From Gilvimarinus sp. DA14 (GTDB taxonomy: Bacteria; Pseudomonadota; Gammaproteobacteria; Pseudomonadales; Cellvibrionaceae): 64,000 bases of DNA. Positions 1 through 64,000 of the stretch are shown piece after piece; the first letter of the stretch is position 1; each line of letters starts with the position of its first letter. The notes under the pieces are model-generated. The model was not told the DNA's origin. It worked only from the letters and a program-made list of their open reading frames with translations, and did no database searches. The stretch covers positions 2,148,501 through 2,212,500 of the forward strand of contig NZ_CP100350.1 of NCBI RefSeq assembly GCF_024204685.1. The letters are read 5' to 3'. A program made the translations under genes and the position numbers.

Positions 1-8
1 TTATTGGC

Positions 9-14
9 TATAAT
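9..14 (+). promoter_or_regulatory. possible -10 box of the argH promoter
   Basis: A perfect TATAAT lies 81 bases before the argH ATG. Any -35 element would fall off the left edge of the window, so the promoter cannot be confirmed. Confidence 0.35.
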
Positions 15-94
15 GCCGCCACTTTGTATTTTATCGGCACTGGTGTTCACAGCAACTGGCGCCAGCGCCAACCACTATAGCCGCGAGAGAGACT

Positions 95-1486
95 ATGAGC
101 GAACAAGATCAGACCGCCAAACCCTGGGGTGGCCGTTTTAGCGAAGCCACCGATGCTTTTGTGGAGCGCTTTACCGCATCTATCGGATTTGACTGGCGAC
201 TGTATCACCACGACATAAACGGTTCTATTGCCCACGCCACAATGCTGGAAAAAGTCGGTGTCCTGAGCGCCGCCGAAAAAGACCAAATTATCACCGGGCT
301 GGAAGAAATTCGCGCCGACATAGACGCGGGCAAATTCAACTGGTCGGTTACCCTCGAAGATGTGCACATGAACATCGAGGCGGCTCTGACCGAAAAAATA
401 GGCATTACCGGCAAAAAACTGCACACGGGCCGCTCGCGCAACGATCAGGTAGCGACCGATATACGCCTGTACCTGCGCGACGAGATCGACACCATCGCCG
501 GCGAGCTAAAGCGCCTGCAAAGCGGGATTTTGGACATAGCCGAGCGCGAAGCCGACACCATAATGCCCGGCTTCACCCACCTGCAAACCGCGCAACCGGT
601 AACCTTTGGCCACCATTTGCTGGCCTGGTTTGAAATGCTGACCCGCGATGCCGGTCGCCTGGCCGACTGCCGCGCGCGCCTGAACCAATCGCCCCTGGGA
701 GCAGCCGCACTGGCGGGAACCACCTACCCCATTGATCGCGCCCTTACCGCCGAGCTACTGGGGTTTGATAAGCCTACTAACAACAGCCTGGACTCGGTGT
801 CGGATCGCGACTTTGCCATTGAGTTCTGCGCCTTTGCCAGCATCTTGCTGACGCACCTGTCCCGCGCCAGTGAAGAGCTGGTACTGTGGACCAGCGCGCA
901 ATTTGATTTCATTGATCTGCCCGATCGCTTCTGCACTGGCTCATCCATCATGCCGCAAAAGAAAAATCCGGATGTACCCGAACTGGTGCGCGGTAAAACC
1001 GGCCGGGTCAACGGCCATCTGATCAGCCTGCTGACGCTAATGAAGTCACAGCCGCTGGCCTACAACAAAGACAACCAAGAGGACAAAGAGCCGCTGTTCG
1101 ATGCTATCGACACCGTCAAAGACTGCCTGCGCGCCTTTGCCGACATGGTGCCGGCCATTACCGCCCGCAAAGACAATATGTACGAGGCGGCACGCCGCGG
1201 TTTCTCCACCGCCACCGATCTGGCCGACTACTTGGTTCGCAAAGGTATGCCTTTCCGCGATGCTCACGAGGTCGTGGGGAAATCCGTCGCATACGGTATT
1301 GAAAGCGGGAAAGACTTATCGGAAATGAGCTTGCAAGAGCTGCAGCAGTTCTCCGATACCATTGCCGCCGACGTGTTTGAGGTACTGACATTGGAAGGCT
1401 CTGTGGCTGCACGCGACCACACCGGCGGAACCGCCCCCAAACAAGTCAAGGCCGCCGTTGCGCGCGCCCGCGCCGAGCTCGGCTAA
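95..1486 (+). CDS. argH: argininosuccinate lyase
   Basis: This enzyme splits argininosuccinate into arginine and fumarate, the last step of arginine synthesis, in the cytoplasm as a homotetramer. The protein is 463 aa, the normal length for the family. The N-terminus has the typical KPWGGRF start, HTGRSRNDQ is the substrate-binding segment, and [12 protein letters not shown] is the signature loop of the fumarase/aspartase superfamily carrying the catalytic serine. The ATG is preceded by a GAGAGAG ribosome site. A strong hairpin follows the stop, so the gene appears to be a single transcription unit or the end of one. Confidence 0.98.
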
Positions 1487-1509
1487 GACTCTAATACTTG
1501 CCTGCATAA

Positions 1510-1555
1510 GCCCCGCCGTAGCGCTCACTGCTAGGCGGGGCCTCCCTTCTGTTTT
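1510..1555 (+). terminator. rho-independent terminator after argH
   Basis: GCCCCGCC (1510-1517) pairs with GGCGGGGC (1534-1541). TAGC/GCTA extends the stem after a one-base bulge. A pyrimidine- and T-rich stretch follows. Confidence 0.8.
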
Positions 1556-1676
1556 TGCCGCCGCCTCTGCCCGAGTTAATTGTGTAAAGCCGCTGGAATT
1601 GTCGCCATAATTGACTATGATTATCGGTTCAACAAGAATTATTAGTCTACGCAGGCGGTAAAACACCGGGGGCCCC

Positions 1677-4148
1677 ATGCCAGGGAAAGAAAAAGCGCTA
1701 GAGGCTCGCATCGAGCAGCTGGAACAGGCGCTCGCCGCTCAATCCGGCGGCTCGCAGTCATCGGAGCAAGACCCGCTACTGCCTCATTTCGAGTTGTTAT
1801 TGGGTGATTCCAATGAAGGCAACATCCTCCTCAGCCTGCAACTTTTGGCCACCCAAATTAACTGCCCCGAGCTTGCCGTGTGGCTGGTTTCCGACCTCCT
1901 GCAACCCTGGCAACTCATTGCCCAGTCTGCCGCTTTAGAGCAGCCTCAACCGTCAGCACACGATTGCGCGACACTAAAACGCTTTGCAGCGGTACTCAAC
2001 AATAACCAGCAGCTGGTGCCAGTATCTTCCAATGGCAAACTTGTTGCCGTATGGCAAATCGCTGCCAAGCAGATCTCAACCCCCGAGCTATCGCTGGTGA
2101 GGAAGGTAGGCGCCCTGATACACGATGCCTACTGCCGCAATCAGCTGTTAAACGATTTGCAGGAACGAGATAAACGCTATCACTATGCCATGGAGGCCTC
2201 TCGCGACGGTCTATGGGACTGGCAGATTGGTGAAAACCGCATTCACTTTAGCCGCGGTTATTGGCGTATGCTCGGCTACGATTACCAACAGCGCCCAGGT
2301 AGCTTAAACACATTTGTGCATTACTTGCTCCACCCGGATGACGCCGATACGGTGATTGAAAAGTTGCAAGGCGCACGTCAAAACCGCCAATCACATCTGA
2401 GCTTTGAGCATCGGCTATTGAGCAGACACGGCACGGTAGTTTGGGTGAACTGTCGCTGCATTTTTGTAGAGCCCGACGAGCAAGGCCTCTTTACCCGCTG
2501 CGTAGCAACAAGCAGCGATATCACGCAAAGTATTCTCGACAAAAATGAATTGCTTGAAGCGCGAACTCTGGCAGAGGAATCGAGCCACGCCAAAAGTAAG
2601 TTTATGGCCAGCATGAGTCATGAAATACGCACACCGATGAATGCCATTATCGGCCTGAGCCATCTACTCGAAGACACGTCAATTAATGATCTGCAAAAAA
2701 GTTACATCAGCAGTATTCAGAGCGCCGCGGGTACGCTCTTGCAAACCATTAATCAAGTGTTCGACTACGCAAAACTAGAAACCGGCAAAATAATTATTGA
2801 AAAAAACCATTTCGATTTAGAGCAAATGCTGGAACGCTTGGCGCGCATGTTTGAAAGCAGCGCTCTACATGAGAAGTCGAACATTATATTTGACATAAAA
2901 GATAACACACCGCGCTTTGTGCGCGGCGACGCCACCCGCATCAGTCACATTATCAGCCAACTGATCAAGAACTCACTGCAGTATTCCGGTAGCAACGAGG
3001 TCATTGTCAGCGCCGAAGCCCTGGCAAAAACACCTGAGGCGGTAAGTGTAAAATTTAGCGTTACGGACCATGGTGAAGGCATAGCGCCTCAAGCACTTCG
3101 ACAGCTGCAAGAAAGCCTCAAAGCCTCTAATCTTGACCGGCAAGAGAATAACAACGACTTTGGCCTGCATATATGCAACCTGCTGGTAAACCTAATGCAA
3201 GGGCAGTTAACCGTAGAGAGCAAGCCAGAGCAAGGAACCACTTTTTCGTTTACGGCCGAGCTTGAACCCAGCAAGATTGGTGATAATCGTATACAGCAAA
3301 GAAGCTCTAATTGTAGATCCCTCAAGATCTTAGTGGTTGACGACAACCAGCTGGCTCTGGATATATTATTAAAAACTGCCAGTAAAATTATAGATAATGT
3401 TGATACAGCAAAAGATGCCCATTCTGCCCTGGGGAAAATACAGCAGGCCGAAGCTGACGCCGCCCCCTACGACATCGTACTACTAGATTACAAAATGCCC
3501 CTTAAAAATGGCCTTGAGGCCGCCAGAGACATCAAATGCTCAGAGACTATTCACAATAAACCTCTGATATTTCTGGTCTCGTCTTTTCAGCGCGACGAAA
3601 TTTTCACCGACCATCAAGACTCCGACTACGTAGATAGCTTTCTCAGCAAACCTGTCAGCGACTCGCGTCTGTTTGACGCCATCTGCCGCGCCCTGCCCGA
3701 GTGCGCCATAGAGCAAAGCGCCAAGCACAGCGAAACTCGGGCGGCGGCGCTAAAAGGGCTTAGAATTTTACTCGTCGAGGACAATGTTATTAATCAGCAG
3801 GTAGCACGCGGAATTCTGAGAAAGGTGGGGATCAGCGTAATCAGTGCCGACAACGGCCAACAGGCGCTAGAGATCTTAGAAAACAGCCCTGAAGGATTCG
3901 ATGCCGTTTTAATGGACATTGAGATGCCGATATTGGATGGTATCAGCGCCACCAAAATTATTCGCAAAGACAAACAGCTGCACAACTTGCCTATTATTGC
4001 GGTTACCGCTCAGGCCATCCAGGGCGACAGAGAAGCCTGCTTGGCGGCGGGCATGAACGAATACATCAGCAAACCTCTAAAGCCTGACGACCTGTATCAG
4101 ACACTCTGCGACCTACTCGCAACCAAGCCTGAGCGGGCACCACAATAA
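1677..4148 (+). CDS. hybrid sensor histidine kinase (PAS-HisKA-HATPase-REC-REC)
   Basis: This is an 823-aa hybrid kinase with no membrane segment, so it is probably cytoplasmic. It has an N-terminal coiled coil (about 5-25), a GAF-like region without clear motifs (about 35-155) and a PAS/PAC domain (about 165-285). The HisKA box has the phospho-accepting His at 315 (SHEIRTPMN), followed by a HATPase domain with an atypical G2 region. Two receiver domains follow, with acceptor Asp near 604 (LLDYKMP) and 747 (LMDIEMP). No HPt domain is present, so a separate HPt protein would be needed for a full phosphorelay. The start is ATG after a G-rich stretch. The neighbours give no hint of the signal. 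Confidence 0.93.
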   Translation: MPGKEKALEARIEQLEQALAAQSGGSQSSEQDPLLPHFELLLGDSNEGNILLSLQLLATQINCPELAVWLVSDLLQPWQLIAQSAALEQPQPSAHDCATLKRFAAVLNNNQQLVPVSSNGKLVAVWQIAAKQISTPELSLVRKVGALIHDAYCRNQLLNDLQERDKRYHYAMEASRDGLWDWQIGENRIHFSRGYWRMLGYDYQQRPGSLNTFVHYLLHPDDADTVIEKLQGARQNRQSHLSFEHRLLSRHGTVVWVNCRCIFVEPDEQGLFTRCVATSSDITQSILDKNELLEARTLAEESSHAKSKFMASMSHEIRTPMNAIIGLSHLLEDTSINDLQKSYISSIQSAAGTLLQTINQVFDYAKLETGKIIIEKNHFDLEQMLERLARMFESSALHEKSNIIFDIKDNTPRFVRGDATRISHIISQLIKNSLQYSGSNEVIVSAEALAKTPEAVSVKFSVTDHGEGIAPQALRQLQESLKASNLDRQENNNDFGLHICNLLVNLMQGQLTVESKPEQGTTFSFTAELEPSKIGDNRIQQRSSNCRSLKILVVDDNQLALDILLKTASKIIDNVDTAKDAHSALGKIQQAEADAAPYDIVLLDYKMPLKNGLEAARDIKCSETIHNKPLIFLVSSFQRDEIFTDHQDSDYVDSFLSKPVSDSRLFDAICRALPECAIEQSAKHSETRAAALKGLRILLVEDNVINQQVARGILRKVGISVISADNGQQALEILENSPEGFDAVLMDIEMPILDGISATKIIRKDKQLHNLPIIAVTAQAIQGDREACLAAGMNEYISKPLKPDDLYQTLCDLLATKPERAPQ

Positions 4149-4194
4149 CAAAATCAAACCGCTATGCTTTCATGCACAAAACACCCTAACGAAC

Positions 4195-5685
4195 TTACAT
4201 ATAGTGCTTTCTGACAAACTCGCCGTGCTTTGGCAGCGTAGAAACCCGCTTTGCCACGGCGTTGCGAATATGCGTAAGTCGCATGTGCAGTTGCTCATCT
4301 GAGATAGCATCGGCCACCGGGTGATAGCCCTCAGGCTCGAAGCCTTGCCCCAGCAGCACAGCAAACCAGCTGGTTTCACGAAACATATCGTATCGGTTCA
4401 CCAACACCTCGCCGCGCTCTTTGAACACTTCGAGCTTTTCCACCAGGCTGGCAGGCAACTCCATGTTTTTCACATAGCGCCAGAAGGGGCTGTCATCGCG
4501 CTCTGTTATAGCATAGTGAGCAATCAGAAAGTCTTTGACCTCATCGTACTCTTGATACATTTCACGATTAAAGCGCTCTACCAATGACGGTTGGATTTTA
4601 CTGCGGGGAAACATTGCCAGGATTTTATGTACCGCGCGCTGAATCAAATGAATGCTAGTAGATTCTAGCGGCTCTAAAAACCCGCTCGATAAGCCTACCG
4701 CGATGCAGTTATTCACCCAGGATTTTTTTCTCACCCCGGTGGTAAAGCGAAGTGTTCTAGGCTCAGCCAGAGCCTCGCCGTCGAGGTTATTCAACAACAC
4801 CTCGCGAGCCTGCTCATCACTTGTATATTTACTGCAGTAAACATAGCCGTTACCCACACGGTGCTGCAGGGGAATACGCCACTGCCAACCTGCATCGTGC
4901 GCGATTGAACGCGTATAAGGAAGAAGCTCACCCGTTGATGCAGAAGGTACGGCTACTGCACTATCCACAGGTAACCAATGGCTCCAATCCTCATAACCGG
5001 TCTGGTACACCTGCTCAATCAACATCCCTCTAAAGCCGCTGCAATCGATAAACAGGTCGCCTTCAACGACTCGCCCGTTCTCCAGCAGCAGCTTTTCAAT
5101 ATCGCCTGTGTGCGGGTTTTGTGTCACCTCGCTCACCTTGCCCTCAATACGCGAAACACCGCGAGCCTCGGCGAACTCGCGCAAAAACTTTGCGTACAAG
5201 CCGGCATCAAAGTGATAGGCGTAGTTCACATCGGGCAGCATTTTGGGGCCGGCTTCATTCTCGACCCAGGCAAACTTATTCTCACGCGCCGCACAGGCCT
5301 CGGCATTAAAGCTGAGAAAATCTGTGGCGCCACCGTTTTTTCTCCAGCGCAGCCAATAGTGCATAAAGCTGATACCGTCCATGTCAGAACCCAACATGCC
5401 AAACGGATGAAAGTAGGAAACGCCCTGCTTACGCCAATTGGCAAATTCGATTCCCAACTTAAAAGTGGCTTTAGTGGCGCGAACAAAATCCGCCTCGCTG
5501 ATTCCAAGCGCATTGTTGTAGATCATGATAGGCGGAATTGTCGCCTCACCAACACCAACGGTGCCTATCGCTTCCGACTCAACCAGGGTGATAGACACTG
5601 GCCCGCCCGCCAGAGATTTAGCCAGGGCTGCAGCGCTCATCCAACCGGCCGTGCCGCCACCGAGAATCACTACACGATTAATCAT
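4195..5685 (-). CDS. tryptophan-halogenase-family flavoprotein, module 1 slot C
   Basis: The protein belongs to the flavin-dependent tryptophan halogenase family (PrnA-like, Trp_halogenase), whose members use FADH2 and O2 to make HOCl or HOBr and halogenate an aromatic substrate. All key motifs are present: FAD-binding GGGTAGW (9-15), the catalytic lysine in TFKLGIEF (K76), WQWRIP (267-272), and the catalytic glutamate in LEST (E341). It is 496 aa from the ATG at 5685, which has a GAGGGG ribosome site, and starts 10 bases after the slot B gene. The segment LIEQ...TGYEDW groups it with the slot C protein of module 2. No flavin reductase gene is nearby. The substrate is unknown and need not be free tryptophan. 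Confidence 0.92.
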   Translation of the reverse strand: MINRVVILGGGTAGWMSAAALAKSLAGGPVSITLVESEAIGTVGVGEATIPPIMIYNNALGISEADFVRATKATFKLGIEFANWRKQGVSYFHPFGMLGSDMDGISFMHYWLRWRKNGGATDFLSFNAEACAARENKFAWVENEAGPKMLPDVNYAYHFDAGLYAKFLREFAEARGVSRIEGKVSEVTQNPHTGDIEKLLLENGRVVEGDLFIDCSGFRGMLIEQVYQTGYEDWSHWLPVDSAVAVPSASTGELLPYTRSIAHDAGWQWRIPLQHRVGNGYVYCSKYTSDEQAREVLLNNLDGEALAEPRTLRFTTGVRKKSWVNNCIAVGLSSGFLEPLESTSIHLIQRAVHKILAMFPRSKIQPSLVERFNREMYQEYDEVKDFLIAHYAITERDDSPFWRYVKNMELPASLVEKLEVFKERGEVLVNRYDMFRETSWFAVLLGQGFEPEGYHPVADAISDEQLHMRLTHIRNAVAKRVSTLPKHGEFVRKHYM

Positions 5686-5695
5686 AAAATCCCCT

Positions 5696-7195
5696 CTAAA
5701 ACATTGCACCCGTATAGTTATCGTTATTTTCTAAGCCTAAGTGTACCGATAAGTCTGGCATTTGTTCCGCCTCACGGGCGACAAAGCTCAGCATTTTTTG
5801 GAACTCTTTGATTTGTTCCTGTTCATCCAGGTTATTCACTTGCAAGTCATAGGACTGAGGCAAGAGGCCATTACCACACAAGAGCGCATACCAATCCTCC
5901 TCTTGAAAGGTTTCATCTTCATACATGCAAAGCGCCCCTCGCGCCTGAAACAAGTTTAATTTTTGTTGTAGATGAGCGCTTGGCGACAATGACTTGAATG
6001 AATGCCACAAAGTATCGTTATCGCGACCATTCAGTAAATAATGCGCCTGCTGAAAATCCACTATTCGATCTATATGCGAATTCACTTTTTCGATGTATTT
6101 TTTTTGCTCGGCCGTATAGCTGTCGGCAACCGGGAACAACGCCATCAGGTAGGACAACGTCAAATGTAATACATGTAGTTCCACACCATTAACATCGTCT
6201 AAGCAGGCGGCCGAACCACCTACAGCCACACAGTTTTTCAGCCAGGGAGATCGCCTCCGACCCGCCACTTTATTCTTTACCACACCTTCTCTCATTGGCA
6301 TAGCGCACAAACCTTGCAGCGTTTTTGCCACCTGGTCGGGCACGGACTGTTGCGGATTATAGTTGAACCTCAGCGCGGTCTTATCCGCAAGCGGATAGAC
6401 GCCCAGCCACCCACGCTCATTGGCAAGGCAATGGTTGCATGACGGTATGGGAGTTATCTTGTCTGCCAGAGCGTGTACACTCGCCGTTAGTGGAAACCTA
6501 TCCTGAAGCGACTCATAAGCGTCTCCTCCAAGTTTGGAGATCAGCTCTCCTGCCGGGCCACAGGCATCGACAAAGAGATCCGCCGTAACGGTTTGCCCGT
6601 CTTCCAATAGGATATGCCGAATTGCACCAGCTTCAACCTCTACTTTGGCAATAGGCCCCTCATACCTTTTCACACCACTGGCTATGGTGTCAGAAGCGAT
6701 ACGCTTAAGATACGCTAGCGCCGGAATATTAAAGCTGTAGGATGCATGACTGAATGCTGACGCCTGCTCATTGAGCAGTACGAATTTATTTCTTTTGGCT
6801 GCAGCCACCGCCAGAGAAAACTCGTGATATGGAACCTGCAAGCCTTTTTTTCTGCCTCGAATCCAATACTGAACAAAATCTATATCTTTAATGGGCAAGC
6901 CGTGGGTATCGAAAACCTGATAGTAATCACCGTCTGATGACCAGCCGGAAAATCTATTGCCAATGGAATTAGCTACCCCCAAATTAGCAATCAAGTCCGA
7001 CTCAGAAAGCCCCAGCAATTTGTGCAGCCCTCGCACAGAAGGGATACTGGGGTATACATCCTGCGGACCAACCTCGGAGGGTAGCTCGACAATCTGCACT
7101 GTTAATAATGAATTCTCACCCAGAAACCTCTGTAGCACCCGCGCCGTTATCCACGCATCTGCATCCCGGCCTACCACGCAAATACTTTTAACCAT
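5696..7195 (-). CDS. degenerate tryptophan-halogenase paralogue, module 1 slot B
   Basis: The protein aligns over its whole length with the neighbouring halogenases (for example ADLFVDACG and NCVAVGGSA) but has lost the catalytic features. GGGTAGW is GRDADAW (9-15). The catalytic Lys position is Ser77 (ANSIGNRF). WxWxIP reads GWLGVYP. The catalytic Glu position is Asn in LDDVNG. It is 499 aa from the ATG at 7195, which overlaps the upstream stop by 8 nt (ATGGTTAA). The reading frame is intact over its full length, so it looks selected rather than decaying. An inactive partner, scaffold or binding protein is more likely than a halogenase, but this is inference. Confidence 0.85.
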   Translation of the reverse strand: MVKSICVVGRDADAWITARVLQRFLGENSLLTVQIVELPSEVGPQDVYPSIPSVRGLHKLLGLSESDLIANLGVANSIGNRFSGWSSDGDYYQVFDTHGLPIKDIDFVQYWIRGRKKGLQVPYHEFSLAVAAAKRNKFVLLNEQASAFSHASYSFNIPALAYLKRIASDTIASGVKRYEGPIAKVEVEAGAIRHILLEDGQTVTADLFVDACGPAGELISKLGGDAYESLQDRFPLTASVHALADKITPIPSCNHCLANERGWLGVYPLADKTALRFNYNPQQSVPDQVAKTLQGLCAMPMREGVVKNKVAGRRRSPWLKNCVAVGGSAACLDDVNGVELHVLHLTLSYLMALFPVADSYTAEQKKYIEKVNSHIDRIVDFQQAHYLLNGRDNDTLWHSFKSLSPSAHLQQKLNLFQARGALCMYEDETFQEEDWYALLCGNGLLPQSYDLQVNNLDEQEQIKEFQKMLSFVAREAEQMPDLSVHLGLENNDNYTGAMF

Positions 7196-8708
7196 GGGCT
7201 CTCTCACTTAGCGTAGATTTACAGTAATCGTTAACAAACTCAGTGTGATCGCCCAGCCCCATCACACTCGACTCAATCGAGCTGCTAATCGACTCAACTT
7301 TGTCGGTTAAACGAGCCACGGGGTGATTGTCACAAACACGCTCGTAGGTGCTTGCTTGTCCCACCTGCCCCATCAGTACCGCCAGCCAGCTCGCGGGTGA
7401 AAACAAACCATATTTGTATTGATCGATATAACCGCGACTGGAATACAACTCAATCTTTTCAGTCAAAGAGTCAGGAATTTCCATTGTGCGGCAGTTATCC
7501 CAAAATGGCATACCCCGCCGCTCATTGGCTGCGTAATGCAAAATTAAAAAATCCCGGATTCGCTCATACTCCAAATTGATACGGCGGTTAAATTCATCAG
7601 TCAGAGCTGGCGAGGGTACTTTCCCCGGGAACAATTTCAATAGCTGCTGAATGGAAACCTGTATCAGATAAATGCTAGTAGACTCCAAAGGTTCCAGAAA
7701 GCCGCCGGAAAGCCCCACGGCGATGCAGTTAGCCTTCCAGTTCACCTTGCGCCGCCCGGCTTCAAACCTTAACAACGCGGCATCCGTAACCGGTGCACTC
7801 GGCATATCTGCGTATAAACTGTGTACCGCCTCGTCATCACTCAGGTACTGACTGGAATACACATAGCCATTGCCTGTGCGATGCTGCAACGGAATGCGCC
7901 ACTGCCAACCTGCGACCTTGGCCATAGACCTAGTATAAGGAGGCAGATTTTGCATCGGCGCACTTGGTGCGGTAACCGCTCTATCGCATTGCAACCAGTG
8001 AGCCCACGACTCAAAGCCTACACCCAACTGTTGCCCTAAAAGCAAAGATCGGAAACCTGAACAATCGATGAAATAATCGGCCGTTATCTGTTGGCCGGAC
8101 TCGAGCACAATTGTATCTATGCCCTCGCCTGCGTCTTTCCCCAGAACCTGAGCAACCCGCCCTTCTATACGTTGCACGCCCTTCGCGACTGACATCTCCT
8201 TTAAGTAATTGGCATACAGCCCCGCATCAAAATGATAAGCATACGAATACGTAGAGGCGATGGCGCTGGCATCACTGGCGGGAAAAGCAAACCTCCCGTG
8301 TCTGGCTGCCTGAATGGAATAGCTGTAATGCTCTAGGGGTTGGGCCGATCCCTGTTGGCGCACTTTCAACCAGTACTGGTGAAAATCCATGCCCTGTAAA
8401 CTTTTACCGTAAGCGCCGAAGGGGTGCATATAAGTTTCACCAGGCACTTTCCAGCCTTCAAACTCGATACCCAATTTAAAGGTGGCGCCGGTCTTTTGCA
8501 TCATATCCGGCTCGATAATACCCAACTTGTCATTAAACTCTTTGATCGCGGGAATGGTCGCCTCACCCACGCCGACCGTACCGATGGATTCCGATTCCAC
8601 CAGAGTAACGTCACAGACTCTGTCGGTAACCACATGGGACAGGGCTGCGGCAGTCATCCAACCAGCCGTGCCACCGCCAACAATGACTATTTTTATTCTC
8701 TCTTGCAT
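7188..8708 (-). CDS. tryptophan-halogenase-family flavoprotein, module 1 slot A
   Basis: An intact family member of 506 aa. GGGTAGW is at 11-17, catalytic Lys77 in TFKLGIEF, WQWRIP at about 267-272, and catalytic Glu341 in EPLEST. The SLLLGQ.LGV.FESW segment and FLILHY near the C-terminus match the slot A protein of module 2 and differ from both slot C proteins. I prefer the ATG at 8708 (GAGG about 12 bases upstream) over an in-frame TTG at 8726. It lies downstream of the TBDR gene with a strong hairpin between, so expression probably needs read-through or its own promoter. Its stop overlaps the start of slot B by 8 nt. Confidence 0.92.
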   Translation of the reverse strand: MQERIKIVIVGGGTAGWMTAAALSHVVTDRVCDVTLVESESIGTVGVGEATIPAIKEFNDKLGIIEPDMMQKTGATFKLGIEFEGWKVPGETYMHPFGAYGKSLQGMDFHQYWLKVRQQGSAQPLEHYSYSIQAARHGRFAFPASDASAIASTYSYAYHFDAGLYANYLKEMSVAKGVQRIEGRVAQVLGKDAGEGIDTIVLESGQQITADYFIDCSGFRSLLLGQQLGVGFESWAHWLQCDRAVTAPSAPMQNLPPYTRSMAKVAGWQWRIPLQHRTGNGYVYSSQYLSDDEAVHSLYADMPSAPVTDAALLRFEAGRRKVNWKANCIAVGLSGGFLEPLESTSIYLIQVSIQQLLKLFPGKVPSPALTDEFNRRINLEYERIRDFLILHYAANERRGMPFWDNCRTMEIPDSLTEKIELYSSRGYIDQYKYGLFSPASWLAVLMGQVGQASTYERVCDNHPVARLTDKVESISSSIESSVMGLGDHTEFVNDYCKSTLSERAHG

Positions 8709-8730
8709 AACAATATTCAGCCTCAAATAA

Positions 8731-8762
8731 AAAATGCGCTGCTATAAATAGCAGCGCATTTT
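8731..8762 (-). terminator. hairpin between TBDR 1 and slot A halogenase
   Basis: Perfect 15-bp arms AAAATGCGCTGCTAT / ATAGCAGCGCATTTT flank a 2-base centre. A T-run follows on the minus strand. It should end or attenuate transcription from the TBDR gene before the halogenases. Confidence 0.8.
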
Positions 8763-8784
8763 CGGGTTGGCTTAGCGTTACGAT

Positions 8785-11700
8785 TTACTGGAACACAAAG
8801 CGCAAACCAACGGTGAAGCGTCGATCCTGCTGATGCCAGCCAGTGGGCAAAAGCAGTCCGCCGTCGTCTACGTCGGTAACCTGCTGCCTAAGAACAGTCT
8901 CCTCGTTCAACAGATTACTACCCTGGAAGGTAATATCAAGGTTATCCGTCAAGCTGTATTTGATCGAACCATCCAGCTGACCATAGGCCTCGTTCCACAC
9001 CGGGTAGGCAACACAACAATCGATGGCCGTCACCATGTACTCATCGCGCCAGCTGTAGGCCAACCGCGCCTGCCAGTCGCCATATTCGTACATACCAATC
9101 AGGTTAAAGGCGTGATCACTCAATCCCTCTAAGCGGTCAGTGCCAATGGCATCCGGCGCCTGATCGGTGATGGTCGAACCCTCACCACCGGTATTTCTAA
9201 CACCGGTGTTGGTAATGCCGTTGTTATCAATAAAGGTGTAGTTAGCCTGCATACCCAAACCATTAAAAGGCTCTGGCAGGAAATCGAAGAACTGCTGATA
9301 GGCAATTTCAAAACCACTGATGTCTGCACCCTCACCATTGAGTGGGCCGCGAACTTCGGCGGTGCGAGTCACACCATTGTTTTCAAACTCGCGAAAGTAG
9401 GTACCAAACTGGATATAGTCGTCAAACTGCTTATAAAACACCGTACCAGTCAATGAACCCACATCCGAGAAGTAGTACTCCAACGCCAAGTCGTACTGAG
9501 TCGCTTCTATCGGCTTAAGGAAGGGGTTCTGTGCATCGCCGCCATAATAGACGTTGGCCCCAACAATCTCGCCATCAGCATTTTTCTCCCATAAAAGATC
9601 ATTGGGATCATTTGCATCAGGTAAACTTTGACCAACGCTGACATAGTTACGCAAGTTACCGATATCCGGGCGCGACATGGCCTTAGAGGCGGCAAAGCGC
9701 AGCAATAGCTCTTCGGTCAGGTCAAACTTGATGTTAAAGCTCGGCAAAATATTGGTGTGCTTGGCTTCGGTAGTGCTGGTTTCGTTACCGCCTCCCATAA
9801 AGGCCACATCGTCTTCCGACAAATAACAGCCAACGGAACCCGGCACCGGAGCTGGGCCACCGCCCTGCGCAAATTGCGGCTCACAGCCGACATTGGTTCG
9901 GGTGGGATCGGGCTCGCGCACATAAACCGGGTTGCCAAACTCGTCCACTTCACCAGTATCAATCGCGGTAAAGAAATATTCATCCCCCAGGCGTGGGTAG
10001 ACAATACCGCCGGTGCTGGTATCAGTGGTATCCACATAGCGAACCCCTAAGTTACCCGAAAAGGGGATGCCAAAAAGTTCGGCGTCTGAGCCGCCGAAAT
10101 TAAACTGCACGTAAAAAGCTTCGGTAGTCTCGGTAATATCGACCAGCTCCGCCGGGGTATAGCAGGTGCCTGGAATTTCTTCGGCCCGGTCCCCCATATT
10201 CGAGCAAATAGGATCCCAACCGGTACCACCGGTAAAGCCGAGCGCGGCAGCGCCAAAGCTATTGGCCATACGTTCACGATCCTGCAACAGCTCCATGTCG
10301 GCGAATACAAACTGATTCGGGCTGATATCGTGATAGCTGGAAGTGCCGAATTCGCGAACTTCGTAGTAATCCTCCGGGTAGCCGGTAAAGCCTGGTTGTG
10401 CGCCCTCACCATTTGCCGGATCATGCTGGTCCAGGTTGTAGTATGGTGCCTGCCCTCCCGTCCAAGTATTAGCAACGTTCTGCCAGTTATAGCCGCTCCA
10501 GCGCACTTGTTGGTCGCGCTCAGCCCAGCGCACGCCGGTTTTAATAGATTCTAACCAGCCGTTGTCGATATCAAACTCAAAATCGGCCTTGGCCGCCAAC
10601 TGCTCGCCCTCACTTTGTTCCAAGTGGTCCATAATAAAGTGGGTGCGATAATTGTTGGGGTTGGCCCACAACCCAGGCGACATATTAACGTTAGTTGGCT
10701 CGTGCAGAGTTAGCGATGGATGCCCGCCACTTAAATCCAGCTCCGCATTGGAGTAGGTGGCAAAGTTCATCGAGATATCGTAGTTGGTAACTTCCGACTG
10801 AACATACTGAACATCAAAGTTCGAGCGGATACGGTCTGTGATTGACCATTTCAGATTTAACGAAAAGTCTTCGGTGACATTTTCGTTGTTGTTGGAGCGG
10901 GTTTCAGCTGTGGTGTCTACGCCACGGGTAGAGGGTGAGCAACCATTGCCGTCCCAACCATTATCGTTATTGTCATAACAAGGCACGATAAGTGGTTCGC
11001 CAGCGGCATTAGTAGCAAAGCCCTTCGCCTCTTCGCTACTACCGCCCCACCAACCGACACCAGTATTGAACGTCCCGCTTTGGAATAGGCCCTGCTCATC
11101 AAATATAAAATCATCGGTGCCGGGTGCAGGCTGAGGCCTCGTATTATCCCGCGGCTCACCTTCAAACGGCGGCACTTCATAATAAACACTCTGCTCGTAA
11201 GACAAATCGGCAGGTGCAACTCCCACTACATACTCTTCCCAGGCGTTATCGTACTCCGAGCGGTTGTACTGTGAGGTGAACACCACTGTTTCCGACGGGT
11301 TTTGATACTGGAACGCCAACGCCGTGCCCAAACGATCACGGTTGTAAATATTTTCACGGAAATTAACGGTGGCGGGAATGTAACGCAATGTATCTTCACC
11401 GTAGACATCGCGGAAACGGTTCATTCGGTAGAGCTGCATACCTTCGGTTTGCGTCACCACCTCGGAATAAGCGACGTTACCCAGAAAGCCAAACTCACCT
11501 GCACTGGTCTCCCAGCGATTGCTGTACAGGCCAGACACTTCAGGCGTGACCTCATCAGACAGAGTGCCATAGTTGGCATTTAAGGTCAGCGCGATCATCT
11601 CGCCGTCTTGATCGAAAGGTACGCGGGTACGCATATTTACGGTACCGGCGATACCGCCCTCAATCAGCTCTGCCATTTGGTTTTTATAGGTGTCCACGCC

Positions 11701-12171
11701 GGACATGAGTTCGGGGGAAACATCACCCCAGCTCAAACCGCGCGAGGAGTTGGCACTGAAAGAATCGCGGCCATTAAACTCGGTGCGCACCTGATTCAAG
11801 CCGCGCACCACCACACCCGATGGCTCGGCGGAAAAGTGGGCAGTATCGTCGGAGGCGGCGAACCGGTTAACGGTAATACCAGCCACGCGCTGCAAAGCTT
11901 CGGCTACGGATTTATCCGGGAAGGAACCCAGATCTTTAGCGGTGATGGAGTCAACCACGGTGGCGGCGTTGCGCTTAATGTCCTGGGCGGTTTCCAAGGA
12001 CTGGCGCATGCCTTTAACCACCACCTCTTCGAGCACTAGCTCTTCATCGCTGGCGGCGTTGTCTGCCTCAGAGTTCTGAGCAGAGGCAACCACACTGGTT
12101 AATACCAATAGGGATGACGCAAGGGAAACAATCCCGGCTTTGCGACCGGGTATACGGGTACGAGTAGTCAT
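8785..12171 (-). CDS. TonB-dependent outer-membrane receptor, module 1
   Basis: This is a large TBDR (1128 aa) of the Xanthomonas/Caulobacter type, an energised outer-membrane importer. A signal peptide ending near SVVASAQ is followed by a TonB-box-like region (LEEVVVKG). The plug has the family motifs FPDKSVAEALQR, VVRGL, EFNGRDSF and ELMSGVDTYKN, then comes a long beta barrel ending in aromatic FVFQ. An open frame extends to 12414, but the ATG at 12171 directly precedes the signal peptide and has an AGAGAT ribosome site, so the extension is probably not translated. It resembles TBDR 2 throughout the plug. The ligand is unknown; association with xylan genes suggests a glycan but does not show it. 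Confidence 0.95.
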   Translation of the reverse strand: MTTRTRIPGRKAGIVSLASSLLVLTSVVASAQNSEADNAASDEELVLEEVVVKGMRQSLETAQDIKRNAATVVDSITAKDLGSFPDKSVAEALQRVAGITVNRFAASDDTAHFSAEPSGVVVRGLNQVRTEFNGRDSFSANSSRGLSWGDVSPELMSGVDTYKNQMAELIEGGIAGTVNMRTRVPFDQDGEMIALTLNANYGTLSDEVTPEVSGLYSNRWETSAGEFGFLGNVAYSEVVTQTEGMQLYRMNRFRDVYGEDTLRYIPATVNFRENIYNRDRLGTALAFQYQNPSETVVFTSQYNRSEYDNAWEEYVVGVAPADLSYEQSVYYEVPPFEGEPRDNTRPQPAPGTDDFIFDEQGLFQSGTFNTGVGWWGGSSEEAKGFATNAAGEPLIVPCYDNNDNGWDGNGCSPSTRGVDTTAETRSNNNENVTEDFSLNLKWSITDRIRSNFDVQYVQSEVTNYDISMNFATYSNAELDLSGGHPSLTLHEPTNVNMSPGLWANPNNYRTHFIMDHLEQSEGEQLAAKADFEFDIDNGWLESIKTGVRWAERDQQVRWSGYNWQNVANTWTGGQAPYYNLDQHDPANGEGAQPGFTGYPEDYYEVREFGTSSYHDISPNQFVFADMELLQDRERMANSFGAAALGFTGGTGWDPICSNMGDRAEEIPGTCYTPAELVDITETTEAFYVQFNFGGSDAELFGIPFSGNLGVRYVDTTDTSTGGIVYPRLGDEYFFTAIDTGEVDEFGNPVYVREPDPTRTNVGCEPQFAQGGGPAPVPGSVGCYLSEDDVAFMGGGNETSTTEAKHTNILPSFNIKFDLTEELLLRFAASKAMSRPDIGNLRNYVSVGQSLPDANDPNDLLWEKNADGEIVGANVYYGGDAQNPFLKPIEATQYDLALEYYFSDVGSLTGTVFYKQFDDYIQFGTYFREFENNGVTRTAEVRGPLNGEGADISGFEIAYQQFFDFLPEPFNGLGMQANYTFIDNNGITNTGVRNTGGEGSTITDQAPDAIGTDRLEGLSDHAFNLIGMYEYGDWQARLAYSWRDEYMVTAIDCCVAYPVWNEAYGQLDGSIKYSLTDNLDITFQGSNLLNEETVLRQQVTDVDDGGLLLPTGWHQQDRRFTVGLRFVFQ

Positions 12172-12261
12172 AGCATGATCTCTTTTATATTTATTAAACT
12201 CATGAGCCTCAGTAGCTAATGGAAAAGCCTCTTTACGTACCGAGTTAACTTGGGCAAGAAA

Positions 12262-12275
12262 TGTTAGCGATAACG
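12262..12275. promoter_or_regulatory. LacI-type operator candidate 1
   Basis: TGTTAGCGATAACG is close to the palindrome TGTTAACGTTAACA recognised by many LacI-family sugar regulators. It lies about 90 bp upstream of the TBDR 1 ATG. Confidence 0.4.
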
Positions 12276-12466
12276 TAAATGCGGCATAACCCATTGCCTC
12301 AAAAATCATGGTCCATATCAGGCTAGTAGTCAAACAGATATGGAGATTTTGGCCGCCAAAAGTAACCGATTTCAACAATGTGTCCAAAAGGGTAACACTT
12401 GCTTCACAAAACAAGGCTTAACGCTGTGTATCCAGTGACCGGAGGCAAGCTAATGGACGAAAAACA

Positions 12467-12480
12467 CGCCAACGTTAACG
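12467..12480. promoter_or_regulatory. LacI-type operator candidate 2
   Basis: CGCCAACGTTAACG (reverse CGTTAACGTTGGCG) keeps the TTAACGTT core, about 10 of 14 positions of the LacI-type consensus. It is weaker than the other two. Confidence 0.3.
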
Positions 12481-12565
12481 ACACACCGGGGCAAGTGGGA
12501 GTACAAAATAAAGGGTAGATGGACGACTGGATTAATAGAGAAATTGGACGTGAAATAAAGCCCAA

Positions 12566-12579
12566 TGTTAACGCTAACA
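12566..12579. promoter_or_regulatory. LacI-type operator candidate 3
   Basis: TGTTAACGCTAACA differs from the perfect palindrome TGTTAACGTTAACA at one position. Its centre is 99 bp from candidate 2, which would allow looping. No LacI-family regulator gene is in the window. Confidence 0.45.
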
Positions 12580-12710
12580 GATGGTCCCGCAAAAACAATA
12601 TGACCTATTCAGATTTAAAAAACCCAATCCAGATCGGCCATTTCAGTCAATCACTTTAAGGCTTAGCATTTTCTGAGGAAGTGATGCCAAGGATCGTGGC
12701 GCCAATTAAG

Positions 12711-12779
12711 ATATACGGACGGCTACTTGCACAGCGGGTGAACGACTTGTGGCTAATGTGCAAGAGGCTCACCGTATAT
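12711..12779. repeat. concentric double inverted repeat
   Basis: ATATACGG (12711-12718) pairs with CCGTATAT (12772-12779), and CTTGCACA (12726-12733) pairs with TGTGCAAG (12757-12764). Both pairs share the same centre. They are separated by symmetric 7-nt unpaired stretches and enclose a 23-nt loop. No T-run follows on the minus strand, so it is not a classic terminator. Confidence 0.6.
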
Positions 12780-12954
12780 TGAAAAAAGTGGTATTAGAGC
12801 CGCCGCAGCGCAACGAGCTCTCACCACTCTTACACAATCCTGACTGGTTATAGCACCCATTAATGGAGATAAAAACGCTGACACTCGGTGGGGCGTCAAT
12901 GCGATTAAAGTAACCAGCGTATAGTTGTTAAGCGATGCATGCGAAAACTCCAGG

Positions 12955-14466
12955 TCACATATCTTTTGCAGCGCAATGCTGCGCAATAAAGTCCTCGTGT
13001 AGAGGCATGTACTCCGCCGAGCGTTTAATCACCTCGCGAATACTCGCCAAACGTCGTTCAATTTCCTGGGGCGGCAAGGTATCCACAATCGGATGGTAGG
13101 CACGCGCACTTAACCCCTGGCCATGCATTACCTCCAGCCAACTTAAATCGTTAAACAACTCCTCATTGGTGCGAAAGATTCGGCCGTTTTTCTGATACTG
13201 ATCAATCTTCTGCTGCAAAGTCGCGGGAATGGGCATAGTGCGGCAGTAGTTCCAGAATTCGGAATCATCCCGGCGGGTAATACAATAATGGGCAATTAAG
13301 AAATCGCGAATGCGCTCGTATTCAAAATCCACCTGACGGTTGTACTCGTCGATGTCTTCCTGATCGAAATAGCGATTAGGAAACAGACTCATTAGTTTGG
13401 CAATGCCTGACTGCACCAAATGGATACTGGTCGATTCCAAAGGCTCCATAAAACCACCGGCCAAGCCCAAGGCAACACAGTTTTTATTCCAGAGGCGTTT
13501 ACGCTTGCCAGTGGTAAAGCGCAATAACTTGGGGTCCGCCAACGGCTCGCCGTCAAGGTTATCCAGCAATATTTGCGTCGCCTGGTCATCGCTCATAAAT
13601 TGGCTGCAATACACATGACCGTTACCAGTGCGGTGTTGGAGCGGTATGCGCCATTGCCAACCGGCGCTGTGCGCGGTTGAGCGAGTATAGGGGGTGGGGT
13701 CAGAGACTTTAGCGCAGGGCACGGCAACGGCGCGGTCGCAAGGCAGCCATTGGCTCCAGTCCTCGTAGCCTGTGTGCAAAGCTTGCTCGATCAGCAATCC
13801 CTTAAAGCCGGAGCAATCGATAAAGAAGTCGGCCTCCAGGGTGTCCCCATCTTCCAGCGTGACCGCTTGGATAAAACCGTCGTCGGGATTAACGGCAACA
13901 TCGGTAATCTTTCCCTCGCGGCGGGTTACGCCTCTTTGCATGGCAAACTCGCGCAAGTAGATGGCATACAGCGTCGCATCAAAGTGGAAGGCGTAGGCAA
14001 TATCCGACAGCGGTGAATTACCCGCATCTACTGGCCGCATAAAGCGCCCCTGCTCCGCAGCAAGACAGTTAAGGGTATACTGATCAATATCCGGCGCTTT
14101 GCCCGCCTGAAACATTTTTAGCCAATAGTGATAAAACTGCACGCCTTCCATATCTTTACCCACGCCGCCAAAGGCGTGCAGATATTTCTCGCCAATATGC
14201 CCCCAGTTAACAAACTGAATCCCCAATTTAAAAGTACCCTGAGTTTTGCGTACAAACTCATTTTCATCCAAACCCAGCATCTGGTTAAACAGCTGGATCT
14301 GCGGAATCGTCGCCTCACCCACACCAACGGTCCCAATAGCATCGGATTCAATCAGCTGAATGTCGCAGTACTGATTTTTTAACACCTTGGATAGAGCCGC
14401 AGCTGCCATCCAGCCGGCAGTGCCTCCGCCCACAATCAATATTTTTCGGATACGGTTGTCCGTCAT
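12955..14466 (-). CDS. tryptophan-halogenase-family flavoprotein, module 2 slot C
   Basis: An intact family member of 503 aa. GGGTAGW is at 13-19, catalytic Lys80 in [14 protein letters not shown] at about 270-275, and catalytic Glu344 in [14 protein letters not shown]...TGYEDW and FLIAHY match the slot C protein of module 1, not the slot A proteins, which is the evidence for module duplication. It begins 22 bases after the slot B gene. The ATG at 14466 has a GAGG about 13 bases upstream, a rather long spacing. It is the last gene of module 2, and I see no clear terminator after it. Confidence 0.92.
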
Positions 14467-14488
14467 GGTCTTATTAAAACCTCGTCAC

Positions 14489-15946
14489 TTAGCCCCTGGC
14501 GGGATCTTTAAGTACAGCCTCCAAGGCGGGCATGGAATCGGCCTCGCGCTGCAGAGTCTGGTAAATGGTGTGATGCTTGCGCGCCAGTTGCGCCGCGTCG
14601 GTATCGGCCAAGGTAAGGTCGCAGGCACCCGCGTGCCACCCCAACCCCAACGCCAATGCGAGCCAGGTCTCATCCCCCAGCACTTCCTCATCCCGGCGCC
14701 AAAGCCTTCCCAGGCGCGTAAAAACCTCCAGGCGCCACTTTATATCGGCGGGAAGCTCTTCTTGTTCGCACTCGTACCCGACAGCGTGCACCCAGTGTAG
14801 CTCGTTAATTTTTTGGTACAACAAACCGCGGCGACGGTTGTACTCAGCGCGCAGCTGCAACTGATTACCCGCGCCCGGCAGCAGCTCGAGCCAGAGCAGC
14901 AAACAGCGCGACGCCCAGTGCCACTGAGACAACACCAGCTCACCCGGGTTGGCATCGGCGCCACCCAGCGCCAAACAGTTGTGACACCAGCCTTGAGCTC
15001 GTGCGCCTTCGGTTTCCTGCCAGCGAACAAACTTCTTACCTTGCTCACGCAGTGAGACCTCAAGACTAGCCAGCGCCGCCGTATCGCAGAGCCATGCATC
15101 CACTATGGCTTTATCCTGCAAACCCACCCGGCGTTGCCAGCCGCCGGATATTCGCACAAGTTCGGAGCGTGGTTGTAGCGGAGCTTCTACCGACTCGATA
15201 TAGGTAAGCCGGTGGGGCCACAACGGCCGACTCTGAGATTGAAACTCAATGCCCAAGGTTTGTCCGAGAAGCCGAGACGACTCGCCACTGGCGTCGATAA
15301 AAAAGTCGGCCTCCAGCCGCACGTCGTTATCCAGCGATAGCGCTTTTATACCCTGCTGGGAATCCCCGTGCACTTGCAGCGAAGCGGAGCTTCGACAATC
15401 CACGCCCAAGCTCTGGGCACGCGCAGCAATCGCGCCAATGAGCGCAGTGCGCTCTAAATGCAAACCGTATTTAAGTGTAGATCTGGCCGAGCGCGGATCT
15501 TTCACCGGAAAAGCAAAACGCCCCTGGGCTGCTGCACGGGTAGCCAAAAAGTGTTCGTTAAAGGCAAGTTGATCAGATCCGCAGAAGCGTTTAAAGAACT
15601 CCTGTTCAAAGGGTGCCGGAGAAGGCTGGATGCCATGGCGGCCGTAAGGCAGAAAAAACCTAGCCGATTGCCGCTGGTACTCGGCGCCCAGGCTGTAAAT
15701 TCCGCCGCACCGCTGCACAAGCTCGGCCTCAGAAAAGCCCACCATTTCCAGCCAGCGACCCAAAGCAGGATCGAGAACTTCGGCCCGAGCAACATTTGCA
15801 GCATTAGCATTTTCGGCCGCTTGCACCCAAGTAATACGGGTCGCAAAAGGCCGCAACATTTTCGCCAGAGTTAGCGCCGTAGCAGCGGCTACCAACCCGT
15901 TCCCGAGCACGACAATATGCTGCAAGGGGGCAGGAATATTAGTCAC
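14489..15946 (-). CDS. degenerate tryptophan-halogenase paralogue, module 2 slot B
   Basis: This halogenase-family protein (485 aa) has its active-site motifs erased. The FAD motif is LGNGLVAAA (14-22). The Lys position is Ser85 (IYSLGAEY). WxWxIP reads WQRRVG. The Glu position is Val by alignment (NCLALGGADAN segment). Retained family features include DFFIDASG and a conserved C-terminal helical part. The start is taken as GTG at 15946: GGAGG lies 5 bases upstream and it overlaps the slot A stop by 8 nt (GTGACTAA). A TTG at 16006 is open but has no such support. It has the same slot, gene overlap and Lys-to-Ser change as the slot B protein of module 1. Confidence 0.83.
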   Translation of the reverse strand: MTNIPAPLQHIVVLGNGLVAAATALTLAKMLRPFATRITWVQAAENANAANVARAEVLDPALGRWLEMVGFSEAELVQRCGGIYSLGAEYQRQSARFFLPYGRHGIQPSPAPFEQEFFKRFCGSDQLAFNEHFLATRAAAQGRFAFPVKDPRSARSTLKYGLHLERTALIGAIAARAQSLGVDCRSSASLQVHGDSQQGIKALSLDNDVRLEADFFIDASGESSRLLGQTLGIEFQSQSRPLWPHRLTYIESVEAPLQPRSELVRISGGWQRRVGLQDKAIVDAWLCDTAALASLEVSLREQGKKFVRWQETEGARAQGWCHNCLALGGADANPGELVLSQWHWASRCLLLWLELLPGAGNQLQLRAEYNRRRGLLYQKINELHWVHAVGYECEQEELPADIKWRLEVFTRLGRLWRRDEEVLGDETWLALALGLGWHAGACDLTLADTDAAQLARKHHTIYQTLQREADSMPALEAVLKDPARG

Positions 15947-17471
15947 GAGCGCCTCCGTATAGATCCATAGTGGCTGGCGGCTCGCGCTTAAGACCACCGC
16001 GAGCAATCACCTCGGCATGCTCGGGTGCACTTTCAGCCATTTTTTGCAGCTGCGAGGCTAAACCTTGTAACGTGCGGCTGACTTGAGCGGCTGGCACAGA
16101 CGCCGCCCGACTGTCCCAGCTCGAGGGCAGCAAACCTTGCCCCAAATACACCGCTAGCCAGCTGGGCTCGGCAAATAGCCCCTGATCATAAGATTGAACG
16201 ACGGCAGATTCGCGAAACAATTCGATTTTTTCTTGCAAGCTTATCGGTATATCCATAGTCGCGCAGTAGCGCCAAAAATCGGAATCGTCACGACGATTAA
16301 GATGATAGTGCAAGATTAAAAAATCCCTTACCCTGCGGTACTCCATGCTCATCCAGCGGTTAAACGCCTCGCGACTTAAGTTCTCGTCGGTACAGGGAAA
16401 GAACTCCAGCAATTTCACAATCGCCATTTGAATCAGATAAATACTGGTGGATTCCAAAGGTTCCAGAAAACCACTGGACAAGCCAATAGCGATGCAATTT
16501 TTTTCCCAGCTTCGGGAACGGCAGCCTGCCTCGAAACGGATAAAGTTGGGATCGGAAACCGGCACACTGTTGAGTGCCCCCTGAAGCTGGGCGCAGGCTT
16601 CGTCATCACTGAGGCTTTCACTGCAATAAACCTGGCCATTACCCGTGCGATGCTGCAGAGGAATACACCACTGCCAACCACTAGCGGTTGCGCTAGAGCG
16701 GGTATAAGACGGCAGGGGCGTTAAAGGATCGGATGCCTGAGCGACCGCGCGGTCGCAGGGCAACCAATGTCGCCAGCTTTCAAAGGGAACGCCCAGGGTT
16801 TGGCCCAACAACAGCGAGCGAAAGCCCGAGCAATCGATAAACAAATCGCCATCAATAACCTCTTCCGACTCCAGTATCAGCGCCTGCACTCGGCCGTCAT
16901 CCGCAGAGGTTTTCACGCGGTCAACTTTGCCTTCGTATCGCTCCACCCGGCGCGCTTCGGCGTAACGACGTAAAAAAGATGCGTATGCCGTCGCATCCAG
17001 ATGGTAGGCATAGCCATAACCGAGACCCGCCTCATCGGGCGGCGGGGCGAAGCGATTGCCTTGGGCTAGCTGCGCCGATAGAGAAAAATCATCCAACGAA
17101 AATTTAGCACCGTTTGCTCGCGCCGATAAAAAATGGTGATGAAAACCGACGCCGCCCAAATCGGCTCCAAAAGCGCTGAATGGATGCATATATCGGCTGG
17201 CCGAATCGCCCCAACCGGTAAACTCGATCGCTAATTTATAAGTCGCCCCAGTCGTCTGCATAAAATCGCGCTCGGAAATACCCAGCAATTGATTAAAATA
17301 ACGTATATGGGGAATGGTTGCCTCGCCAACGCCAACAGTGCCAATTTGCTGCGACTCTACTAACGTGACCGCGCATTCGTCGGGCAGCAAGTGTGCGAGC
17401 GCCGCCGCGCTCATCCACCCTGCTGTGCCGCCACCGACAATGACAATGTTTTTAGCGAGCGGGCTCGCCAT
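15939..17471 (-). CDS. tryptophan-halogenase-family flavoprotein, module 2 slot A
   Basis: An intact family member of 510 aa. GGGTAGW is at 13-19, catalytic Lys79 in ATYKLAIEF, WQWCIP at about 265-270, and catalytic Glu339 in EPLEST. SLLLGQ.LGV.FESW and FLILHY pair it with slot A of module 1. The ATG at 17471 has GGAG 7 bases upstream, so it is preferred over an upstream GTG at 17498. A terminator-like hairpin separates it from TBDR 2. The product and substrate are unknown. Related TBDR-linked halogenases from Xanthomonas and Brevundimonas-like bacteria brominate indoles in vitro. Confidence 0.92.
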   Translation of the reverse strand: MASPLAKNIVIVGGGTAGWMSAAALAHLLPDECAVTLVESQQIGTVGVGEATIPHIRYFNQLLGISERDFMQTTGATYKLAIEFTGWGDSASRYMHPFSAFGADLGGVGFHHHFLSARANGAKFSLDDFSLSAQLAQGNRFAPPPDEAGLGYGYAYHLDATAYASFLRRYAEARRVERYEGKVDRVKTSADDGRVQALILESEEVIDGDLFIDCSGFRSLLLGQTLGVPFESWRHWLPCDRAVAQASDPLTPLPSYTRSSATASGWQWCIPLQHRTGNGQVYCSESLSDDEACAQLQGALNSVPVSDPNFIRFEAGCRSRSWEKNCIAIGLSSGFLEPLESTSIYLIQMAIVKLLEFFPCTDENLSREAFNRWMSMEYRRVRDFLILHYHLNRRDDSDFWRYCATMDIPISLQEKIELFRESAVVQSYDQGLFAEPSWLAVYLGQGLLPSSWDSRAASVPAAQVSRTLQGLASQLQKMAESAPEHAEVIARGGLKREPPATMDLYGGARD

Positions 17472-17554
17472 AGCGTTTCTCCGCTTATTGTTTGACACAG
17501 TATTATTCTATCAGCCCAGCAGACCGACAAACCCAATAGCGAATTAATTTGCTG

Positions 17555-17590
17555 CAAAAAAAAGGCGCAACCCGGAAGTTGCGCCTTTTT
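17555..17590 (-). terminator. hairpin between TBDR 2 and slot A halogenase
   Basis: GGCGCAAC (17564-17571) and GTTGCGCC (17578-17585) form a stem with loop CCGGAA. A-rich and T-rich flanks lie on both sides, giving a long U-tract on the minus strand. It sits at the same place as the hairpin in module 1. Confidence 0.8.
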
Positions 17591-17609
17591 TGTCTTCACT
17601 CAATCAGGC

Positions 17610-20600
17610 TTAGTAAACAACCTTTAAGGTCAAAGCAAGGCGACGGTCGTTGATAAACCACGAACGGCCAGTCTCGCGACCATTTTCGTCCAATGTCATC
17701 AATGTTTTCGTCTGAGTGTCGAGCAGGTTAGTGGCCTGCAAACCCAAGGTGACATAGTCATTCATTGTGTATTGAACAGAGCCATCCAAGAAGCCTGCAT
17801 CGTCGTTCCAGATCGGCTGACCACTGATAACATCGCGCGTGGTTACCAGATACTTAGAACGCCAGTTATATGCCAACCGCGCTGACCAATCGTGCTTCTC
17901 GTACATCAGCACCAGGTTAGCGGTATGTTCCGATTGACCGCGCAAAGGCAAACCTTCGAGCAAGCTCAGGTCCACAGTTTCCAGGCCCGGTTGTGGGGTA
18001 TCTGGACCGCTGTCATCGAGATCGTCTTCGGTAGTGGCGTCGGCATCACTGGTAAAGTTGGGCACGCCTTCTGAATCAATAAAGGTGTAGTTAGCCTGAA
18101 TACCAAAGCCGTCGAAAGGTTCGGGCAGCATATCGTAGAATTGCTGATAGGCGATCTCGATACCTTGCATCTTACCTTCTTCACCGTTGCGGGTGGTGGT
18201 GAAGTCAACAGTCTGGCTAACCCCTGTGGTTGGGTTGGTGAAAGTCCGCGGCACCGCACCTTCAATAAAGAAATTACTTAAGTCTTTATAAAAGATACTG
18301 GTAGTCAGCGAGCCCACCGGAGCAAAGTACCACTCCAAAGAAGCGTCGTACTGAATCGACTCCATTGGCTGCAGCGCGGGGTTACCACCACTACCGGTCC
18401 ACACCACATCTTCAACCGATAGAATATTCACGCCATCATCAACCGGGCCGGGCTCGACAATTTCACTGGTGTCGGTTTCACGGGTTACCGTCAATTGACG
18501 TGCGCCCAGTACTGCCTGATTACGCACTTCAGACATGTCAGGCATAGCAATGGCTTTAGCCACAGCAAAGCGACCAATCAAGTCGTCGGTGAGTTCCAGC
18601 TTTAAGTTAAAACTGGGGAGCACTCCATCCCAAGAGGCGCTGTCTTCCTGTAGCTGATCCGCATCATTACCAAAGCCCTGCTCGGTCTCTGATAACCAGT
18701 TATTGGCGTCGCGAGAGTAGGCCATTAACTGATTAACTTGATCCAGCCAATCCTGCTCGCTGGGGAACAAGCCCGGATCAAACGGGCCAACCTCTTCCTC
18801 GGCCCACTTACGAATAGCGCCGCTATCGGACAGGTCGGTAGGGGCCCCGGCGGGATAGGCTTGACCAATCATGTCGGGGTACTGAATAGAACCCAGAGCG
18901 TCGCGCTCCAACTCTACATAGCGCAGGCCAATGTTACCCGAGAAGCGCAGTGCAAAATCGTCCGAGCCGAAATCTAAGCGAACATAGGCGGCTTTGTTGG
19001 TTTCGGTAGTATCGTAAATTTCCGCTTCCGAGAAGTAGGTGCCGTTTTGCGCTTCGGGGCGCAGGTTAGCTGGCTCCCAAATACCTTCGGCGCCCGGGTT
19101 GTTTTGCGGTACTGTGCGACCGTCGATGACGTCTTTGAGGAATTCTTCCTTGGGAAACAGGAATCCATCACCCGGAATATTGGCCACGCCACCGCGGTGG
19201 AAATCAGACCAATCGATATACTCGTAAGCATCACTCAACTCTTCGGTTTCAGACAGCCACATGGCGCCTTCACCACCGTTGGGAGCCCACTCGGCACCAA
19301 TGCTACCCCAGTTGTAGGGCGTGGTACGCACAACCTGATTGCGATCAGCGAAGCGCACACCGGCTTTTACCGAACGCAGCAGGTGCGTATCGTCAAAGTA
19401 GTGAGTCGCATCAAAACGAACCGCCTTAGATTCACCCTCAGAACGCTCGTAGTGATCCATGGCCGAGCGCCACCAGTAGCTGTCGGGGTCCTGAAAGTAG
19501 TTGGCGTCGCCTTGCGGGTCATTAGAAAAGCCCGGAAACAGAGGCTGATCTTCTTCACCTAGCTCAGGGTAATACTCAGAATTAACCCGGTAATAGTCAG
19601 GGTTCGCATCACGGCGACCATCCCAGGGCTCGATAACATTGAGCCAAGGCTTGTCTCCGTCACCTTGAATAGCGAACTGCTGCAAGGCGTAGAAGCCGTT
19701 GGCAATCTGCAGGTCGTCGTCTTCGGTGGTTGCTTCTACCCACTGGAAGTCGCCCTCAAACTCCCAAGAGTCGCTGGGCATCCACTTAATATTAAAGCTC
19801 AAGTCATCTACGATGGTGTGAGTATCTTTAAAGCGCGTGTCTGCTTGATACTTCTGACCAAAGTAATCGTTTTGAGTCACGTAATCATCGGGAGCATCAC
19901 CTTCGCCAGCCCAGCCGCGAGGCACGCGACCTTCACCGCCGCGCCAGCCACCGCCGTCAACAATGTAACCCTCCTGGAAGATACCCATATCATCCCAGCC
20001 AAACTCGGTACCAGGATAGGGACGAGCGCGACGGGTTTCGCTCACCGAACCATCATCATTTTCGTCGCCGTAACCACCTTGATATTTAATGGCGTTCTCT
20101 TTCCAGCTTAAACGCGCATCGGAGCGAATAAACTCAGCGGTCGCTTCCCACTCATCGTTAGGGCTGGCCCACTGGAAGGATGTGGCTAAACCTTTACGCA
20201 CACGATCGTCTTCTTTGGTGAAGAAGTTTGAGCCGTTGGTCATCCACACCTGGTTGTTTTCATCGGCAACACTGGAAGGTGCACCCAAAGTGTCGGCGTT
20301 GTATTTAACAAAGGCGTCACTCTGGATACCGTTAGATTCGCCGATCAATTCCGAGTAAGAGGCATTAATCAAAAACCCAAACTCACCGGCGGACTCGGTA
20401 TCCCAGCGGTTACTGTACAAACCCGACACAGTAGGTGAAGCCTCTTCGGCCATATCGCCGTAGGAAACATCGCCGGTAAAGGCGATCATTTGCCCATCCT
20501 GATCAAACGGCTTACGAGTTTTAAGACTGACCGTACCGCCAATACCACCTTCAATCATATCGGCAGTTTGGTTTTTGTATAGATCCACACCGGACATCAG

Positions 20601-21041
20601 CTCGGGCGGAACATCCTGAAAGTTAAGACCACGACCCGAGTTGGCAGTAAAAGAATCGCGACCGTTAAATTCACTTCGCGTTGCGCTCATACCCCGGATA
20701 ACGGCGCCACTACCTTCAACCCCGAAGTGATCGGGATCCTCAGGCGCAGCAAAGCGCTCGATCGATACACCCGGCATGCGTTGCATTGCTTCAAGCACAC
20801 TGCGATCGGGTAATGAGCCAATATCTTCCGCAGAAATAGCGTCTACGAAGGTATCTGCATCGCGCTTAATATCCTGCGCGTTTTGCAGGTTCTGACGCGT
20901 TCCGCTGACCACAATTTCTTCTAACAGCATTTCGTCAGAGGCTTCTTGTGCAACGGTGGGCGAACCAATTGCCACAACACACATGGCAAGCAAGGATTTT
21001 TTGAATGAAACTACTTTATTCGTGTTTTGGCGATAAACCAT
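17610..21041 (-). CDS. TonB-dependent outer-membrane receptor, module 2
   Basis: A TBDR of 1143 aa, homologous to TBDR 1 across plug and barrel. The signal peptide ends near PTVAQ and is followed by a TonB-box-like LEEIVVSG. Plug motifs are LPDRSVLEAMQR, AVIRGM, EFNGRDSF and ELMSGVDLYKN. The barrel ends LALTLKVVY. The ATG at 21041 has a GGGG ribosome site. It belongs to the Xanthomonas/Caulobacter TBDR group often found in carbohydrate-utilisation loci. A lipoprotein gene lies upstream on the same strand, a likely partner. Clear divergence between the two receptors suggests the module duplication is old or that they recognise different ligands. Confidence 0.95.
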   Translation of the reverse strand: MVYRQNTNKVVSFKKSLLAMCVVAIGSPTVAQEASDEMLLEEIVVSGTRQNLQNAQDIKRDADTFVDAISAEDIGSLPDRSVLEAMQRMPGVSIERFAAPEDPDHFGVEGSGAVIRGMSATRSEFNGRDSFTANSGRGLNFQDVPPELMSGVDLYKNQTADMIEGGIGGTVSLKTRKPFDQDGQMIAFTGDVSYGDMAEEASPTVSGLYSNRWDTESAGEFGFLINASYSELIGESNGIQSDAFVKYNADTLGAPSSVADENNQVWMTNGSNFFTKEDDRVRKGLATSFQWASPNDEWEATAEFIRSDARLSWKENAIKYQGGYGDENDDGSVSETRRARPYPGTEFGWDDMGIFQEGYIVDGGGWRGGEGRVPRGWAGEGDAPDDYVTQNDYFGQKYQADTRFKDTHTIVDDLSFNIKWMPSDSWEFEGDFQWVEATTEDDDLQIANGFYALQQFAIQGDGDKPWLNVIEPWDGRRDANPDYYRVNSEYYPELGEEDQPLFPGFSNDPQGDANYFQDPDSYWWRSAMDHYERSEGESKAVRFDATHYFDDTHLLRSVKAGVRFADRNQVVRTTPYNWGSIGAEWAPNGGEGAMWLSETEELSDAYEYIDWSDFHRGGVANIPGDGFLFPKEEFLKDVIDGRTVPQNNPGAEGIWEPANLRPEAQNGTYFSEAEIYDTTETNKAAYVRLDFGSDDFALRFSGNIGLRYVELERDALGSIQYPDMIGQAYPAGAPTDLSDSGAIRKWAEEEVGPFDPGLFPSEQDWLDQVNQLMAYSRDANNWLSETEQGFGNDADQLQEDSASWDGVLPSFNLKLELTDDLIGRFAVAKAIAMPDMSEVRNQAVLGARQLTVTRETDTSEIVEPGPVDDGVNILSVEDVVWTGSGGNPALQPMESIQYDASLEWYFAPVGSLTTSIFYKDLSNFFIEGAVPRTFTNPTTGVSQTVDFTTTRNGEEGKMQGIEIAYQQFYDMLPEPFDGFGIQANYTFIDSEGVPNFTSDADATTEDDLDDSGPDTPQPGLETVDLSLLEGLPLRGQSEHTANLVLMYEKHDWSARLAYNWRSKYLVTTRDVISGQPIWNDDAGFLDGSVQYTMNDYVTLGLQATNLLDTQTKTLMTLDENGRETGRSWFINDRRLALTLKVVY

Positions 21042-21322
21042 AGCGCTTTACCCCGTTGTTATTATCTAACTTGTTATTATGAAACCTTAAGTACCGACGT
21101 TTTAATCAGCAGAGTTTCATACGTGTATTTATAAAATCTGCCTGTCTGTGTTGCGTTACTGACGGGCATAGACTCTCTTCTTGTGCAGTTGTACCAAGCG
21201 TCTTGAATTTTTATGACGTTTGGCACTACTCCTGTTTAAACTTGCTCAAAGCGTTAGAGACTTTGCGCTTCTAGCCCGCCCCGCTCGGGCGGGCTATCGC
21301 AAACGGTCTCTTTGCAGCTCAA
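21042..21322 (-). promoter_or_regulatory. 281-bp region upstream of TBDR 2, with hairpin 21272-21296
   Basis: TAGCCCGCCC (21272-21281) and GGGCGGGCTA (21287-21296) form a perfect 10-bp stem just after the lipoprotein stop. It is probably a terminator although no U-tract follows on the minus strand. The remainder likely holds the TBDR 2 promoter. I find no copy of the LacI-type palindrome seen upstream of TBDR 1. Confidence 0.5.
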
Positions 21323-23011
21323 CTACTCAATAGTGATCTGGCGCAACAGAATGGGTTCGCCTTCTTCACGAGTCGCCAAGCCACCACCTTGCAGCTTGAT
21401 ACCCACACGCTGAGCGGTCGGCTCGGTCGGCACGCCCTCAAACTCCTGCTCAAACCGGTACCAACCATCACCCAGGTCTTCGCCCGCACTGGGAGCAAGG
21501 AAGTCACCATAGATACCCTGGTAACTGCCTTCGTTTTGCTGAATATAAGGTTGAATTTGCATGCCGGGGTTTTCTGTCAGGTAGTAATCACTCAAATACA
21601 ACTCAAACCCAACAGTGGCGCCTTCAAGATCGGGCAATTCATCAGCCGCCGCCACATACATAATGGTGCGTTCGTCGCTATCGGTTGCCTGCCAGTTAGG
21701 ATCGATTTTGAGAGTGCCGGTATCACCGTCAATCGATAGATCAGGCGCACCCTCTAAACCCTGCCAGTTGTCGTTACCCCAAGTGCCAGCATCGATTGCT
21801 TCTTGAGTGGGCACCAATGTGAACGGGCCACTATCGCCACTTGAGGTGGTGATGTTGATCTGCATGCTGTTGATGGTTACGCGACCAGCCACTTCGTTTT
21901 TCACTTGCAAGCCTACGCGAATGTTTTGGCCTTCCTCGGCAATAAACGCTTCGTTTTCAGTGGCGCAGTTAATTTCATAGGGTTCGCCTGCGGTCAGCGA
22001 TCCGTTACCTACATAGCATCCAAATTCGCCGGTATAGCTGCCGAAGTTTTGCTGGATGATTGGTTGGATATCAGCGCCAGAATCTTTAAAGGCCTGATCC
22101 ACAGTAATGGTCATATCGAAGCTGCGGCCCACCAAATCGGCCGGACCTTCCAGCAGATAAACCAATTTCTGATCGGCTGCGGTAGGCTCGTAGTAAACGC
22201 CAGTGTCATCGGTTTGCACGGTCACACCATCGGTAGCGTCCATTACCGTCCAGCCCGGATCATCGGCCTCAACAACCAACGGACCGCCCGCACCTGAAGA
22301 TGGGGTTAAGGTTACGTTATCAAACCAAAGCGGGCCCGCCACTTCAGGCGCTTTTCCGTTTGCCACTAAACGCACGCCCACCTCGTTGATATCGCGTAGC
22401 GAGAAGCCTTCGTCGTGCCAGGCGAAGGTGCCGTAATCAACCACAGGCTCACCATCGACAACTTCGGTTTCGCCGCTGCCGGCCGCCAGTTCCCACATTT
22501 CAATGCGGCTCCAACCCGCCTCTGCGGGGTAGGGACGACTTACCCCTTTCAGACCCGAGGCATTGCTCAGTAAAAGGTGCATTGTCATATTGCCATCGCT
22601 GGCGTAGGCATCGCTGACAAATACCCAGATGCTCGCAGCAGAACCGGCCATATCGTCGACCTCATCTACCGCACCATAAATATCCAACTGGTCACTGTCG
22701 CTTGCCCAGGTGGGCTCAGCCACCAGAACTTCTTCGCTGCCATTCCAACTCATACTGGCGGTGGCGTTACAGCCGTTGGCGCAGGCGCTCATCCATGCGT
22801 CAATGTCGGCTTCTTCATCAAAGGGAATATAGGTATAGATTTTCGGCTCACCCGGCTCAAAATCACCATCACCGCCGCTTCCATCGCCACCATCGCCGTC
22901 TCCGCCGCCATTGTCTGGTGGCGGCGCGGTACTCGGCCCCAAATCTACATCTCCGCCGCAAGCAGAGAGCACACAGACTGTGCATAGCGCGATAAGCAGT
23001 TTTTGTAACAT
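21323..23011 (-). CDS. surface lipoprotein with repeated carbohydrate-binding-like domains
   Basis: A lipoprotein of 562 aa. The signal peptide ends in a lipobox LSAC (Cys18), followed by a Gly/Asp/Ser-rich linker to about residue 52. The first domain (about 55-235) ends in PLWFDNVTLTP, a typical end of a jelly-roll carbohydrate-binding module. Two later domains (about 240-390 and 400-562) share an IQP.IQQN.GSY.G motif and so look like an internal duplication. There is no obvious catalytic motif. It lies directly upstream of TBDR 2 on the same strand, so a surface glycan-binding role in front of the receptor, comparable to SusE/F, is plausible. The ligand is unknown. Confidence 0.75.
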   Translation of the reverse strand: MLQKLLIALCTVCVLSACGGDVDLGPSTAPPPDNGGGDGDGGDGSGGDGDFEPGEPKIYTYIPFDEEADIDAWMSACANGCNATASMSWNGSEEVLVAEPTWASDSDQLDIYGAVDEVDDMAGSAASIWVFVSDAYASDGNMTMHLLLSNASGLKGVSRPYPAEAGWSRIEMWELAAGSGETEVVDGEPVVDYGTFAWHDEGFSLRDINEVGVRLVANGKAPEVAGPLWFDNVTLTPSSGAGGPLVVEADDPGWTVMDATDGVTVQTDDTGVYYEPTAADQKLVYLLEGPADLVGRSFDMTITVDQAFKDSGADIQPIIQQNFGSYTGEFGCYVGNGSLTAGEPYEINCATENEAFIAEEGQNIRVGLQVKNEVAGRVTINSMQINITTSSGDSGPFTLVPTQEAIDAGTWGNDNWQGLEGAPDLSIDGDTGTLKIDPNWQATDSDERTIMYVAAADELPDLEGATVGFELYLSDYYLTENPGMQIQPYIQQNEGSYQGIYGDFLAPSAGEDLGDGWYRFEQEFEGVPTEPTAQRVGIKLQGGGLATREEGEPILLRQITIE

Positions 23012-23443
23012 ATCGTAACCCTCTATTATTCTAATATTAAGCGTAGTTATTCTCGTCAGTAGAGTAAGCTGATCGAATTCGGTTGGCTTTCGCCTTTGTT
23101 ATTTGTGGCCTGCGTAAAGTGTCGTGATTAACTCCATGGGCTGAGCATCACGGCACCTTACAAATGCTCAATGTGCTGTACATCACACAACATACCACAC
23201 AAATGTTCGATATGACTATAAGCTTCTGAGAATTTCATTAAAAATAATTTTTTCTCGGCCGGCAGCCCGAAAAAATGTATGACAAATTCCGTAAATCTTC
23301 CTTAGACGCAGACTGATTTATTCCGCACACGGCCCAACTTTTAAGCCGGATAACAACCCGCCTCAGAGCAAAAAAACAAAGCGTGTAGAAGCCAAAGCAC
23401 TGTAAAATCAAAGTTGAACGCAACGTTTTAGTGACTTATAAAA
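23012..23443 (-). other. intergenic region upstream of the lipoprotein gene
   Basis: I see no supported gene here. The short frame 23238-23423 is Cys-rich, lacks homology that I can recognise, and looks like chance. The region includes a CRP-like palindrome and presumably the lipoprotein promoter. Confidence 0.5.
23172..23187. promoter_or_regulatory. CRP-like binding site
   Basis: TGTGCTGTACATCACA matches the CRP consensus TGTGA-N6-TCACA with one mismatch in the core. It is about 160 bp upstream of the lipoprotein start, rather far for classical activation. Confidence 0.4.
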
Positions 23444-23476
23444 AAACGGCGCACCGACTTAGTCGGTGCGCCGTTT
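23444..23476 (-). terminator. terminator of the xyl operon
   Basis: Perfect 16-bp arms AAACGGCGCACCGACT / AGTCGGTGCGCCGTTT lie 28 bases after the xylA stop. A seven-T run follows on the minus strand. Confidence 0.92.
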
Positions 23477-23503
23477 CCAATAACGGAAATTGTCAGGGCA
23501 AGA

Positions 23504-24838
23504 TTAACGAATATAACGATTGATAATATTTTCGTACAACTCTTGCTGGCCACTGACCTGGGCCGGTTCGCCACCGGCGTTGCCGATAGCTGCCAGCGCT
23601 TCCAAACTCAACTCGCCCGCTTCAAACTTGGCGCCATCACCCGAATCGAAAGTGGCGTAACGCTCTTTGCGCATAGCTTCGATAGGTGAATTTTGCAAAA
23701 TGTCATCGGCAATCACCAACGCGCGCGCAAACACATCCATGCCGCCAATGTGACCGTGGAAGGTATCTACCAAGTCGGTCGAGTTACGACGACGCTTAGC
23801 ATCGAAGTTAACACCGCCACCGGCCCAGCCGCCAGCGCGCAGTACCACCAGCATCATTTCAACCGTTTCGTTGATGTTGTAGGGGAACTGGTCGGTATCC
23901 CACTGGTTTTGGTAGTCACCGCGGTTAGCGTCAATAGAACCCAGCATGCCCGCGTTAGCCGCCACTTGCATTTCGTGGTCCATGGTATGGCTGGCCAAAG
24001 TGGCGTGATTAGTTTCAATGTTCAGTTTAAAGTCTTTATCTAAGCCGTGATGACGCAAAAAGCCAATAACGGTTTCGCTGTCGAAGTCGTATTGGTGCTT
24101 GGACGGCTCCATCGGCTTGGGCTCGATCAGGAAGCTGCCCTTAAAGCCGTTGGCACGGCCGTAGTCACGCGCCATGGTCAGGAAACGCGCCATGTGCTCT
24201 TGCTCGCGACCAATGTCGGAGTTCAACAGACTCATGTAGCCTTCGCGGCCACCCCAGAATACATAGTTCTCACCACCCAGAGCGATAGTCGCATCGATAG
24301 CGTCTTTTAACTGCGCACCGGCGTAAGCCACCACATTGAAATCTGGGTTGGTAGAGGCGCCATTCATAAAGCGCGGGTTGGTAAACAGGTTAGAAGTGCC
24401 CCAAAGTACTTTCATGCCTGAAGCGGCCTGCTTTTCTTTGGCCCACTCAACCCACTGGAACAAACGCTCGCTAAATTCTTTGCGCGAGCAATCGCCCTCT
24501 TCCACCACATCTACATCGTGAAAGCAGTAATAAGGTGTGCCCACTTTGGTGAAAAATTCAAAGGCGGCATCCAGCTTCATACGCGCGCGAGTTTCGGCAT
24601 CTTTACCCTCGTTCCAAGGAAAGATAAACGGACCAGGGCCGAAGGGATCATGACCGGCGCCGCAGAAAGTGTGCCAGTAACAAGTGGCAAAGCGCAGATG
24701 CTCCTTCATGGTTTTGCCCGCTACTACGCGGTTCTCGTCGTACCATTTAAACGCCAGAGGGTTATCCGACTCCGGGCCCTCGTAGGCAATTTTGCCGACG
24801 CCTTTAAAATATTCTTTATCTCCGATGACTACACTCAT
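23504..24838 (-). CDS. xylA: xylose isomerase
   Basis: This enzyme converts D-xylose to D-xylulose in the cytoplasm, using divalent metals. The protein is 444 aa, the usual length for the class II (E. coli-like) enzyme. [13 protein letters not shown] contains the catalytic His/Asp pair, and [14 protein letters not shown] and the [18 protein letters not shown] region hold metal and substrate ligands. It is the last gene of a three-gene operon (xylB, epimerase, xylA) and is followed by a strong terminator. Confidence 0.97.
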
Positions 24839-24904
24839 AGCAATTACCTTTTAGTGTTGCTGCAGCACTTGAAAAGCGCCGCAAAATTAATAGTGACGAG
24901 AGGC

Positions 24905-25861
24905 TTAAACCTCGTAAACGCGTACACCAAATACGCCGCTATAGACCTGGCCGGGTTTTATAACCACCAACCCTTCACCAGTATTAAATGCATCGATACC
25001 GCAGCTCATGGGCTCGACCGCTAGCGACTTGCGATCGGGCGACGTGTACACCTGCATAAAATTCAAACCGCGGGGCCCTGTTTGCTGCCACAACTGCAAA
25101 CCAAACCCGCCGCTCTCGCTTGCAAAAACCGCCGAGGCTTGTGTCGCCTCCGGCCCCAAAACAAAACAATTATCCAGCTCAACCCCAGCCAAATTAACCG
25201 CGGCATGAAAGCGTGAATCCACCACACGCTCTCCGGTCGGCAACAGTCGAGCATCCACCAACACGCGCTCCACCTCTGGCAATTGCAGCGAGCAATTGTC
25301 GATGGACTCGCCCAGGGTGTAATAGGGATGCCAACCCAAACCGACCGGAATGGGTTGCGAATCCAGATTCTCAACCATCATTTCCACCCGCAGCGCACCC
25401 TCAGCACTTAGCTGATAGACCATGCGCACCTCGGCCTTAAACGGGTAACCGGGTTCGCTGCCATCCACAGCGTAGACCAAAGTGGCGCTACTGATATCGC
25501 CAGCGGTTGTTTGCTTTGCCACTTTGGCGGGGGTGCGATGCAAAAAGCCGTGCAGAGCATTGTTTAAGTCAGCCTCATTAACGGCAAACATCAGCTCCCG
25601 ACCGCCAAAGTGATAGCGACCATCGCGCAAACGATTGGGAAAAGGAAATAACACCGCACCCCTATAGCCGGGGTTAGAGGCACATTCACTGCGCTCGATA
25701 CCTGCAATCACATTGCGAGCGCCGTGCAGCGTTGGCACAATCAATTCGTTAATCATGCCGCCGTAACCTGGCTCCAAACTCAGGCGGGCTTCACCCGCCT
25801 CTAAGACCAGCGGGGCTGACTCTGAGATCAGAGGGCCTGATTGTTGCTCACCACCTGCCAT
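24905..25861 (-). CDS. aldose 1-epimerase (mutarotase)
   Basis: A GalM-like aldose 1-epimerase of 318 aa. Family features visible are FPFPNRLRDGRY, NALHGFLH with one active-site His, and GLGWHPYY with the second. It interconverts sugar anomers; in this setting it probably supplies the alpha-xylopyranose that xylose isomerase uses. The gene lies 3 bases after xylB and 66 bases before xylA, so the three are surely one operon. The catalytic Glu is expected near the C-terminus (LAVEPMS). Confidence 0.9.
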   Translation of the reverse strand: MAGGEQQSGPLISESAPLVLEAGEARLSLEPGYGGMINELIVPTLHGARNVIAGIERSECASNPGYRGAVLFPFPNRLRDGRYHFGGRELMFAVNEADLNNALHGFLHRTPAKVAKQTTAGDISSATLVYAVDGSEPGYPFKAEVRMVYQLSAEGALRVEMMVENLDSQPIPVGLGWHPYYTLGESIDNCSLQLPEVERVLVDARLLPTGERVVDSRFHAAVNLAGVELDNCFVLGPEATQASAVFASESGGFGLQLWQQTGPRGLNFMQVYTSPDRKSLAVEPMSCGIDAFNTGEGLVVIKPGQVYSGVFGVRVYEV

Positions 25862-25864
25862 AAG

Positions 25865-27349
25865 CTAGCCTAAATCCGCCAACGCTTTTTGCCAGGCACC
25901 GTAGGCCTGCTGGTACTCGTTGGCACGGCTGCTATCGGGCTCGATGATGGCAACCTTCTCAAGCCCGCCAAAGGCCTCTTTGCCCGAGGCGTAAAACCCC
26001 GAGCCCAGGGCGGCGCCTCGGGCGGCGCCCGCAGCACCGTCGGTATCGTAAAGTTCGACCGCCGCCTGAGTGGTATTGGCAAAGGTTTCGGCAAACACCT
26101 GGCTTAAAAACATATTGCCCTTGGCCACTTTAATCACTTCGCAGCTGCCGCCCAGCTCTTTGAGCACGTCAAAGCCCTGATTGAGAGCAAACACAATGCC
26201 CTCTTGCGCAGCGCGCACCATGTGACCCAAGCCGTGCCGGTTAAAATCGATATTGCGAATATGGCCGCCCAGGTTACGGTTTTGGAAAATCCGTTCGGCG
26301 CCGTTGCCAAAGGGGTGAAACACCAAACCATCACTGCCCACAGGAATTTGCGCCGCCAGTTCATTTAGATGGGGGTAACTGATATCTCCCCCCGCCGTCA
26401 GCATTTGTCGCAGCCAGCTGTAAAGGCGGCCAGTACCGTTCACACACACCAGTACGCCATTGCGTTTTTGCGCTTCAGTATCCGTGACATGGACAAAAGT
26501 GTTAACCCGGGATTTCACATCCGCCACGTCTTTATCGGTGACGCCGTAAATCACACCCGAGGTGCCCGCAGTAGCCGCGACCTCACCCGGCTCAAGCACA
26601 TTCAAACTAAAGGCATTGTTGGGCTGATCCCCGGCGCGGTAGCTAATAAGCGTGCCCGGCGCCAGTCCCAGCTCGGCAGCCACCGCATCACTGACGCGGC
26701 ACTGCTCGCCGATATTGGGCACCAGAGGTGGCAACAAAGCCGTATCCATGCCCCAATGGGCCATTAATTTATCGGCCGGAGCGCGTTTCTGGTAATCCCA
26801 AAAGGTGCCCTCAGACAAACCCGAGGCAGAGGTAGTCAGCTCGCCGGAAAGCTTCATAGCAATATAGTCACCGGGCAGCATGGCCTTATCGATGCGGGCA
26901 AACAACTCGGGCTCGTTCTCTTGCACCCAGCGCAACTTGGCGGCGGTAAAATTACCCGGTGAATTCAGTAAGTGACCGTAGCAGTACTCATCCCCCAGGG
27001 CCTCTAACGCACTCTGGCCGTAGGGCACTGCCCGTGAATCGCACCAGATAATAGCCGGGCGCAACACCTGCTGCTGACTGTCCACCAACACCAGGCCGTG
27101 CATCTGATAAGAGATACCGATAGCCCTGATCTCTTTTAGATCAATGCCCTTCGCGGCAATTTTCGCCAAGCCGGCGGTGACGCAATCCCACCATGTTTGC
27201 GGGTTCTGCTCGGCAAACCCCGCCTCAGGGCTGCTAATTTCCAGTTCGCTTTCGGGGTGAGTAACCGCCGCCTTGGTCAGCCCGGTGTCGCCATCAATCA
27301 CAGCGAGTTTGGTTGACGAACTACCAATATCTAATCCTAGAAATAACAT
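25865..27349 (-). CDS. xylB: xylulokinase
   Basis: This FGGY-family kinase phosphorylates D-xylulose to xylulose 5-phosphate for the pentose phosphate pathway. The 494-aa protein starts with the ATP-binding fold LFLGLDIGSSSTK. It has the substrate loop ISYQMHGLVLVD and the catalytic Asp in RAGDQPNNAF, and GTSGVIYGV continues the second actin-like domain. It is the first gene of the xyl operon. The promoter region is shared with the divergent Nudix-like regulator gene. Confidence 0.96.
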   Translation of the reverse strand: MLFLGLDIGSSSTKLAVIDGDTGLTKAAVTHPESELEISSPEAGFAEQNPQTWWDCVTAGLAKIAAKGIDLKEIRAIGISYQMHGLVLVDSQQQVLRPAIIWCDSRAVPYGQSALEALGDEYCYGHLLNSPGNFTAAKLRWVQENEPELFARIDKAMLPGDYIAMKLSGELTTSASGLSEGTFWDYQKRAPADKLMAHWGMDTALLPPLVPNIGEQCRVSDAVAAELGLAPGTLISYRAGDQPNNAFSLNVLEPGEVAATAGTSGVIYGVTDKDVADVKSRVNTFVHVTDTEAQKRNGVLVCVNGTGRLYSWLRQMLTAGGDISYPHLNELAAQIPVGSDGLVFHPFGNGAERIFQNRNLGGHIRNIDFNRHGLGHMVRAAQEGIVFALNQGFDVLKELGGSCEVIKVAKGNMFLSQVFAETFANTTQAAVELYDTDGAAGAARGAALGSGFYASGKEAFGGLEKVAIIEPDSSRANEYQQAYGAWQKALADLG

Positions 27350-27618
27350 GACTCTCCACTTATATAATCGTTGTTATCAGCGCGCCGCCTGAGCGGAAAT
27401 GGCGATACTATAAATCTTTAGTGTGCGCATCCTAGCTTATTGTCTCAATGACCACAAGACTTTTCGCTTGAATTTTGTACCGGTTTCGTCCAAATTACCC
27501 CGCCGGCAATCATCCAGTGTTGTAATATGGTATATTCGACCACAAGAAATCAAATACAAAATGATTACCATATTTAAACAATTGTAAGTTTTAGCGTTTT
27601 ACTACAGGCAAAACCACC
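27350..27618. promoter_or_regulatory. divergent promoter region of the xyl operon, with inverted repeat
   Basis: AATATGGTA (27524-27532) and TACCATATT (27566-27574) form 9-bp arms 33 bp apart in the AT-rich middle of the region. This fits a two-site operator for the adjacent regulator, though no binding data exist. No unambiguous -35/-10 pair could be fixed. Confidence 0.5.
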
Positions 27619-28347
27619 GTGTCAGATACCAGCCAGTCTTATAGCAGCCACGTCGAACCTTCGTTTACCCCGGACAACGTCATCAAGGCGCTATCCATCG
27701 ATAACCTTATTTTTGGCCTCGATCACGGCAAGCTAGATATTCTGCTGATCAAGCATAAAGTGGGTATCAGCAAGGGACAGTGGGCGCTGCCTGGCGGCTG
27801 GATTCGCTACGACGAAAACCTGCGCGACGCCGCCACCCGCCACCTGCATGCGCTAACCGGGGTGACCGATCTCTACCTAGAGCAACTGAAAACCTTCGGC
27901 CGGGTAGATCGCTTCCCCTCCGAACGTGTGGTAACCGTAGCCTATTACGCCCTGGTAAGTGCCGAAGACTACAAGGTAGTGGCCGGCAACGACGCCACCG
28001 AAGCCTGCTGGTTTGGCATTCACGAGCTGCCGGAGCTGATTTTCGACCATAAAGAAATTATCAATTTCGGCATCCAACACCTGCAACAAGAAGTGCGCCG
28101 GCGCCCTATCGGTTTCAACCTGTTGCCGGAGAAATTTACCCTGCTGCAGTTACAAGAGCTTTACGAGGGCATTTTAGACACCAAACTGGATAAACCTAAC
28201 TTTCGCCGCAAAATCATGAAAATGAACTTACTGGCCAGCTGCGACGAAAAGCAACAAGGTGTGGCCCACCGCGCTGCCAAGCTCTACCGCTTTGACGAAG
28301 ACGCCTACCAGGCGCTGACGGAAAAAGGCTTCTCTTTCGAAATTTAA
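27619..28347 (+). CDS. Nudix-related transcriptional regulator of the xyl operon
   Basis: A protein of 242 aa with an N-terminal Nudix-fold domain (about 20-150) and a C-terminal winged-helix region (about 165-240), the layout of NrtR-type regulators. The Nudix box is degenerate: the usual REL.EE segment reads RHLHAL, so the catalytic glutamates are missing and hydrolase activity is unlikely. The Nudix-fold domain probably senses a sugar or sugar phosphate, as in AraR of Bacteroidetes. It diverges from xylB, which suggests control of the xyl operon and itself. The start is GTG at 27619, with AGG 11 bases upstream. Confidence 0.85.
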   Translation: MSDTSQSYSSHVEPSFTPDNVIKALSIDNLIFGLDHGKLDILLIKHKVGISKGQWALPGGWIRYDENLRDAATRHLHALTGVTDLYLEQLKTFGRVDRFPSERVVTVAYYALVSAEDYKVVAGNDATEACWFGIHELPELIFDHKEIINFGIQHLQQEVRRRPIGFNLLPEKFTLLQLQELYEGILDTKLDKPNFRRKIMKMNLLASCDEKQQGVAHRAAKLYRFDEDAYQALTEKGFSFEI

Positions 28348-28746
28348 CCACTTGACGCCCAATAGCTATAGCGCCATCGGCATTGGGCTGACTACACCCC
28401 CTCCTCTGCACTTATCCCCGCCCCACCACGGACAAATCTCTGCACAACCGCTATCAGGGGTTGTAGCTTGCATGATTTTAGTTTAGGTTATAGTTTTTAA
28501 GACTATAAGAAGCATGCAAAAGCCTGCTATTCCATTAACAGTGATCACCGTGTGGCCGCCAACGCCACAACACATCATCAGTGGCAGCTGAGCTCAAAGG
28601 CAAGAATAGATAATACCCAAGAGGCCATGCCGAGACTGCCGCCGCTGTCTGAACCTCAGGCCCGGCAAGCTTGCGGGCGCAATGTGATCTGCACGAGTAA
28701 AATGAGGGTGCGGTAAACGGTGTTATTTTAGCGATCGACTTAGATT
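28348..28746 (+). promoter_or_regulatory. 399-bp region upstream of the GH115 gene
   Basis: No gene is seen. It contains TTGCATG/CATGCAA (28468-28474, 28513-28519) around TTATAGT/ACTATAA (28488-28494, 28502-28508), nested but with centres about 4 bp apart. A smaller hairpin, GCCCG..CAAG / CTTGCGGGC, lies at 28660-28678. These are operator or leader-structure candidates for the alpha-glucuronidase gene. Confidence 0.4.
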
Positions 28747-31629
28747 ATGAATATTATTAATAAATTATCGACTGCCGCGGGACTACTCTCGATCCTAGCC
28801 ATACCCCAGAGCGTGTTAGCACTGGGCAACCCCAGCTTTGTCAGCGACACCCAAGGGGGCAACAGCTTCCCATTGGTGCACCGCGAGCAAAGTGCGCCCC
28901 TGTTGCATTACGCCCAGGCCGATGCCGCAGTGACCATCGCCTTAAAAAACCTGCAGGCAGATATCGAGCGGGTGAGCGAGCAGCGCCCCCAACTGACCAC
29001 ACTCGACCAATTAAACACCTTAAAAGGCTCAGTTAAACACGCTGTTATCGCCGGCCAAATCGGTACCAACCCGCTAATTGATGCACTGATTGCCGAAGGC
29101 AAGCTGGACACTCAAGCAATTGCCAATCGCTGGGAGGGCTACGTGATCCAGATGGTCGAGCAGCCAAACGCCCACATCGAACAAGCCCTGGTAATCGCCG
29201 GCACCGACCGGCGCGGGGTCGCCTACGGCATTTACGAGTTAAGTGAACAAATCGGTGTCTCCCCTTGGTATTGGTGGGCCGATGTGCCGGTTCACAAGCG
29301 AAACAATATTTACCTCGACGGCGACTTGAAAGTAGCCGACTACCCAGAAGTGAAGTATCGGGGCATTTTCCTTAACGATGAGGCGCCCGCCCTAACTGGC
29401 TGGGCTCACGAAAAGTTCGGCGGCTACAACCACGAGTTTTACGAAAAAGTCTTCGAGCTACTCACCCGTCTCAAGGCCAACTACCTCTGGCCCGCCATGT
29501 GGAACAACGCCTTCAATGACGACGACCCGCTGAACATGGTGCGCGCCCACGAATACGGCATTTTTATGGGCACCTCGCACCATGAACCCATGATGCGCGC
29601 CGATAAGGAGTGGAACCGCTACGGCGAAGGCCCCTGGGATTACGAGCGCAACCCGGAAAAACTGTACGACTTTTGGGTCCAGGGGGCTAAACGCAACAAA
29701 CCCTACGACTCCATCTACACCTTGGGTATGCGCGGTCAGGCCGACACCCCCATGAGTGACGAGCAAAATATTGATCTGCTGGAAAAAATTGTCGCCGACC
29801 AGCGGGAAATTCTGGACGATGTTTTCGAGCGCGACCTAAGCGAGATTCCGCAAGTCTGGGCTTTGTACAAAGAGGTGCAGGGTTACTACGAAGACGGTAT
29901 GCGAGTGCCCGATGACGTCACCCTGTTGTGGGCCGACGACAACTGGGGCAATGTGCGCCGCTTGCCCACCCCCGAAGAGCGCGAACGCGAAGGCGGTGCC
30001 GGTGTTTACTACCACTTCGATTATGTCGGCGGCCCTCGCTCCTATCGCTGGATGAATGTAACCCCCATCGCCAAAATATGGGAGCAAATGAACCTGGCCG
30101 ACGCCTTTGACGCGAAAAAGATTTGGATTGTTAATGTCGGCGATTTAAAGCCCCAGGAATTTCCCACCGAGTTTTTCCTGCGCCTGGCCTGGGACCCAAG
30201 TGAGTGGCCCAAAGAGCGCCTGGAAGAGTTTGGTAAGCTGTGGGCCGAGCGCGAATTCGGCGCCGAGTACGCCGCCGACATCGAAGATATTATCACCGGC
30301 TACACTCGCCAGAACGGGCGCCGTAAACCCGAACTGATGAGCCCGGAAACCTACAGCCAACTGAACTATCGCGAAGCGGATCGCATCAGTGCAGAGCTGG
30401 CAGGGCTGCTGGAAAAGGCCGAAACGATTTACCAAAAAATCCCCAGCCAATATCAGGATGCCTTTTTCCAACTGGTGTTACACCCCATCAAAGCGACCAC
30501 CATAATTCACGAGCTGTACAGCAACACCGCCAAAAACCGGCTGTACGCGGAACAGGGTCGCGCCAACGCCAACGAGTATGCCGAACGGGTTGAGGAACTG
30601 TTTGCCGCCGATGCCGCACTCAGCGAGCGCTATCACAGCATTAACCACGGCAAGTGGAATCATTTTATGAGCCAAACCCATATTGGCTACACCCACTGGA
30701 ATAATCCGCCCGCTAACACCCTGCCGGTCACCTATCGCTACCAACCTCACGACCAGCCGGATATGGGTGTGGCGGTTGAAGGGCAGGCCCAGAGCTGGCC
30801 CGCCACCGGCAACCTGGCACTGCCAGAGTTCAGCCCCTATGGCGCCACCAGCCATTACATCGACATCTACAACAAAGGCACAGCGCCGTTTGCCTTTACC
30901 GCCGAACCCAGCGAGCCCTGGATCAGCATCAGCCAAACCGAGGGTGAAATCACCACCGGCGAGCGTTTGCTGGTCAGTATCAACTGGCGAGAGGCCCCCG
31001 TGGGCCGCCATACCGGTCATGTGTTTATTAAGGGCACCGGCTGGGGCGGGGCGAAAGTGAAAGTCGAATCCTTCCTCCCCGATCTTGATACACGCGCCAA
31101 GGTGAAAGGGTTTATAGAGGCAAACGGTGTTATCGCCATTGAACCGGCAAACTACACCGCCAAGCAACCGGCCGACGGTATCGACTGGCAGGAAATACCG
31201 CTGCACGGTCATACCGGTTCTTCCATCTCCACCTTCCCAGTGACCGACACAAGTTTTGAGGATCTGCAGCACGCGCCTTGGGTGGAATACGATTTCTATC
31301 TGTTTGAGGCAGGCGAAATAACGGTAAAAGGTATCTTCGCGCCAAGCCTCAATTTTGTTCCGGGGCGCGGTTTGCGCTACGCGGTTGCTATAGACGATCA
31401 AGAACCCGAAATTGTGGATATTCTCAGTGACCTTTCCCACAGTGCCTGGCAAGAGGCCGTGCGCCAAGGGGCCCGAATCGCGACTACAAACCATAGCCTG
31501 GAGCAACCCGGTCAGCACACCCTGCGCATTTACGCCATAGACCCGGGCGTGACACTGCAGAAATTGATTATCGATACCGGTGGCCTGAAACCCAGCTACC
31601 TGGGGCCCGCGCCCAGTTACCACCGCTAA
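28747..31629 (+). CDS. GH115 xylan alpha-1,2-glucuronidase
   Basis: A glycoside hydrolase family 115 protein (960 aa, usual size). GH115 enzymes release (4-O-methyl)glucuronic acid side chains from glucuronoxylan, including internal ones. The signal peptide ends near VLALG, so it is exported. Family segments visible are GVAYGIYELSEQIGVSPWYWW, KANYLWPAMWNNAF, MGTSHHEPM and LWADDNWGN. The C-terminal domain (about 780-955) is beta-rich, as expected for the family. It lies just downstream of the xylose genes on the opposite strand to the operon, so it shares the pathway but not the transcript. Confidence 0.95.
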   Translation: MNIINKLSTAAGLLSILAIPQSVLALGNPSFVSDTQGGNSFPLVHREQSAPLLHYAQADAAVTIALKNLQADIERVSEQRPQLTTLDQLNTLKGSVKHAVIAGQIGTNPLIDALIAEGKLDTQAIANRWEGYVIQMVEQPNAHIEQALVIAGTDRRGVAYGIYELSEQIGVSPWYWWADVPVHKRNNIYLDGDLKVADYPEVKYRGIFLNDEAPALTGWAHEKFGGYNHEFYEKVFELLTRLKANYLWPAMWNNAFNDDDPLNMVRAHEYGIFMGTSHHEPMMRADKEWNRYGEGPWDYERNPEKLYDFWVQGAKRNKPYDSIYTLGMRGQADTPMSDEQNIDLLEKIVADQREILDDVFERDLSEIPQVWALYKEVQGYYEDGMRVPDDVTLLWADDNWGNVRRLPTPEEREREGGAGVYYHFDYVGGPRSYRWMNVTPIAKIWEQMNLADAFDAKKIWIVNVGDLKPQEFPTEFFLRLAWDPSEWPKERLEEFGKLWAEREFGAEYAADIEDIITGYTRQNGRRKPELMSPETYSQLNYREADRISAELAGLLEKAETIYQKIPSQYQDAFFQLVLHPIKATTIIHELYSNTAKNRLYAEQGRANANEYAERVEELFAADAALSERYHSINHGKWNHFMSQTHIGYTHWNNPPANTLPVTYRYQPHDQPDMGVAVEGQAQSWPATGNLALPEFSPYGATSHYIDIYNKGTAPFAFTAEPSEPWISISQTEGEITTGERLLVSINWREAPVGRHTGHVFIKGTGWGGAKVKVESFLPDLDTRAKVKGFIEANGVIAIEPANYTAKQPADGIDWQEIPLHGHTGSSISTFPVTDTSFEDLQHAPWVEYDFYLFEAGEITVKGIFAPSLNFVPGRGLRYAVAIDDQEPEIVDILSDLSHSAWQEAVRQGARIATTNHSLEQPGQHTLRIYAIDPGVTLQKLIIDTGGLKPSYLGPAPSYHR

Positions 31630-31659
31630 CCCTACCCTGTAGCAACCTCAGGAACTTTG

Positions 31660-31684
31660 CCCGGCCCTGCGCCGGGTTTTTTTT
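31660..31684 (+). terminator. terminator after GH115
   Basis: CCCGGC (31660-31665) and GCCGGG (31671-31676) form a short GC stem followed by eight T. Confidence 0.85.
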
Positions 31685-31747
31685 GCTTCAGTGCCGACTA
31701 TACTGAGAGACTTCAAACACCCATTGGCAAGCTAACGAGAGACTTCT

Positions 31748-32194
31748 ATGGAACAGCAAACTCTTATTCGCATCCTGGCATCTTGTGTATTCGCAGCCGG
31801 TCTCAGCGGCTGCAGCACTACCGGCGGCCCATCCACCAATATAAGTTCTATTTTGCAGGACACTACCGGCCAAAACGGCCGCGCCTGTATCGATGCCGGC
31901 GACATTCGCGGTTATGGCGTACTGGAAAAAAATGTAATTTCCATTGACGCTTTTAACAAATACTATTTGGCCACGGTGCTGCCCGGCTGCACCAACCTAG
32001 AGGTATCCACGCGGGCCATTTTTGAGCAGCGTTTTGCCGAGGTTTGCGGCGGTGGCATGGACAGTGTGCGCACCGGTGGCGACAATTGCACTATTCGCAG
32101 TATCTTTGAGTTTGAGGATCGCAGCGAAGCCTTTGCCGCCCACGAGCAGGCGTTGGCAAAGCAAGCCGAGATAAAAAAAGCGCAGGACAATTGA
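31748..32194 (+). CDS. small lipoprotein of unknown function
   Basis: A lipoprotein of 148 aa. The signal peptide has lipobox LSGC (Cys22). The mature part has four further cysteines, which could form two disulfides, and a stretch ending in a charged helix. The pattern (RACI...I..Y.V...N.ISID..NKYYL....PGC..L) resembles small proteobacterial lipoproteins of a DUF type, possibly DUF6491, but I am not certain of the family. It is probably monocistronic. The MITE-like element begins 5 bases after its stop. Confidence 0.75.
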   Translation: MEQQTLIRILASCVFAAGLSGCSTTGGPSTNISSILQDTTGQNGRACIDAGDIRGYGVLEKNVISIDAFNKYYLATVLPGCTNLEVSTRAIFEQRFAEVCGGGMDSVRTGGDNCTIRSIFEFEDRSEAFAAHEQALAKQAEIKKAQDN

Positions 32195-32198
32195 GTCT

Positions 32199-32467
32199 TA
32201 GGGCCTGTTAACACTAATTAAATGCAGCCTGTTGCGACTAAAAATTTGCCAATCAAGGCGCGAGGAGAGTGGTTTGGTTATTCCAAATGAACGACGAGCA
32301 ACGCAGAGTGGCGGATTTTTAGCCGCAACCCGAAGGGCTGGAGCCAGTTTTGCCCCCAGCGTTGTTGCCGATCGCTTATTTGGAATAACCAAACTGTGCT
32401 CACGACGCCTAGCTGGAGACAAAACTGGCTTCCAGCAGGCGCATTTAATTAGTGTTAACAGGCCCTA
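32199..32467. mobile_element. MITE-like element, 269 bp, 27-bp perfect terminal inverted repeats
   Basis: The ends 32199-32225 and 32441-32467 are perfect 27-bp inverted repeats beginning TAGGGCCTGTTAACACTAAT. An inner pair, GTTTGGTTATTCCAAAT (32272-32288) / ATTTGGAATAACCAAAC (32378-32394), also matches perfectly. There is no transposase and the short frames inside are not genes. Both ends carry TA, as expected for a TA target duplication of the IS630/Tc1-mariner type, so it may be a non-autonomous relative. The right end supplies the stop codon of the response regulator on the minus strand. Confidence 0.8.
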
Positions 32468-32899
32468 GTGGATTCGGGTATTCAGGCGTAACCAATAGTG
32501 GCTGACAGCCTGCAGAAGCTGAGCAAACCCCTCAAAATCCAGCGGCTTTTGCAGGTAGCTACTGGCGCCCAGCGCATACCCATGAGCGATATCATCGCGC
32601 TCATCCGAAGTGGTTAGCATGGCAATTGGCGTATGGCTGTAGCTGGACGAGGCGCGCAGCGTGCGCAACACATCAAAGCCGCTGATTTGCGGCAAATCGA
32701 TATCCAACAAAATTAAACCCGGCTTGCGCTCTGCGGGCCTGTGTTCATAGCGGCCGGAGGCAAAGGAAAAGTCCAATGCCTCTTCACCGTTAGTGACGAT
32801 TTGCAAATCGTAACAGGAATCAAGTCGCGCAAAAGCCAATTGCGCCAGTTCCGCTTCATCCGGGTTGTCTTCCACCAGCAATATCGTGTCCCTGTCCAC
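32465..32899 (-). CDS. single-domain response regulator (RcpA-like)
   Basis: A receiver domain without an output domain (144 aa from GTG at 32899). Acidic residues sit in VEDNPDE, the phosphoryl-accepting Asp66 in ILLDIDLP, the conserved Thr in MLTTSD, and the Lys in LQKPL. This is the type of long REC protein paired with phytochrome-like kinases. The gene overlaps the kinase gene by 44 nt, so the two are coupled; the GTG has AGGA 9 bases upstream. The open frame reaches back to 32977, but the extra residues are kinase sequence in another frame. Its TAG stop lies in the end of the MITE-like element, so the original C-terminus may have been slightly different. Confidence 0.88.
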   Translation of the reverse strand: MDRDTILLVEDNPDEAELAQLAFARLDSCYDLQIVTNGEEALDFSFASGRYEHRPAERKPGLILLDIDLPQISGFDVLRTLRASSSYSHTPIAMLTTSDERDDIAHGYALGASSYLQKPLDFEGFAQLLQAVSHYWLRLNTRIH

Positions 32900-34445
32900 T
32901 GTCCTTGTTCCTATCCCAAAAAGTAAAATAAAAAATCGCTCCCTCGCCGGGCCGCGACTCGGCCCATACCCGACCACCGTGTCGTGCCACTATACGCTGC
33001 ACGGTAGCCAGACCGATACCCATACCTTCAAATTCACTACTCTTATGCAGCCGGGTAAAAGGGGAGAATAACCGACTCGCATAGCGCATATCAAAACCGG
33101 CGCCATTGTCACGCACAAAATAGACCGGAACATCTTGCTGCGCATTAAGTCTGCCGAACTCAATAAGAGCCCGAGGCTCTTTACTGGTGTATTTCCAGGC
33201 GTTGTGAACCAAGTTATTCAATAGCATCCGGACAAAACGCGCATCGGCCTCAACGCAAATGTTGTCTTCTATGCTCACCTCGAGCTGTCGCTCAGGGTGC
33301 TGGGCCCGCAGTTCAGCAATGGCGCTTGAGACAAAGTCCGACAGATTAACGGTGGCCACATAAAGCTCGCCCTGCGTGGCCCGCGACAACTGCAAAAAAC
33401 TGTCGATCATTTCGCTCATTTCCTGCACCCCTGCCTCAATACGCTGTAGGTAGTGGCGCTGCTTATCGCTGTAATCGGGCGCCACCTGCTCCGCGAGAAT
33501 ACGGCGAAAGCCTTCAATGCGCCGCAGAGGGGCACGCAAATCGTGCGAGACAGAATAGCAAAAACTTGCCAGCTCACCGTTGGCCGCTTCCAGCTCCGAA
33601 GTGCGCTGCGCCACCCGTTCCTCCAGCACCGCGTTGAGATGCGACACCTCTTTCTCCGCGCGTCGTCGGGCGACAATGTCGTCGGCAAGCGCCAGATTTA
33701 CCTGGCGCATATGATCGTGAGCATCCTGCAGTTTTTGAGTCAGATCGTTAAACGAATCAACCACCAAGTCGAGTTCATCTGGTTCACGAGCGGCGCGACG
33801 ATTAAGTCGCAAAGCCGGTCCCGGAGTGGAGAGGTTAAAGGCCGACAAGTGGCGCGCTATATGCCCCAAATGAACCGTAACCAAACGATAAAACATCAAA
33901 AGAATAAACATTGACACCAAAAAAGTCTTTATCGTCTGGCTCAGCAGAATGACGACCGCCTTGTCCCACAACCTTGCATACAATTGCTCAAGCGAAGCCT
34001 GCACCCGCAACACACCGATGGTGCGCTCCTGGGAGGGAAACTGACGCACAATTTTGTAATCCCTGACAATGGTATTAACTTCGGTAAACTCCCCGGATTC
34101 GATCACAATAGGGCTGCTACTGCTATCGCCCATCTCATATACGGCGACCGCGGAAATATCGGGAAGCTGGCGGATGCCGTCCAGCTGCAGGCGCAGCTGG
34201 GTCACATCCAGATTCCAAAGACTGGCGCCTATGCTGCCGATGTAGCTGCTTTCAATGTCAACTAAGCGGCTCTTAATTAAGCCTAGATCGCGTTTGTAGT
34301 CGGTAAATAACTGAACTCCTGTAGCGATCAGCGTAACCAAAGAGCTGAACAAAATTATGCTGACCAGTAAGCGTCGACCAATTCCCCGGCGCTCCAGCGC
34401 TAGGCGCAATTCGGAAAGCTTGCGTTTTTTCCAGAATTCGGCCAT
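32856..34445 (-). CDS. membrane sensor histidine kinase with HAMP
   Basis: A 529-aa kinase. TM1 is about 25-45 and TM2 about 163-187, with a periplasmic sensor domain between, followed by a HAMP-like segment, a coiled coil (about 240-290), HisKA with His301 (YSVSHDLRAPL) and HATPase with N, G1 (DNGAGFDM) and G2 (GMGIGLATV) boxes. The catalytic part resembles those of bacteriophytochromes that signal to RcpA-like receivers, matching its partner downstream. Its ATG shares one base with the stop of the substrate-binding protein gene upstream, so that protein may be its periplasmic sensing partner. Confidence 0.93.
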   Translation of the reverse strand: MAEFWKKRKLSELRLALERRGIGRRLLVSIILFSSLVTLIATGVQLFTDYKRDLGLIKSRLVDIESSYIGSIGASLWNLDVTQLRLQLDGIRQLPDISAVAVYEMGDSSSSPIVIESGEFTEVNTIVRDYKIVRQFPSQERTIGVLRVQASLEQLYARLWDKAVVILLSQTIKTFLVSMFILLMFYRLVTVHLGHIARHLSAFNLSTPGPALRLNRRAAREPDELDLVVDSFNDLTQKLQDAHDHMRQVNLALADDIVARRRAEKEVSHLNAVLEERVAQRTSELEAANGELASFCYSVSHDLRAPLRRIEGFRRILAEQVAPDYSDKQRHYLQRIEAGVQEMSEMIDSFLQLSRATQGELYVATVNLSDFVSSAIAELRAQHPERQLEVSIEDNICVEADARFVRMLLNNLVHNAWKYTSKEPRALIEFGRLNAQQDVPVYFVRDNGAGFDMRYASRLFSPFTRLHKSSEFEGMGIGLATVQRIVARHGGRVWAESRPGEGAIFYFTFWDRNKDSGQGHDIAGGRQPG

Positions 34446-35212
34446 TAGAAATAGTACTGCGACTTAATGCGGTCGATTACCCCTTGCGCTTTCATCTCGG
34501 CAATAGCGCGGTTAAGTGTTGGTAAAAGCTGCAGGTGAGGGGATTTATTGGAGCACTGTAAGCGCAAGGGAACGTCGGCAAGTTTTAGCGGCTGACCCAG
34601 TTTGTCACCCAGATTGTTATTGTCCGCCAAATAGCGAATCGTAGGTATTGCACCGGCAATCGCGTCTACCCTTGCGCGCGCCAATTTACGCAAAGACATC
34701 AGGTAGTCGGTGTCGAGAACCTTAATAAAAGATTCATCTGTATCGAACTGTGGAGTAATGCTGGAGCCGCGAATCAGGGCCACTTTTTTTCCTTCTAACG
34801 CGGAATAATCGGGAAGCTCAACATTTTTTGCTGGCACCACACCAATGTCGTGATAGGCCACCAGCTCACCCGCGGTCACAAACTCTTCACTGCGGGGAAC
34901 CAGAATTGTACAGTCGTGACTGCCCAGTTCCAGCTCCCTATCCACTCGGGCAAAAGGCGTTAGTGATACTTCAATATCCGCATCCACGCGTTCGCGTAGA
35001 GCTTTCACCATTTCTATAAACGCGCCTTTCATCTCACCGCTGTCGGCATCCTGCCACCCCCAGGGCGCAACCTCTAGTGAAATAAATTTTAACGTTACCG
35101 GCTCGGCAAGGCTCTTAGCGCCCCACAGTAACCCAACTGCCACCAGCGCGGCCTTCATAACACCAAATAAAACACCAAACTGTCTCACCACAATACCCTT
35201 ATCTTTATTCAT
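34445..35212 (-). CDS. periplasmic solute-binding protein (SBP family 3)
   Basis: A solute-binding protein of 255 aa with a signal peptide ending near SLAEP. The fold pattern (APWGW.D..SGEMKGAFIEMV, then ALIRGS..TPQFD) fits family 3 amino-acid-type binding proteins. No ABC permease or ATPase genes are nearby. Its stop overlaps the start of the histidine kinase gene (TAATG), followed by the response regulator. A signalling role, presenting a ligand to the kinase, is therefore more likely than transport. The ligand is unknown. Confidence 0.88.
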   Translation of the reverse strand: MNKDKGIVVRQFGVLFGVMKAALVAVGLLWGAKSLAEPVTLKFISLEVAPWGWQDADSGEMKGAFIEMVKALRERVDADIEVSLTPFARVDRELELGSHDCTILVPRSEEFVTAGELVAYHDIGVVPAKNVELPDYSALEGKKVALIRGSSITPQFDTDESFIKVLDTDYLMSLRKLARARVDAIAGAIPTIRYLADNNNLGDKLGQPLKLADVPLRLQCSNKSPHLQLLPTLNRAIAEMKAQGVIDRIKSQYYF

Positions 35213-35377
35213 TCACCCTCTTATTCGGGGCATCTACTCACTGGCGACGCCAGTCAGGCGCCGATATACCTAAAAGACTCGTAAGGGGCGCAACTTGCTG
35301 TCGCTTCCCGCGAGTCCACGCTGCTTTGAGCAGCTTCAATGTATCACCATTCCTTCCCTTTATATAGGTAACTTACT

Positions 35378-36172
35378 ATGAACGCATCCGTTATATTAGT
35401 GGTTGGCGACAAGTTCGCAGCTTACGCGCAAGGCAAAGACGTTATCACCAAAACTCAGCTGCTGGGGCTCCTGGCGCTGCCCCAGCACCTTCTCCCTTTT
35501 TCTGGCCGAATTAAGTTAGTACCTGGCCAAGGGTTAGGCGATCAATGTGTGAGGCAAATTCTAGAGCAAGCTGACAACCTAGCTCGCCACGCTCAATTTG
35601 ATTTCAGCCTATGGCGGCAACTGCCAGCTCGTGCCCCAGTTAAGCTTAGTCACAAGCACCAGATCGAAAATACGCTTATTTCATCACCGGCGAGAATGGC
35701 AGAGGACATATTTCAGCTGCATTTATTGATCGATGAAGACGGGGAGCTTATGCAGGACCATCAAAGTGGCCAGCATGTTCAGGGGATGCTGCTGATTGAA
35801 GCCGTACGTCAGGCGACGGTCGCTATAACTGAAGCCTATTATCTGGCAGAAAGCAGCGGTGACTATGCATTTGTCCTGAATAAGATGGCGGTTCAGTACA
35901 ATAACTTCTCCTTTCCTCTTCCTGCCAGTATTTTGTGTACCGTAACTGCCAAAAAACTGGATCTTCCCAAAAAGATTAGTCTGACTATAGAGGCTGACGT
36001 TGTGCAATGTGGAACCTGTGTATCTCACTTGCAGTTTCAGATAGCAGCTGTCGAAAAGAAACGCATTTTCAGTCAGGAGAACCGCCAGGCCATTGCAGCG
36101 CAAAAGCGCCACGTCAATTATCTCACTGATATCACTCATCAACTTTCAGCCGCAGAGGAGGATCAGGCATGA
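35378..36172 (+). CDS. AfsA-like hotdog-domain protein
   Basis: A 264-aa protein resembling the AfsA family, which in Streptomyces joins a beta-ketoacyl chain to dihydroxyacetone phosphate in the first step of gamma-butyrolactone signal synthesis. The key evidence is DHQSGQHVQGMLLIEAVRQA (128-147), which closely follows the AfsA motif with conserved His, Glu and Arg. A second segment, VKLSHKHQIENTLI (about 88-101), fits the first half of the fold. Only one motif-bearing hotdog repeat is clear; AfsA has two. The N-terminus (about 1-80) is unrecognised. It overlaps the phosphatase gene by 4 nt (ATGA). The two genes look less GC-rich than their neighbours, so transfer is possible. Confidence 0.75.
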   Translation: MNASVILVVGDKFAAYAQGKDVITKTQLLGLLALPQHLLPFSGRIKLVPGQGLGDQCVRQILEQADNLARHAQFDFSLWRQLPARAPVKLSHKHQIENTLISSPARMAEDIFQLHLLIDEDGELMQDHQSGQHVQGMLLIEAVRQATVAITEAYYLAESSGDYAFVLNKMAVQYNNFSFPLPASILCTVTAKKLDLPKKISLTIEADVVQCGTCVSHLQFQIAAVEKKRIFSQENRQAIAAQKRHVNYLTDITHQLSAAEEDQA

Positions 36173-36855
36173 GACCTCGCAAGAGAGATCACCACTCCCC
36201 CCAAGCGGTTGCATTCTTTGATGTGGACGACACGCTTATCTCCAATAAAAGCATGCTCAGCTTTCAGAACTTGTGGTTTCAACAACATCCCGATCCTATC
36301 AAGGAGCGAGATTTCCAGCGTATTCTCGCCAAGCTAAAGGAGGAAAACTGCTGCTGGAAGTCTCTCAATGAAGCTTACTATCAAAGCTTTTCTGGCCGCT
36401 CTGTAGCACAGGTAGAGGATCTTGCCAGACAGTGGTTTAATTTTTTTCACAGTAGGCAAAGCTTTTATCGCGCACGGGTTCTGCAACGCCTGCAACATCA
36501 CCAGACTCTGGGGCATTTGTGTGTCTTTGTCTCCGGTTCTTTTCCCGCGCTTTTAGATCCAATTGCCAGAGACTTAAACATTAAACACATACTTGCCACA
36601 GATTTGGAGGTGGTAGGTCAGAAATATACCGGACGAATTAACCCGCCGGTGATGATTGGCGAGGGTAAGGAGAGGCAGGTCAAGGAGTTTCTATCGCAGC
36701 GATCTGTCAATCCGGAAAATTGCTATGCCTATGGCGATGACATTTCGGATTTCCCCATGCTAGCACTGGTAGGACATCCGGTGGTTATTGCAGGGGGACG
36801 GGAATTAGAAGCTCAAGCTAAGAAATTGGGCTGGAGCATTATCCAGCCCGACTAG
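36169..36855 (+). CDS. HAD-superfamily phosphatase (subfamily IB, SerB-like)
   Basis: A 228-aa HAD hydrolase with all four motifs: FFDVDDTL (nucleophile and acid Asp), VFVSGSF (Ser), GEGKERQ (Lys) and YGDDISDFPML (acidic motif IV). The helical cap between motifs I and II is that of the IB subfamily, which includes phosphoserine and glycerol-phosphate-type phosphatases. It is translationally coupled to the AfsA-like gene, so a phosphorylated product of that protein is the obvious candidate substrate. In Streptomyces a dephosphorylation step is also needed to make butyrolactones. The specific reaction is inferred. Confidence 0.88.
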   Translation: MRPRKRDHHSPQAVAFFDVDDTLISNKSMLSFQNLWFQQHPDPIKERDFQRILAKLKEENCCWKSLNEAYYQSFSGRSVAQVEDLARQWFNFFHSRQSFYRARVLQRLQHHQTLGHLCVFVSGSFPALLDPIARDLNIKHILATDLEVVGQKYTGRINPPVMIGEGKERQVKEFLSQRSVNPENCYAYGDDISDFPMLALVGHPVVIAGGRELEAQAKKLGWSIIQPD

Positions 36856-38949
36856 TCAGTCTTGCTCCCGCTCAGCGGGAGCTTTTTGAATAAGTCCCTG
36901 CAGACTCATCAGTGGAGCGGGGCGACCCAGCAAATACCCCTGCGCTAGATCGCACCCCACTGAGCGAATAAATTCCAACTCAGGCTCTGTTTCTACGCCT
37001 TCCGCCACCACTTCCATTCCCAAACCGTGGGCCAGGCTGACAATAGTTTCTATCAACCTTTTTGCGCTTTCGCTTCTACTTATATTAGAGACAAAACTGC
37101 GATCTACCTTTAAGGTGGTAAAAGGATATTTTTGTAAATAACCTAACGAAGAATAACCGGTACCAAAATCATCTATTGATAGTCGCACCCCCATAGCACC
37201 CAGCTGCTCCAGATTCTCTCGGGTAACTTGGGTATCTTCCATTAAAATGCGTTCGGTAATCTCCAGCTCCAGCTGTTCTGGGCGCATGTCAAATTCGGCC
37301 AGGGTGGCCGTTACAAGCTCTGAAAACCTCTCTACCTGCAGCTGCTTTGGCGATATATTCAGTGCCACACGCACAAGCTCTTTCGCATCACTCAACACCT
37401 GAGTCACTTGCCGCAATGCCGTGTGCAAGACCCAGCTATCAATTTCTTGCACCACCCCGATTTCTTCTGCCAGGGGAATAAAGTCTCCCGGCATGCGCAG
37501 TGTTTCATCTCGTTGACGCCAGCGCACCAGCGCTTCCACTCCCACCGCGCGGTTAGTTTGCAAATCAACAATAGGCTGGTAATGCACGTGCAACTGATCA
37601 CGCACTACCGCATACCGCAGGTTGGCCTCTAACTCCAAACGATCAAGTAAGGCGGTATTAATCTCTTCGGTAAAAAAGCAGTAGCGATTGCGCCCCTGAT
37701 CCTTTGCCTGATACATCGCCAAATCAGCATTGCGTAACAATAAGTGAGGGTTTGTGCCATCGTCGGGATACAGGGCTATCCCTAGGCTTGTGGTGACAAA
37801 ATACTCCCGACCAAAGATAGTAAAGGGGGAGTTAAACTGCCGCAGAATTTTTTTACTTACCTCGTGAACATCACGCAAGTCCTGCAACTCGGGGATAACC
37901 ACCACAAACTCGTCGCCCCCCATTCGCGCCAGGGTATCTCCGCCGCGCACACATTCGGATAGCCGCTCGGCCGCTTCTTTGAGCAGAGTATCACCAATAC
38001 TGTGACCTAAGCTGTCGTTAACATTCTTAAAGTGATCGAGATCAATCCCCAATACAGCGACTTTATTGCCACTGCGCTTGGCGCTTTCTAAAGCCAGGGT
38101 CAAACGATCCATCAGTAAGACCCTGTTGGCGAACCCGGTTAGATCGTCATAATGCGCCTGACGCACCAGCTGCTGTTCGTAATTAAGACGAACCGTAATG
38201 TCCTCTTTTACGGCCAAGTAGTGACTGGGATCGACATTTTTTTCACTGTCGACCAGCGGTGTCACCTTGATAAATTCCCACACCAACTGCCCGGATTTAG
38301 TTCGACTGGCAAATTCGCCGCGCCAGGGCTGTCCGCCGCAGCCGGTTTGCCACAATTTATCCAATGCCGCGACCGATTCTTGCTCTGCAAAGGTAAAACC
38401 CAGAGGCTGCCCCATGGCCTCGCTGCTGGAGTAGCCCAGACTTTGCTCAAAACAGGGGTTTACATACTCTATAATGCCCTGGTCGTCGGTTATCACAATA
38501 GCCACAGGGCTCTGCTCCACCGCTTGTGACAGTACTTGCACACGTCGCTCGGCGGCATTTTTGATGCGCCTTACCTGAGCATCGCGTATCTCTCTCTCGA
38601 TAGCGGGGACCAATCTTGCCAAGGCGCTCTTATCCATAAAATCATGGGCGCCCTGCTTTAACAGGCTGACGACATCTTCCGCGCTGACCGCGCCGGAGGT
38701 AATAATAAAAGGTAGGTCCAAACCGAAGTCCTTAACGGTTTGCAACGCTTGTTCGGCACTGAACTGTGGCATGCGGTAGTCACAGATTACGACGTCCCAA
38801 GATTCATCACTCAGAGCCGCCGCCATTTCATCGTAGGTTTGCACCAGCTGAGACGCAGGAATAAAACCACCGCGCTCAAGCTCGGCCGTTGTCAATTCGG
38901 CATCAACTTCCGAGTCTTCCACAAACAGTACTTTCAGAGGAGTTCCCAT
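36856..38949 (-). CDS. REC-PAS-GGDEF-EAL c-di-GMP protein
   Basis: A 697-aa protein. The receiver domain (about 5-120) has the acceptor Asp in VICDYRMP. PAS/PAC (about 140-260) is followed by GGDEF with intact RMGGDEF, then EAL with intact EALVRW, consistent with possible cyclase and phosphodiesterase activity; which dominates cannot be told. It has no membrane segment. A phosphorelay partner is not adjacent. The stop is immediately next to the stop of the convergent HAD gene, and its last codons contain a hairpin that probably terminates the opposing transcript. Confidence 0.95.
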   Translation of the reverse strand: MGTPLKVLFVEDSEVDAELTTAELERGGFIPASQLVQTYDEMAAALSDESWDVVICDYRMPQFSAEQALQTVKDFGLDLPFIITSGAVSAEDVVSLLKQGAHDFMDKSALARLVPAIEREIRDAQVRRIKNAAERRVQVLSQAVEQSPVAIVITDDQGIIEYVNPCFEQSLGYSSSEAMGQPLGFTFAEQESVAALDKLWQTGCGGQPWRGEFASRTKSGQLVWEFIKVTPLVDSEKNVDPSHYLAVKEDITVRLNYEQQLVRQAHYDDLTGFANRVLLMDRLTLALESAKRSGNKVAVLGIDLDHFKNVNDSLGHSIGDTLLKEAAERLSECVRGGDTLARMGGDEFVVVIPELQDLRDVHEVSKKILRQFNSPFTIFGREYFVTTSLGIALYPDDGTNPHLLLRNADLAMYQAKDQGRNRYCFFTEEINTALLDRLELEANLRYAVVRDQLHVHYQPIVDLQTNRAVGVEALVRWRQRDETLRMPGDFIPLAEEIGVVQEIDSWVLHTALRQVTQVLSDAKELVRVALNISPKQLQVERFSELVTATLAEFDMRPEQLELEITERILMEDTQVTRENLEQLGAMGVRLSIDDFGTGYSSLGYLQKYPFTTLKVDRSFVSNISRSESAKRLIETIVSLAHGLGMEVVAEGVETEPELEFIRSVGCDLAQGYLLGRPAPLMSLQGLIQKAPAEREQD
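36864..36887 (+). terminator. terminator of the AfsA/HAD operon, inside the opposing coding region
   Basis: GCTCCCGCT (36864-36872) and AGCGGGAGC (36874-36882) form a near-perfect palindrome followed by TTTTT on the plus strand. It is embedded in the last codons of the convergent c-di-GMP gene. Confidence 0.75.
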
Positions 38950-39344
38950 AATGCGTTGTTATATTCCTCTACACTTTTAAAACTCTGGTTTCACTACCGG
39001 CTTTACGAATTTTCCAATGATTAATGTAACGCGCAAAACAAGAAATTGCGACCAACCGAGCAAAAAACCGCAACTTATTGCGTAGGGCCGGGGCTGCCGG
39101 CAAGATAGAGCAGCTGTGTACGCCAAAATTTTTAACCAGCCATTTTACTCTTGCCGCCCCTTATTTGATTATTTTCTAAGCACAACAGGCGCCCTCATCC
39201 GAGCAGAAAAAACCCTGAATAAAAGCATTAGCCGAGGACTCTATCGGCTTAACCGCCGCTAACAAAATTAAACTGGCGCAGTGCACCGCTATAGATCATT
39301 CTGAGGCAACCTTAAAATTTAATGAAAAATAACTAGGAGATCAG
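38950..39344. other. 395-bp divergent intergenic region
   Basis: The region lies between the c-di-GMP gene (minus) and the propeller gene (plus) and must hold both promoters. I see no gene, clear palindrome or RNA in it. Confidence 0.4.
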
Positions 39345-40871
39345 ATGCGCCCCCTGTCGATGACGACCACTAAAGTTATAGCGGGGCTGGTAGCGATAAC
39401 AGCTATGGCAACACACGCAAATTCCATCGGCCAGTTCACTCATATTGCCAAGCCCACATCAGAGGCCAACAGTCTCAGCTTCGAGCCCGAGCGGCAAACT
39501 TATCGCATGCGGGCTAGCGAACCCGATGCGACGCGAGAAGACCAAGCGATAAGCCTTGCCTGGCACCCCCTGGAGGGTGATTTTATCGTCCGCGCTCAAA
39601 TCCACTGGCCCACTGACAGTGGCGAACAACAGACATTTGGCTGGGAGGTTCGCGAATCTTTAGATCCCGATAGCAAATATCTGCTTACCGGCATCAATGC
39701 ACTGGGCGAGGCTACAACCCGTTTTTACCAACCTGCCAATCCCAGCAGTACCAGCCACACCAACCTAGGCGCCCTCAATCAACCAAGCTCGTCAATGGTG
39801 CTGCAGCTTGAGCGCCGCGGGGAAACCTTTATTACTTCAGCGGCCCATTTTGGCGAACCCCTGCAAATTCTATCCAGTATAGACTCAAATCTCCCGACAT
39901 CGCTGTTTGCCGGTTTGAGCCTAGGCGCCTCCCCCGGTAGCCCCGCTGTTGAGATCAACAACCTGCGCCTGATAAAGCCAGCCCCAGAGGGGTTTACCCC
40001 CTACCAGGATTACATTGGCAGCCACCTGGAAGTTATGGACATGCGCACCTTCAACCGCCGGATACTGCACAGCGCCCCCAATTCACTGCAGGCACCCAAC
40101 TGGACTCGCGACGGCAAGGCCTTGATCTACAACTCCGACGGTTTACTCTACCGCTTTGACCTGGGAAGCCATTCAATCGAGCCCATTGAAACAGGCTTTG
40201 CCAAAGACAATAACAACGACCACGTACTTTCATGGGATGGTCGCCACATTGGCATCAGCCACCACGCAGTCAGTGAACAGGGCCGCTCAACCATTTACAC
40301 GCTGCCGCTGGGCGGCTCTGACAAACCCGTGCAAGTTACCCACCCGGGAGTGGGACACTCTTACCTGCATGGCTTTGCACCAGATGATCAGTCCCTGGTA
40401 TTTACCGCCGATCGCAAGGGCCAGTACGACATCTACTCCGTCGCTATAAAAACCGGGGAAGAGCACCAGCTCACCGATACCCCCACCTTGGATGACGGCG
40501 CAGAGTACAGCCCCGATGGCCGCTACATTTACTTTAACTCCAACCGCACAGGCACCATGCAACTGTGGCGCATGCGCGCCGATGGCAGTGATCAGCAACA
40601 GCTGACATTTGACGAATACAATGACTGGTTTCCACACGTATCACCCGATGGTGAAACACTGGTTTTTATCTCCTACGCCGCCGAGATCGACTCGGAGGAT
40701 CACCCCTTTTACCGGCATGTGTATTTACGGCAAATGCCAGCAGCCGGTGGCAATGCCCAGGTGATCGGCTACCTGTATGGAGGCCAGGGCAGTCTTAATG
40801 TACACAGCTGGTCGCCCGATGGCTCGCATATTGCGTTTATCAGTAATAGTCAGTGGCCCCTAAAGCCATAG
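39345..40871 (+). CDS. exported TolB-like beta-propeller protein
   Basis: A 508-aa protein with a signal peptide ending near THANS. Residues about 30-210 look like a concanavalin-type beta-sandwich, similar to DUF1349-like domains. From about 225 on there are repeated propeller blades with TolB/PD40 signatures such as PNWTRDGKALIYNS, EYSPDGRYIYFNS, PHVSPDGETLVFIS and WSPDGSHIAFIS. TolB-like propellers bind proteins or glycans; here an extracellular or periplasmic carbohydrate role is possible, but nothing in the sequence fixes it. The gene has an AGGAG ribosome site and seems monocistronic. Confidence 0.85.
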   Translation: MRPLSMTTTKVIAGLVAITAMATHANSIGQFTHIAKPTSEANSLSFEPERQTYRMRASEPDATREDQAISLAWHPLEGDFIVRAQIHWPTDSGEQQTFGWEVRESLDPDSKYLLTGINALGEATTRFYQPANPSSTSHTNLGALNQPSSSMVLQLERRGETFITSAAHFGEPLQILSSIDSNLPTSLFAGLSLGASPGSPAVEINNLRLIKPAPEGFTPYQDYIGSHLEVMDMRTFNRRILHSAPNSLQAPNWTRDGKALIYNSDGLLYRFDLGSHSIEPIETGFAKDNNNDHVLSWDGRHIGISHHAVSEQGRSTIYTLPLGGSDKPVQVTHPGVGHSYLHGFAPDDQSLVFTADRKGQYDIYSVAIKTGEEHQLTDTPTLDDGAEYSPDGRYIYFNSNRTGTMQLWRMRADGSDQQQLTFDEYNDWFPHVSPDGETLVFISYAAEIDSEDHPFYRHVYLRQMPAAGGNAQVIGYLYGGQGSLNVHSWSPDGSHIAFISNSQWPLKP

Positions 40872-40966
40872 CAGGCCATTTACTTGCCCGCCCAAGGCGC
40901 CTATTCTTTTCGCAGACCCATTGTTAAATAGGGGGTATCAGCCGATACCCCCAGAGGAGCGCCGCC

Positions 40967-41911
40967 ATGACCGATACGGACACACCACACAATTTGCCCG
41001 ACGCGACTTTTTATAAAACCCTGCTGGAATCCACCCGCGCTATTCCCTGGCAGATCGACTGGCAAACCCTGACGTTCAGCTACATAGGTCCACAAATAGA
41101 AGAGCTGCTGGGCTGGCCCCAGGACAGCTGGCAAAGCGTTAACGACTGGGCCGAGCGCATGCACCCCGACGATCGCGACTGGGCCGTGGACTACTGCGTG
41201 TCCCAATCCAAGGCTGGCGCCGACCATGAGGCGGATTATCGCGCGCAGACCAAAGATGGGCGCTATATCTGGATCCGCGATGTAGTGCACGTTATTCGCG
41301 ACGCCAGCGGCAATGTCGAGTCGCTGGTAGGGTTTATGTTCGATATCAGTGAGCGCAAGAAAATAGAAAACAAACTGTTTGATTTGCAAAAAGAGCTTGA
41401 AGAGCTGTCCTTCCAGGACGGGCTGACGGGCGTGGCCAATCGACGCATGTATGACTCGGTGCTCGAACTGGAATGGAACAACGCCAGACGCAACCAACAG
41501 CCGTTGTCGATGATCTTGTTCGACATCGACTTTTTTAAGCAGTACAACGATCACTATGGGCATATTCAGGGAGACGACTGTCTTAAACAGGTCGCCAAAA
41601 CCCTCAGCAAAGCCGCCACCCGACCGCGCGATTTTTTTGCCCGCTATGGTGGCGAAGAGTTTGTGCTGATTCTTCCCGAAACTGATGCCGACGCTGTGCA
41701 AAAAGTCGCAGAACGCTGCCGCAGTCTAATATTTAAACAGCAGATACCTCACCAACACTCCCCCGTGAGCCAAGTACTTACCTTGAGTCAGGGCGTGGGC
41801 ACTATTATTCCGAGCCATAAGGACAGCATCAAAGCGTTTAGCAACTTGGTGGATCAACGGCTGTACCGCGCCAAACAACAAGGTCGCAACTGCATGGTCA
41901 ATGCTGGCTGA
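40967..41911 (+). CDS. PAS-GGDEF diguanylate cyclase
   Basis: A 314-aa cytoplasmic protein. PAS/PAC (about 15-135) is followed by a short coiled-coil linker and a GGDEF domain with an active GGEEF signature. An inhibitory I-site RPRD lies five residues before it, so product feedback is expected. It synthesises c-di-GMP from two GTP. The PAS signal is unknown. The ATG has a GGAG ribosome site. It precedes manD by 88 bases with a strong hairpin between them. Confidence 0.95.
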   Translation: MTDTDTPHNLPDATFYKTLLESTRAIPWQIDWQTLTFSYIGPQIEELLGWPQDSWQSVNDWAERMHPDDRDWAVDYCVSQSKAGADHEADYRAQTKDGRYIWIRDVVHVIRDASGNVESLVGFMFDISERKKIENKLFDLQKELEELSFQDGLTGVANRRMYDSVLELEWNNARRNQQPLSMILFDIDFFKQYNDHYGHIQGDDCLKQVAKTLSKAATRPRDFFARYGGEEFVLILPETDADAVQKVAERCRSLIFKQQIPHQHSPVSQVLTLSQGVGTIIPSHKDSIKAFSNLVDQRLYRAKQQGRNCMVNAG

Positions 41912-41933
41912 ACCTTGCCCCACAACAAGATTA

Positions 41934-41972
41934 GCGCTACTCTTATGGTTTTTTAGACCATAAGAGTAGCGC
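41934..41972 (+). promoter_or_regulatory. perfect 16-bp hairpin in the manD leader
   Basis: GCGCTACTCTTATGGT (41934-41949) pairs perfectly with ACCATAAGAGTAGCGC (41957-41972) around TTTTTAG. No T-run follows, so a simple terminator is unlikely. It ends 14 bases before the AGGAG of manD, fitting an operator or a leader structure controlling manD. Confidence 0.5.
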
Positions 41973-41999
41973 CGCACAGGCCCATCAGGAGTTTCCCCC

Positions 42000-43208
42000 G
42001 TGAAGATTGTCGCCGCCAAGGTAATTGTCTGCAGTCCCGGACGTAATTTCGTCACCGTAAAAATCACCACCGATGAAGGCGTGTATGGCATTGGCGATGC
42101 CACCCTCAACGGCCGTGAAAAAGCCGTCGTCTCTTACCTTGAAGATTACGTATTGCCGGCGCTTATCGGCCGCGACCCGCAGCAAATTGAAGACATATGG
42201 CAGTTTTTGTACCGCGGCGCTTACTGGCGGCGCGGCCCCATCGGTATGACCGCTATTGCCGGGGTCGATACCGCGCTGTGGGACATTAAAGCCAAGCTGG
42301 CCAATATGCCGCTGTATCAGCTGCTGGGCGGTCGCAGTCGCGATAAAATCATGGTGTACACCCATGCCAACGGTAAAGACATCCCCTCCACTTTAGAGGC
42401 TGTTGCCAAAGCACAAGAAGCGGGCTACCAAGCCATTCGTATTCAGTGCGGGATACCCGGAGTCGCCAGCACCTATGGCGTGGCAAAAGCCGGTAAAGCT
42501 TATGAGCCCGCCGACGCCGACCTGCCTACCGAATCGGTATGGTCCACCGAAAAATACCTGAACTTCGCCCCCAAGCTGTTTGCCGCCGTGCGTGAACAAT
42601 TTGGCGATGACATTCACCTGTTGCACGATGTTCACCACCGTTTAACCCCCATTGAGGCGGCGCGGCTGGGTAAAGAGCTGGAGCCGTTTCATCTATTCTG
42701 GATGGAAGACGCGGTACCAGCCGAAAACCAGGAAGGTTTTAAACTGATACGCCAACACACCACAACGCCCATCGCGGTAGGCGAAGTATTTAACAGCATC
42801 CACGACTGCCGCGAGCTGATTCAGAATCAACTGATTGACTATATTCGCACCACCATTGTCCACGGTGGCGGTATCACGCATTTGCGCCGTATTGCAGACT
42901 TAGCCAGCTTGTACCATGTGCGCACGGGTTTTCACGGTGCTACCGATTTATCACCGGTGTGTATGGGCGCGGCCTTGCACTTTGACTACTGGGTGCCGAA
43001 TTTTGGTATTCAGGAGCATATGCCTCACAGCGAGCTGATGGAATCGGTCTTTACTCGCCACTACGAATTTAACGCCGGCTTCTTTACCCCAGGCGAGGCG
43101 CCGGGTCATGGGGTGGATATTGATGAGTCCCTGGCCGCGCGCTACCCGTACAAACGCGCCTGCCTGCCGGTTAACCGACTGGAAGATGGCACCCTGTGGC
43201 ACTGGTAA
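42000..43208 (+). CDS. manD: D-mannonate dehydratase (ManD, enolase superfamily)
   Basis: A 402-aa member of the mandelate racemase branch of the enolase superfamily, the exact length of characterised ManD. The metal ligands Asp210, Glu236 and Glu262 and the catalytic Tyr159 and His212 fall at the numbers known for the Novosphingobium enzyme. It dehydrates D-mannonate to 2-keto-3-deoxy-D-gluconate in hexuronate catabolism, which fits glucuronic acid released by the GH115 enzyme. The family also contains low-activity members (RspA-like), so efficiency is uncertain. The start is GTG with AGGAG 8 bases upstream. Confidence 0.92.
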
Positions 43209-43229
43209 CCACGCTTTAAAGTTACGACG

Positions 43230-43676
43230 CTAGGCGGAGCGCAGCTCGCTTAACTGCTGGCGCGCGCGGGCGATATTGTCGCGGCACGATTGCCACAAAT
43301 CCGCACGTACCTCGCGCAAGGGGCCTTCGATCTCGGAATGCTGCAGCAGCTGCTCAAGACGGTTTTCCGCATCGAGGCGCTGCTCCACCAATCCTTCCAA
43401 CTCATCGGCAGCAAACAGGGTGGCCAGGTGACTGAGAAACTGCTCCCCGCCCTCCAACTCCGGGTCGGGTACTGAGGGTAGATCATCGGCGGCGCGGATA
43501 GCCTCCGCATAGTCATGGGCCAGTGCTTCACGCGCCTCGGCAATAGCGTTAAAACACTCTGCCGCCACTTGGTTGCTGGAAAACTCTGCAGCATCGCGAT
43601 AGTGATCCACACTTTCCAACAGTGCCACATGCACATCGCGCAGGGCCACTTGGGTTTCATTGCGCACAAAGCTCAT
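43230..43676 (-). CDS. small helical protein of unknown function
   Basis: A 148-aa acidic, almost entirely alpha-helical protein with heptad-like spacing (VALLESVDHYRDAA, NAIAEAREALAHDYAEAI, LVEQRLDAENRLEQLL, DNIARARQQLSEL), suggesting a four-helix bundle. It has no signal peptide, membrane segment or cysteine-rich metal site. I do not recognise the family. It lies 47 bases after the lipid kinase gene on the same strand, so it may be the third gene of that operon. Confidence 0.75.
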   Translation of the reverse strand: MSFVRNETQVALRDVHVALLESVDHYRDAAEFSSNQVAAECFNAIAEAREALAHDYAEAIRAADDLPSVPDPELEGGEQFLSHLATLFAADELEGLVEQRLDAENRLEQLLQHSEIEGPLREVRADLWQSCRDNIARARQQLSELRSA

Positions 43677-43723
43677 TTTTCTGTACTCCGGGCTAATTCT
43701 CTCGTTCGCTAACGGCTTATCGG

Positions 43724-44662
43724 CTAGTCGCTCCCAGTCTTACCAGACCCATCGCCATGTGCAGTAAATGTATTGGGGTCCACCACCACCTGTAAAGCGC
43801 CCGCCAATAATTCAAACTTGGCAGGGGTGTGAGCAATAGGCTCGCCATCGGCGTGTATCTCCATGCGCTTGGGGCGGGTTGTCAACTCCATTTGCTTGCC
43901 CCGCAACTGCACCACTCTCTGTGCACGCTTCTGGCGCCCCTCGCGCAACAGCGGAGCCAGGGTTAAAAACTCCCATACGCTCTGCGGCTTAATACTGTAG
44001 AGCGAAAACTCGCCGTCGTCGATGCGCGAGCGCTCATCCACCACGTTACCGCCACCATAATAGCGACCATTCCCCACCGCCAACTGAATAGAGCGCAGTT
44101 TGTACTGGCGTCCATCGACCTGCAAACGTACTTTAAACTGCTTGACCCGCACCAGGGCCGCAAAAAAAGCGCGCAGGTAACTGAGCACGCCCCAGCTCTT
44201 TTTCACCTCGGGAGTCAGCTCTTCGGTAACTTGAACACCCAACCCCATATTGGCCACGTTAAAAAAACAGTGCCCGTTAACCGACCCCAGATCAATGGGC
44301 ATCAACTGGCGCCGGGCGATAACGGCAAAAACATCTTCAATGTCTTCCGGCAGCCCCAGCGAGCGCGCCAAGTCATTCGCCGTTCCCAGGGGCAGAACCG
44401 CCAGAGGTAAGCGGTACTGGTGCAAAGTTTGCGCAGCCGAGCTTATGGTGCCGTCACCACCGCCGATAATCACCAGATCTAATTCGCGATGGCGCTCGGC
44501 GATAAACTCCCTTGTCTGTTCGGCACTTTGCGATTCAAACAACTCAGTGGCAATGCCCGCTTCTTGCAGTGTTGCCATGCCTTCTTGCAGCTGTGCCGAG
44601 GCGCCGTTGCGGGCTTTGGGGTTGACGATTAACAGCGCTTTGCACTTACCATCCAGAGTCAT
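43724..44662 (-). CDS. diacylglycerol/lipid kinase family protein (YegS-like)
   Basis: A 312-aa member of the DAGK catalytic family. IVNPKARNG is the N-terminal nucleotide-binding segment, GGGDGTISS the signature loop, and PLGTANDLARSLG the second conserved motif. Such enzymes phosphorylate diacylglycerol, phosphatidylglycerol or sphingoid lipids at the membrane. It overlaps the PAP2 phosphatase gene by 4 nt, giving a kinase-phosphatase pair likely to act on lipid head groups or undecaprenyl-type lipids. The precise lipid is unknown. Confidence 0.93.
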   Translation of the reverse strand: MTLDGKCKALLIVNPKARNGASAQLQEGMATLQEAGIATELFESQSAEQTREFIAERHRELDLVIIGGGDGTISSAAQTLHQYRLPLAVLPLGTANDLARSLGLPEDIEDVFAVIARRQLMPIDLGSVNGHCFFNVANMGLGVQVTEELTPEVKKSWGVLSYLRAFFAALVRVKQFKVRLQVDGRQYKLRSIQLAVGNGRYYGGGNVVDERSRIDDGEFSLYSIKPQSVWEFLTLAPLLREGRQKRAQRVVQLRGKQMELTTRPKRMEIHADGEPIAHTPAKFELLAGALQVVVDPNTFTAHGDGSGKTGSD

Positions 44663-45423
44663 CCCGCCACCTCGTCTACGCCGCTCTCAACCGGTGAGAC
44701 CTCCACCTGGCCGTGACGCTGCAGCCAAAGTGCGATCAGCCCGCAGGCCATCGCCCAACCGGCGCCGGCGGCCCAGCCGGCCAGCACATCTGTGGGCCAA
44801 TGCACGCCCAGATACACCCGGCTGATACCAACCAGAGCAGTGAGTACCATAGCGACAATAATGCCGTAAACTTTGATTCTGCGACGCCGTTCGGCCCGCG
44901 CCATCAGCACGGCCAGGGTCAGATAGGTACTGGCGGCCACCATGGAATGGCCGCTGGGAAAGCTCGCGGTATAAACCTGTGAGCCATGGGGCACCAGTTC
45001 AGGCCTGTCGCGCTCAAAGGAGTTTTTCATAAGGGTATTCATCCCCAGCCCACCCAGCGACGCCAGCAGTACCACAAAAGCCAGCCTGCGATAGCCGCAG
45101 AGCAGTACATACCCCACGACGGTCAGAGTCACCAGGGTGAGAACAACATTGCCCCCCAAGGCCGTCAGGTCTCGCATGACTTCTTCGAACCAGCCGGGCC
45201 CGAGCGGGTCTGAGACGTCACCGGCGCTGCGCATCGCCAATAAAATTGTCTCGTCAAACTCGGCGGTACTGCCTTCGACGACCTCATCGGCCAGCTCTAC
45301 AAACCCCCATCCGCAAGCGAGAATGGCAAACACTACCGCCATAAAACTCAGCTCGCGCTTGCCCAATCTGCTTAAAATATTTCCACTATTCACAAGTTCC
45401 ACTCTTATTTGCAATTGCACCAA
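44659..45423 (-). CDS. PAP2-family membrane phosphatase
   Basis: A 254-aa integral membrane protein with about six membrane segments and the three PAP2 motifs: KNSFERDRP (KX6RP type), SFPSGHS, and SRVYLGVHWPTDV. The family removes phosphate from phosphatidic acid, phosphatidylglycerol phosphate or undecaprenyl diphosphate, with the active site on the periplasmic face. The start at 45423 is TTG; in-frame GTG codons a few residues inside are alternatives. It is coupled to the downstream lipid kinase gene. Confidence 0.92.
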   Translation of the reverse strand: MVQLQIRVELVNSGNILSRLGKRELSFMAVVFAILACGWGFVELADEVVEGSTAEFDETILLAMRSAGDVSDPLGPGWFEEVMRDLTALGGNVVLTLVTLTVVGYVLLCGYRRLAFVVLLASLGGLGMNTLMKNSFERDRPELVPHGSQVYTASFPSGHSMVAASTYLTLAVLMARAERRRRIKVYGIIVAMVLTALVGISRVYLGVHWPTDVLAGWAAGAGWAMACGLIALWLQRHGQVEVSPVESGVDEVAG

Positions 45424-45605
45424 ACCAGTTAGCTAGCAAAAACAGCTCCAGCACTGCAGAGCCCTATATTACGTGCTACCCCCGCCCCGCAATGTAAATA
45501 GTGCCGCTAAGCGCGGCAAAAATTGCCAAACATCACATCGGCCAAGCTCTGAAGGGGTGAGCGCGTCATGCTACCCTAAAACCAAATTTCTAACCGGTAA
45601 CGAGA

Positions 45606-46967
45606 GTGGAAGAACTACTGCAACAATTTGTCTCCTTTATGTGGGGCCTGCCACTGATCTTTCTGTTGGTCGGCGGTGGTTTATTTTTTGTCATTTACAG
45701 CCGCGCGCTACCCTATCGATATTTTGGTCACGGCTTTGCGATACTCAGCGGCCGCTACGATAACAACAGCGACAAGGGCACACTAAGTCACTTTCAGGCG
45801 TTGGCCACTGCACTGTCTGGCACCTTGGGTCTTGGCAATATTGCCGGTGTCGCCCTGGCCATTACCGCAGGCGGCCCCGGCGCCATTTTTTGGATGTGGT
45901 TAACGGCCATTGTGGGTATTGCCACCAAATTTTTTACCGCCACCGCCGCCGTCAAATACCGCGGCGAAGACTCACTGGGACAGCTGCAGGGTGGTCCCAT
46001 GTATGTCATTCGCGAAGGCCTGGGTAAAAAGTGGCTATGGCTCGCCGCATTTTTTGCTCTTGCCGGTCTGTGTGGCACGCAACCGGTGTTTCAAATTAAT
46101 CAGTTGGTCGCCATGCTGCGCACCTCAGTTGCCTACCCACTAAACCTTGCCAGTGAAACCAACCACCTACTCTTTGATGCCAGCGTTGGAGTGGCGGCCG
46201 CCGTGCTGGTATTTACCGTCATCAGCGGCAACTTAGCGCGTATCGGTAAAGTCACCTCACGCCTAATTCCCGCCATGGTGCTGGGTTATATGGCGATGAC
46301 CCTTGGCTTACTGGTAAGTCACGCCAGTGAGATTCCCGCCGCTTTTGCGCTCATTTTCAGCGACGCTTTCACAGGTGAAGCCGTAGCCGGTGGAGCCTTG
46401 GGAAAAGTGATTCAGGTGGGGGTCAGCCGCGGCGCATTTTCTAATGAGGCGGGTATAGGCACAGAATCTATGGCCCATGGTGCGGCGCGAACCAATGAGC
46501 CCGTGCGCGAAGGTTTAGTCGCCATGACAGGTCCCGTGATCGACACCTTAATTGTCTGCACCTGCACAGCCTTAGCTATATTGATAACCGGTGTCTGGCA
46601 GGGCAGCGACGCTGACGGGGTCACGTTAACGGCCAGCGCTTTTGCCGCAACCTACGGTGCTTGGGGGCCCATTCTGCTCACCGTTATGGTGATTTTTCTC
46701 AGCCTTAGTACTATCACTACCTTCTGGTACTACGGCAGCAAATGTTTGGGCTATTTGATCGGCGCCCAGCATCAACACCATTATGTCTGGTTCTACTGCC
46801 TGCTGGTCATACTCGGGAGTATTGGCTCAATAGACATGATTTTTAACTTTTTAATCGGTATGTACGCCGCCATGGCGATACCGACCATGGTGTCCGCACT
46901 GCTGCTGGCGCCCAACATTATGGAGACGGCCAAAGACTACTTCGCAAGGCAGCAAAAGGCCGATTAA
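45606..46967 (+). CDS. sodium:alanine/glycine symporter (AGCS family)
   Basis: A 453-aa inner-membrane transporter with about ten to eleven membrane segments. AGCS signatures are LSGTLGLGNIAGVA near the N-terminus and GAFSNEAGIGTESMAHGAA in the middle. It imports a small amino acid such as alanine or glycine with sodium. The start is GTG at 45606 after a GAGA sequence. The small DUF2164 gene follows 3 bases after its stop, suggesting a short operon with the acetyltransferase. Confidence 0.95.
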   Translation: MEELLQQFVSFMWGLPLIFLLVGGGLFFVIYSRALPYRYFGHGFAILSGRYDNNSDKGTLSHFQALATALSGTLGLGNIAGVALAITAGGPGAIFWMWLTAIVGIATKFFTATAAVKYRGEDSLGQLQGGPMYVIREGLGKKWLWLAAFFALAGLCGTQPVFQINQLVAMLRTSVAYPLNLASETNHLLFDASVGVAAAVLVFTVISGNLARIGKVTSRLIPAMVLGYMAMTLGLLVSHASEIPAAFALIFSDAFTGEAVAGGALGKVIQVGVSRGAFSNEAGIGTESMAHGAARTNEPVREGLVAMTGPVIDTLIVCTCTALAILITGVWQGSDADGVTLTASAFAATYGAWGPILLTVMVIFLSLSTITTFWYYGSKCLGYLIGAQHQHHYVWFYCLLVILGSIGSIDMIFNFLIGMYAAMAIPTMVSALLLAPNIMETAKDYFARQQKAD

Positions 46968-46970
46968 GCA

Positions 46971-47228
46971 ATGGGAGCGCAAATGAAATTTTCAGAACAG
47001 GAAAAAGAAGTCATCGTCAAAAAGATCCAAGGGTACTTTCGCGACGAGTTGGATCAAACCATCGGCGGTTTTGATGCGATATTTTTATTGGACTTTTTCG
47101 CCGAAGAAATCGGCCCGTATTTTTATAATCGTGGCCTCTACGATGCCGCAGCCGTGCTGGACGATAAAATGGAGACGATCACGGATGCCATTTTAGAGAT
47201 CGAAAAGCCTACGGAGCTGCATCGGTGA
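46971..47228 (+). CDS. DUF2164 family protein
   Basis: An 85-aa protein with the family-typical IGGFDAIFLLDFFAEEIGPYFYNRGL segment spread over residues 30-55. Its function is unknown. It is cytoplasmic and mainly helical. A second ATG four codons in (KFSEQEKE) is also possible and has GGGAGC before it. It overlaps the acetyltransferase gene by 4 nt (GTGA). Confidence 0.88.
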   Translation: MGAQMKFSEQEKEVIVKKIQGYFRDELDQTIGGFDAIFLLDFFAEEIGPYFYNRGLYDAAAVLDDKMETITDAILEIEKPTELHR

Positions 47229-47701
47229 TTACCATAACCCGCGCCGACTACCACGACCCACAGCACGGCTACGACATCGTTCGTCTGTTAGACGCCTACG
47301 CACGCGACCCGATGGGAGGCGGCCAGCCCCTCAGCACCTTTACCCGCGAGCATTTAATCGCCCGGCTGGCGCAATACGAGGCAATTTCTTTGCTTGCGTA
47401 CGACGGTGAACAAGCCGTCGGCCTGCTCAATGCCTTTACCGGTTTTTCTACGTTTGCCTGCCGCCCCCTTATCAACATTCATGACCTGGCTGTACTGCCT
47501 GACTATCGTGGCCGGGGGATTAGCTTGCAATTGCTGAGTGAAATTGAATACATCGCCCGCGAACGCAATTGCTGCAAGTTAACCTTAGAGGTCTTGAGCA
47601 ATAACACGATTGCCGCTAAAGCCTATAAAACATTCGGCTTTAGCGGCTACGAGCTGGCCCCTGAAGCGGGCCGGGCGGAGTTTTGGGAAAAGAAGATTTG
47701 A
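47225..47701 (+). CDS. GNAT-family N-acetyltransferase
   Basis: A 158-aa GNAT protein. The acetyl-CoA-binding motif A is LAVLPDYRGRGISLQLL, with the R/Q-x-x-G-x-G/A pattern intact. Motif B (NTIAAKAYKTFGF) contains the usual Tyr. The acceptor is unknown. The GTG start overlaps the stop of the DUF2164 gene, so the two are translationally coupled, a pairing that may reflect joint function. Confidence 0.9.
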   Translation: MITITRADYHDPQHGYDIVRLLDAYARDPMGGGQPLSTFTREHLIARLAQYEAISLLAYDGEQAVGLLNAFTGFSTFACRPLINIHDLAVLPDYRGRGISLQLLSEIEYIARERNCCKLTLEVLSNNTIAAKAYKTFGFSGYELAPEAGRAEFWEKKI

Positions 47702-47729
47702 GCACTGAAAGATATGTCGGATGACGGAA

Positions 47730-47767
47730 GTCGGATGTCTGACACCTTCCGACCTCAGACATCCGAC
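47730..47767. repeat. inverted repeat between convergent genes
   Basis: GTCGGATGTCTGA (47730-47742) and TCAGACATCCGAC (47755-47767) are perfect 13-bp arms with a 12-nt spacer. Extra partial copies of the TCGGATG and GTCAGAC words flank it. It could act as a bidirectional terminator for the GNAT and FadL genes, though T-runs are lacking. Confidence 0.6.
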
Positions 47768-47785
47768 GTCAGACGCCTATACACA

Positions 47786-49111
47786 TCAAAAACGCCAATT
47801 CACCTGCGCCGCGAAAATATCCACGGTTGCGTCAAACTCGCCCGCCAAACGTGTGGGCGCGCCGATCGCAGAGGTGCCCTCTTCTTCCAGCTGTGCATCA
47901 TCCACAAACAGGTGTGCGTAGCTAAAATCAAAGGAGATATGCTCCGCGAGTGGCCAGTGCACACCAGCGGCAAGCCAGGTGCGGTCCGCATCGGGAATAC
48001 GCGGGCTGACATACTCGGGGTTATCCTGCGGCGTTTCATCCAACGCCACCCCAAAGCGCCACTGCAAGTGGCCGTCGCGACCAATGGTGGTGCCCAGCGC
48101 GTAGCGCATGGTGTCGTCATACTGCAAGTTGAGCGCATCCACAGGCGCACCACCATCGGTGACTACCGCAATGTTTTTAATGCTGCTCCATTCGGTTTGC
48201 GCAATATCAGCGTGAATTTTCCAGCTGGGTGACAGCGCCTGGCTAAAGCTTAAGGTGTAGGTATCGGGCAGTTTTACCGATGCGTTAATGCCACCTTCCA
48301 ACGCTGTCAGTGCACCAAAACATCCCGTACCGGTGGTAATGCCCGTGGGCAGAGGGTAACCAGCACCGGGGCTACAGGCCGCATTCAAATCAAAACTGGC
48401 ATCGCCGTCCAGGGTAAATTCACCCCCTTCGCGCCAGACAAAACCAATGCTGGTGCTTTCGCTGGGGGTAAACAAAATACTGGCATCGAGAACGTAATCG
48501 TCATCGTCGCCTTTGATTTTTGCACTGCTATCGGTGCTTGGATCTGGAGCAACCCCAAGCGTGGAATCAAACTGGTTTTCAAGTGTGGCCTCAATGGTCT
48601 GGTAATTAACCCCCAAGCCCAGAGAAATCATGTCATTCACAGCCCAGGCGGCGGTGACATTCAGGTTAACCACTTCCAGTTCGCTATCGGTGGCGGAATA
48701 GCGCCCCGCCCACTGCTCATCGAAACGGCTGGCAAGCCCGAAGGGCGCACTTAAACCAAAGCCCACGGCAAAGCTGTCGGATAAAGGCGCAACCAAGTAA
48801 GCGTTGGGGATATAGCCATTTTCTTTGGTGGAACCATTGCCACCGCTAAAGCTGGAATCGTGATCGTGAAATTCAGCATCGGTAGCCACCACATTCAAAC
48901 CACCCGTCAAGGTCAGGCGATCTAACTTGGTCATACCGGCGGGGTTAAAAAATACGGTGCTGGCGTCGGTAATATCCGAGCCAGTGCCGGCAAAAGCTTT
49001 ACCCATATGGGCAGGGCTTTGCTCCAACAGTTGGAACGAAGCCGCTTGGGCAAGGCCACTAACTGAAGCGAGGGCGGTAACCAGTGCGGCTTTGGTAAAT
49101 TTATTATCCAT
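47786..49111 (-). CDS. FadL-family outer-membrane transport protein
   Basis: A 441-aa protein with a signal peptide ending GLAQA, followed by the FadL signature SFQLLEQSPAHMGKAFAGTG and VFFNPAGMT. A 14-strand barrel with a hatch is expected, ending with aromatic VNWRF. FadL proteins carry long-chain fatty acids or other hydrophobic compounds across the outer membrane. It is monocistronic, and no beta-oxidation genes are nearby. Confidence 0.95.
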   Translation of the reverse strand: MDNKFTKAALVTALASVSGLAQAASFQLLEQSPAHMGKAFAGTGSDITDASTVFFNPAGMTKLDRLTLTGGLNVVATDAEFHDHDSSFSGGNGSTKENGYIPNAYLVAPLSDSFAVGFGLSAPFGLASRFDEQWAGRYSATDSELEVVNLNVTAAWAVNDMISLGLGVNYQTIEATLENQFDSTLGVAPDPSTDSSAKIKGDDDDYVLDASILFTPSESTSIGFVWREGGEFTLDGDASFDLNAACSPGAGYPLPTGITTGTGCFGALTALEGGINASVKLPDTYTLSFSQALSPSWKIHADIAQTEWSSIKNIAVVTDGGAPVDALNLQYDDTMRYALGTTIGRDGHLQWRFGVALDETPQDNPEYVSPRIPDADRTWLAAGVHWPLAEHISFDFSYAHLFVDDAQLEEEGTSAIGAPTRLAGEFDATVDIFAAQVNWRF

Positions 49112-49212
49112 TATCAGTCCTCAGGTTGTGTCAATTACATCCACTTACAAGGACTAAGGTTAGCAGAATTACGCCCAATTACAGCACCCCTTAAGCGATC
49201 ATTATCACAAGT

Positions 49213-50847
49213 TTACAGCTCACCTTCCGGCTTATTGTTAACCACTGGTGGTGTCCAGGGCGCGGGCACCAGCGGCTTCTCAGGTTGGGCCATAAAATGT
49301 GGTGACATAATCTGTAAATCCGCCTCGGCGAAAGCATCTTGAATATTCTGGTGCAGCTCCGACAAAACCGCCACTTTTAGCTCTGGCTCATCAATATGCA
49401 CCAGTAAGCGATATTCCACATACCAATCACTGAGGGCAATTTGCCGCACTTGGGGCTCGGGCTCATCCCGCACACCGGCAGTTTTGTCCGCGGCACTCAG
49501 TAATAAATGATGTACCTGAGGCCAGGGCGTGTCGTAGCCAATAGTGACACTGGTGGACACAATGACCCCATCCGGTTTGCTCAAGCGGGTATAGTTGGTG
49601 CTGGTCGCATTCAGCAGCACCGCATTGGGAATAGTTATTTCTTCTCTTTTAATGGTTTTCACTTTTGTCGACAGTACGCCTACCGCCGTTACGGTTCCTT
49701 CATATTCTCCGATACGCACATATTCACCCGGTTGAAAGGCGCGGCTGTACACCACAATCAGACCACCCAAAAGCTGACTGACAATACCCGCTGAACCCAG
49801 CGAGACAATCAAACCCAAAAACACACTCACGCCCTTAAAGGCTTCGGTATCGGAACCGGGAATGTACGGGTAGGCCACCACCACCGAAAACAACCACACC
49901 AGCACCACAATAACCCGGCGTGTCGCTTTGGCGGTTTCGGCATCGAATAAATTCGAGCGTAAGCGTCCCTTTTCGATACGCGAGAAAATATTACGGACAA
50001 TATCGCTGACGACCTTAGCCAGCCAGAAAATCACGGCGACCATGATCAAGTCGGGAATGGAATGCAGAATACCCAAGCCTATCTCGGCGACTAGGCGGAC
50101 AATGTAGTCCGTTAACCGCTGGCTATAGCCGATGGTGTAGGGGAACTGCCGCATCACATAGGCAAGCCACAGATAACAAAGCAGGCCAATGGTTAACAAC
50201 ATCAGCAAGCGCACAATGCCCGATAAAAGCATAACCAAATAGGGCATTAGATATAAGTTGCCGAACTGTAATATGCTGACACCCTGCTTGGGGTTGTTAG
50301 CATGTTCTAGCCACAACAGCACTTTTTCGCGGCCGCGATAAATACCGTAAATCATCACGCCAAAAATAAGCGAGGCTATGGCCGAATACAGGGTGCCAAA
50401 TAAAAACACTTTAGGCCGTTGCTGAGCGTCGCGCCTCTCGAGCCATTGTCGCAGCCGTTCGATAATAGTCTCACCGTACTGTTCCAGCGTCATATTCGGC
50501 GGCGCGTCACCGGCCAACAGCCCAATAATGCGCAAGTCATTGACCAGAATCCAGGCGCCTTCGTACTCCCCTTCAATGACCGGGCTGTAATCAAACTCGT
50601 ATTTCGTAGCTACGGGAATAGAGTGGACTTTATCGAGGATGGTTTTAGCGCGGCTTTTCGGCGCCAGATGCCGATACTGGCTGCGTAAGGTGAGAAGGTG
50701 CATACCCCACACATCCACCGATTCGTATTCCGCTTCAGTCAACGCGTGTACTTGATCTTCCGTGTCTTGGCCTTCATCTGACTGCGCCCAGGCAAGATGG
50801 CTACAGAACAATAAAACGCCAAGCAATAAGCTGCGCAACAACACCAT
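49213..50847 (-). CDS. MscS-family mechanosensitive channel
   Basis: A 544-aa protein. A signal peptide (cleavage near AWAQ) and a periplasmic domain (about 20-150) come before about five membrane segments. The MscS core is clear: the pore helix region GSAGIVSQLLGGLIVVYSRAF, then the beta domain PGEYVRIGEYEGTVTAVG and TIPNAVLLNATSTNYTR. Such channels release solutes upon osmotic downshock. The extra N-terminal domain makes it longer than E. coli MscS (286 aa). Confidence 0.94.
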   Translation of the reverse strand: MVLLRSLLLGVLLFCSHLAWAQSDEGQDTEDQVHALTEAEYESVDVWGMHLLTLRSQYRHLAPKSRAKTILDKVHSIPVATKYEFDYSPVIEGEYEGAWILVNDLRIIGLLAGDAPPNMTLEQYGETIIERLRQWLERRDAQQRPKVFLFGTLYSAIASLIFGVMIYGIYRGREKVLLWLEHANNPKQGVSILQFGNLYLMPYLVMLLSGIVRLLMLLTIGLLCYLWLAYVMRQFPYTIGYSQRLTDYIVRLVAEIGLGILHSIPDLIMVAVIFWLAKVVSDIVRNIFSRIEKGRLRSNLFDAETAKATRRVIVVLVWLFSVVVAYPYIPGSDTEAFKGVSVFLGLIVSLGSAGIVSQLLGGLIVVYSRAFQPGEYVRIGEYEGTVTAVGVLSTKVKTIKREEITIPNAVLLNATSTNYTRLSKPDGVIVSTSVTIGYDTPWPQVHHLLLSAADKTAGVRDEPEPQVRQIALSDWYVEYRLLVHIDEPELKVAVLSELHQNIQDAFAEADLQIMSPHFMAQPEKPLVPAPWTPPVVNNKPEGEL

Positions 50848-51055
50848 GGCGACTTCCTTGATAAGTTGTTAAGCCTTCGAATATACCACAGCCCCGATAC
50901 CAGAAAAGGTGTTTATCAGCGCCGGCGAAAAGGGCACAGATAAGGCTTGGGTGAAGATTCGTTAACCAATGATTGCGCTGTCACAACAGCCGGAAATAAT
51001 AGTAAACTGCCGGGCAACTAGATTAATAACCCTAACCCATTGCCAGGAGAGCTTC

Positions 51056-51466
51056 ATGTCTACCATATCTCGTCGCCAAGTCTTAAGTGGTGCCGCAGCC
51101 CTGGGCGCAACCGCCGCCGCAGGCTCGGCCATCGCTGCCAGCGGAGCTAACGAAATGCCAGCCCTAAAACACAATGTCTATTTTTGGTTAAAAAACCCAG
51201 ACTCCAGTGAAGACCGCGATGCTCTGATTGCCGGGCTTAAAACCCTGGGAGAAATTCCCTCGGTGAAAGCCATCAGCATAGGTGTACCCGCCTCGACCGA
51301 AAAGCGCGAGGTGGTAGACAATTCATTTCAGGTATCCGAACTACTGATGTTCGACGACGTAGAAGGCCAAAACGCCTATCAAGTGCACTCAATTCACAAG
51401 AAGTTTGTCGAGGACTGCGGCCACTTATGGGAACGGGTGGTAGTCTACGATTCGATCGCCGTCTGA
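51056..51466 (+). CDS. Tat-exported Dabb-domain protein
   Basis: A 136-aa protein with twin-arginine signal [13 protein letters not shown] and an Ala-rich h-region. The mature part begins [11 protein letters not shown] and has the stress-response A/B barrel (Dabb) pattern, an alpha/beta barrel dimer whose function is usually unknown. The ATG at 51056 has AGGAG 7 bases upstream; an upstream in-frame start at 50969 has no ribosome site and would spoil the Tat signal. Export of a Dabb domain through Tat suggests it folds or dimerises before export. Confidence 0.87.
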
Positions 51467-51486
51467 CCACCTCGGCAGCGGGCCGC

Positions 51487-52917
51487 TCAGTACCTGGGCA
51501 GCCCGCCTTCATCGGTTATGGTGTTATCCACCACTGCCTGCACTTGTTTATCCTCTTCGGTAAGCCGGGTTCGTTTCCAGCCTCCGGAACTAAACCAAGC
51601 CAGAGCCACCAAGGCCACCAAAATATTGGTGAGCGGAAAAGACCACCAGATCCCGTCCATGCCTAAGCTTGTATGCTTAGACAGCACATAAGCTAAGGGA
51701 AACTGGAGTAACCACTGCGATACCAGAGCCAACACCATGGCGTTGACCATATTGCCTGAAGCGCGAAAGGCTGCCACCACGCAAAGTTGCACCCCGATTC
51801 CGCCCCAGGCCAGTGCCATAATGCGAATAAACTGCCCGCCCTCGGCGATAACATCGGCCTCATCCGGCACAAAAAAAGCCACAATATTGGCCGCCTGCCA
51901 AAACACCAGAGCACCGATTAACGACAGAGACAGCAAACCATACACCGCACCCAAACGGGTAATACGCTCCGCCCGCTCGGCAAAACCCGCACCCATGTTC
52001 TGCCCCACCAACGTAGAAACAGCCATAGACAAGCCCATCGCCGGAATCGTAATCACCTGCAGTATATTGGCCCCAATGCCATAGGCCGCAATCGCCAGGG
52101 TGCCAAAGCTTGCCGCCAGAAACGACATAATCATCACCCCGAGGCTGCGGGTCGATAACTCAATCGAGCCGGGTAAGCCCAGCGCACAGGCTTTTTTAAT
52201 ATACGCAAAGTCCGGTTTAAACAGCGGCAGGGACAAATGAATGCCATGCTGGCCGCGCCAGAATACCCACAAGCCTGCCACCGCCGCCAGCCCCTGGGTA
52301 ATTAGGGTAGCCAGGGCGGCGCCCATTACCCCCAAACCCGGCAGCGGCCCAAAGCCAAAAATCAGTAGCGGGTCCAGTGCCATATTTAATAACAGCGTGA
52401 GGGCGACAATAATCAAGGGAATTTTGGTTTGCCCCACGCCGCGCATCAGCGACTGCATCATAAAAAAGGCAAACACAAAAACCACGCCGGCAAAGGAGGT
52501 GCGCATATAAGCCAAAGCGCCATCAAACACGGCGCTGCTGATACCGAGTAGTGCGAGAAAATCGGGGGCGAAAATAAAACCCAAAGAGCCTAGCAGCAGT
52601 GACAGCACCGCCACCATAAGCAAGGTTTGCGCGGCAACTTGATTGACCTTGTCAGGCCTGCCGGCACCAATGTATTGAGCGGTTAAGGTCGTGCCCGCCA
52701 TGCCTAAACCGGCCCCCAGCGCGACCACCAGAAAGGTCACCGGAGTACTTACGGATACCGCCGCCACGGCGTCCGCACCCAGGCGCCCCACCCAGTAAGT
52801 ATCGGTAAGTTGATAACCGGCCTGAAGAATATTGGCCAGAATAATAGGCACGGATAACGTCAGAAGGGCCCGTGAAATAGACCCGTACAAAAACAGTTCG
52901 CGCTTCGCCTGGGGCAT
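51487..52917 (-). CDS. MATE-family efflux transporter
   Basis: A 476-aa membrane protein with twelve predicted membrane segments in two similar halves. N-half motifs include QLTDTYWVGRLGADAVAAVS and the C-half has VGQNMGAGFAERAERI. These antiporters use Na+ or H+ to expel organic cations and drugs. The stop is 21 bases from the stop of the convergent Dabb gene. The substrate is unknown. Confidence 0.94.
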   Translation of the reverse strand: MPQAKRELFLYGSISRALLTLSVPIILANILQAGYQLTDTYWVGRLGADAVAAVSVSTPVTFLVVALGAGLGMAGTTLTAQYIGAGRPDKVNQVAAQTLLMVAVLSLLLGSLGFIFAPDFLALLGISSAVFDGALAYMRTSFAGVVFVFAFFMMQSLMRGVGQTKIPLIIVALTLLLNMALDPLLIFGFGPLPGLGVMGAALATLITQGLAAVAGLWVFWRGQHGIHLSLPLFKPDFAYIKKACALGLPGSIELSTRSLGVMIMSFLAASFGTLAIAAYGIGANILQVITIPAMGLSMAVSTLVGQNMGAGFAERAERITRLGAVYGLLSLSLIGALVFWQAANIVAFFVPDEADVIAEGGQFIRIMALAWGGIGVQLCVVAAFRASGNMVNAMVLALVSQWLLQFPLAYVLSKHTSLGMDGIWWSFPLTNILVALVALAWFSSGGWKRTRLTEEDKQVQAVVDNTITDEGGLPRY

Positions 52918-52954
52918 AACTCCCTCTTCCGTTGAGACACGCGCGGCAACCCCA

Positions 52955-54724
52955 CTACAGAGTTAATGGCCAGCCAATGGCCAACACCACTACGGTCGTT
53001 GCGCCCACCAGTATACTCATAGGAAGGCCCGCTTTGAGAAAATCGGTAAAGCGGTAGCCACCGGGGCCATAAACCATCAGGTTGGTCTGGTAGCCTAAAG
53101 GCGTAGTAAAGCTCGCCGAGGCGGCCATCATTACCACCAGCATAAAGGGCTCGGGATTAAGGCTCGCTTTCTGAGTCATTTCCAATACCACAGGCACCAT
53201 CAAAATTGCCGCCGCGTTATTGGTGATTGACTCGGTCAGCAGCCACACAGCCACATAGGTTAAAAATAAAATCAGCAGCGGATGCCCCATACCGATGGTC
53301 AGCAGGCCTTCGGCCAACCACTGGGCTACGCCGGTTTTGTACATGGCATTACCTAGCGCAAAAGACGCGGCAATGGTCAACAGTACGGTCGGGTCTAAAC
53401 TCTTTTGCGCCTGCTGCGCCGAGCAACAGCCGGTCAACATCATCGCCGCTGCGCCTAACAAGGCGGCATTGAGCATAGATAAGGCGCCAAACGCCGCCGC
53501 CATAACCACCGCCAAAAGTATCAGCCAGGATAAAAACGCACGCTGATGGCGCGGCGGCTCGGTCCCCAGATCGCTTACCAGGAGAAAATCTTTGTTGTAC
53601 TTCTGGCGGCTGACAAACGCCGGGCGCGCCTCCAGCAGCAGAGTGTCACCCGGCTTGAGTTTGATGGTACTGAGGTTGCCCTGCACCCGCTCACCATTGC
53701 GCGCTACCGCCAGTACCGCGGCGCCATAGCGCTCGCGAAACTGCGAGTCGCGCACCGTCTGGTTAATACAATGGCTGTGCGGCGAGATCACCGCCTCTAC
53801 CAAACGGCGCTCGCGCCGTTCGCTGGCAAGCGTGGGCTCGCCATCGGTTGAAGGCACGATACCTTTTATACGCAACAGGTCTGATATGGCCTCGGTATTG
53901 CCGGCGAACACCAGTCGATCCCCCGCCTGCAATGCTTCCTCGGAGCTTACCGCCGGAACAATCGCGCCCTGGCGCTCAATTTCCACCAGATAAATGCGCT
54001 TGAGATTGCGAAGCCCTGCCTCTTCTACCGTGCGTCCCACCAGCGGGCCATCCGAGGCCACGGCCACTTCGAGGGTAAACTCCCGCAAATTGCCAAACAG
54101 ACCTTTTTCGCGTCTGTCGGGTAAACTTTTGGGAAACACAAAATACATAAACAGCATGCCCACAATCACCACGGGCAAGCCCACCACCGTAATCGAGAAC
54201 AGTGAAAAGCCGCTGTGGCCGGTGAGTTCTTGATACTGACCATTCACCACCAGGTTGGTACTGGTACCGATCAGCGTCAAAGTGCCGCCCAGAATCGCGG
54301 AGTAACTGAGAGGAATCATCAGCTTGGAGGCGGGCACATCGATGCGCTTGGCCCAGGCGCGCACCGCCGGAATCATAGTGGCGACGACCGGTGTATTGTT
54401 CAAAAAGGCGCTGAGAAAGGCCACCGGCAGACCGATACGCATCTGCGCGGCACGCACGGTTTTAGGGTTACCCAACACATGGGTGACCAGTAAATCCACA
54501 CCGCCAGAACCGTGAATACCCGCCGCCACCACAAACATGGCCGCGACTGTTAAGACGCCATGGTTGCTAAACCCGGCAAAGGCTTCGCCAGTGGTTAACA
54601 CTCCGGTGACGCTGAGAATGACCAGCACGCCCATCATCACTAGGTGCGCCGCAATCCGCGTAAAAATCAGCGTAGCCAAGGCGCCAACCGCTAACCCCAG
54701 TGAGAGTAAACCCTGCCATTCCAT
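52955..54724 (-). CDS. SLC13/DASS-type transporter with two RCK_C (TrkA_C) domains
   Basis: A protein of 589 aa from the ATG at 54724 (a TTG at 54739 is also open). Membrane segments surround the SLC13 signatures LNNTPVVATMIP and GTSTNLVVNGQ, with a second-half repeat near ESITNNAAAILMVP. Two central TrkA_C domains (about 205-290 and 300-385) are cytosolic regulatory modules. Homologues carry dicarboxylates, sulfate or other anions with Na+. The substrate here is not evident. The MATE gene follows on the same strand 37 bases later, but co-transcription is not certain. Confidence 0.9.
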   Translation of the reverse strand: MEWQGLLSLGLAVGALATLIFTRIAAHLVMMGVLVILSVTGVLTTGEAFAGFSNHGVLTVAAMFVVAAGIHGSGGVDLLVTHVLGNPKTVRAAQMRIGLPVAFLSAFLNNTPVVATMIPAVRAWAKRIDVPASKLMIPLSYSAILGGTLTLIGTSTNLVVNGQYQELTGHSGFSLFSITVVGLPVVIVGMLFMYFVFPKSLPDRREKGLFGNLREFTLEVAVASDGPLVGRTVEEAGLRNLKRIYLVEIERQGAIVPAVSSEEALQAGDRLVFAGNTEAISDLLRIKGIVPSTDGEPTLASERRERRLVEAVISPHSHCINQTVRDSQFRERYGAAVLAVARNGERVQGNLSTIKLKPGDTLLLEARPAFVSRQKYNKDFLLVSDLGTEPPRHQRAFLSWLILLAVVMAAAFGALSMLNAALLGAAAMMLTGCCSAQQAQKSLDPTVLLTIAASFALGNAMYKTGVAQWLAEGLLTIGMGHPLLILFLTYVAVWLLTESITNNAAAILMVPVVLEMTQKASLNPEPFMLVVMMAASASFTTPLGYQTNLMVYGPGGYRFTDFLKAGLPMSILVGATTVVVLAIGWPLTL

Positions 54725-54924
54725 TTTCTTCAGACCCAATTACAGACGATAAGGCGGCGAGGATACCGGAATGAACTAACTAGGAAAAATAGTAATTTCA
54801 ACTAGCTATATAACAAGCAGCTCTAAAGACTGCTTATGGTAACGCCCAGCGGCCGACTTTCATTTGCATAGCCCCGGTGGCTCATGCACCATGGCCCGAA
54901 AATTTGATTCGCGAGGATGTTATT

Positions 54925-55971
54925 TTGCCCAAGGTTCTGAATCTGGCTCTGGCCTCTTACGGCATGTCGGGCCGCATTTTTCACGCACCTTTTATTCACC
55001 AACATCCCGGCCTCAAGCTACACAGTATTCTCGAGCGCACAGCCTCGCACTCTCGTGAGCGCTACCCGGACGCCAAAATCGTGCGGGACTTTGCTTCACT
55101 CATCGACAACCCGGACATTGATCTGGTTGTCGTCAACACCCCCAACTATCTGCACTACCCCATGGCCCATGCGGCACTCGAAGCGGGTAAACACGTAATT
55201 GTGGAGAAACCTTTTACTGTGTCGGTGGACGAGGGCAAGGCGCTGATAGATCTGGCAAACCAGCGCCAGCTGATGCTCTCGGTCTACCATAACCGCCGGC
55301 TTCAGTCGGGCCACTTAACGGTGCGAGAGCTGTTGGATAAAGGCGAATTGGGGCAGCTCAACACCTTTGCCACGCATATTGATCGCTACCGCCCCCAACC
55401 CGGCCCCAAAAAATGGAAAGAAGAACCCAACCCGGGGGCTGGTTTGTTATACGATCTTGGCTCGCACCTGCTGGATGAAGCGGCGATGCTGTTCGGTTTA
55501 CCCCAGGCCGTTACCGCCGATTTACGCTGCGAGCGAGATCAGTCACAGGTATGCGACTATTTTCATTTGCGCCTGGATTACCCCCATCACAAGTGCCTGC
55601 TAAGTGCCAGCATGCTCGCCCGCGCACCCGGCCCCGCCTATGTTCTGCACGGCGACCGGGCGTCCTTTGTTAAACAGGGCGCGGATATTCAAGAATCACT
55701 GCTAGCGGCGGGCACTCTCCCAGATTCCGACAATTGGTGTCAGGAAGAACCGCAATATTGGGGCCTTTTGTACTCAGATGAAGGCAGCACTGCCTACCCC
55801 ACCATCGATGGCCGGTATCAGGATTACTACCACAATATATACCGACACCTGACAGAAGGCGCGCCCCTGAACACCTTGGCAGAACAGGCGCTAGTCACCG
55901 TGGGGCTGATCGAAATTGCCGAACACAGTGCCCGGGAAAAGCGCACCATTGAGCTGGGGACGGCGCCCTAA
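54925..55971 (+). CDS. Gfo/Idh/MocA-family oxidoreductase
   Basis: An NAD(P)-dependent oxidoreductase of about 348 aa. The Rossmann nucleotide-binding region is ALASYGMSGRIFHAP. EKPFTVS contains the conserved Lys of the EKP motif, and GAGLLYDLGSHLLDEA carries the catalytic His region. Members act on sugars, inositols and related polyols. The open frame begins at 54877, but TTG at 54925 has a GAGG 8 bases before it and gives the usual family length, so I prefer it. No pathway neighbours indicate the substrate. Confidence 0.92.
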   Translation: MPKVLNLALASYGMSGRIFHAPFIHQHPGLKLHSILERTASHSRERYPDAKIVRDFASLIDNPDIDLVVVNTPNYLHYPMAHAALEAGKHVIVEKPFTVSVDEGKALIDLANQRQLMLSVYHNRRLQSGHLTVRELLDKGELGQLNTFATHIDRYRPQPGPKKWKEEPNPGAGLLYDLGSHLLDEAAMLFGLPQAVTADLRCERDQSQVCDYFHLRLDYPHHKCLLSASMLARAPGPAYVLHGDRASFVKQGADIQESLLAAGTLPDSDNWCQEEPQYWGLLYSDEGSTAYPTIDGRYQDYYHNIYRHLTEGAPLNTLAEQALVTVGLIEIAEHSAREKRTIELGTAP

Positions 55972-56062
55972 AACGTCAAAGACGGCATTCTAATACGCGA
56001 TCACTCTAAAGCCATTGTCATACAATAAATGGCAGTTAACACTTATAACCAGAGCAACTCCA

Positions 56063-57172
56063 GTGAAATCGAGCTCCATCCGCCGACTAATCGACTTTGA
56101 TGGCAATCGCAGCAACAACTTTACCCTGATACGCCTAGTATTTGCCTGGGCTGTTCTTTATGGACATAGCTATGCCATACAAGCTGCGGATGGCTATTCG
56201 GACCCGTTGAATAGGCTATTCGCGGGCTCAACATGGGTCGGAGCCATTGCCGTAGAAGGATTTTTTGCGATAAGCGGCTTTTTGGTTACAGCTAGTCTTA
56301 TGAAACGAGACGCGATTGACTACATCATCTCTCGCTCATTGCGTATCGTGCCCGGCTTAACTGTCTGTGTATTTATATGTGTATTTCTACTCGGTTCACT
56401 TGCCTCCGAGCTACCGATCAGCGATTACTTCGAAAGCACTCAAACTTTCACCTACCTTAGAAACTCGCTGGCTTTTATACCCATGCAATGGGAATTACCC
56501 GGAGTTTTTGTCGACAATACCCGCACAGCGGTTAACGGCTCATTGTGGACTCTGAATGTCGAAGTGTATTGCTACGTTCTGCTGCTAGTATTAGGCACAT
56601 TTGCACTGGTCAAATATGCCGCGATAGCAAACGGTTTCTTAGTCGTATTGTTTCTATTTTCACTAAAGTTTTACCCTAACCTACCCCTTATAGGCATTAA
56701 TGAAGCGTGGGCCAGACCATCACTTTATTTTCTCTTAGGTGTATTTTTCTACGTAAACCGAAAATATATTGTGCTGCACTGGGTACTCGCCATCACAAGT
56801 CTAGTTTTATGCTTAGCGTCTTTTGGCAAGAGCTGGTATCAATACGTGTTTCCTTTGGCGTTTGTCTATCTGCTCTTCTACACCGCTTATGCCACAAAAC
56901 ACATTGATATGGATCGCTCACTCGGTGATATTTCTTTCGGCTTTTACATTTACGCATGGCCCACCCAGCAGGTCATTGCAAGCTCACTGCCCAGTGCGTC
57001 GCCTTATATCAATACGCTTATTTCCACTGTGATAACTGGCGCTCTGGCCTGGATGTCATGGACGTATGTGGAAAAACCAGCCCTCTCGCTTAAACAGTGG
57101 TTAATGAACCTAAGGAATGGCTTAAAAAACGCCTCTGCAAAACCAGACATAAACTCTCCCAGTCAGCAATAA
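56063..57172 (+). CDS. acyltransferase 3 family membrane protein
   Basis: An integral membrane acyltransferase (OafA/NodX type, about 369 aa from GTG at 56063; the open frame begins at TTG 56015). Features visible are FTLIRLVFAWAVLYGHSY with the catalytic His, FFAISGFLVTASL, SLRIVPGL, and about ten membrane segments. These proteins acetylate or succinylate surface polysaccharides. The sequence is clearly more AT-rich than its neighbours and the gene stands alone, so it may have been acquired by transfer. It shares a bidirectional terminator with the gene opposite. Confidence 0.88.
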   Translation: MKSSSIRRLIDFDGNRSNNFTLIRLVFAWAVLYGHSYAIQAADGYSDPLNRLFAGSTWVGAIAVEGFFAISGFLVTASLMKRDAIDYIISRSLRIVPGLTVCVFICVFLLGSLASELPISDYFESTQTFTYLRNSLAFIPMQWELPGVFVDNTRTAVNGSLWTLNVEVYCYVLLLVLGTFALVKYAAIANGFLVVLFLFSLKFYPNLPLIGINEAWARPSLYFLLGVFFYVNRKYIVLHWVLAITSLVLCLASFGKSWYQYVFPLAFVYLLFYTAYATKHIDMDRSLGDISFGFYIYAWPTQQVIASSLPSASPYINTLISTVITGALAWMSWTYVEKPALSLKQWLMNLRNGLKNASAKPDINSPSQQ

Positions 57173-57173
57173 A

Positions 57174-57199
57174 AAAGGCCGCCCAAATGGGCGGCCTTT
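57174..57199. terminator. bidirectional terminator
   Basis: AAAGGCCGCCCA (57174-57185) and TGGGCGGCCTTT (57188-57199) form a 12-bp stem. The A-run upstream gives a good U-tract for the minus-strand gene, and the last T residues serve the plus-strand gene more weakly. Confidence 0.85.
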
Positions 57200-57226
57200 G
57201 CAATAGGAGCCAAACCTTGACAGGGG

Positions 57227-57955
57227 TTATTCGGATCCTGGGTAGTTGATTACCGCGATGGTGTGCATATCTACCGCTTCGCTGCCGACAAAGCCCGGAA
57301 TAAAACGCGACTTTTTCAAGGCGGTTTCAATCACTTTGGCATCGCGACGGGCGCGGCCGGCAGCCTCTACGGTGCGCACAGACTTCACATTACCGTCGGC
57401 GTTAACGTCGGCCACTACACGGGCGAGGCGGGCATCGTCAAAAAACGGTTGTCCTTCGCCGTTGGAGCGGTAAGCGGAGTACCAATCAGTCTGATCCAGG
57501 CGCTCTTGCGGGGCGATGTAATCAACACCGTATTCGCGCTGCAGAGTACCCAGGTTGGGCAGCATGACCACATTGGGCTGGCTGTCATTGCGCGAGTACA
57601 CTACGCGAAACGCCATACGTACTGGTACCGCTTCGCCGTCGACCATGGCCGGAGTAAAGCTCAAACCATCCAGAGCGCGCTGAGTCTGACCCTGCAGATC
57701 GTTGTACGCGGCCTTATCAAAGCAGGTTACATTACTGGCCACGCCGGTGGTGGCAATGTCGGCCTGGCAATAAACAGCTATAGTTCTATTATCAGTCGCC
57801 ATAGACTCTGGAATGGTCACTTTTTGACTGACTTGGTCTACTGCACCGCCAAAATTAGCGGGCTGATACATGGAGCTGGCACTGCTAGAAAAGGGCAGTA
57901 CTACTGCCAGAATCGCCAGTGAACCGAGCACTTTATTGGTTAGAAGTGATTTCAT
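57227..57955 (-). CDS. periplasmic protein with two TonB-C-terminal-like domains
   Basis: A 242-aa protein with a cleavable signal peptide (ending near SSASS) instead of the membrane anchor of a true TonB. Two segments follow the TonB C-terminal pattern: about 60-120 (ALDGLSFTPAMVDGEAVPVRM) and about 175-240 (ALKKSRFIPGFVGSEAV). It is the third gene in line after the beta-helix lipoprotein and the TBDR. A role as an accessory to receptor energisation is inferred. It cannot transmit force alone without an anchor. The ATG has GAGG 8 bases upstream. Confidence 0.75.
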   Translation of the reverse strand: MKSLLTNKVLGSLAILAVVLPFSSSASSMYQPANFGGAVDQVSQKVTIPESMATDNRTIAVYCQADIATTGVASNVTCFDKAAYNDLQGQTQRALDGLSFTPAMVDGEAVPVRMAFRVVYSRNDSQPNVVMLPNLGTLQREYGVDYIAPQERLDQTDWYSAYRSNGEGQPFFDDARLARVVADVNADGNVKSVRTVEAAGRARRDAKVIETALKKSRFIPGFVGSEAVDMHTIAVINYPGSE

Positions 57956-58326
57956 GCTCTAATCCTCTTTTAAAGGTGGGGCTTTGCCCCGGTATCAAGT
58001 AGCGCAGCTGATGCTCTGAACACGAAGCTCAATCTGCGCTGTTGATATTAGAATATCACCGGCCTAACCATACGATTGTTAATTTATTATTACAGAATTG
58101 TCTTTTTTCTGATTTTTTTGCCTAAAAAGCTATTTTTTTCACATTCAAAGCCCAAAAACACCCCTCAACCCGCTCATTTAATAAACAATTAAGAGCACCC
58201 TATAACCAAATATTCTAAATAATAGGGTGAGTTACCCGAGTTTCGGGCATAAAAAAGCCGCTGACGAGCAGCGGCTTTGTCACAATCCTTCGCGTTATTG
58301 TCTTGCCTTCCGGCACTTTCCGGGTT
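57956..58326 (-). other. 371-bp AT-rich region between TBDR 3 and the TonB-C-like gene
   Basis: I see no gene. The part from about 58080 to 58150 has many T and A runs and may be an UP-element-like promoter region for the gene at 57955. The TBDR 3 terminator is at its right end. Confidence 0.45.
58254..58278 (-). terminator. terminator of TBDR 3
   Basis: AAAGCCGCTG (58254-58263) and CAGCGGCTTT (58269-58278) form a 10-bp stem followed by T residues on the minus strand. Confidence 0.85.
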
Positions 58327-61026
58327 TTAGAAAGAGTACTTAAAGTCCAACCCGATGCCTGTGCCTTGCTCCTGAGTCAAAATAGTCACACTCTCACCGC
58401 CGGAATTCACCTGTTCAAACTCCCGATCCTGATCCAACAGGTTGCTGAGCTTAAATTTCATGCTCAATGTTTCGGTCGGATAAAAGGTGTAAACCAAATC
58501 CAGTGAGTGATAGGGCTGCTCGTAAGCGTCGTCGTGACCGTCCAGCACCGCGGCATAGTAAACGCGATCTCCGAACACGTTGTACAACAACGATGCGGTG
58601 TGCATACCATCTTCCGAGTCGAAGCCCAACTGCGCGTTCATCACATACTCAGACTGGCCGGTCATGCGACGTACAGTATTGGTAAAACCCTGACCTTCGG
58701 GCGATACGATTTCCGAATCACTCAAGGTCAAGTTACCCGAAACAAAGAAACCCGCACCGATATCTTTCAGGCCTTCAAACTCCAAACCGTAAATCTCACC
58801 GGATACGGCATTGTAGTAAGTCAGCAAGATATCATCGTCCGAGCCGGGCTGACGCGCCTGCTCAATAGGGTTAACAATGTCTTTATAGAACAGCGATACG
58901 GTAAAGTTGTCGCCACCTGGGTAGAACCATTCGGTACGCAGATCAAAATGATCCAGCTCGGAGAACTGCAGATTGGGGTTACCCACTACGCGCACATCCA
59001 GCTCCGGGTCCAGGTACTGAACGTCGGATACTTCACGCAAGTCGGGGCGAACCACGGTCTGCGCAACAGAGGCGCGCACCTGGAAGTCGTCGGCACCCAT
59101 AAAGCCCTGATTCATAAAAGTCAGCGCCAATGAGGGATACCAGCCGTCATCCTTCACCACGTAGTTTTCCGGGTTTTCTTCCAGGTCCTGATTCAAGTCA
59201 ACGATCGACTCGCCGGTATAATCCAGCAAATCCACCGGCAGTACCGCTTGACGGAAATCTTCGTAGCGTACACCACCGGTTAAGCGCCAGGTGTAGTCGA
59301 TATTTAAATCGAACATACCGTAAGCGGCGTCGGTTTTCTGCGCGGCGATGTAGCTTTCCTTACCCAAGCCCGGATCCATGGTGAGATCAAAGTTGTAATC
59401 CAGGTTACCCAGATTCTCGTCACCCAACACATGACCAGGCGTGCCCTCTAGCGCATCGTTGCTAATACCCGGGGCATTAATCGCTGCAGTGTAACCATAA
59501 TAGGCACGGGTCTTGTCGCTGTAGTCGTAACCACCGGTAAGCGTTAGCAAGGTGTCGCCAAAGTTGATCGGTAGCTCTACATCGTAGCCGTAACTGGTGA
59601 CGTTATCTTCCAGCTGCAAGAAACCAAAGCTCGCCATATTAGTGGTGGACTGCAAGCGAGTGTTGGTCACCTCCCCGGTTTCAGTATCAATCAAGTTTGA
59701 AGCCTTGATGTTCACTTCATTGGGGATGGCAGTCTCAGCGCGCGAATCGGAGTAGTACCAATCCACACCCAGCTCATCAATGGCGTCGGTCAGATCAAAC
59801 TCAAAGTTGTGATCACCCGTTACCTGGCCAATGGTCAAACGGCGTTCTTCGTAGCGGGTTTGGTAATCCAACACTTGTGAGCCATCGGACTGACGATTGT
59901 TGGCATCAAAACCACTTGAAATGGACGCGCGATCTTCCACATCAGTGATGTAAAAACCGCTGGCTTCAATGGTGTGCATTTCCTGAAAGCTAACACCGCC
60001 ACTGACGGCCGCCAGGGTACGGGTCTCTTCAGAGGTGCGCTGAACTTCTGAGTTCACCTCTTCGGGGTTACCAATACCTTTTTTCGATTGGTTTTTGTTG
60101 CGCCACTCATGGTCGTAAGACAAGTTGGCGAGCGCACCAATGCGCCAGTCATCGCTCACGTACCAAGAGTTACCCAGCGATAATTTACCGCCATAGTCCG
60201 GATCCAACGATTGCGGAGTAATCTCTACATCGCGGTCCAGGCTTAACATTAAGTCGCGGTTAATTTGCTGCGCCTGGGCGCGAACTTCCGGCGATACTGA
60301 CTGCCCCTGACCCACCATAGTCTGGGCGATTTCGTTGGTAGTGATATTACCTTGATACAAAGTAATCGCACGGCTCAACTGATCGGGCACACCATTATCT
60401 ACATCGCCGCCGGAGTAGAAAATACCGTCATCGTTGTTCACGGTATTCCAGCCGGTGCCGATAGATACATCGAACACCACATCTTCCGGCATACCCTTAG
60501 TGCGGATATTCACGTTACCACCGCCAAACGTCGCGGGCAGGTCCGGCGAAAATGCCTTTTGCACTTTCAGGGTTTTTACGATGGTAGAGGGGAACAAATC
60601 CAGCGGTAACACATTACGGGTCAACTCAGGTGAAGGAACTGACGCGCCGTTTAAATTAACGCTGGAGTAGCGCTCGCCCAGTGAGCGAACATATACGTAT
60701 TGATCGTCGACAACGGTCAGGCCCGTCACCCGGCCCAGGGCCGAGGCAATGTCGGCATCGCCGGCGCGGGAAATCTGATCGAAGCCAAGTACGTCGGCCG
60801 AGAAGGGCTGCTCAATACGCTCATCGATAATAGAATCGGACGCGCTTTGCAAACGGCCGATGGTTAATACCTCTTCAATTACCGGGGCCTGAATCGCGGG
60901 CTGACTGCTCATCCCGTTATCGTCTTCGTCGCTTTGTGCCACAGCGCCTTGGCTGCTAAACAAAGCGGCGGAGGCCGCGATAATCGCCAGACTAATCTGG
61001 CTTCGTTTGGTCGTAATTGTGCGCAT
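58327..61026 (-). CDS. TonB-dependent outer-membrane receptor 3
   Basis: An 899-aa TBDR with a signal peptide ending GAVAQ, a TonB-box-like EEVLTIG and a plug with DIASALGRVTGL, YVRSLGERYSSVNLNG and ATFGGGNVNIRT. The barrel ends LDFKYSF. It is of a different subtype from TBDRs 1 and 2 (shorter and without the NGRDSF motif). The upstream gene is a beta-helix lipoprotein and the downstream gene a TonB-C-like periplasmic protein, so the three seem to form one uptake system. The ligand is unknown. A Pho-box-like sequence upstream of the lipoprotein gene suggests a phosphorus-containing compound. The ATG has AGG 8 bases upstream. Confidence 0.94.
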   Translation of the reverse strand: MRTITTKRSQISLAIIAASAALFSSQGAVAQSDEDDNGMSSQPAIQAPVIEEVLTIGRLQSASDSIIDERIEQPFSADVLGFDQISRAGDADIASALGRVTGLTVVDDQYVYVRSLGERYSSVNLNGASVPSPELTRNVLPLDLFPSTIVKTLKVQKAFSPDLPATFGGGNVNIRTKGMPEDVVFDVSIGTGWNTVNNDDGIFYSGGDVDNGVPDQLSRAITLYQGNITTNEIAQTMVGQGQSVSPEVRAQAQQINRDLMLSLDRDVEITPQSLDPDYGGKLSLGNSWYVSDDWRIGALANLSYDHEWRNKNQSKKGIGNPEEVNSEVQRTSEETRTLAAVSGGVSFQEMHTIEASGFYITDVEDRASISSGFDANNRQSDGSQVLDYQTRYEERRLTIGQVTGDHNFEFDLTDAIDELGVDWYYSDSRAETAIPNEVNIKASNLIDTETGEVTNTRLQSTTNMASFGFLQLEDNVTSYGYDVELPINFGDTLLTLTGGYDYSDKTRAYYGYTAAINAPGISNDALEGTPGHVLGDENLGNLDYNFDLTMDPGLGKESYIAAQKTDAAYGMFDLNIDYTWRLTGGVRYEDFRQAVLPVDLLDYTGESIVDLNQDLEENPENYVVKDDGWYPSLALTFMNQGFMGADDFQVRASVAQTVVRPDLREVSDVQYLDPELDVRVVGNPNLQFSELDHFDLRTEWFYPGGDNFTVSLFYKDIVNPIEQARQPGSDDDILLTYYNAVSGEIYGLEFEGLKDIGAGFFVSGNLTLSDSEIVSPEGQGFTNTVRRMTGQSEYVMNAQLGFDSEDGMHTASLLYNVFGDRVYYAAVLDGHDDAYEQPYHSLDLVYTFYPTETLSMKFKLSNLLDQDREFEQVNSGGESVTILTQEQGTGIGLDFKYSF

Positions 61027-61141
61027 TTTAAAAACCTTTTAGAGGCGGTTTTCCAAACGGTCTGGGTGTTACCCACCCCGCAAGCAGGGAAACATGTTGC
61101 CGGGTGGTGTGAGGGCTAAAAAGCCCGGGGGTTTATCGCAA

Positions 61142-61163
61142 AAGGCGCCCCGGAAGGCGCCTT
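61142..61163 (-). terminator. hairpin between the beta-helix lipoprotein and TBDR 3
   Basis: AAGGCGCC (61142-61149) and GGCGCCTT (61156-61163) form a stem followed by four T on the minus strand. It is probably a partial terminator that allows some read-through into the TBDR gene. Confidence 0.65.
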
Positions 61164-61186
61164 GCAATACAGCTGGCGCAGGTGGA

Positions 61187-62884
61187 TTAGTTATCCAGAC
61201 CTACAGTCCAACCGGCAACCCAGTCGTTGTCAGCGCTTACGGCACCGATGAAATCAACCGCGTCGAAGAAGTTGCTGGTACCTGAAGCACCTACCGCAGG
61301 AGCGGCGCCGGCTTCGAAAGTGTTTTCCAGCATGGTCACGTCGTAAACATCAACCTCAATCGCACCGCCGTTGCCGTCAGTCATGCTAGCGGCAGTGATG
61401 TAAGCGCGTGGGTTGCTGTCCAGACCTTCGATAACCATTGCAGGCAGAGCACCGGTGGTGTTTTCGTCCAGAATCACGTTGTTGGTGTTCTCACCAGAGG
61501 TCAACCAGGCGTTGATGTCGAAGTCGCCGTTAGCAGGATCAACACCAGCTTTGGTCGCTTCGGTACAGGCGATTACGTTGCTCTTGGCAACAGACCAGCC
61601 ACCGGTAGCAGCAAAGATAGTTTGCGGACCTTCAGAATCGTCCAGCTCGAAGCACTCGTTAGAGGCCATGCCAGAGGCGTTAGAAGTCACGATAGAGTTG
61701 TACATTTCGAAGTGCGCACCTTCACGGTACAACACGCCTTCAGAGCTACCTTTAGAGCTTGGGTTCTCACCTTCGTTTTCACCTACGTTCGAGGTGATAC
61801 AAGTCATGTTAGAGATACGACCTTTGGTGAAAGGCTCCAGATCGTCGGCACGGCCGCCACCAGTATTGTCCGCTTCAATACAACGGTTGGCACCAGAAGT
61901 GTGAGTAACCAGAGCGTACTGGATGTTACCTACCCAGCCTTCAGAGAAGTCGATAGAGTCATCGCCCACGTTAACCGCAACAACGTTTTTCAGATCAACC
62001 GCACCACCGAACATTTCAAAACCATCATCCTGAGTGGTGTAGGTTTGTACGTATTCGATAGTAGTACCAGAACCTACCGCGTTCAGGGTCAGGCCGTTCA
62101 GCTCAGAGCCATCAACAACCTCAAAGCCGGCGTGCTTGATCACAACGTAACGCAGGATACCGCTGCTCTCGCCGTTGTTGTTACCACCGTAAGTGGCCGG
62201 ACGACCTTCGGCAGTAATGTGGCAGCCGTGAACATTGTTAGCAGTTGCTTCGCGCTGCTCATCGGTACACTTGTTGGTAATACCGTTACCGTTAATCTGT
62301 ACACCGCCCCACAGACCGCGATCAGATTCGTCGGCTGCATTGTCGCGCAGGTCTTGTACCGCAGAGAAAACAATCGGCGCGTCGGCAGTACCTTCGGCAA
62401 TGATTGAAGAGCCGCGAGCGATACGAACGTAATCGTTAGAAGAAGAGAAGGCGATTTGCGCACCAGCTTCAATGCTCAGCGACGGACCATCACCTTCTTG
62501 CGGAATAGAAGTGCCGTTAGAAGCCTGGCTGGCGTCTACGTCTTCACCTACCCACAGGCTGTTTTCAAAAATGTGCAAACCGCCATCCAGCGCAGGGATG
62601 TTCAGATCAACGGTCAGGGGGTTGGTATCACTTACGAAAGAAGCGCTGTAAGTACAGTTGCCATCGGCGAAAGCACCTTGACGAGTTTGACCATTTTCTT
62701 CGTAGGTCGCACATGGGTTGTCATCACCGCCGCCGCTGTCGCCACCGCTGTTGTTGGTGGTGTTGTTGGTAGTGTTGTTCGAGTCGATCACGGTGTTAGA
62801 CGGATTCAGTTCGATGTCTCCACCGCCACAGCCAACTAAAACAGCAGCCAGTACGTTTACGCTTACCAGGGTCTTGATATTCAT
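61187..62884 (-). CDS. lipoprotein with a right-handed beta-helix-like fold
   Basis: A 565-aa lipoprotein. The lipobox is LVGC (Cys19), followed by an Asn/Thr- and Gly/Asp-rich linker to about residue 55. Later repeats of short beta segments (SSIIAEGTADAPIVFS, LRYVVIKHAGFEV, TIEYVQTYTTQDDGFEMFGG, LKNVVAVNVGDDSIDF) are typical of a parallel beta-helix. Acidic loops (DDGFE, DDSIDF) could bind cations. The ATG at 62884 begins the signal peptide directly; a longer frame to 62935 is less likely. Its position next to TBDR 3 suggests a surface-exposed partner of that receptor. Confidence 0.85.
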   Translation of the reverse strand: MNIKTLVSVNVLAAVLVGCGGGDIELNPSNTVIDSNNTTNNTTNNSGGDSGGGDDNPCATYEENGQTRQGAFADGNCTYSASFVSDTNPLTVDLNIPALDGGLHIFENSLWVGEDVDASQASNGTSIPQEGDGPSLSIEAGAQIAFSSSNDYVRIARGSSIIAEGTADAPIVFSAVQDLRDNAADESDRGLWGGVQINGNGITNKCTDEQREATANNVHGCHITAEGRPATYGGNNNGESSGILRYVVIKHAGFEVVDGSELNGLTLNAVGSGTTIEYVQTYTTQDDGFEMFGGAVDLKNVVAVNVGDDSIDFSEGWVGNIQYALVTHTSGANRCIEADNTGGGRADDLEPFTKGRISNMTCITSNVGENEGENPSSKGSSEGVLYREGAHFEMYNSIVTSNASGMASNECFELDDSEGPQTIFAATGGWSVAKSNVIACTEATKAGVDPANGDFDINAWLTSGENTNNVILDENTTGALPAMVIEGLDSNPRAYITAASMTDGNGGAIEVDVYDVTMLENTFEAGAAPAVGASGTSNFFDAVDFIGAVSADNDWVAGWTVGLDN

Positions 62885-63196
62885 AAATTCCAACTCTCCC
62901 CAAGTGGATAGTTTGTCAAATTGCTTTGCAGGCAAGATTGCCCACAGTGAGTAATCGGTAGCACGGTGTGCTCAGTCCATGGCTGACTGAAAAGGCTCTT
63001 GCGTTCTTTAGCGCGCCTAATTCGAGCCGTGTGCTCATGTGGCGCCTATGGTTGATGAGTTTTATGAAAGCCGCGTGACAGAAATGTGAAGGTTTTGTTT
63101 CAGGGGATAAGAAGAGAGATTTTTATAGCGAATAATAAGGCGGGGCAAGTATGTGGCCACTAACACTTCGTGGCCACATGTTAAAAAGTGTGCGAA
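62885..63196 (-). promoter_or_regulatory. 312-bp region upstream of the beta-helix lipoprotein
   Basis: The region holds a Pho-box-like sequence and, at its right end, a hairpin with arms ATGTGGCCAC (63151-63160) and GTGGCCACAT (63170-63179) that probably ends the ACR3 transcript, although no T-run follows. No gene is seen. Confidence 0.5.
63064..63081 (-). promoter_or_regulatory. Pho-box-like PhoB binding site
   Basis: On the minus strand the sequence is CTGTCAC-GCGG-CTTTCAT: two 7-bp direct repeats, each 6/7 to CTGTCAT, with the correct 4-bp spacer. It points towards the lipoprotein and TBDR 3 genes and is about 180 bp upstream of the lipoprotein ATG. Confidence 0.5.
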
Positions 63197-64000
63197 TTAG
63201 GGCCGCGCGAACCAGCCTCGGGTTCGGTTGGCAAAAGCCACCAGCGACAACATTACCGGCACCTCTACCAACACCCCCACCACCGTGGCCAAAGCCGCGC
63301 CCGAATGCAAACCAAACAGTGATATGGCAACGGCCACCGCCAGCTCAAAAAAGTTTGAGGTGGCAATCATACAGGCGGGAGCCGCCACTTCGTGACGCAA
63401 CCTGAGCTTATGCGCCGCCCAATAAGCCAGGGCGAAAATGCCGTAGGTTTGAATCAAAAGCGGAATGGCGATTAACACAATGGCCAAAGGCTCAGCCAGA
63501 ATCCGCTCGGCCTGCAGGGCAAACAACACCACAATGGTGGCCAACAAACCTACGATGGACAGCGGCTTACTGCGATGTAAAAAGTTGTCCAATGCCTCCG
63601 CGCCGCGCCCTAAAAGATGGCGGCGCACCAACATACCGGCCACCAGCGGCAGCACCACATAAAGCACCACCGACAACAACAGGGTTTCCCAGGGTACCGC
63701 AATGTCGGTCACCCCCAGCAGCAAACCGGCAATGGGGGCAAAGGCCACCACCATAATTAAATCGTTCACCGAAACTTGTACCAGGGTATAGGTGGCATCG
63801 CCGCGAGTCAGATGACTCCAGATAAAGACCATGGCGGTACAGGGCGCAACTCCCAGCAAAATCATACCGGCGATATATTCATTGGCCGTTTCCGGCTCGA
63901 CCAGACCGGCAAAGATATAGTGAAAGAACAGCACCCCGATGGCGGCCATGGTAAACGGCTTAATCAACCAGTTTACCGCCAGGGTTAGGAAAAGCCCTTT
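63197..64000 (-). CDS. ACR3-family arsenite efflux permease (partial, 5' end outside the window)
   Basis: The C-terminal 267 or so residues of an arsenite/H+ antiporter of the ACR3 (BASS-related) family. The frame stays open to the window edge ([16 protein letters not shown]), so the start lies beyond 64000. [13 protein letters not shown] contains the conserved cysteine needed for arsenite transport, and NDLIMV and [12 protein letters not shown] are further family motifs. About seven membrane segments are present. It exports As(III) from the cytoplasm. An ars operon probably continues outside the window. Confidence 0.92.

Follow-up and report, generated by a model that had tools for sequence, protein, structure and literature searches.

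Wherever the DNA around it could be read, a catalytically dead paralogue of the flavin-dependent halogenases, here called B, stands straight after one kind of intact enzyme of the same family, A, which suggests that B serves its partner as a working subunit; the most that our data allow us to state is that A and B form a single functional unit. The pair occurs twice in the window (the whole stretch analysed, 64,000 nucleotides from Gilvimarinus sp. DA14), each time inside a block that begins with a TonB-dependent receptor (TBDR) and ends with a second intact halogenase, C. In all the regions read, no B was found without an intact A-type enzyme directly before it, and what is new here, as far as the sequences tell, is this exclusive pairing of an intact with a dead halogenase.

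Two modules of the same gene order

The sequence-only reading of this DNA had described two consecutive minus-strand blocks with identical gene order, and that order, TBDR, halogenase A, degenerate halogenase B, halogenase C, is indeed present in both. Module 1 comprises T1 (17610-21041), A1 (15939-17498), B1 (14489-15946) and C1 (12955-14466), and module 2 comprises T2 (8785-12414, the true start of which may lie further inside), A2 (7188-8726), B2 (5696-7195) and C2 (4195-5709, the true start of which may lie slightly inside), all on the minus strand. T1, which has Pfam plug and barrel domains, and T2 score 637.8 and 603.9 bits against NCBIfam TIGR01782 (TonB-Xanth-Caul), the cut-off of which is 310. 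All six enzymes match PF04820 (cut-off 21 bits): A1, A2, C1 and C2 at 577, 594, 681 and 634 bits, B1 and B2 at 150 and 245 bits. The four proteins of slots A and C all carry GxGxxG (as GGGTAGW), TxKLxI, WxWxIP and EPLEST, with the catalytic Lys and Glu; in A1 the second and third of these motifs read TYKLAI and WQWCIP. The catalytic Lys is presumably K79 in PrnA numbering, and E346 of PrnA is named in a structure title. The slot-specific motifs quoted earlier are likewise in place, SLLLGQTLGVPFESW and SLLLGQQLGVGFESW together with FLILHY in slot A, and the MLIEQVYQTGYEDW form together with FLIAHY in slot C. Fx.Px.Sx.G is named as a motif of flavin-dependent halogenases in the part of PMC7336383 consulted.

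Each module has an 8-bp overlap between A and B, the start codon of B (GTG in B1, ATG in B2) lying over the stop of A; these two starts were read from the sequence and not taken from the longest ORF, which at B1 uses an upstream TTG and extends to 16006. PHROG family 2928, a phage 'tryptophan halogenase', gives strong matches to A1 and C1 and a weak one to B1 (12955-17498), related enzymes occurring in phages.

Between the modules, identity is 52-54% for A1-A2, 51% for C1-C2, 35% for T1-T2 and 21% for B1-B2; A and C share 46-48.5%, and B1 and B2 are each slightly closer to A and C (23-28%) than to one another. In a tree of 96 proteins the sequences form clades by slot (support 100 for A, 100 for B and 78 for C, the C clade including five non-module sequences), and within a module A and C are not each other's closest relatives. 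Trees constrained to make A the sister of C within a window module are rejected (AU p 3e-10), as are those with two independent decays of B (AU p 1.3e-4, SH p 0.047), the constrained trees coming from a fast search; B has one origin (support 100). A and B each split into a module-1 type and a module-2 type, the latter including L090, a Sphingopyxis bin. The slot-wise clades and the rejected double decay together point to one ancestral block, in which B was already dead, as the source of both types. Because each type has relatives in other genera, a recent local tandem duplication is ruled out. The earlier claim that the whole module was duplicated, with large divergence, is thus borne out for duplication as a unit but not as a recent local event: on the sequence evidence, the module was duplicated long ago.

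A survey of other genomes had been proposed, and the TBDR-A-B-C order proves to be conserved elsewhere. Our survey combined searches with B1 and B2 in 61 genomes of the family (49 of which have PF04820 matches), reading of the neighbourhoods, the window itself, and L090, which was reached by a search with A1; loci L071-L074 were reached via weaker B2-query matches to their A or C genes. It yielded 17 labelled modules; C is present in 14 and absent from three (L069, L070 and L078, the last also without an adjoining TBDR), and the B of L079/L080 is split by contig ends. Module-1 and module-2 types occur separately in other genera. At the same site within the genus, beside kinase and argH genes, genome G004 carries just module 1, G036 just module 2 and the window genome both; loss or replacement may lie behind the single-module states. 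In G054, the fourth genome of the genus searched, no B1 or B2 match was found at the thresholds used. The argH-like and hybrid sensor kinase-like genes (by eye) lie at 95-4148 of the window and are retained at this site in two genomes of the same genus.

The window genome, a single contig of 3.96 Mb, holds 21 full-length PF04820 genes plus one distant match in two pieces, and 29 TBDRs above the TIGR01782 cut-off. Nineteen of the 21 lie in TBDR blocks, singly, paired, or interspersed with SapC and Cupin_8 genes, and the only A-B-C triads are the two window modules. A second kind of block recurs on this contig (G000:C1), TBDR followed by SapC and/or Cupin_8 and then by one or more PF04820 genes, at 107752-121082 (L024), 1483825-1491326 (L026) and 2099921-2105412 (L027), SapC and Cupin_8 being assigned by Pfam in the first two and by eye in the third.

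The dead paralogue and its pairing with A

Each module has one catalytically dead paralogue, as had been noticed from the sequence: B1 and B2 match the PF04820 profile but lack the catalytic Lys and Glu. In B1, WxWxIP has also gone and GxGxxG is altered, and in B2 all four features are lost. Across loci, both catalytic residues are kept in 33/34 A, in 132/134 other intact enzymes and in 0/33 B (counts made before the last 15 regions were added), the exceptions among A and the others being truncated frames (that of A, in L074, is without its N-terminus as read). WxWxIP is kept in none of the 33 B and GxGxxG in six. Conservation among 17 aligned B is low, with three invariant columns (G, F and G), and B has diverged 2.6 to 3.1 times as much as A and C, so that parts of it may be unconstrained. 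In dN/dS analysis, the comparisons of A, B and C within the window had saturated synonymous sites; rough values come from T2 (0.02), T1 (0.03) and one B pair (0.26). The fold of B2 is predicted to be intact and BrvH-like, its AlphaFold2 model (pLDDT 91, pTM 0.91) matching BrvH, 9luq and Xcc4156 with TM scores of 0.89-0.93; for A1 the model is of lower confidence (pLDDT 77), and its best fold matches are BrvH-type structures as for B2.

We ran an A-only profile on 274 genomes of the class and 398 of the phylum, at most 5 (class) or 3 (phylum) candidates per genome being scored and those with E < 1e-200 or 1e-190 listed, limits under which weaker A relatives would be overlooked; every match listed was read, which gave 75 regions besides the earlier loci. 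These regions contain 111 intact halogenases and 16 B: B stands directly after 16 of the 111, and each of the 16 B is directly preceded by an intact halogenase. The 16 new pairs span 9 genera and 4 families, and none of 15 further matches added late to the regions has a B. B has open frames in the class of the window and also in a second class of its phylum, and the pair is retained where C is absent (L069, L070 and L078). Tree distances over 22 triads (0.63 for A-B given C, 0.65 for A-C given B and -0.25 for B-C given A) indicate that B follows A, not C. As with prozymes, the dead paralogue is always found with the enzyme within the regions read.

Some of the loci read depart from this layout. 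L073 contains a second A-B pair, five consecutive halogenase-family genes (A0-B0-A-B-C, 5678-13195) following one TBDR; this pair is discordant in the tree, with A0 beside A of L073 and B0 beside B of L072. In L142 a shortened B of 368 aa (7097-8203), possibly a natural minimal B, lies between A and two C-type genes, and in L143 and L145, which come from a different class of the phylum, the A-B blocks have their TBDR divergent on the opposite strand.

In an earlier FastTree, B followed 16/16 members of the A clade and 0/73 other enzymes. A was then redefined by position, as the enzyme directly before B, and the clade was tested in trees made without B sequences. In the best-likelihood tree of all 190 intact enzymes (the best of three compared, from an unfinished search and with no support value), the 34 that precede B, one of them at a contig end (L079), form one exclusive clade. 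FastTree recovers this exclusive clade with 201 proteins (support 0.905); with 22 more, 223 in all, the clade is broken, 9 of the 34 lying outside and only 7 of the 16 new A inside. A fast IQ-TREE search without constraint also breaks the clade and is rejected (AU p 0.026), and the fast tree constrained to the clade is not rejected (AU p 0.12). Recovery of the A clade as exclusive varies with the tree used.

B might instead have a task of its own, binding substrate or flavin or acting as a regulator, with only the operon in common with A. A fold that is kept (as predicted for B2) with both catalytic residues gone, and the low conservation seen across the 17 B, would suit such a role; yet one would expect to meet a free binder beside C-type enzymes as well, and in everything read B is directly after an A-type one, which leads us to regard a separate role as rather unlikely. 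An active B with some other chemistry would be in keeping with the intact fold predicted for B2 and with the GxGxxG that six of 33 retain, but the complete absence of Lys plus Glu and of WxWxIP, together with invariant columns that are only G, F and G and offer no alternative polar set, makes this improbable. That B is a decaying pseudogene carried by the operon, to which its high divergence and the shortened L142 copy might point, is highly improbable given frames that are open in two classes, a decay that is ancient and single, and a B for each A in the 75 regions.

Xylan genes, receptors and a working model

Directly upstream of T1 is a gene for a CBM15-domain protein (21323-23011, minus strand; Pfam CBM_15, 61.6 bits), a putative lipoprotein to judge from its N-terminal LSACGG. 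Beyond it, by Pfam, come a xylose isomerase-like protein (23504-24838, just above cut-off), an aldose epimerase (24905-25861) and an FGGY kinase (25865-27349), all on the minus strand, and, on the plus strand, an NrtR/AraR-like Nudix regulator (27619-28347) and a GH115 alpha-glucuronidase (28747-31629); the kinase could presumably be named a xylulokinase. A xylan locus thus adjoins the modules, in agreement with the sequence-only reading, which had the duplication, the dead paralogue and the xylan setting right and missed the link of B with A and the dispensability of C. A crude scan found no palindromic operator common to the upstream regions of T1, T2, the CBM15, regulator and GH115 genes and an enolase-family gene. 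A C-only locus, L148, also lies beside GH115 and enolase-family genes.

The joint reading that we favour, and hold to be fairly probable, is an import unit with an A-B heteromer, in which a dead, prozyme-like B serves A and C acts alone. The module would be an outer-membrane glycan-import unit, with a TIGR01782 TBDR, joined to a cytoplasmic set of flavin-dependent enzymes, here beside glucuronoxylan genes. A would be a flavin enzyme of the BrvH/Xcc4156 type, A and C being intact in the FAD motif, WxWxIP and both catalytic residues, and B would be its catalytically dead sister, working only with A. The overlapping A and B genes are most likely translationally coupled and their products most likely a heteromer, in which B would take one half of the usual halogenase homodimer; indeed, the part of PMC7336383 consulted notes a common crystal dimer for tryptophan halogenases, which makes a heterodimer a natural form for the pair. 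We infer that B binds A, and it may stabilise, activate or target A as prozymes do for trypanosomatid enzymes. The proteins begin directly with the FAD motif, which points to a cytoplasmic location, and family membership makes halogenation or hydroxylation/oxidation of an aromatic ring the probable chemistry. The substrate would be either the TBDR before export or an aromatic molecule arriving with the glycan.

The second of these substrates follows the view of the sequence-only reading, that outer-membrane import and aromatic halogenation or oxidation are functionally joined here; A and C would halogenate or oxidise a xylan-borne aromatic, for example a feruloyl or lignin fragment. Xylan genes adjoin here, and homologues of them (GH115, enolase-family, xylose isomerase-like or regulator) stand beside A-B modules in 8 of 32 loci including the window, the other seven being L067, L068, L074, L075, L077, L079 and L141. 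According to the available part of PMC7336383, indole derivatives are substrates of the nearest characterised relatives, and what BrvH and three Xanthomonas enzymes act on naturally is described as unknown. However, other, non-A PF04820 genes of the window genome and their TBDRs adjoin genes for other glycans (GH16-like and alpha-amylase-like, by eye), which argues against one plant aromatic as the common substrate of the family, and we take a xylan-borne substrate as a possibility that deserves weight without being likely.

Alternatively, the substrate could be the TBDR itself or another envelope protein, an aromatic side chain of which would be modified while the protein is still in the cytoplasm, ahead of export. 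The receptor is the constant partner across glycans, 19 of the 21 PF04820 genes in the window genome lying in TBDR blocks, and Cupin_8 genes adjoin some blocks. The 24 A-adjoining TBDRs fall inside one clade of 33 among 91 TBDRs, its other nine members being seven C-linked and two unclassed receptors. H105 together with W313 (T1 numbering) occurs in 22 of the 24, in 3 of the 7 in-clade receptors without A and in none of 58 others (a comparison that omitted the two unclassed in-clade receptors and has one unclassed among the 58); as a mark of A-linked receptors this is suggestive but confounded with phylogeny, and the A-linked TBDRs of L143 and L070 are without both residues. A plug Tyr, present in 86% of halogenase-linked vs 24% of unlinked TBDRs (35 linked and 17 unlinked, one ambiguous omitted), is not diagnostic. 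Among the 16 new pairs, the TBDR lies beside A in nine (two on the opposite strand) and elsewhere in the cluster in two, but in five no TBDR was found in the region read. QhpG, LodB and GoxB appear as weak NCBIfam matches below cut-off; these enzymes act on proteins, which makes the matches a lead but no evidence. In BrvH and Xcc4156 the site is open and a lysine is accessible to solvent (PMC7336383, in part), which would suit a protein substrate. Taken together, we think a receptor substrate unlikely, and more doubtful still is the fuller claim that A-B is an obligate heteromeric flavin enzyme whose dead halogenase is a targeting subunit and which modifies aromatic residues of its own TBDR before export. 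If such tailoring were true, it would give the orphan TBDR-linked halogenases a natural role, the post-translational tailoring of nutrient receptors.

Comparison with known systems

PrnA, RebH, Thal and PyrH share PF04820, the motifs and the fold with the enzymes described here and are more distant in sequence; they work as one active chain and belong to biosynthetic clusters, not TBDR loci. No halogenase prozyme was found among the papers listed in the literature covered, which lay mostly outside subscription papers, and the same literature gave nothing linking 'halogenase' with 'pseudoenzyme'. To our knowledge, B would be the first halogenase prozyme. Should the whole A clade depend on a dead partner, its real activity would escape assays run on A by itself.

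The best sequence matches of A1, C1 and B2 are BrvH, Xcc4156 and the Pseudoalteromonas L11 halogenase (PDB 6frl, 6y1w and 9luq), and in fold, too, the models of A1 and B2 match BrvH, Xcc4156 and 9luq best. BrvH has a second halogenase gene adjoining, 42.7% identical (PMC5945002, in part); unlike B here, no dead partner is mentioned in the available portions of the accounts of these three enzymes. The TBDR carbohydrate utilisation (CUT) loci of Xanthomonas likewise have a TBDR beside genes for plant glycans including xylan, as the consulted part of PMC1790865 describes, but the word 'halogenase' is absent from the main text of that paper, unlike the modules here. Prozymes belong to unrelated enzymes and organisms, and activation was measured there whereas for A-B we infer it: in trypanosomatids, as set out in the available parts of PMC3663545 and PMC5201418, a dead paralogue of deoxyhypusine synthase or of AdoMetDC activates the active enzyme.
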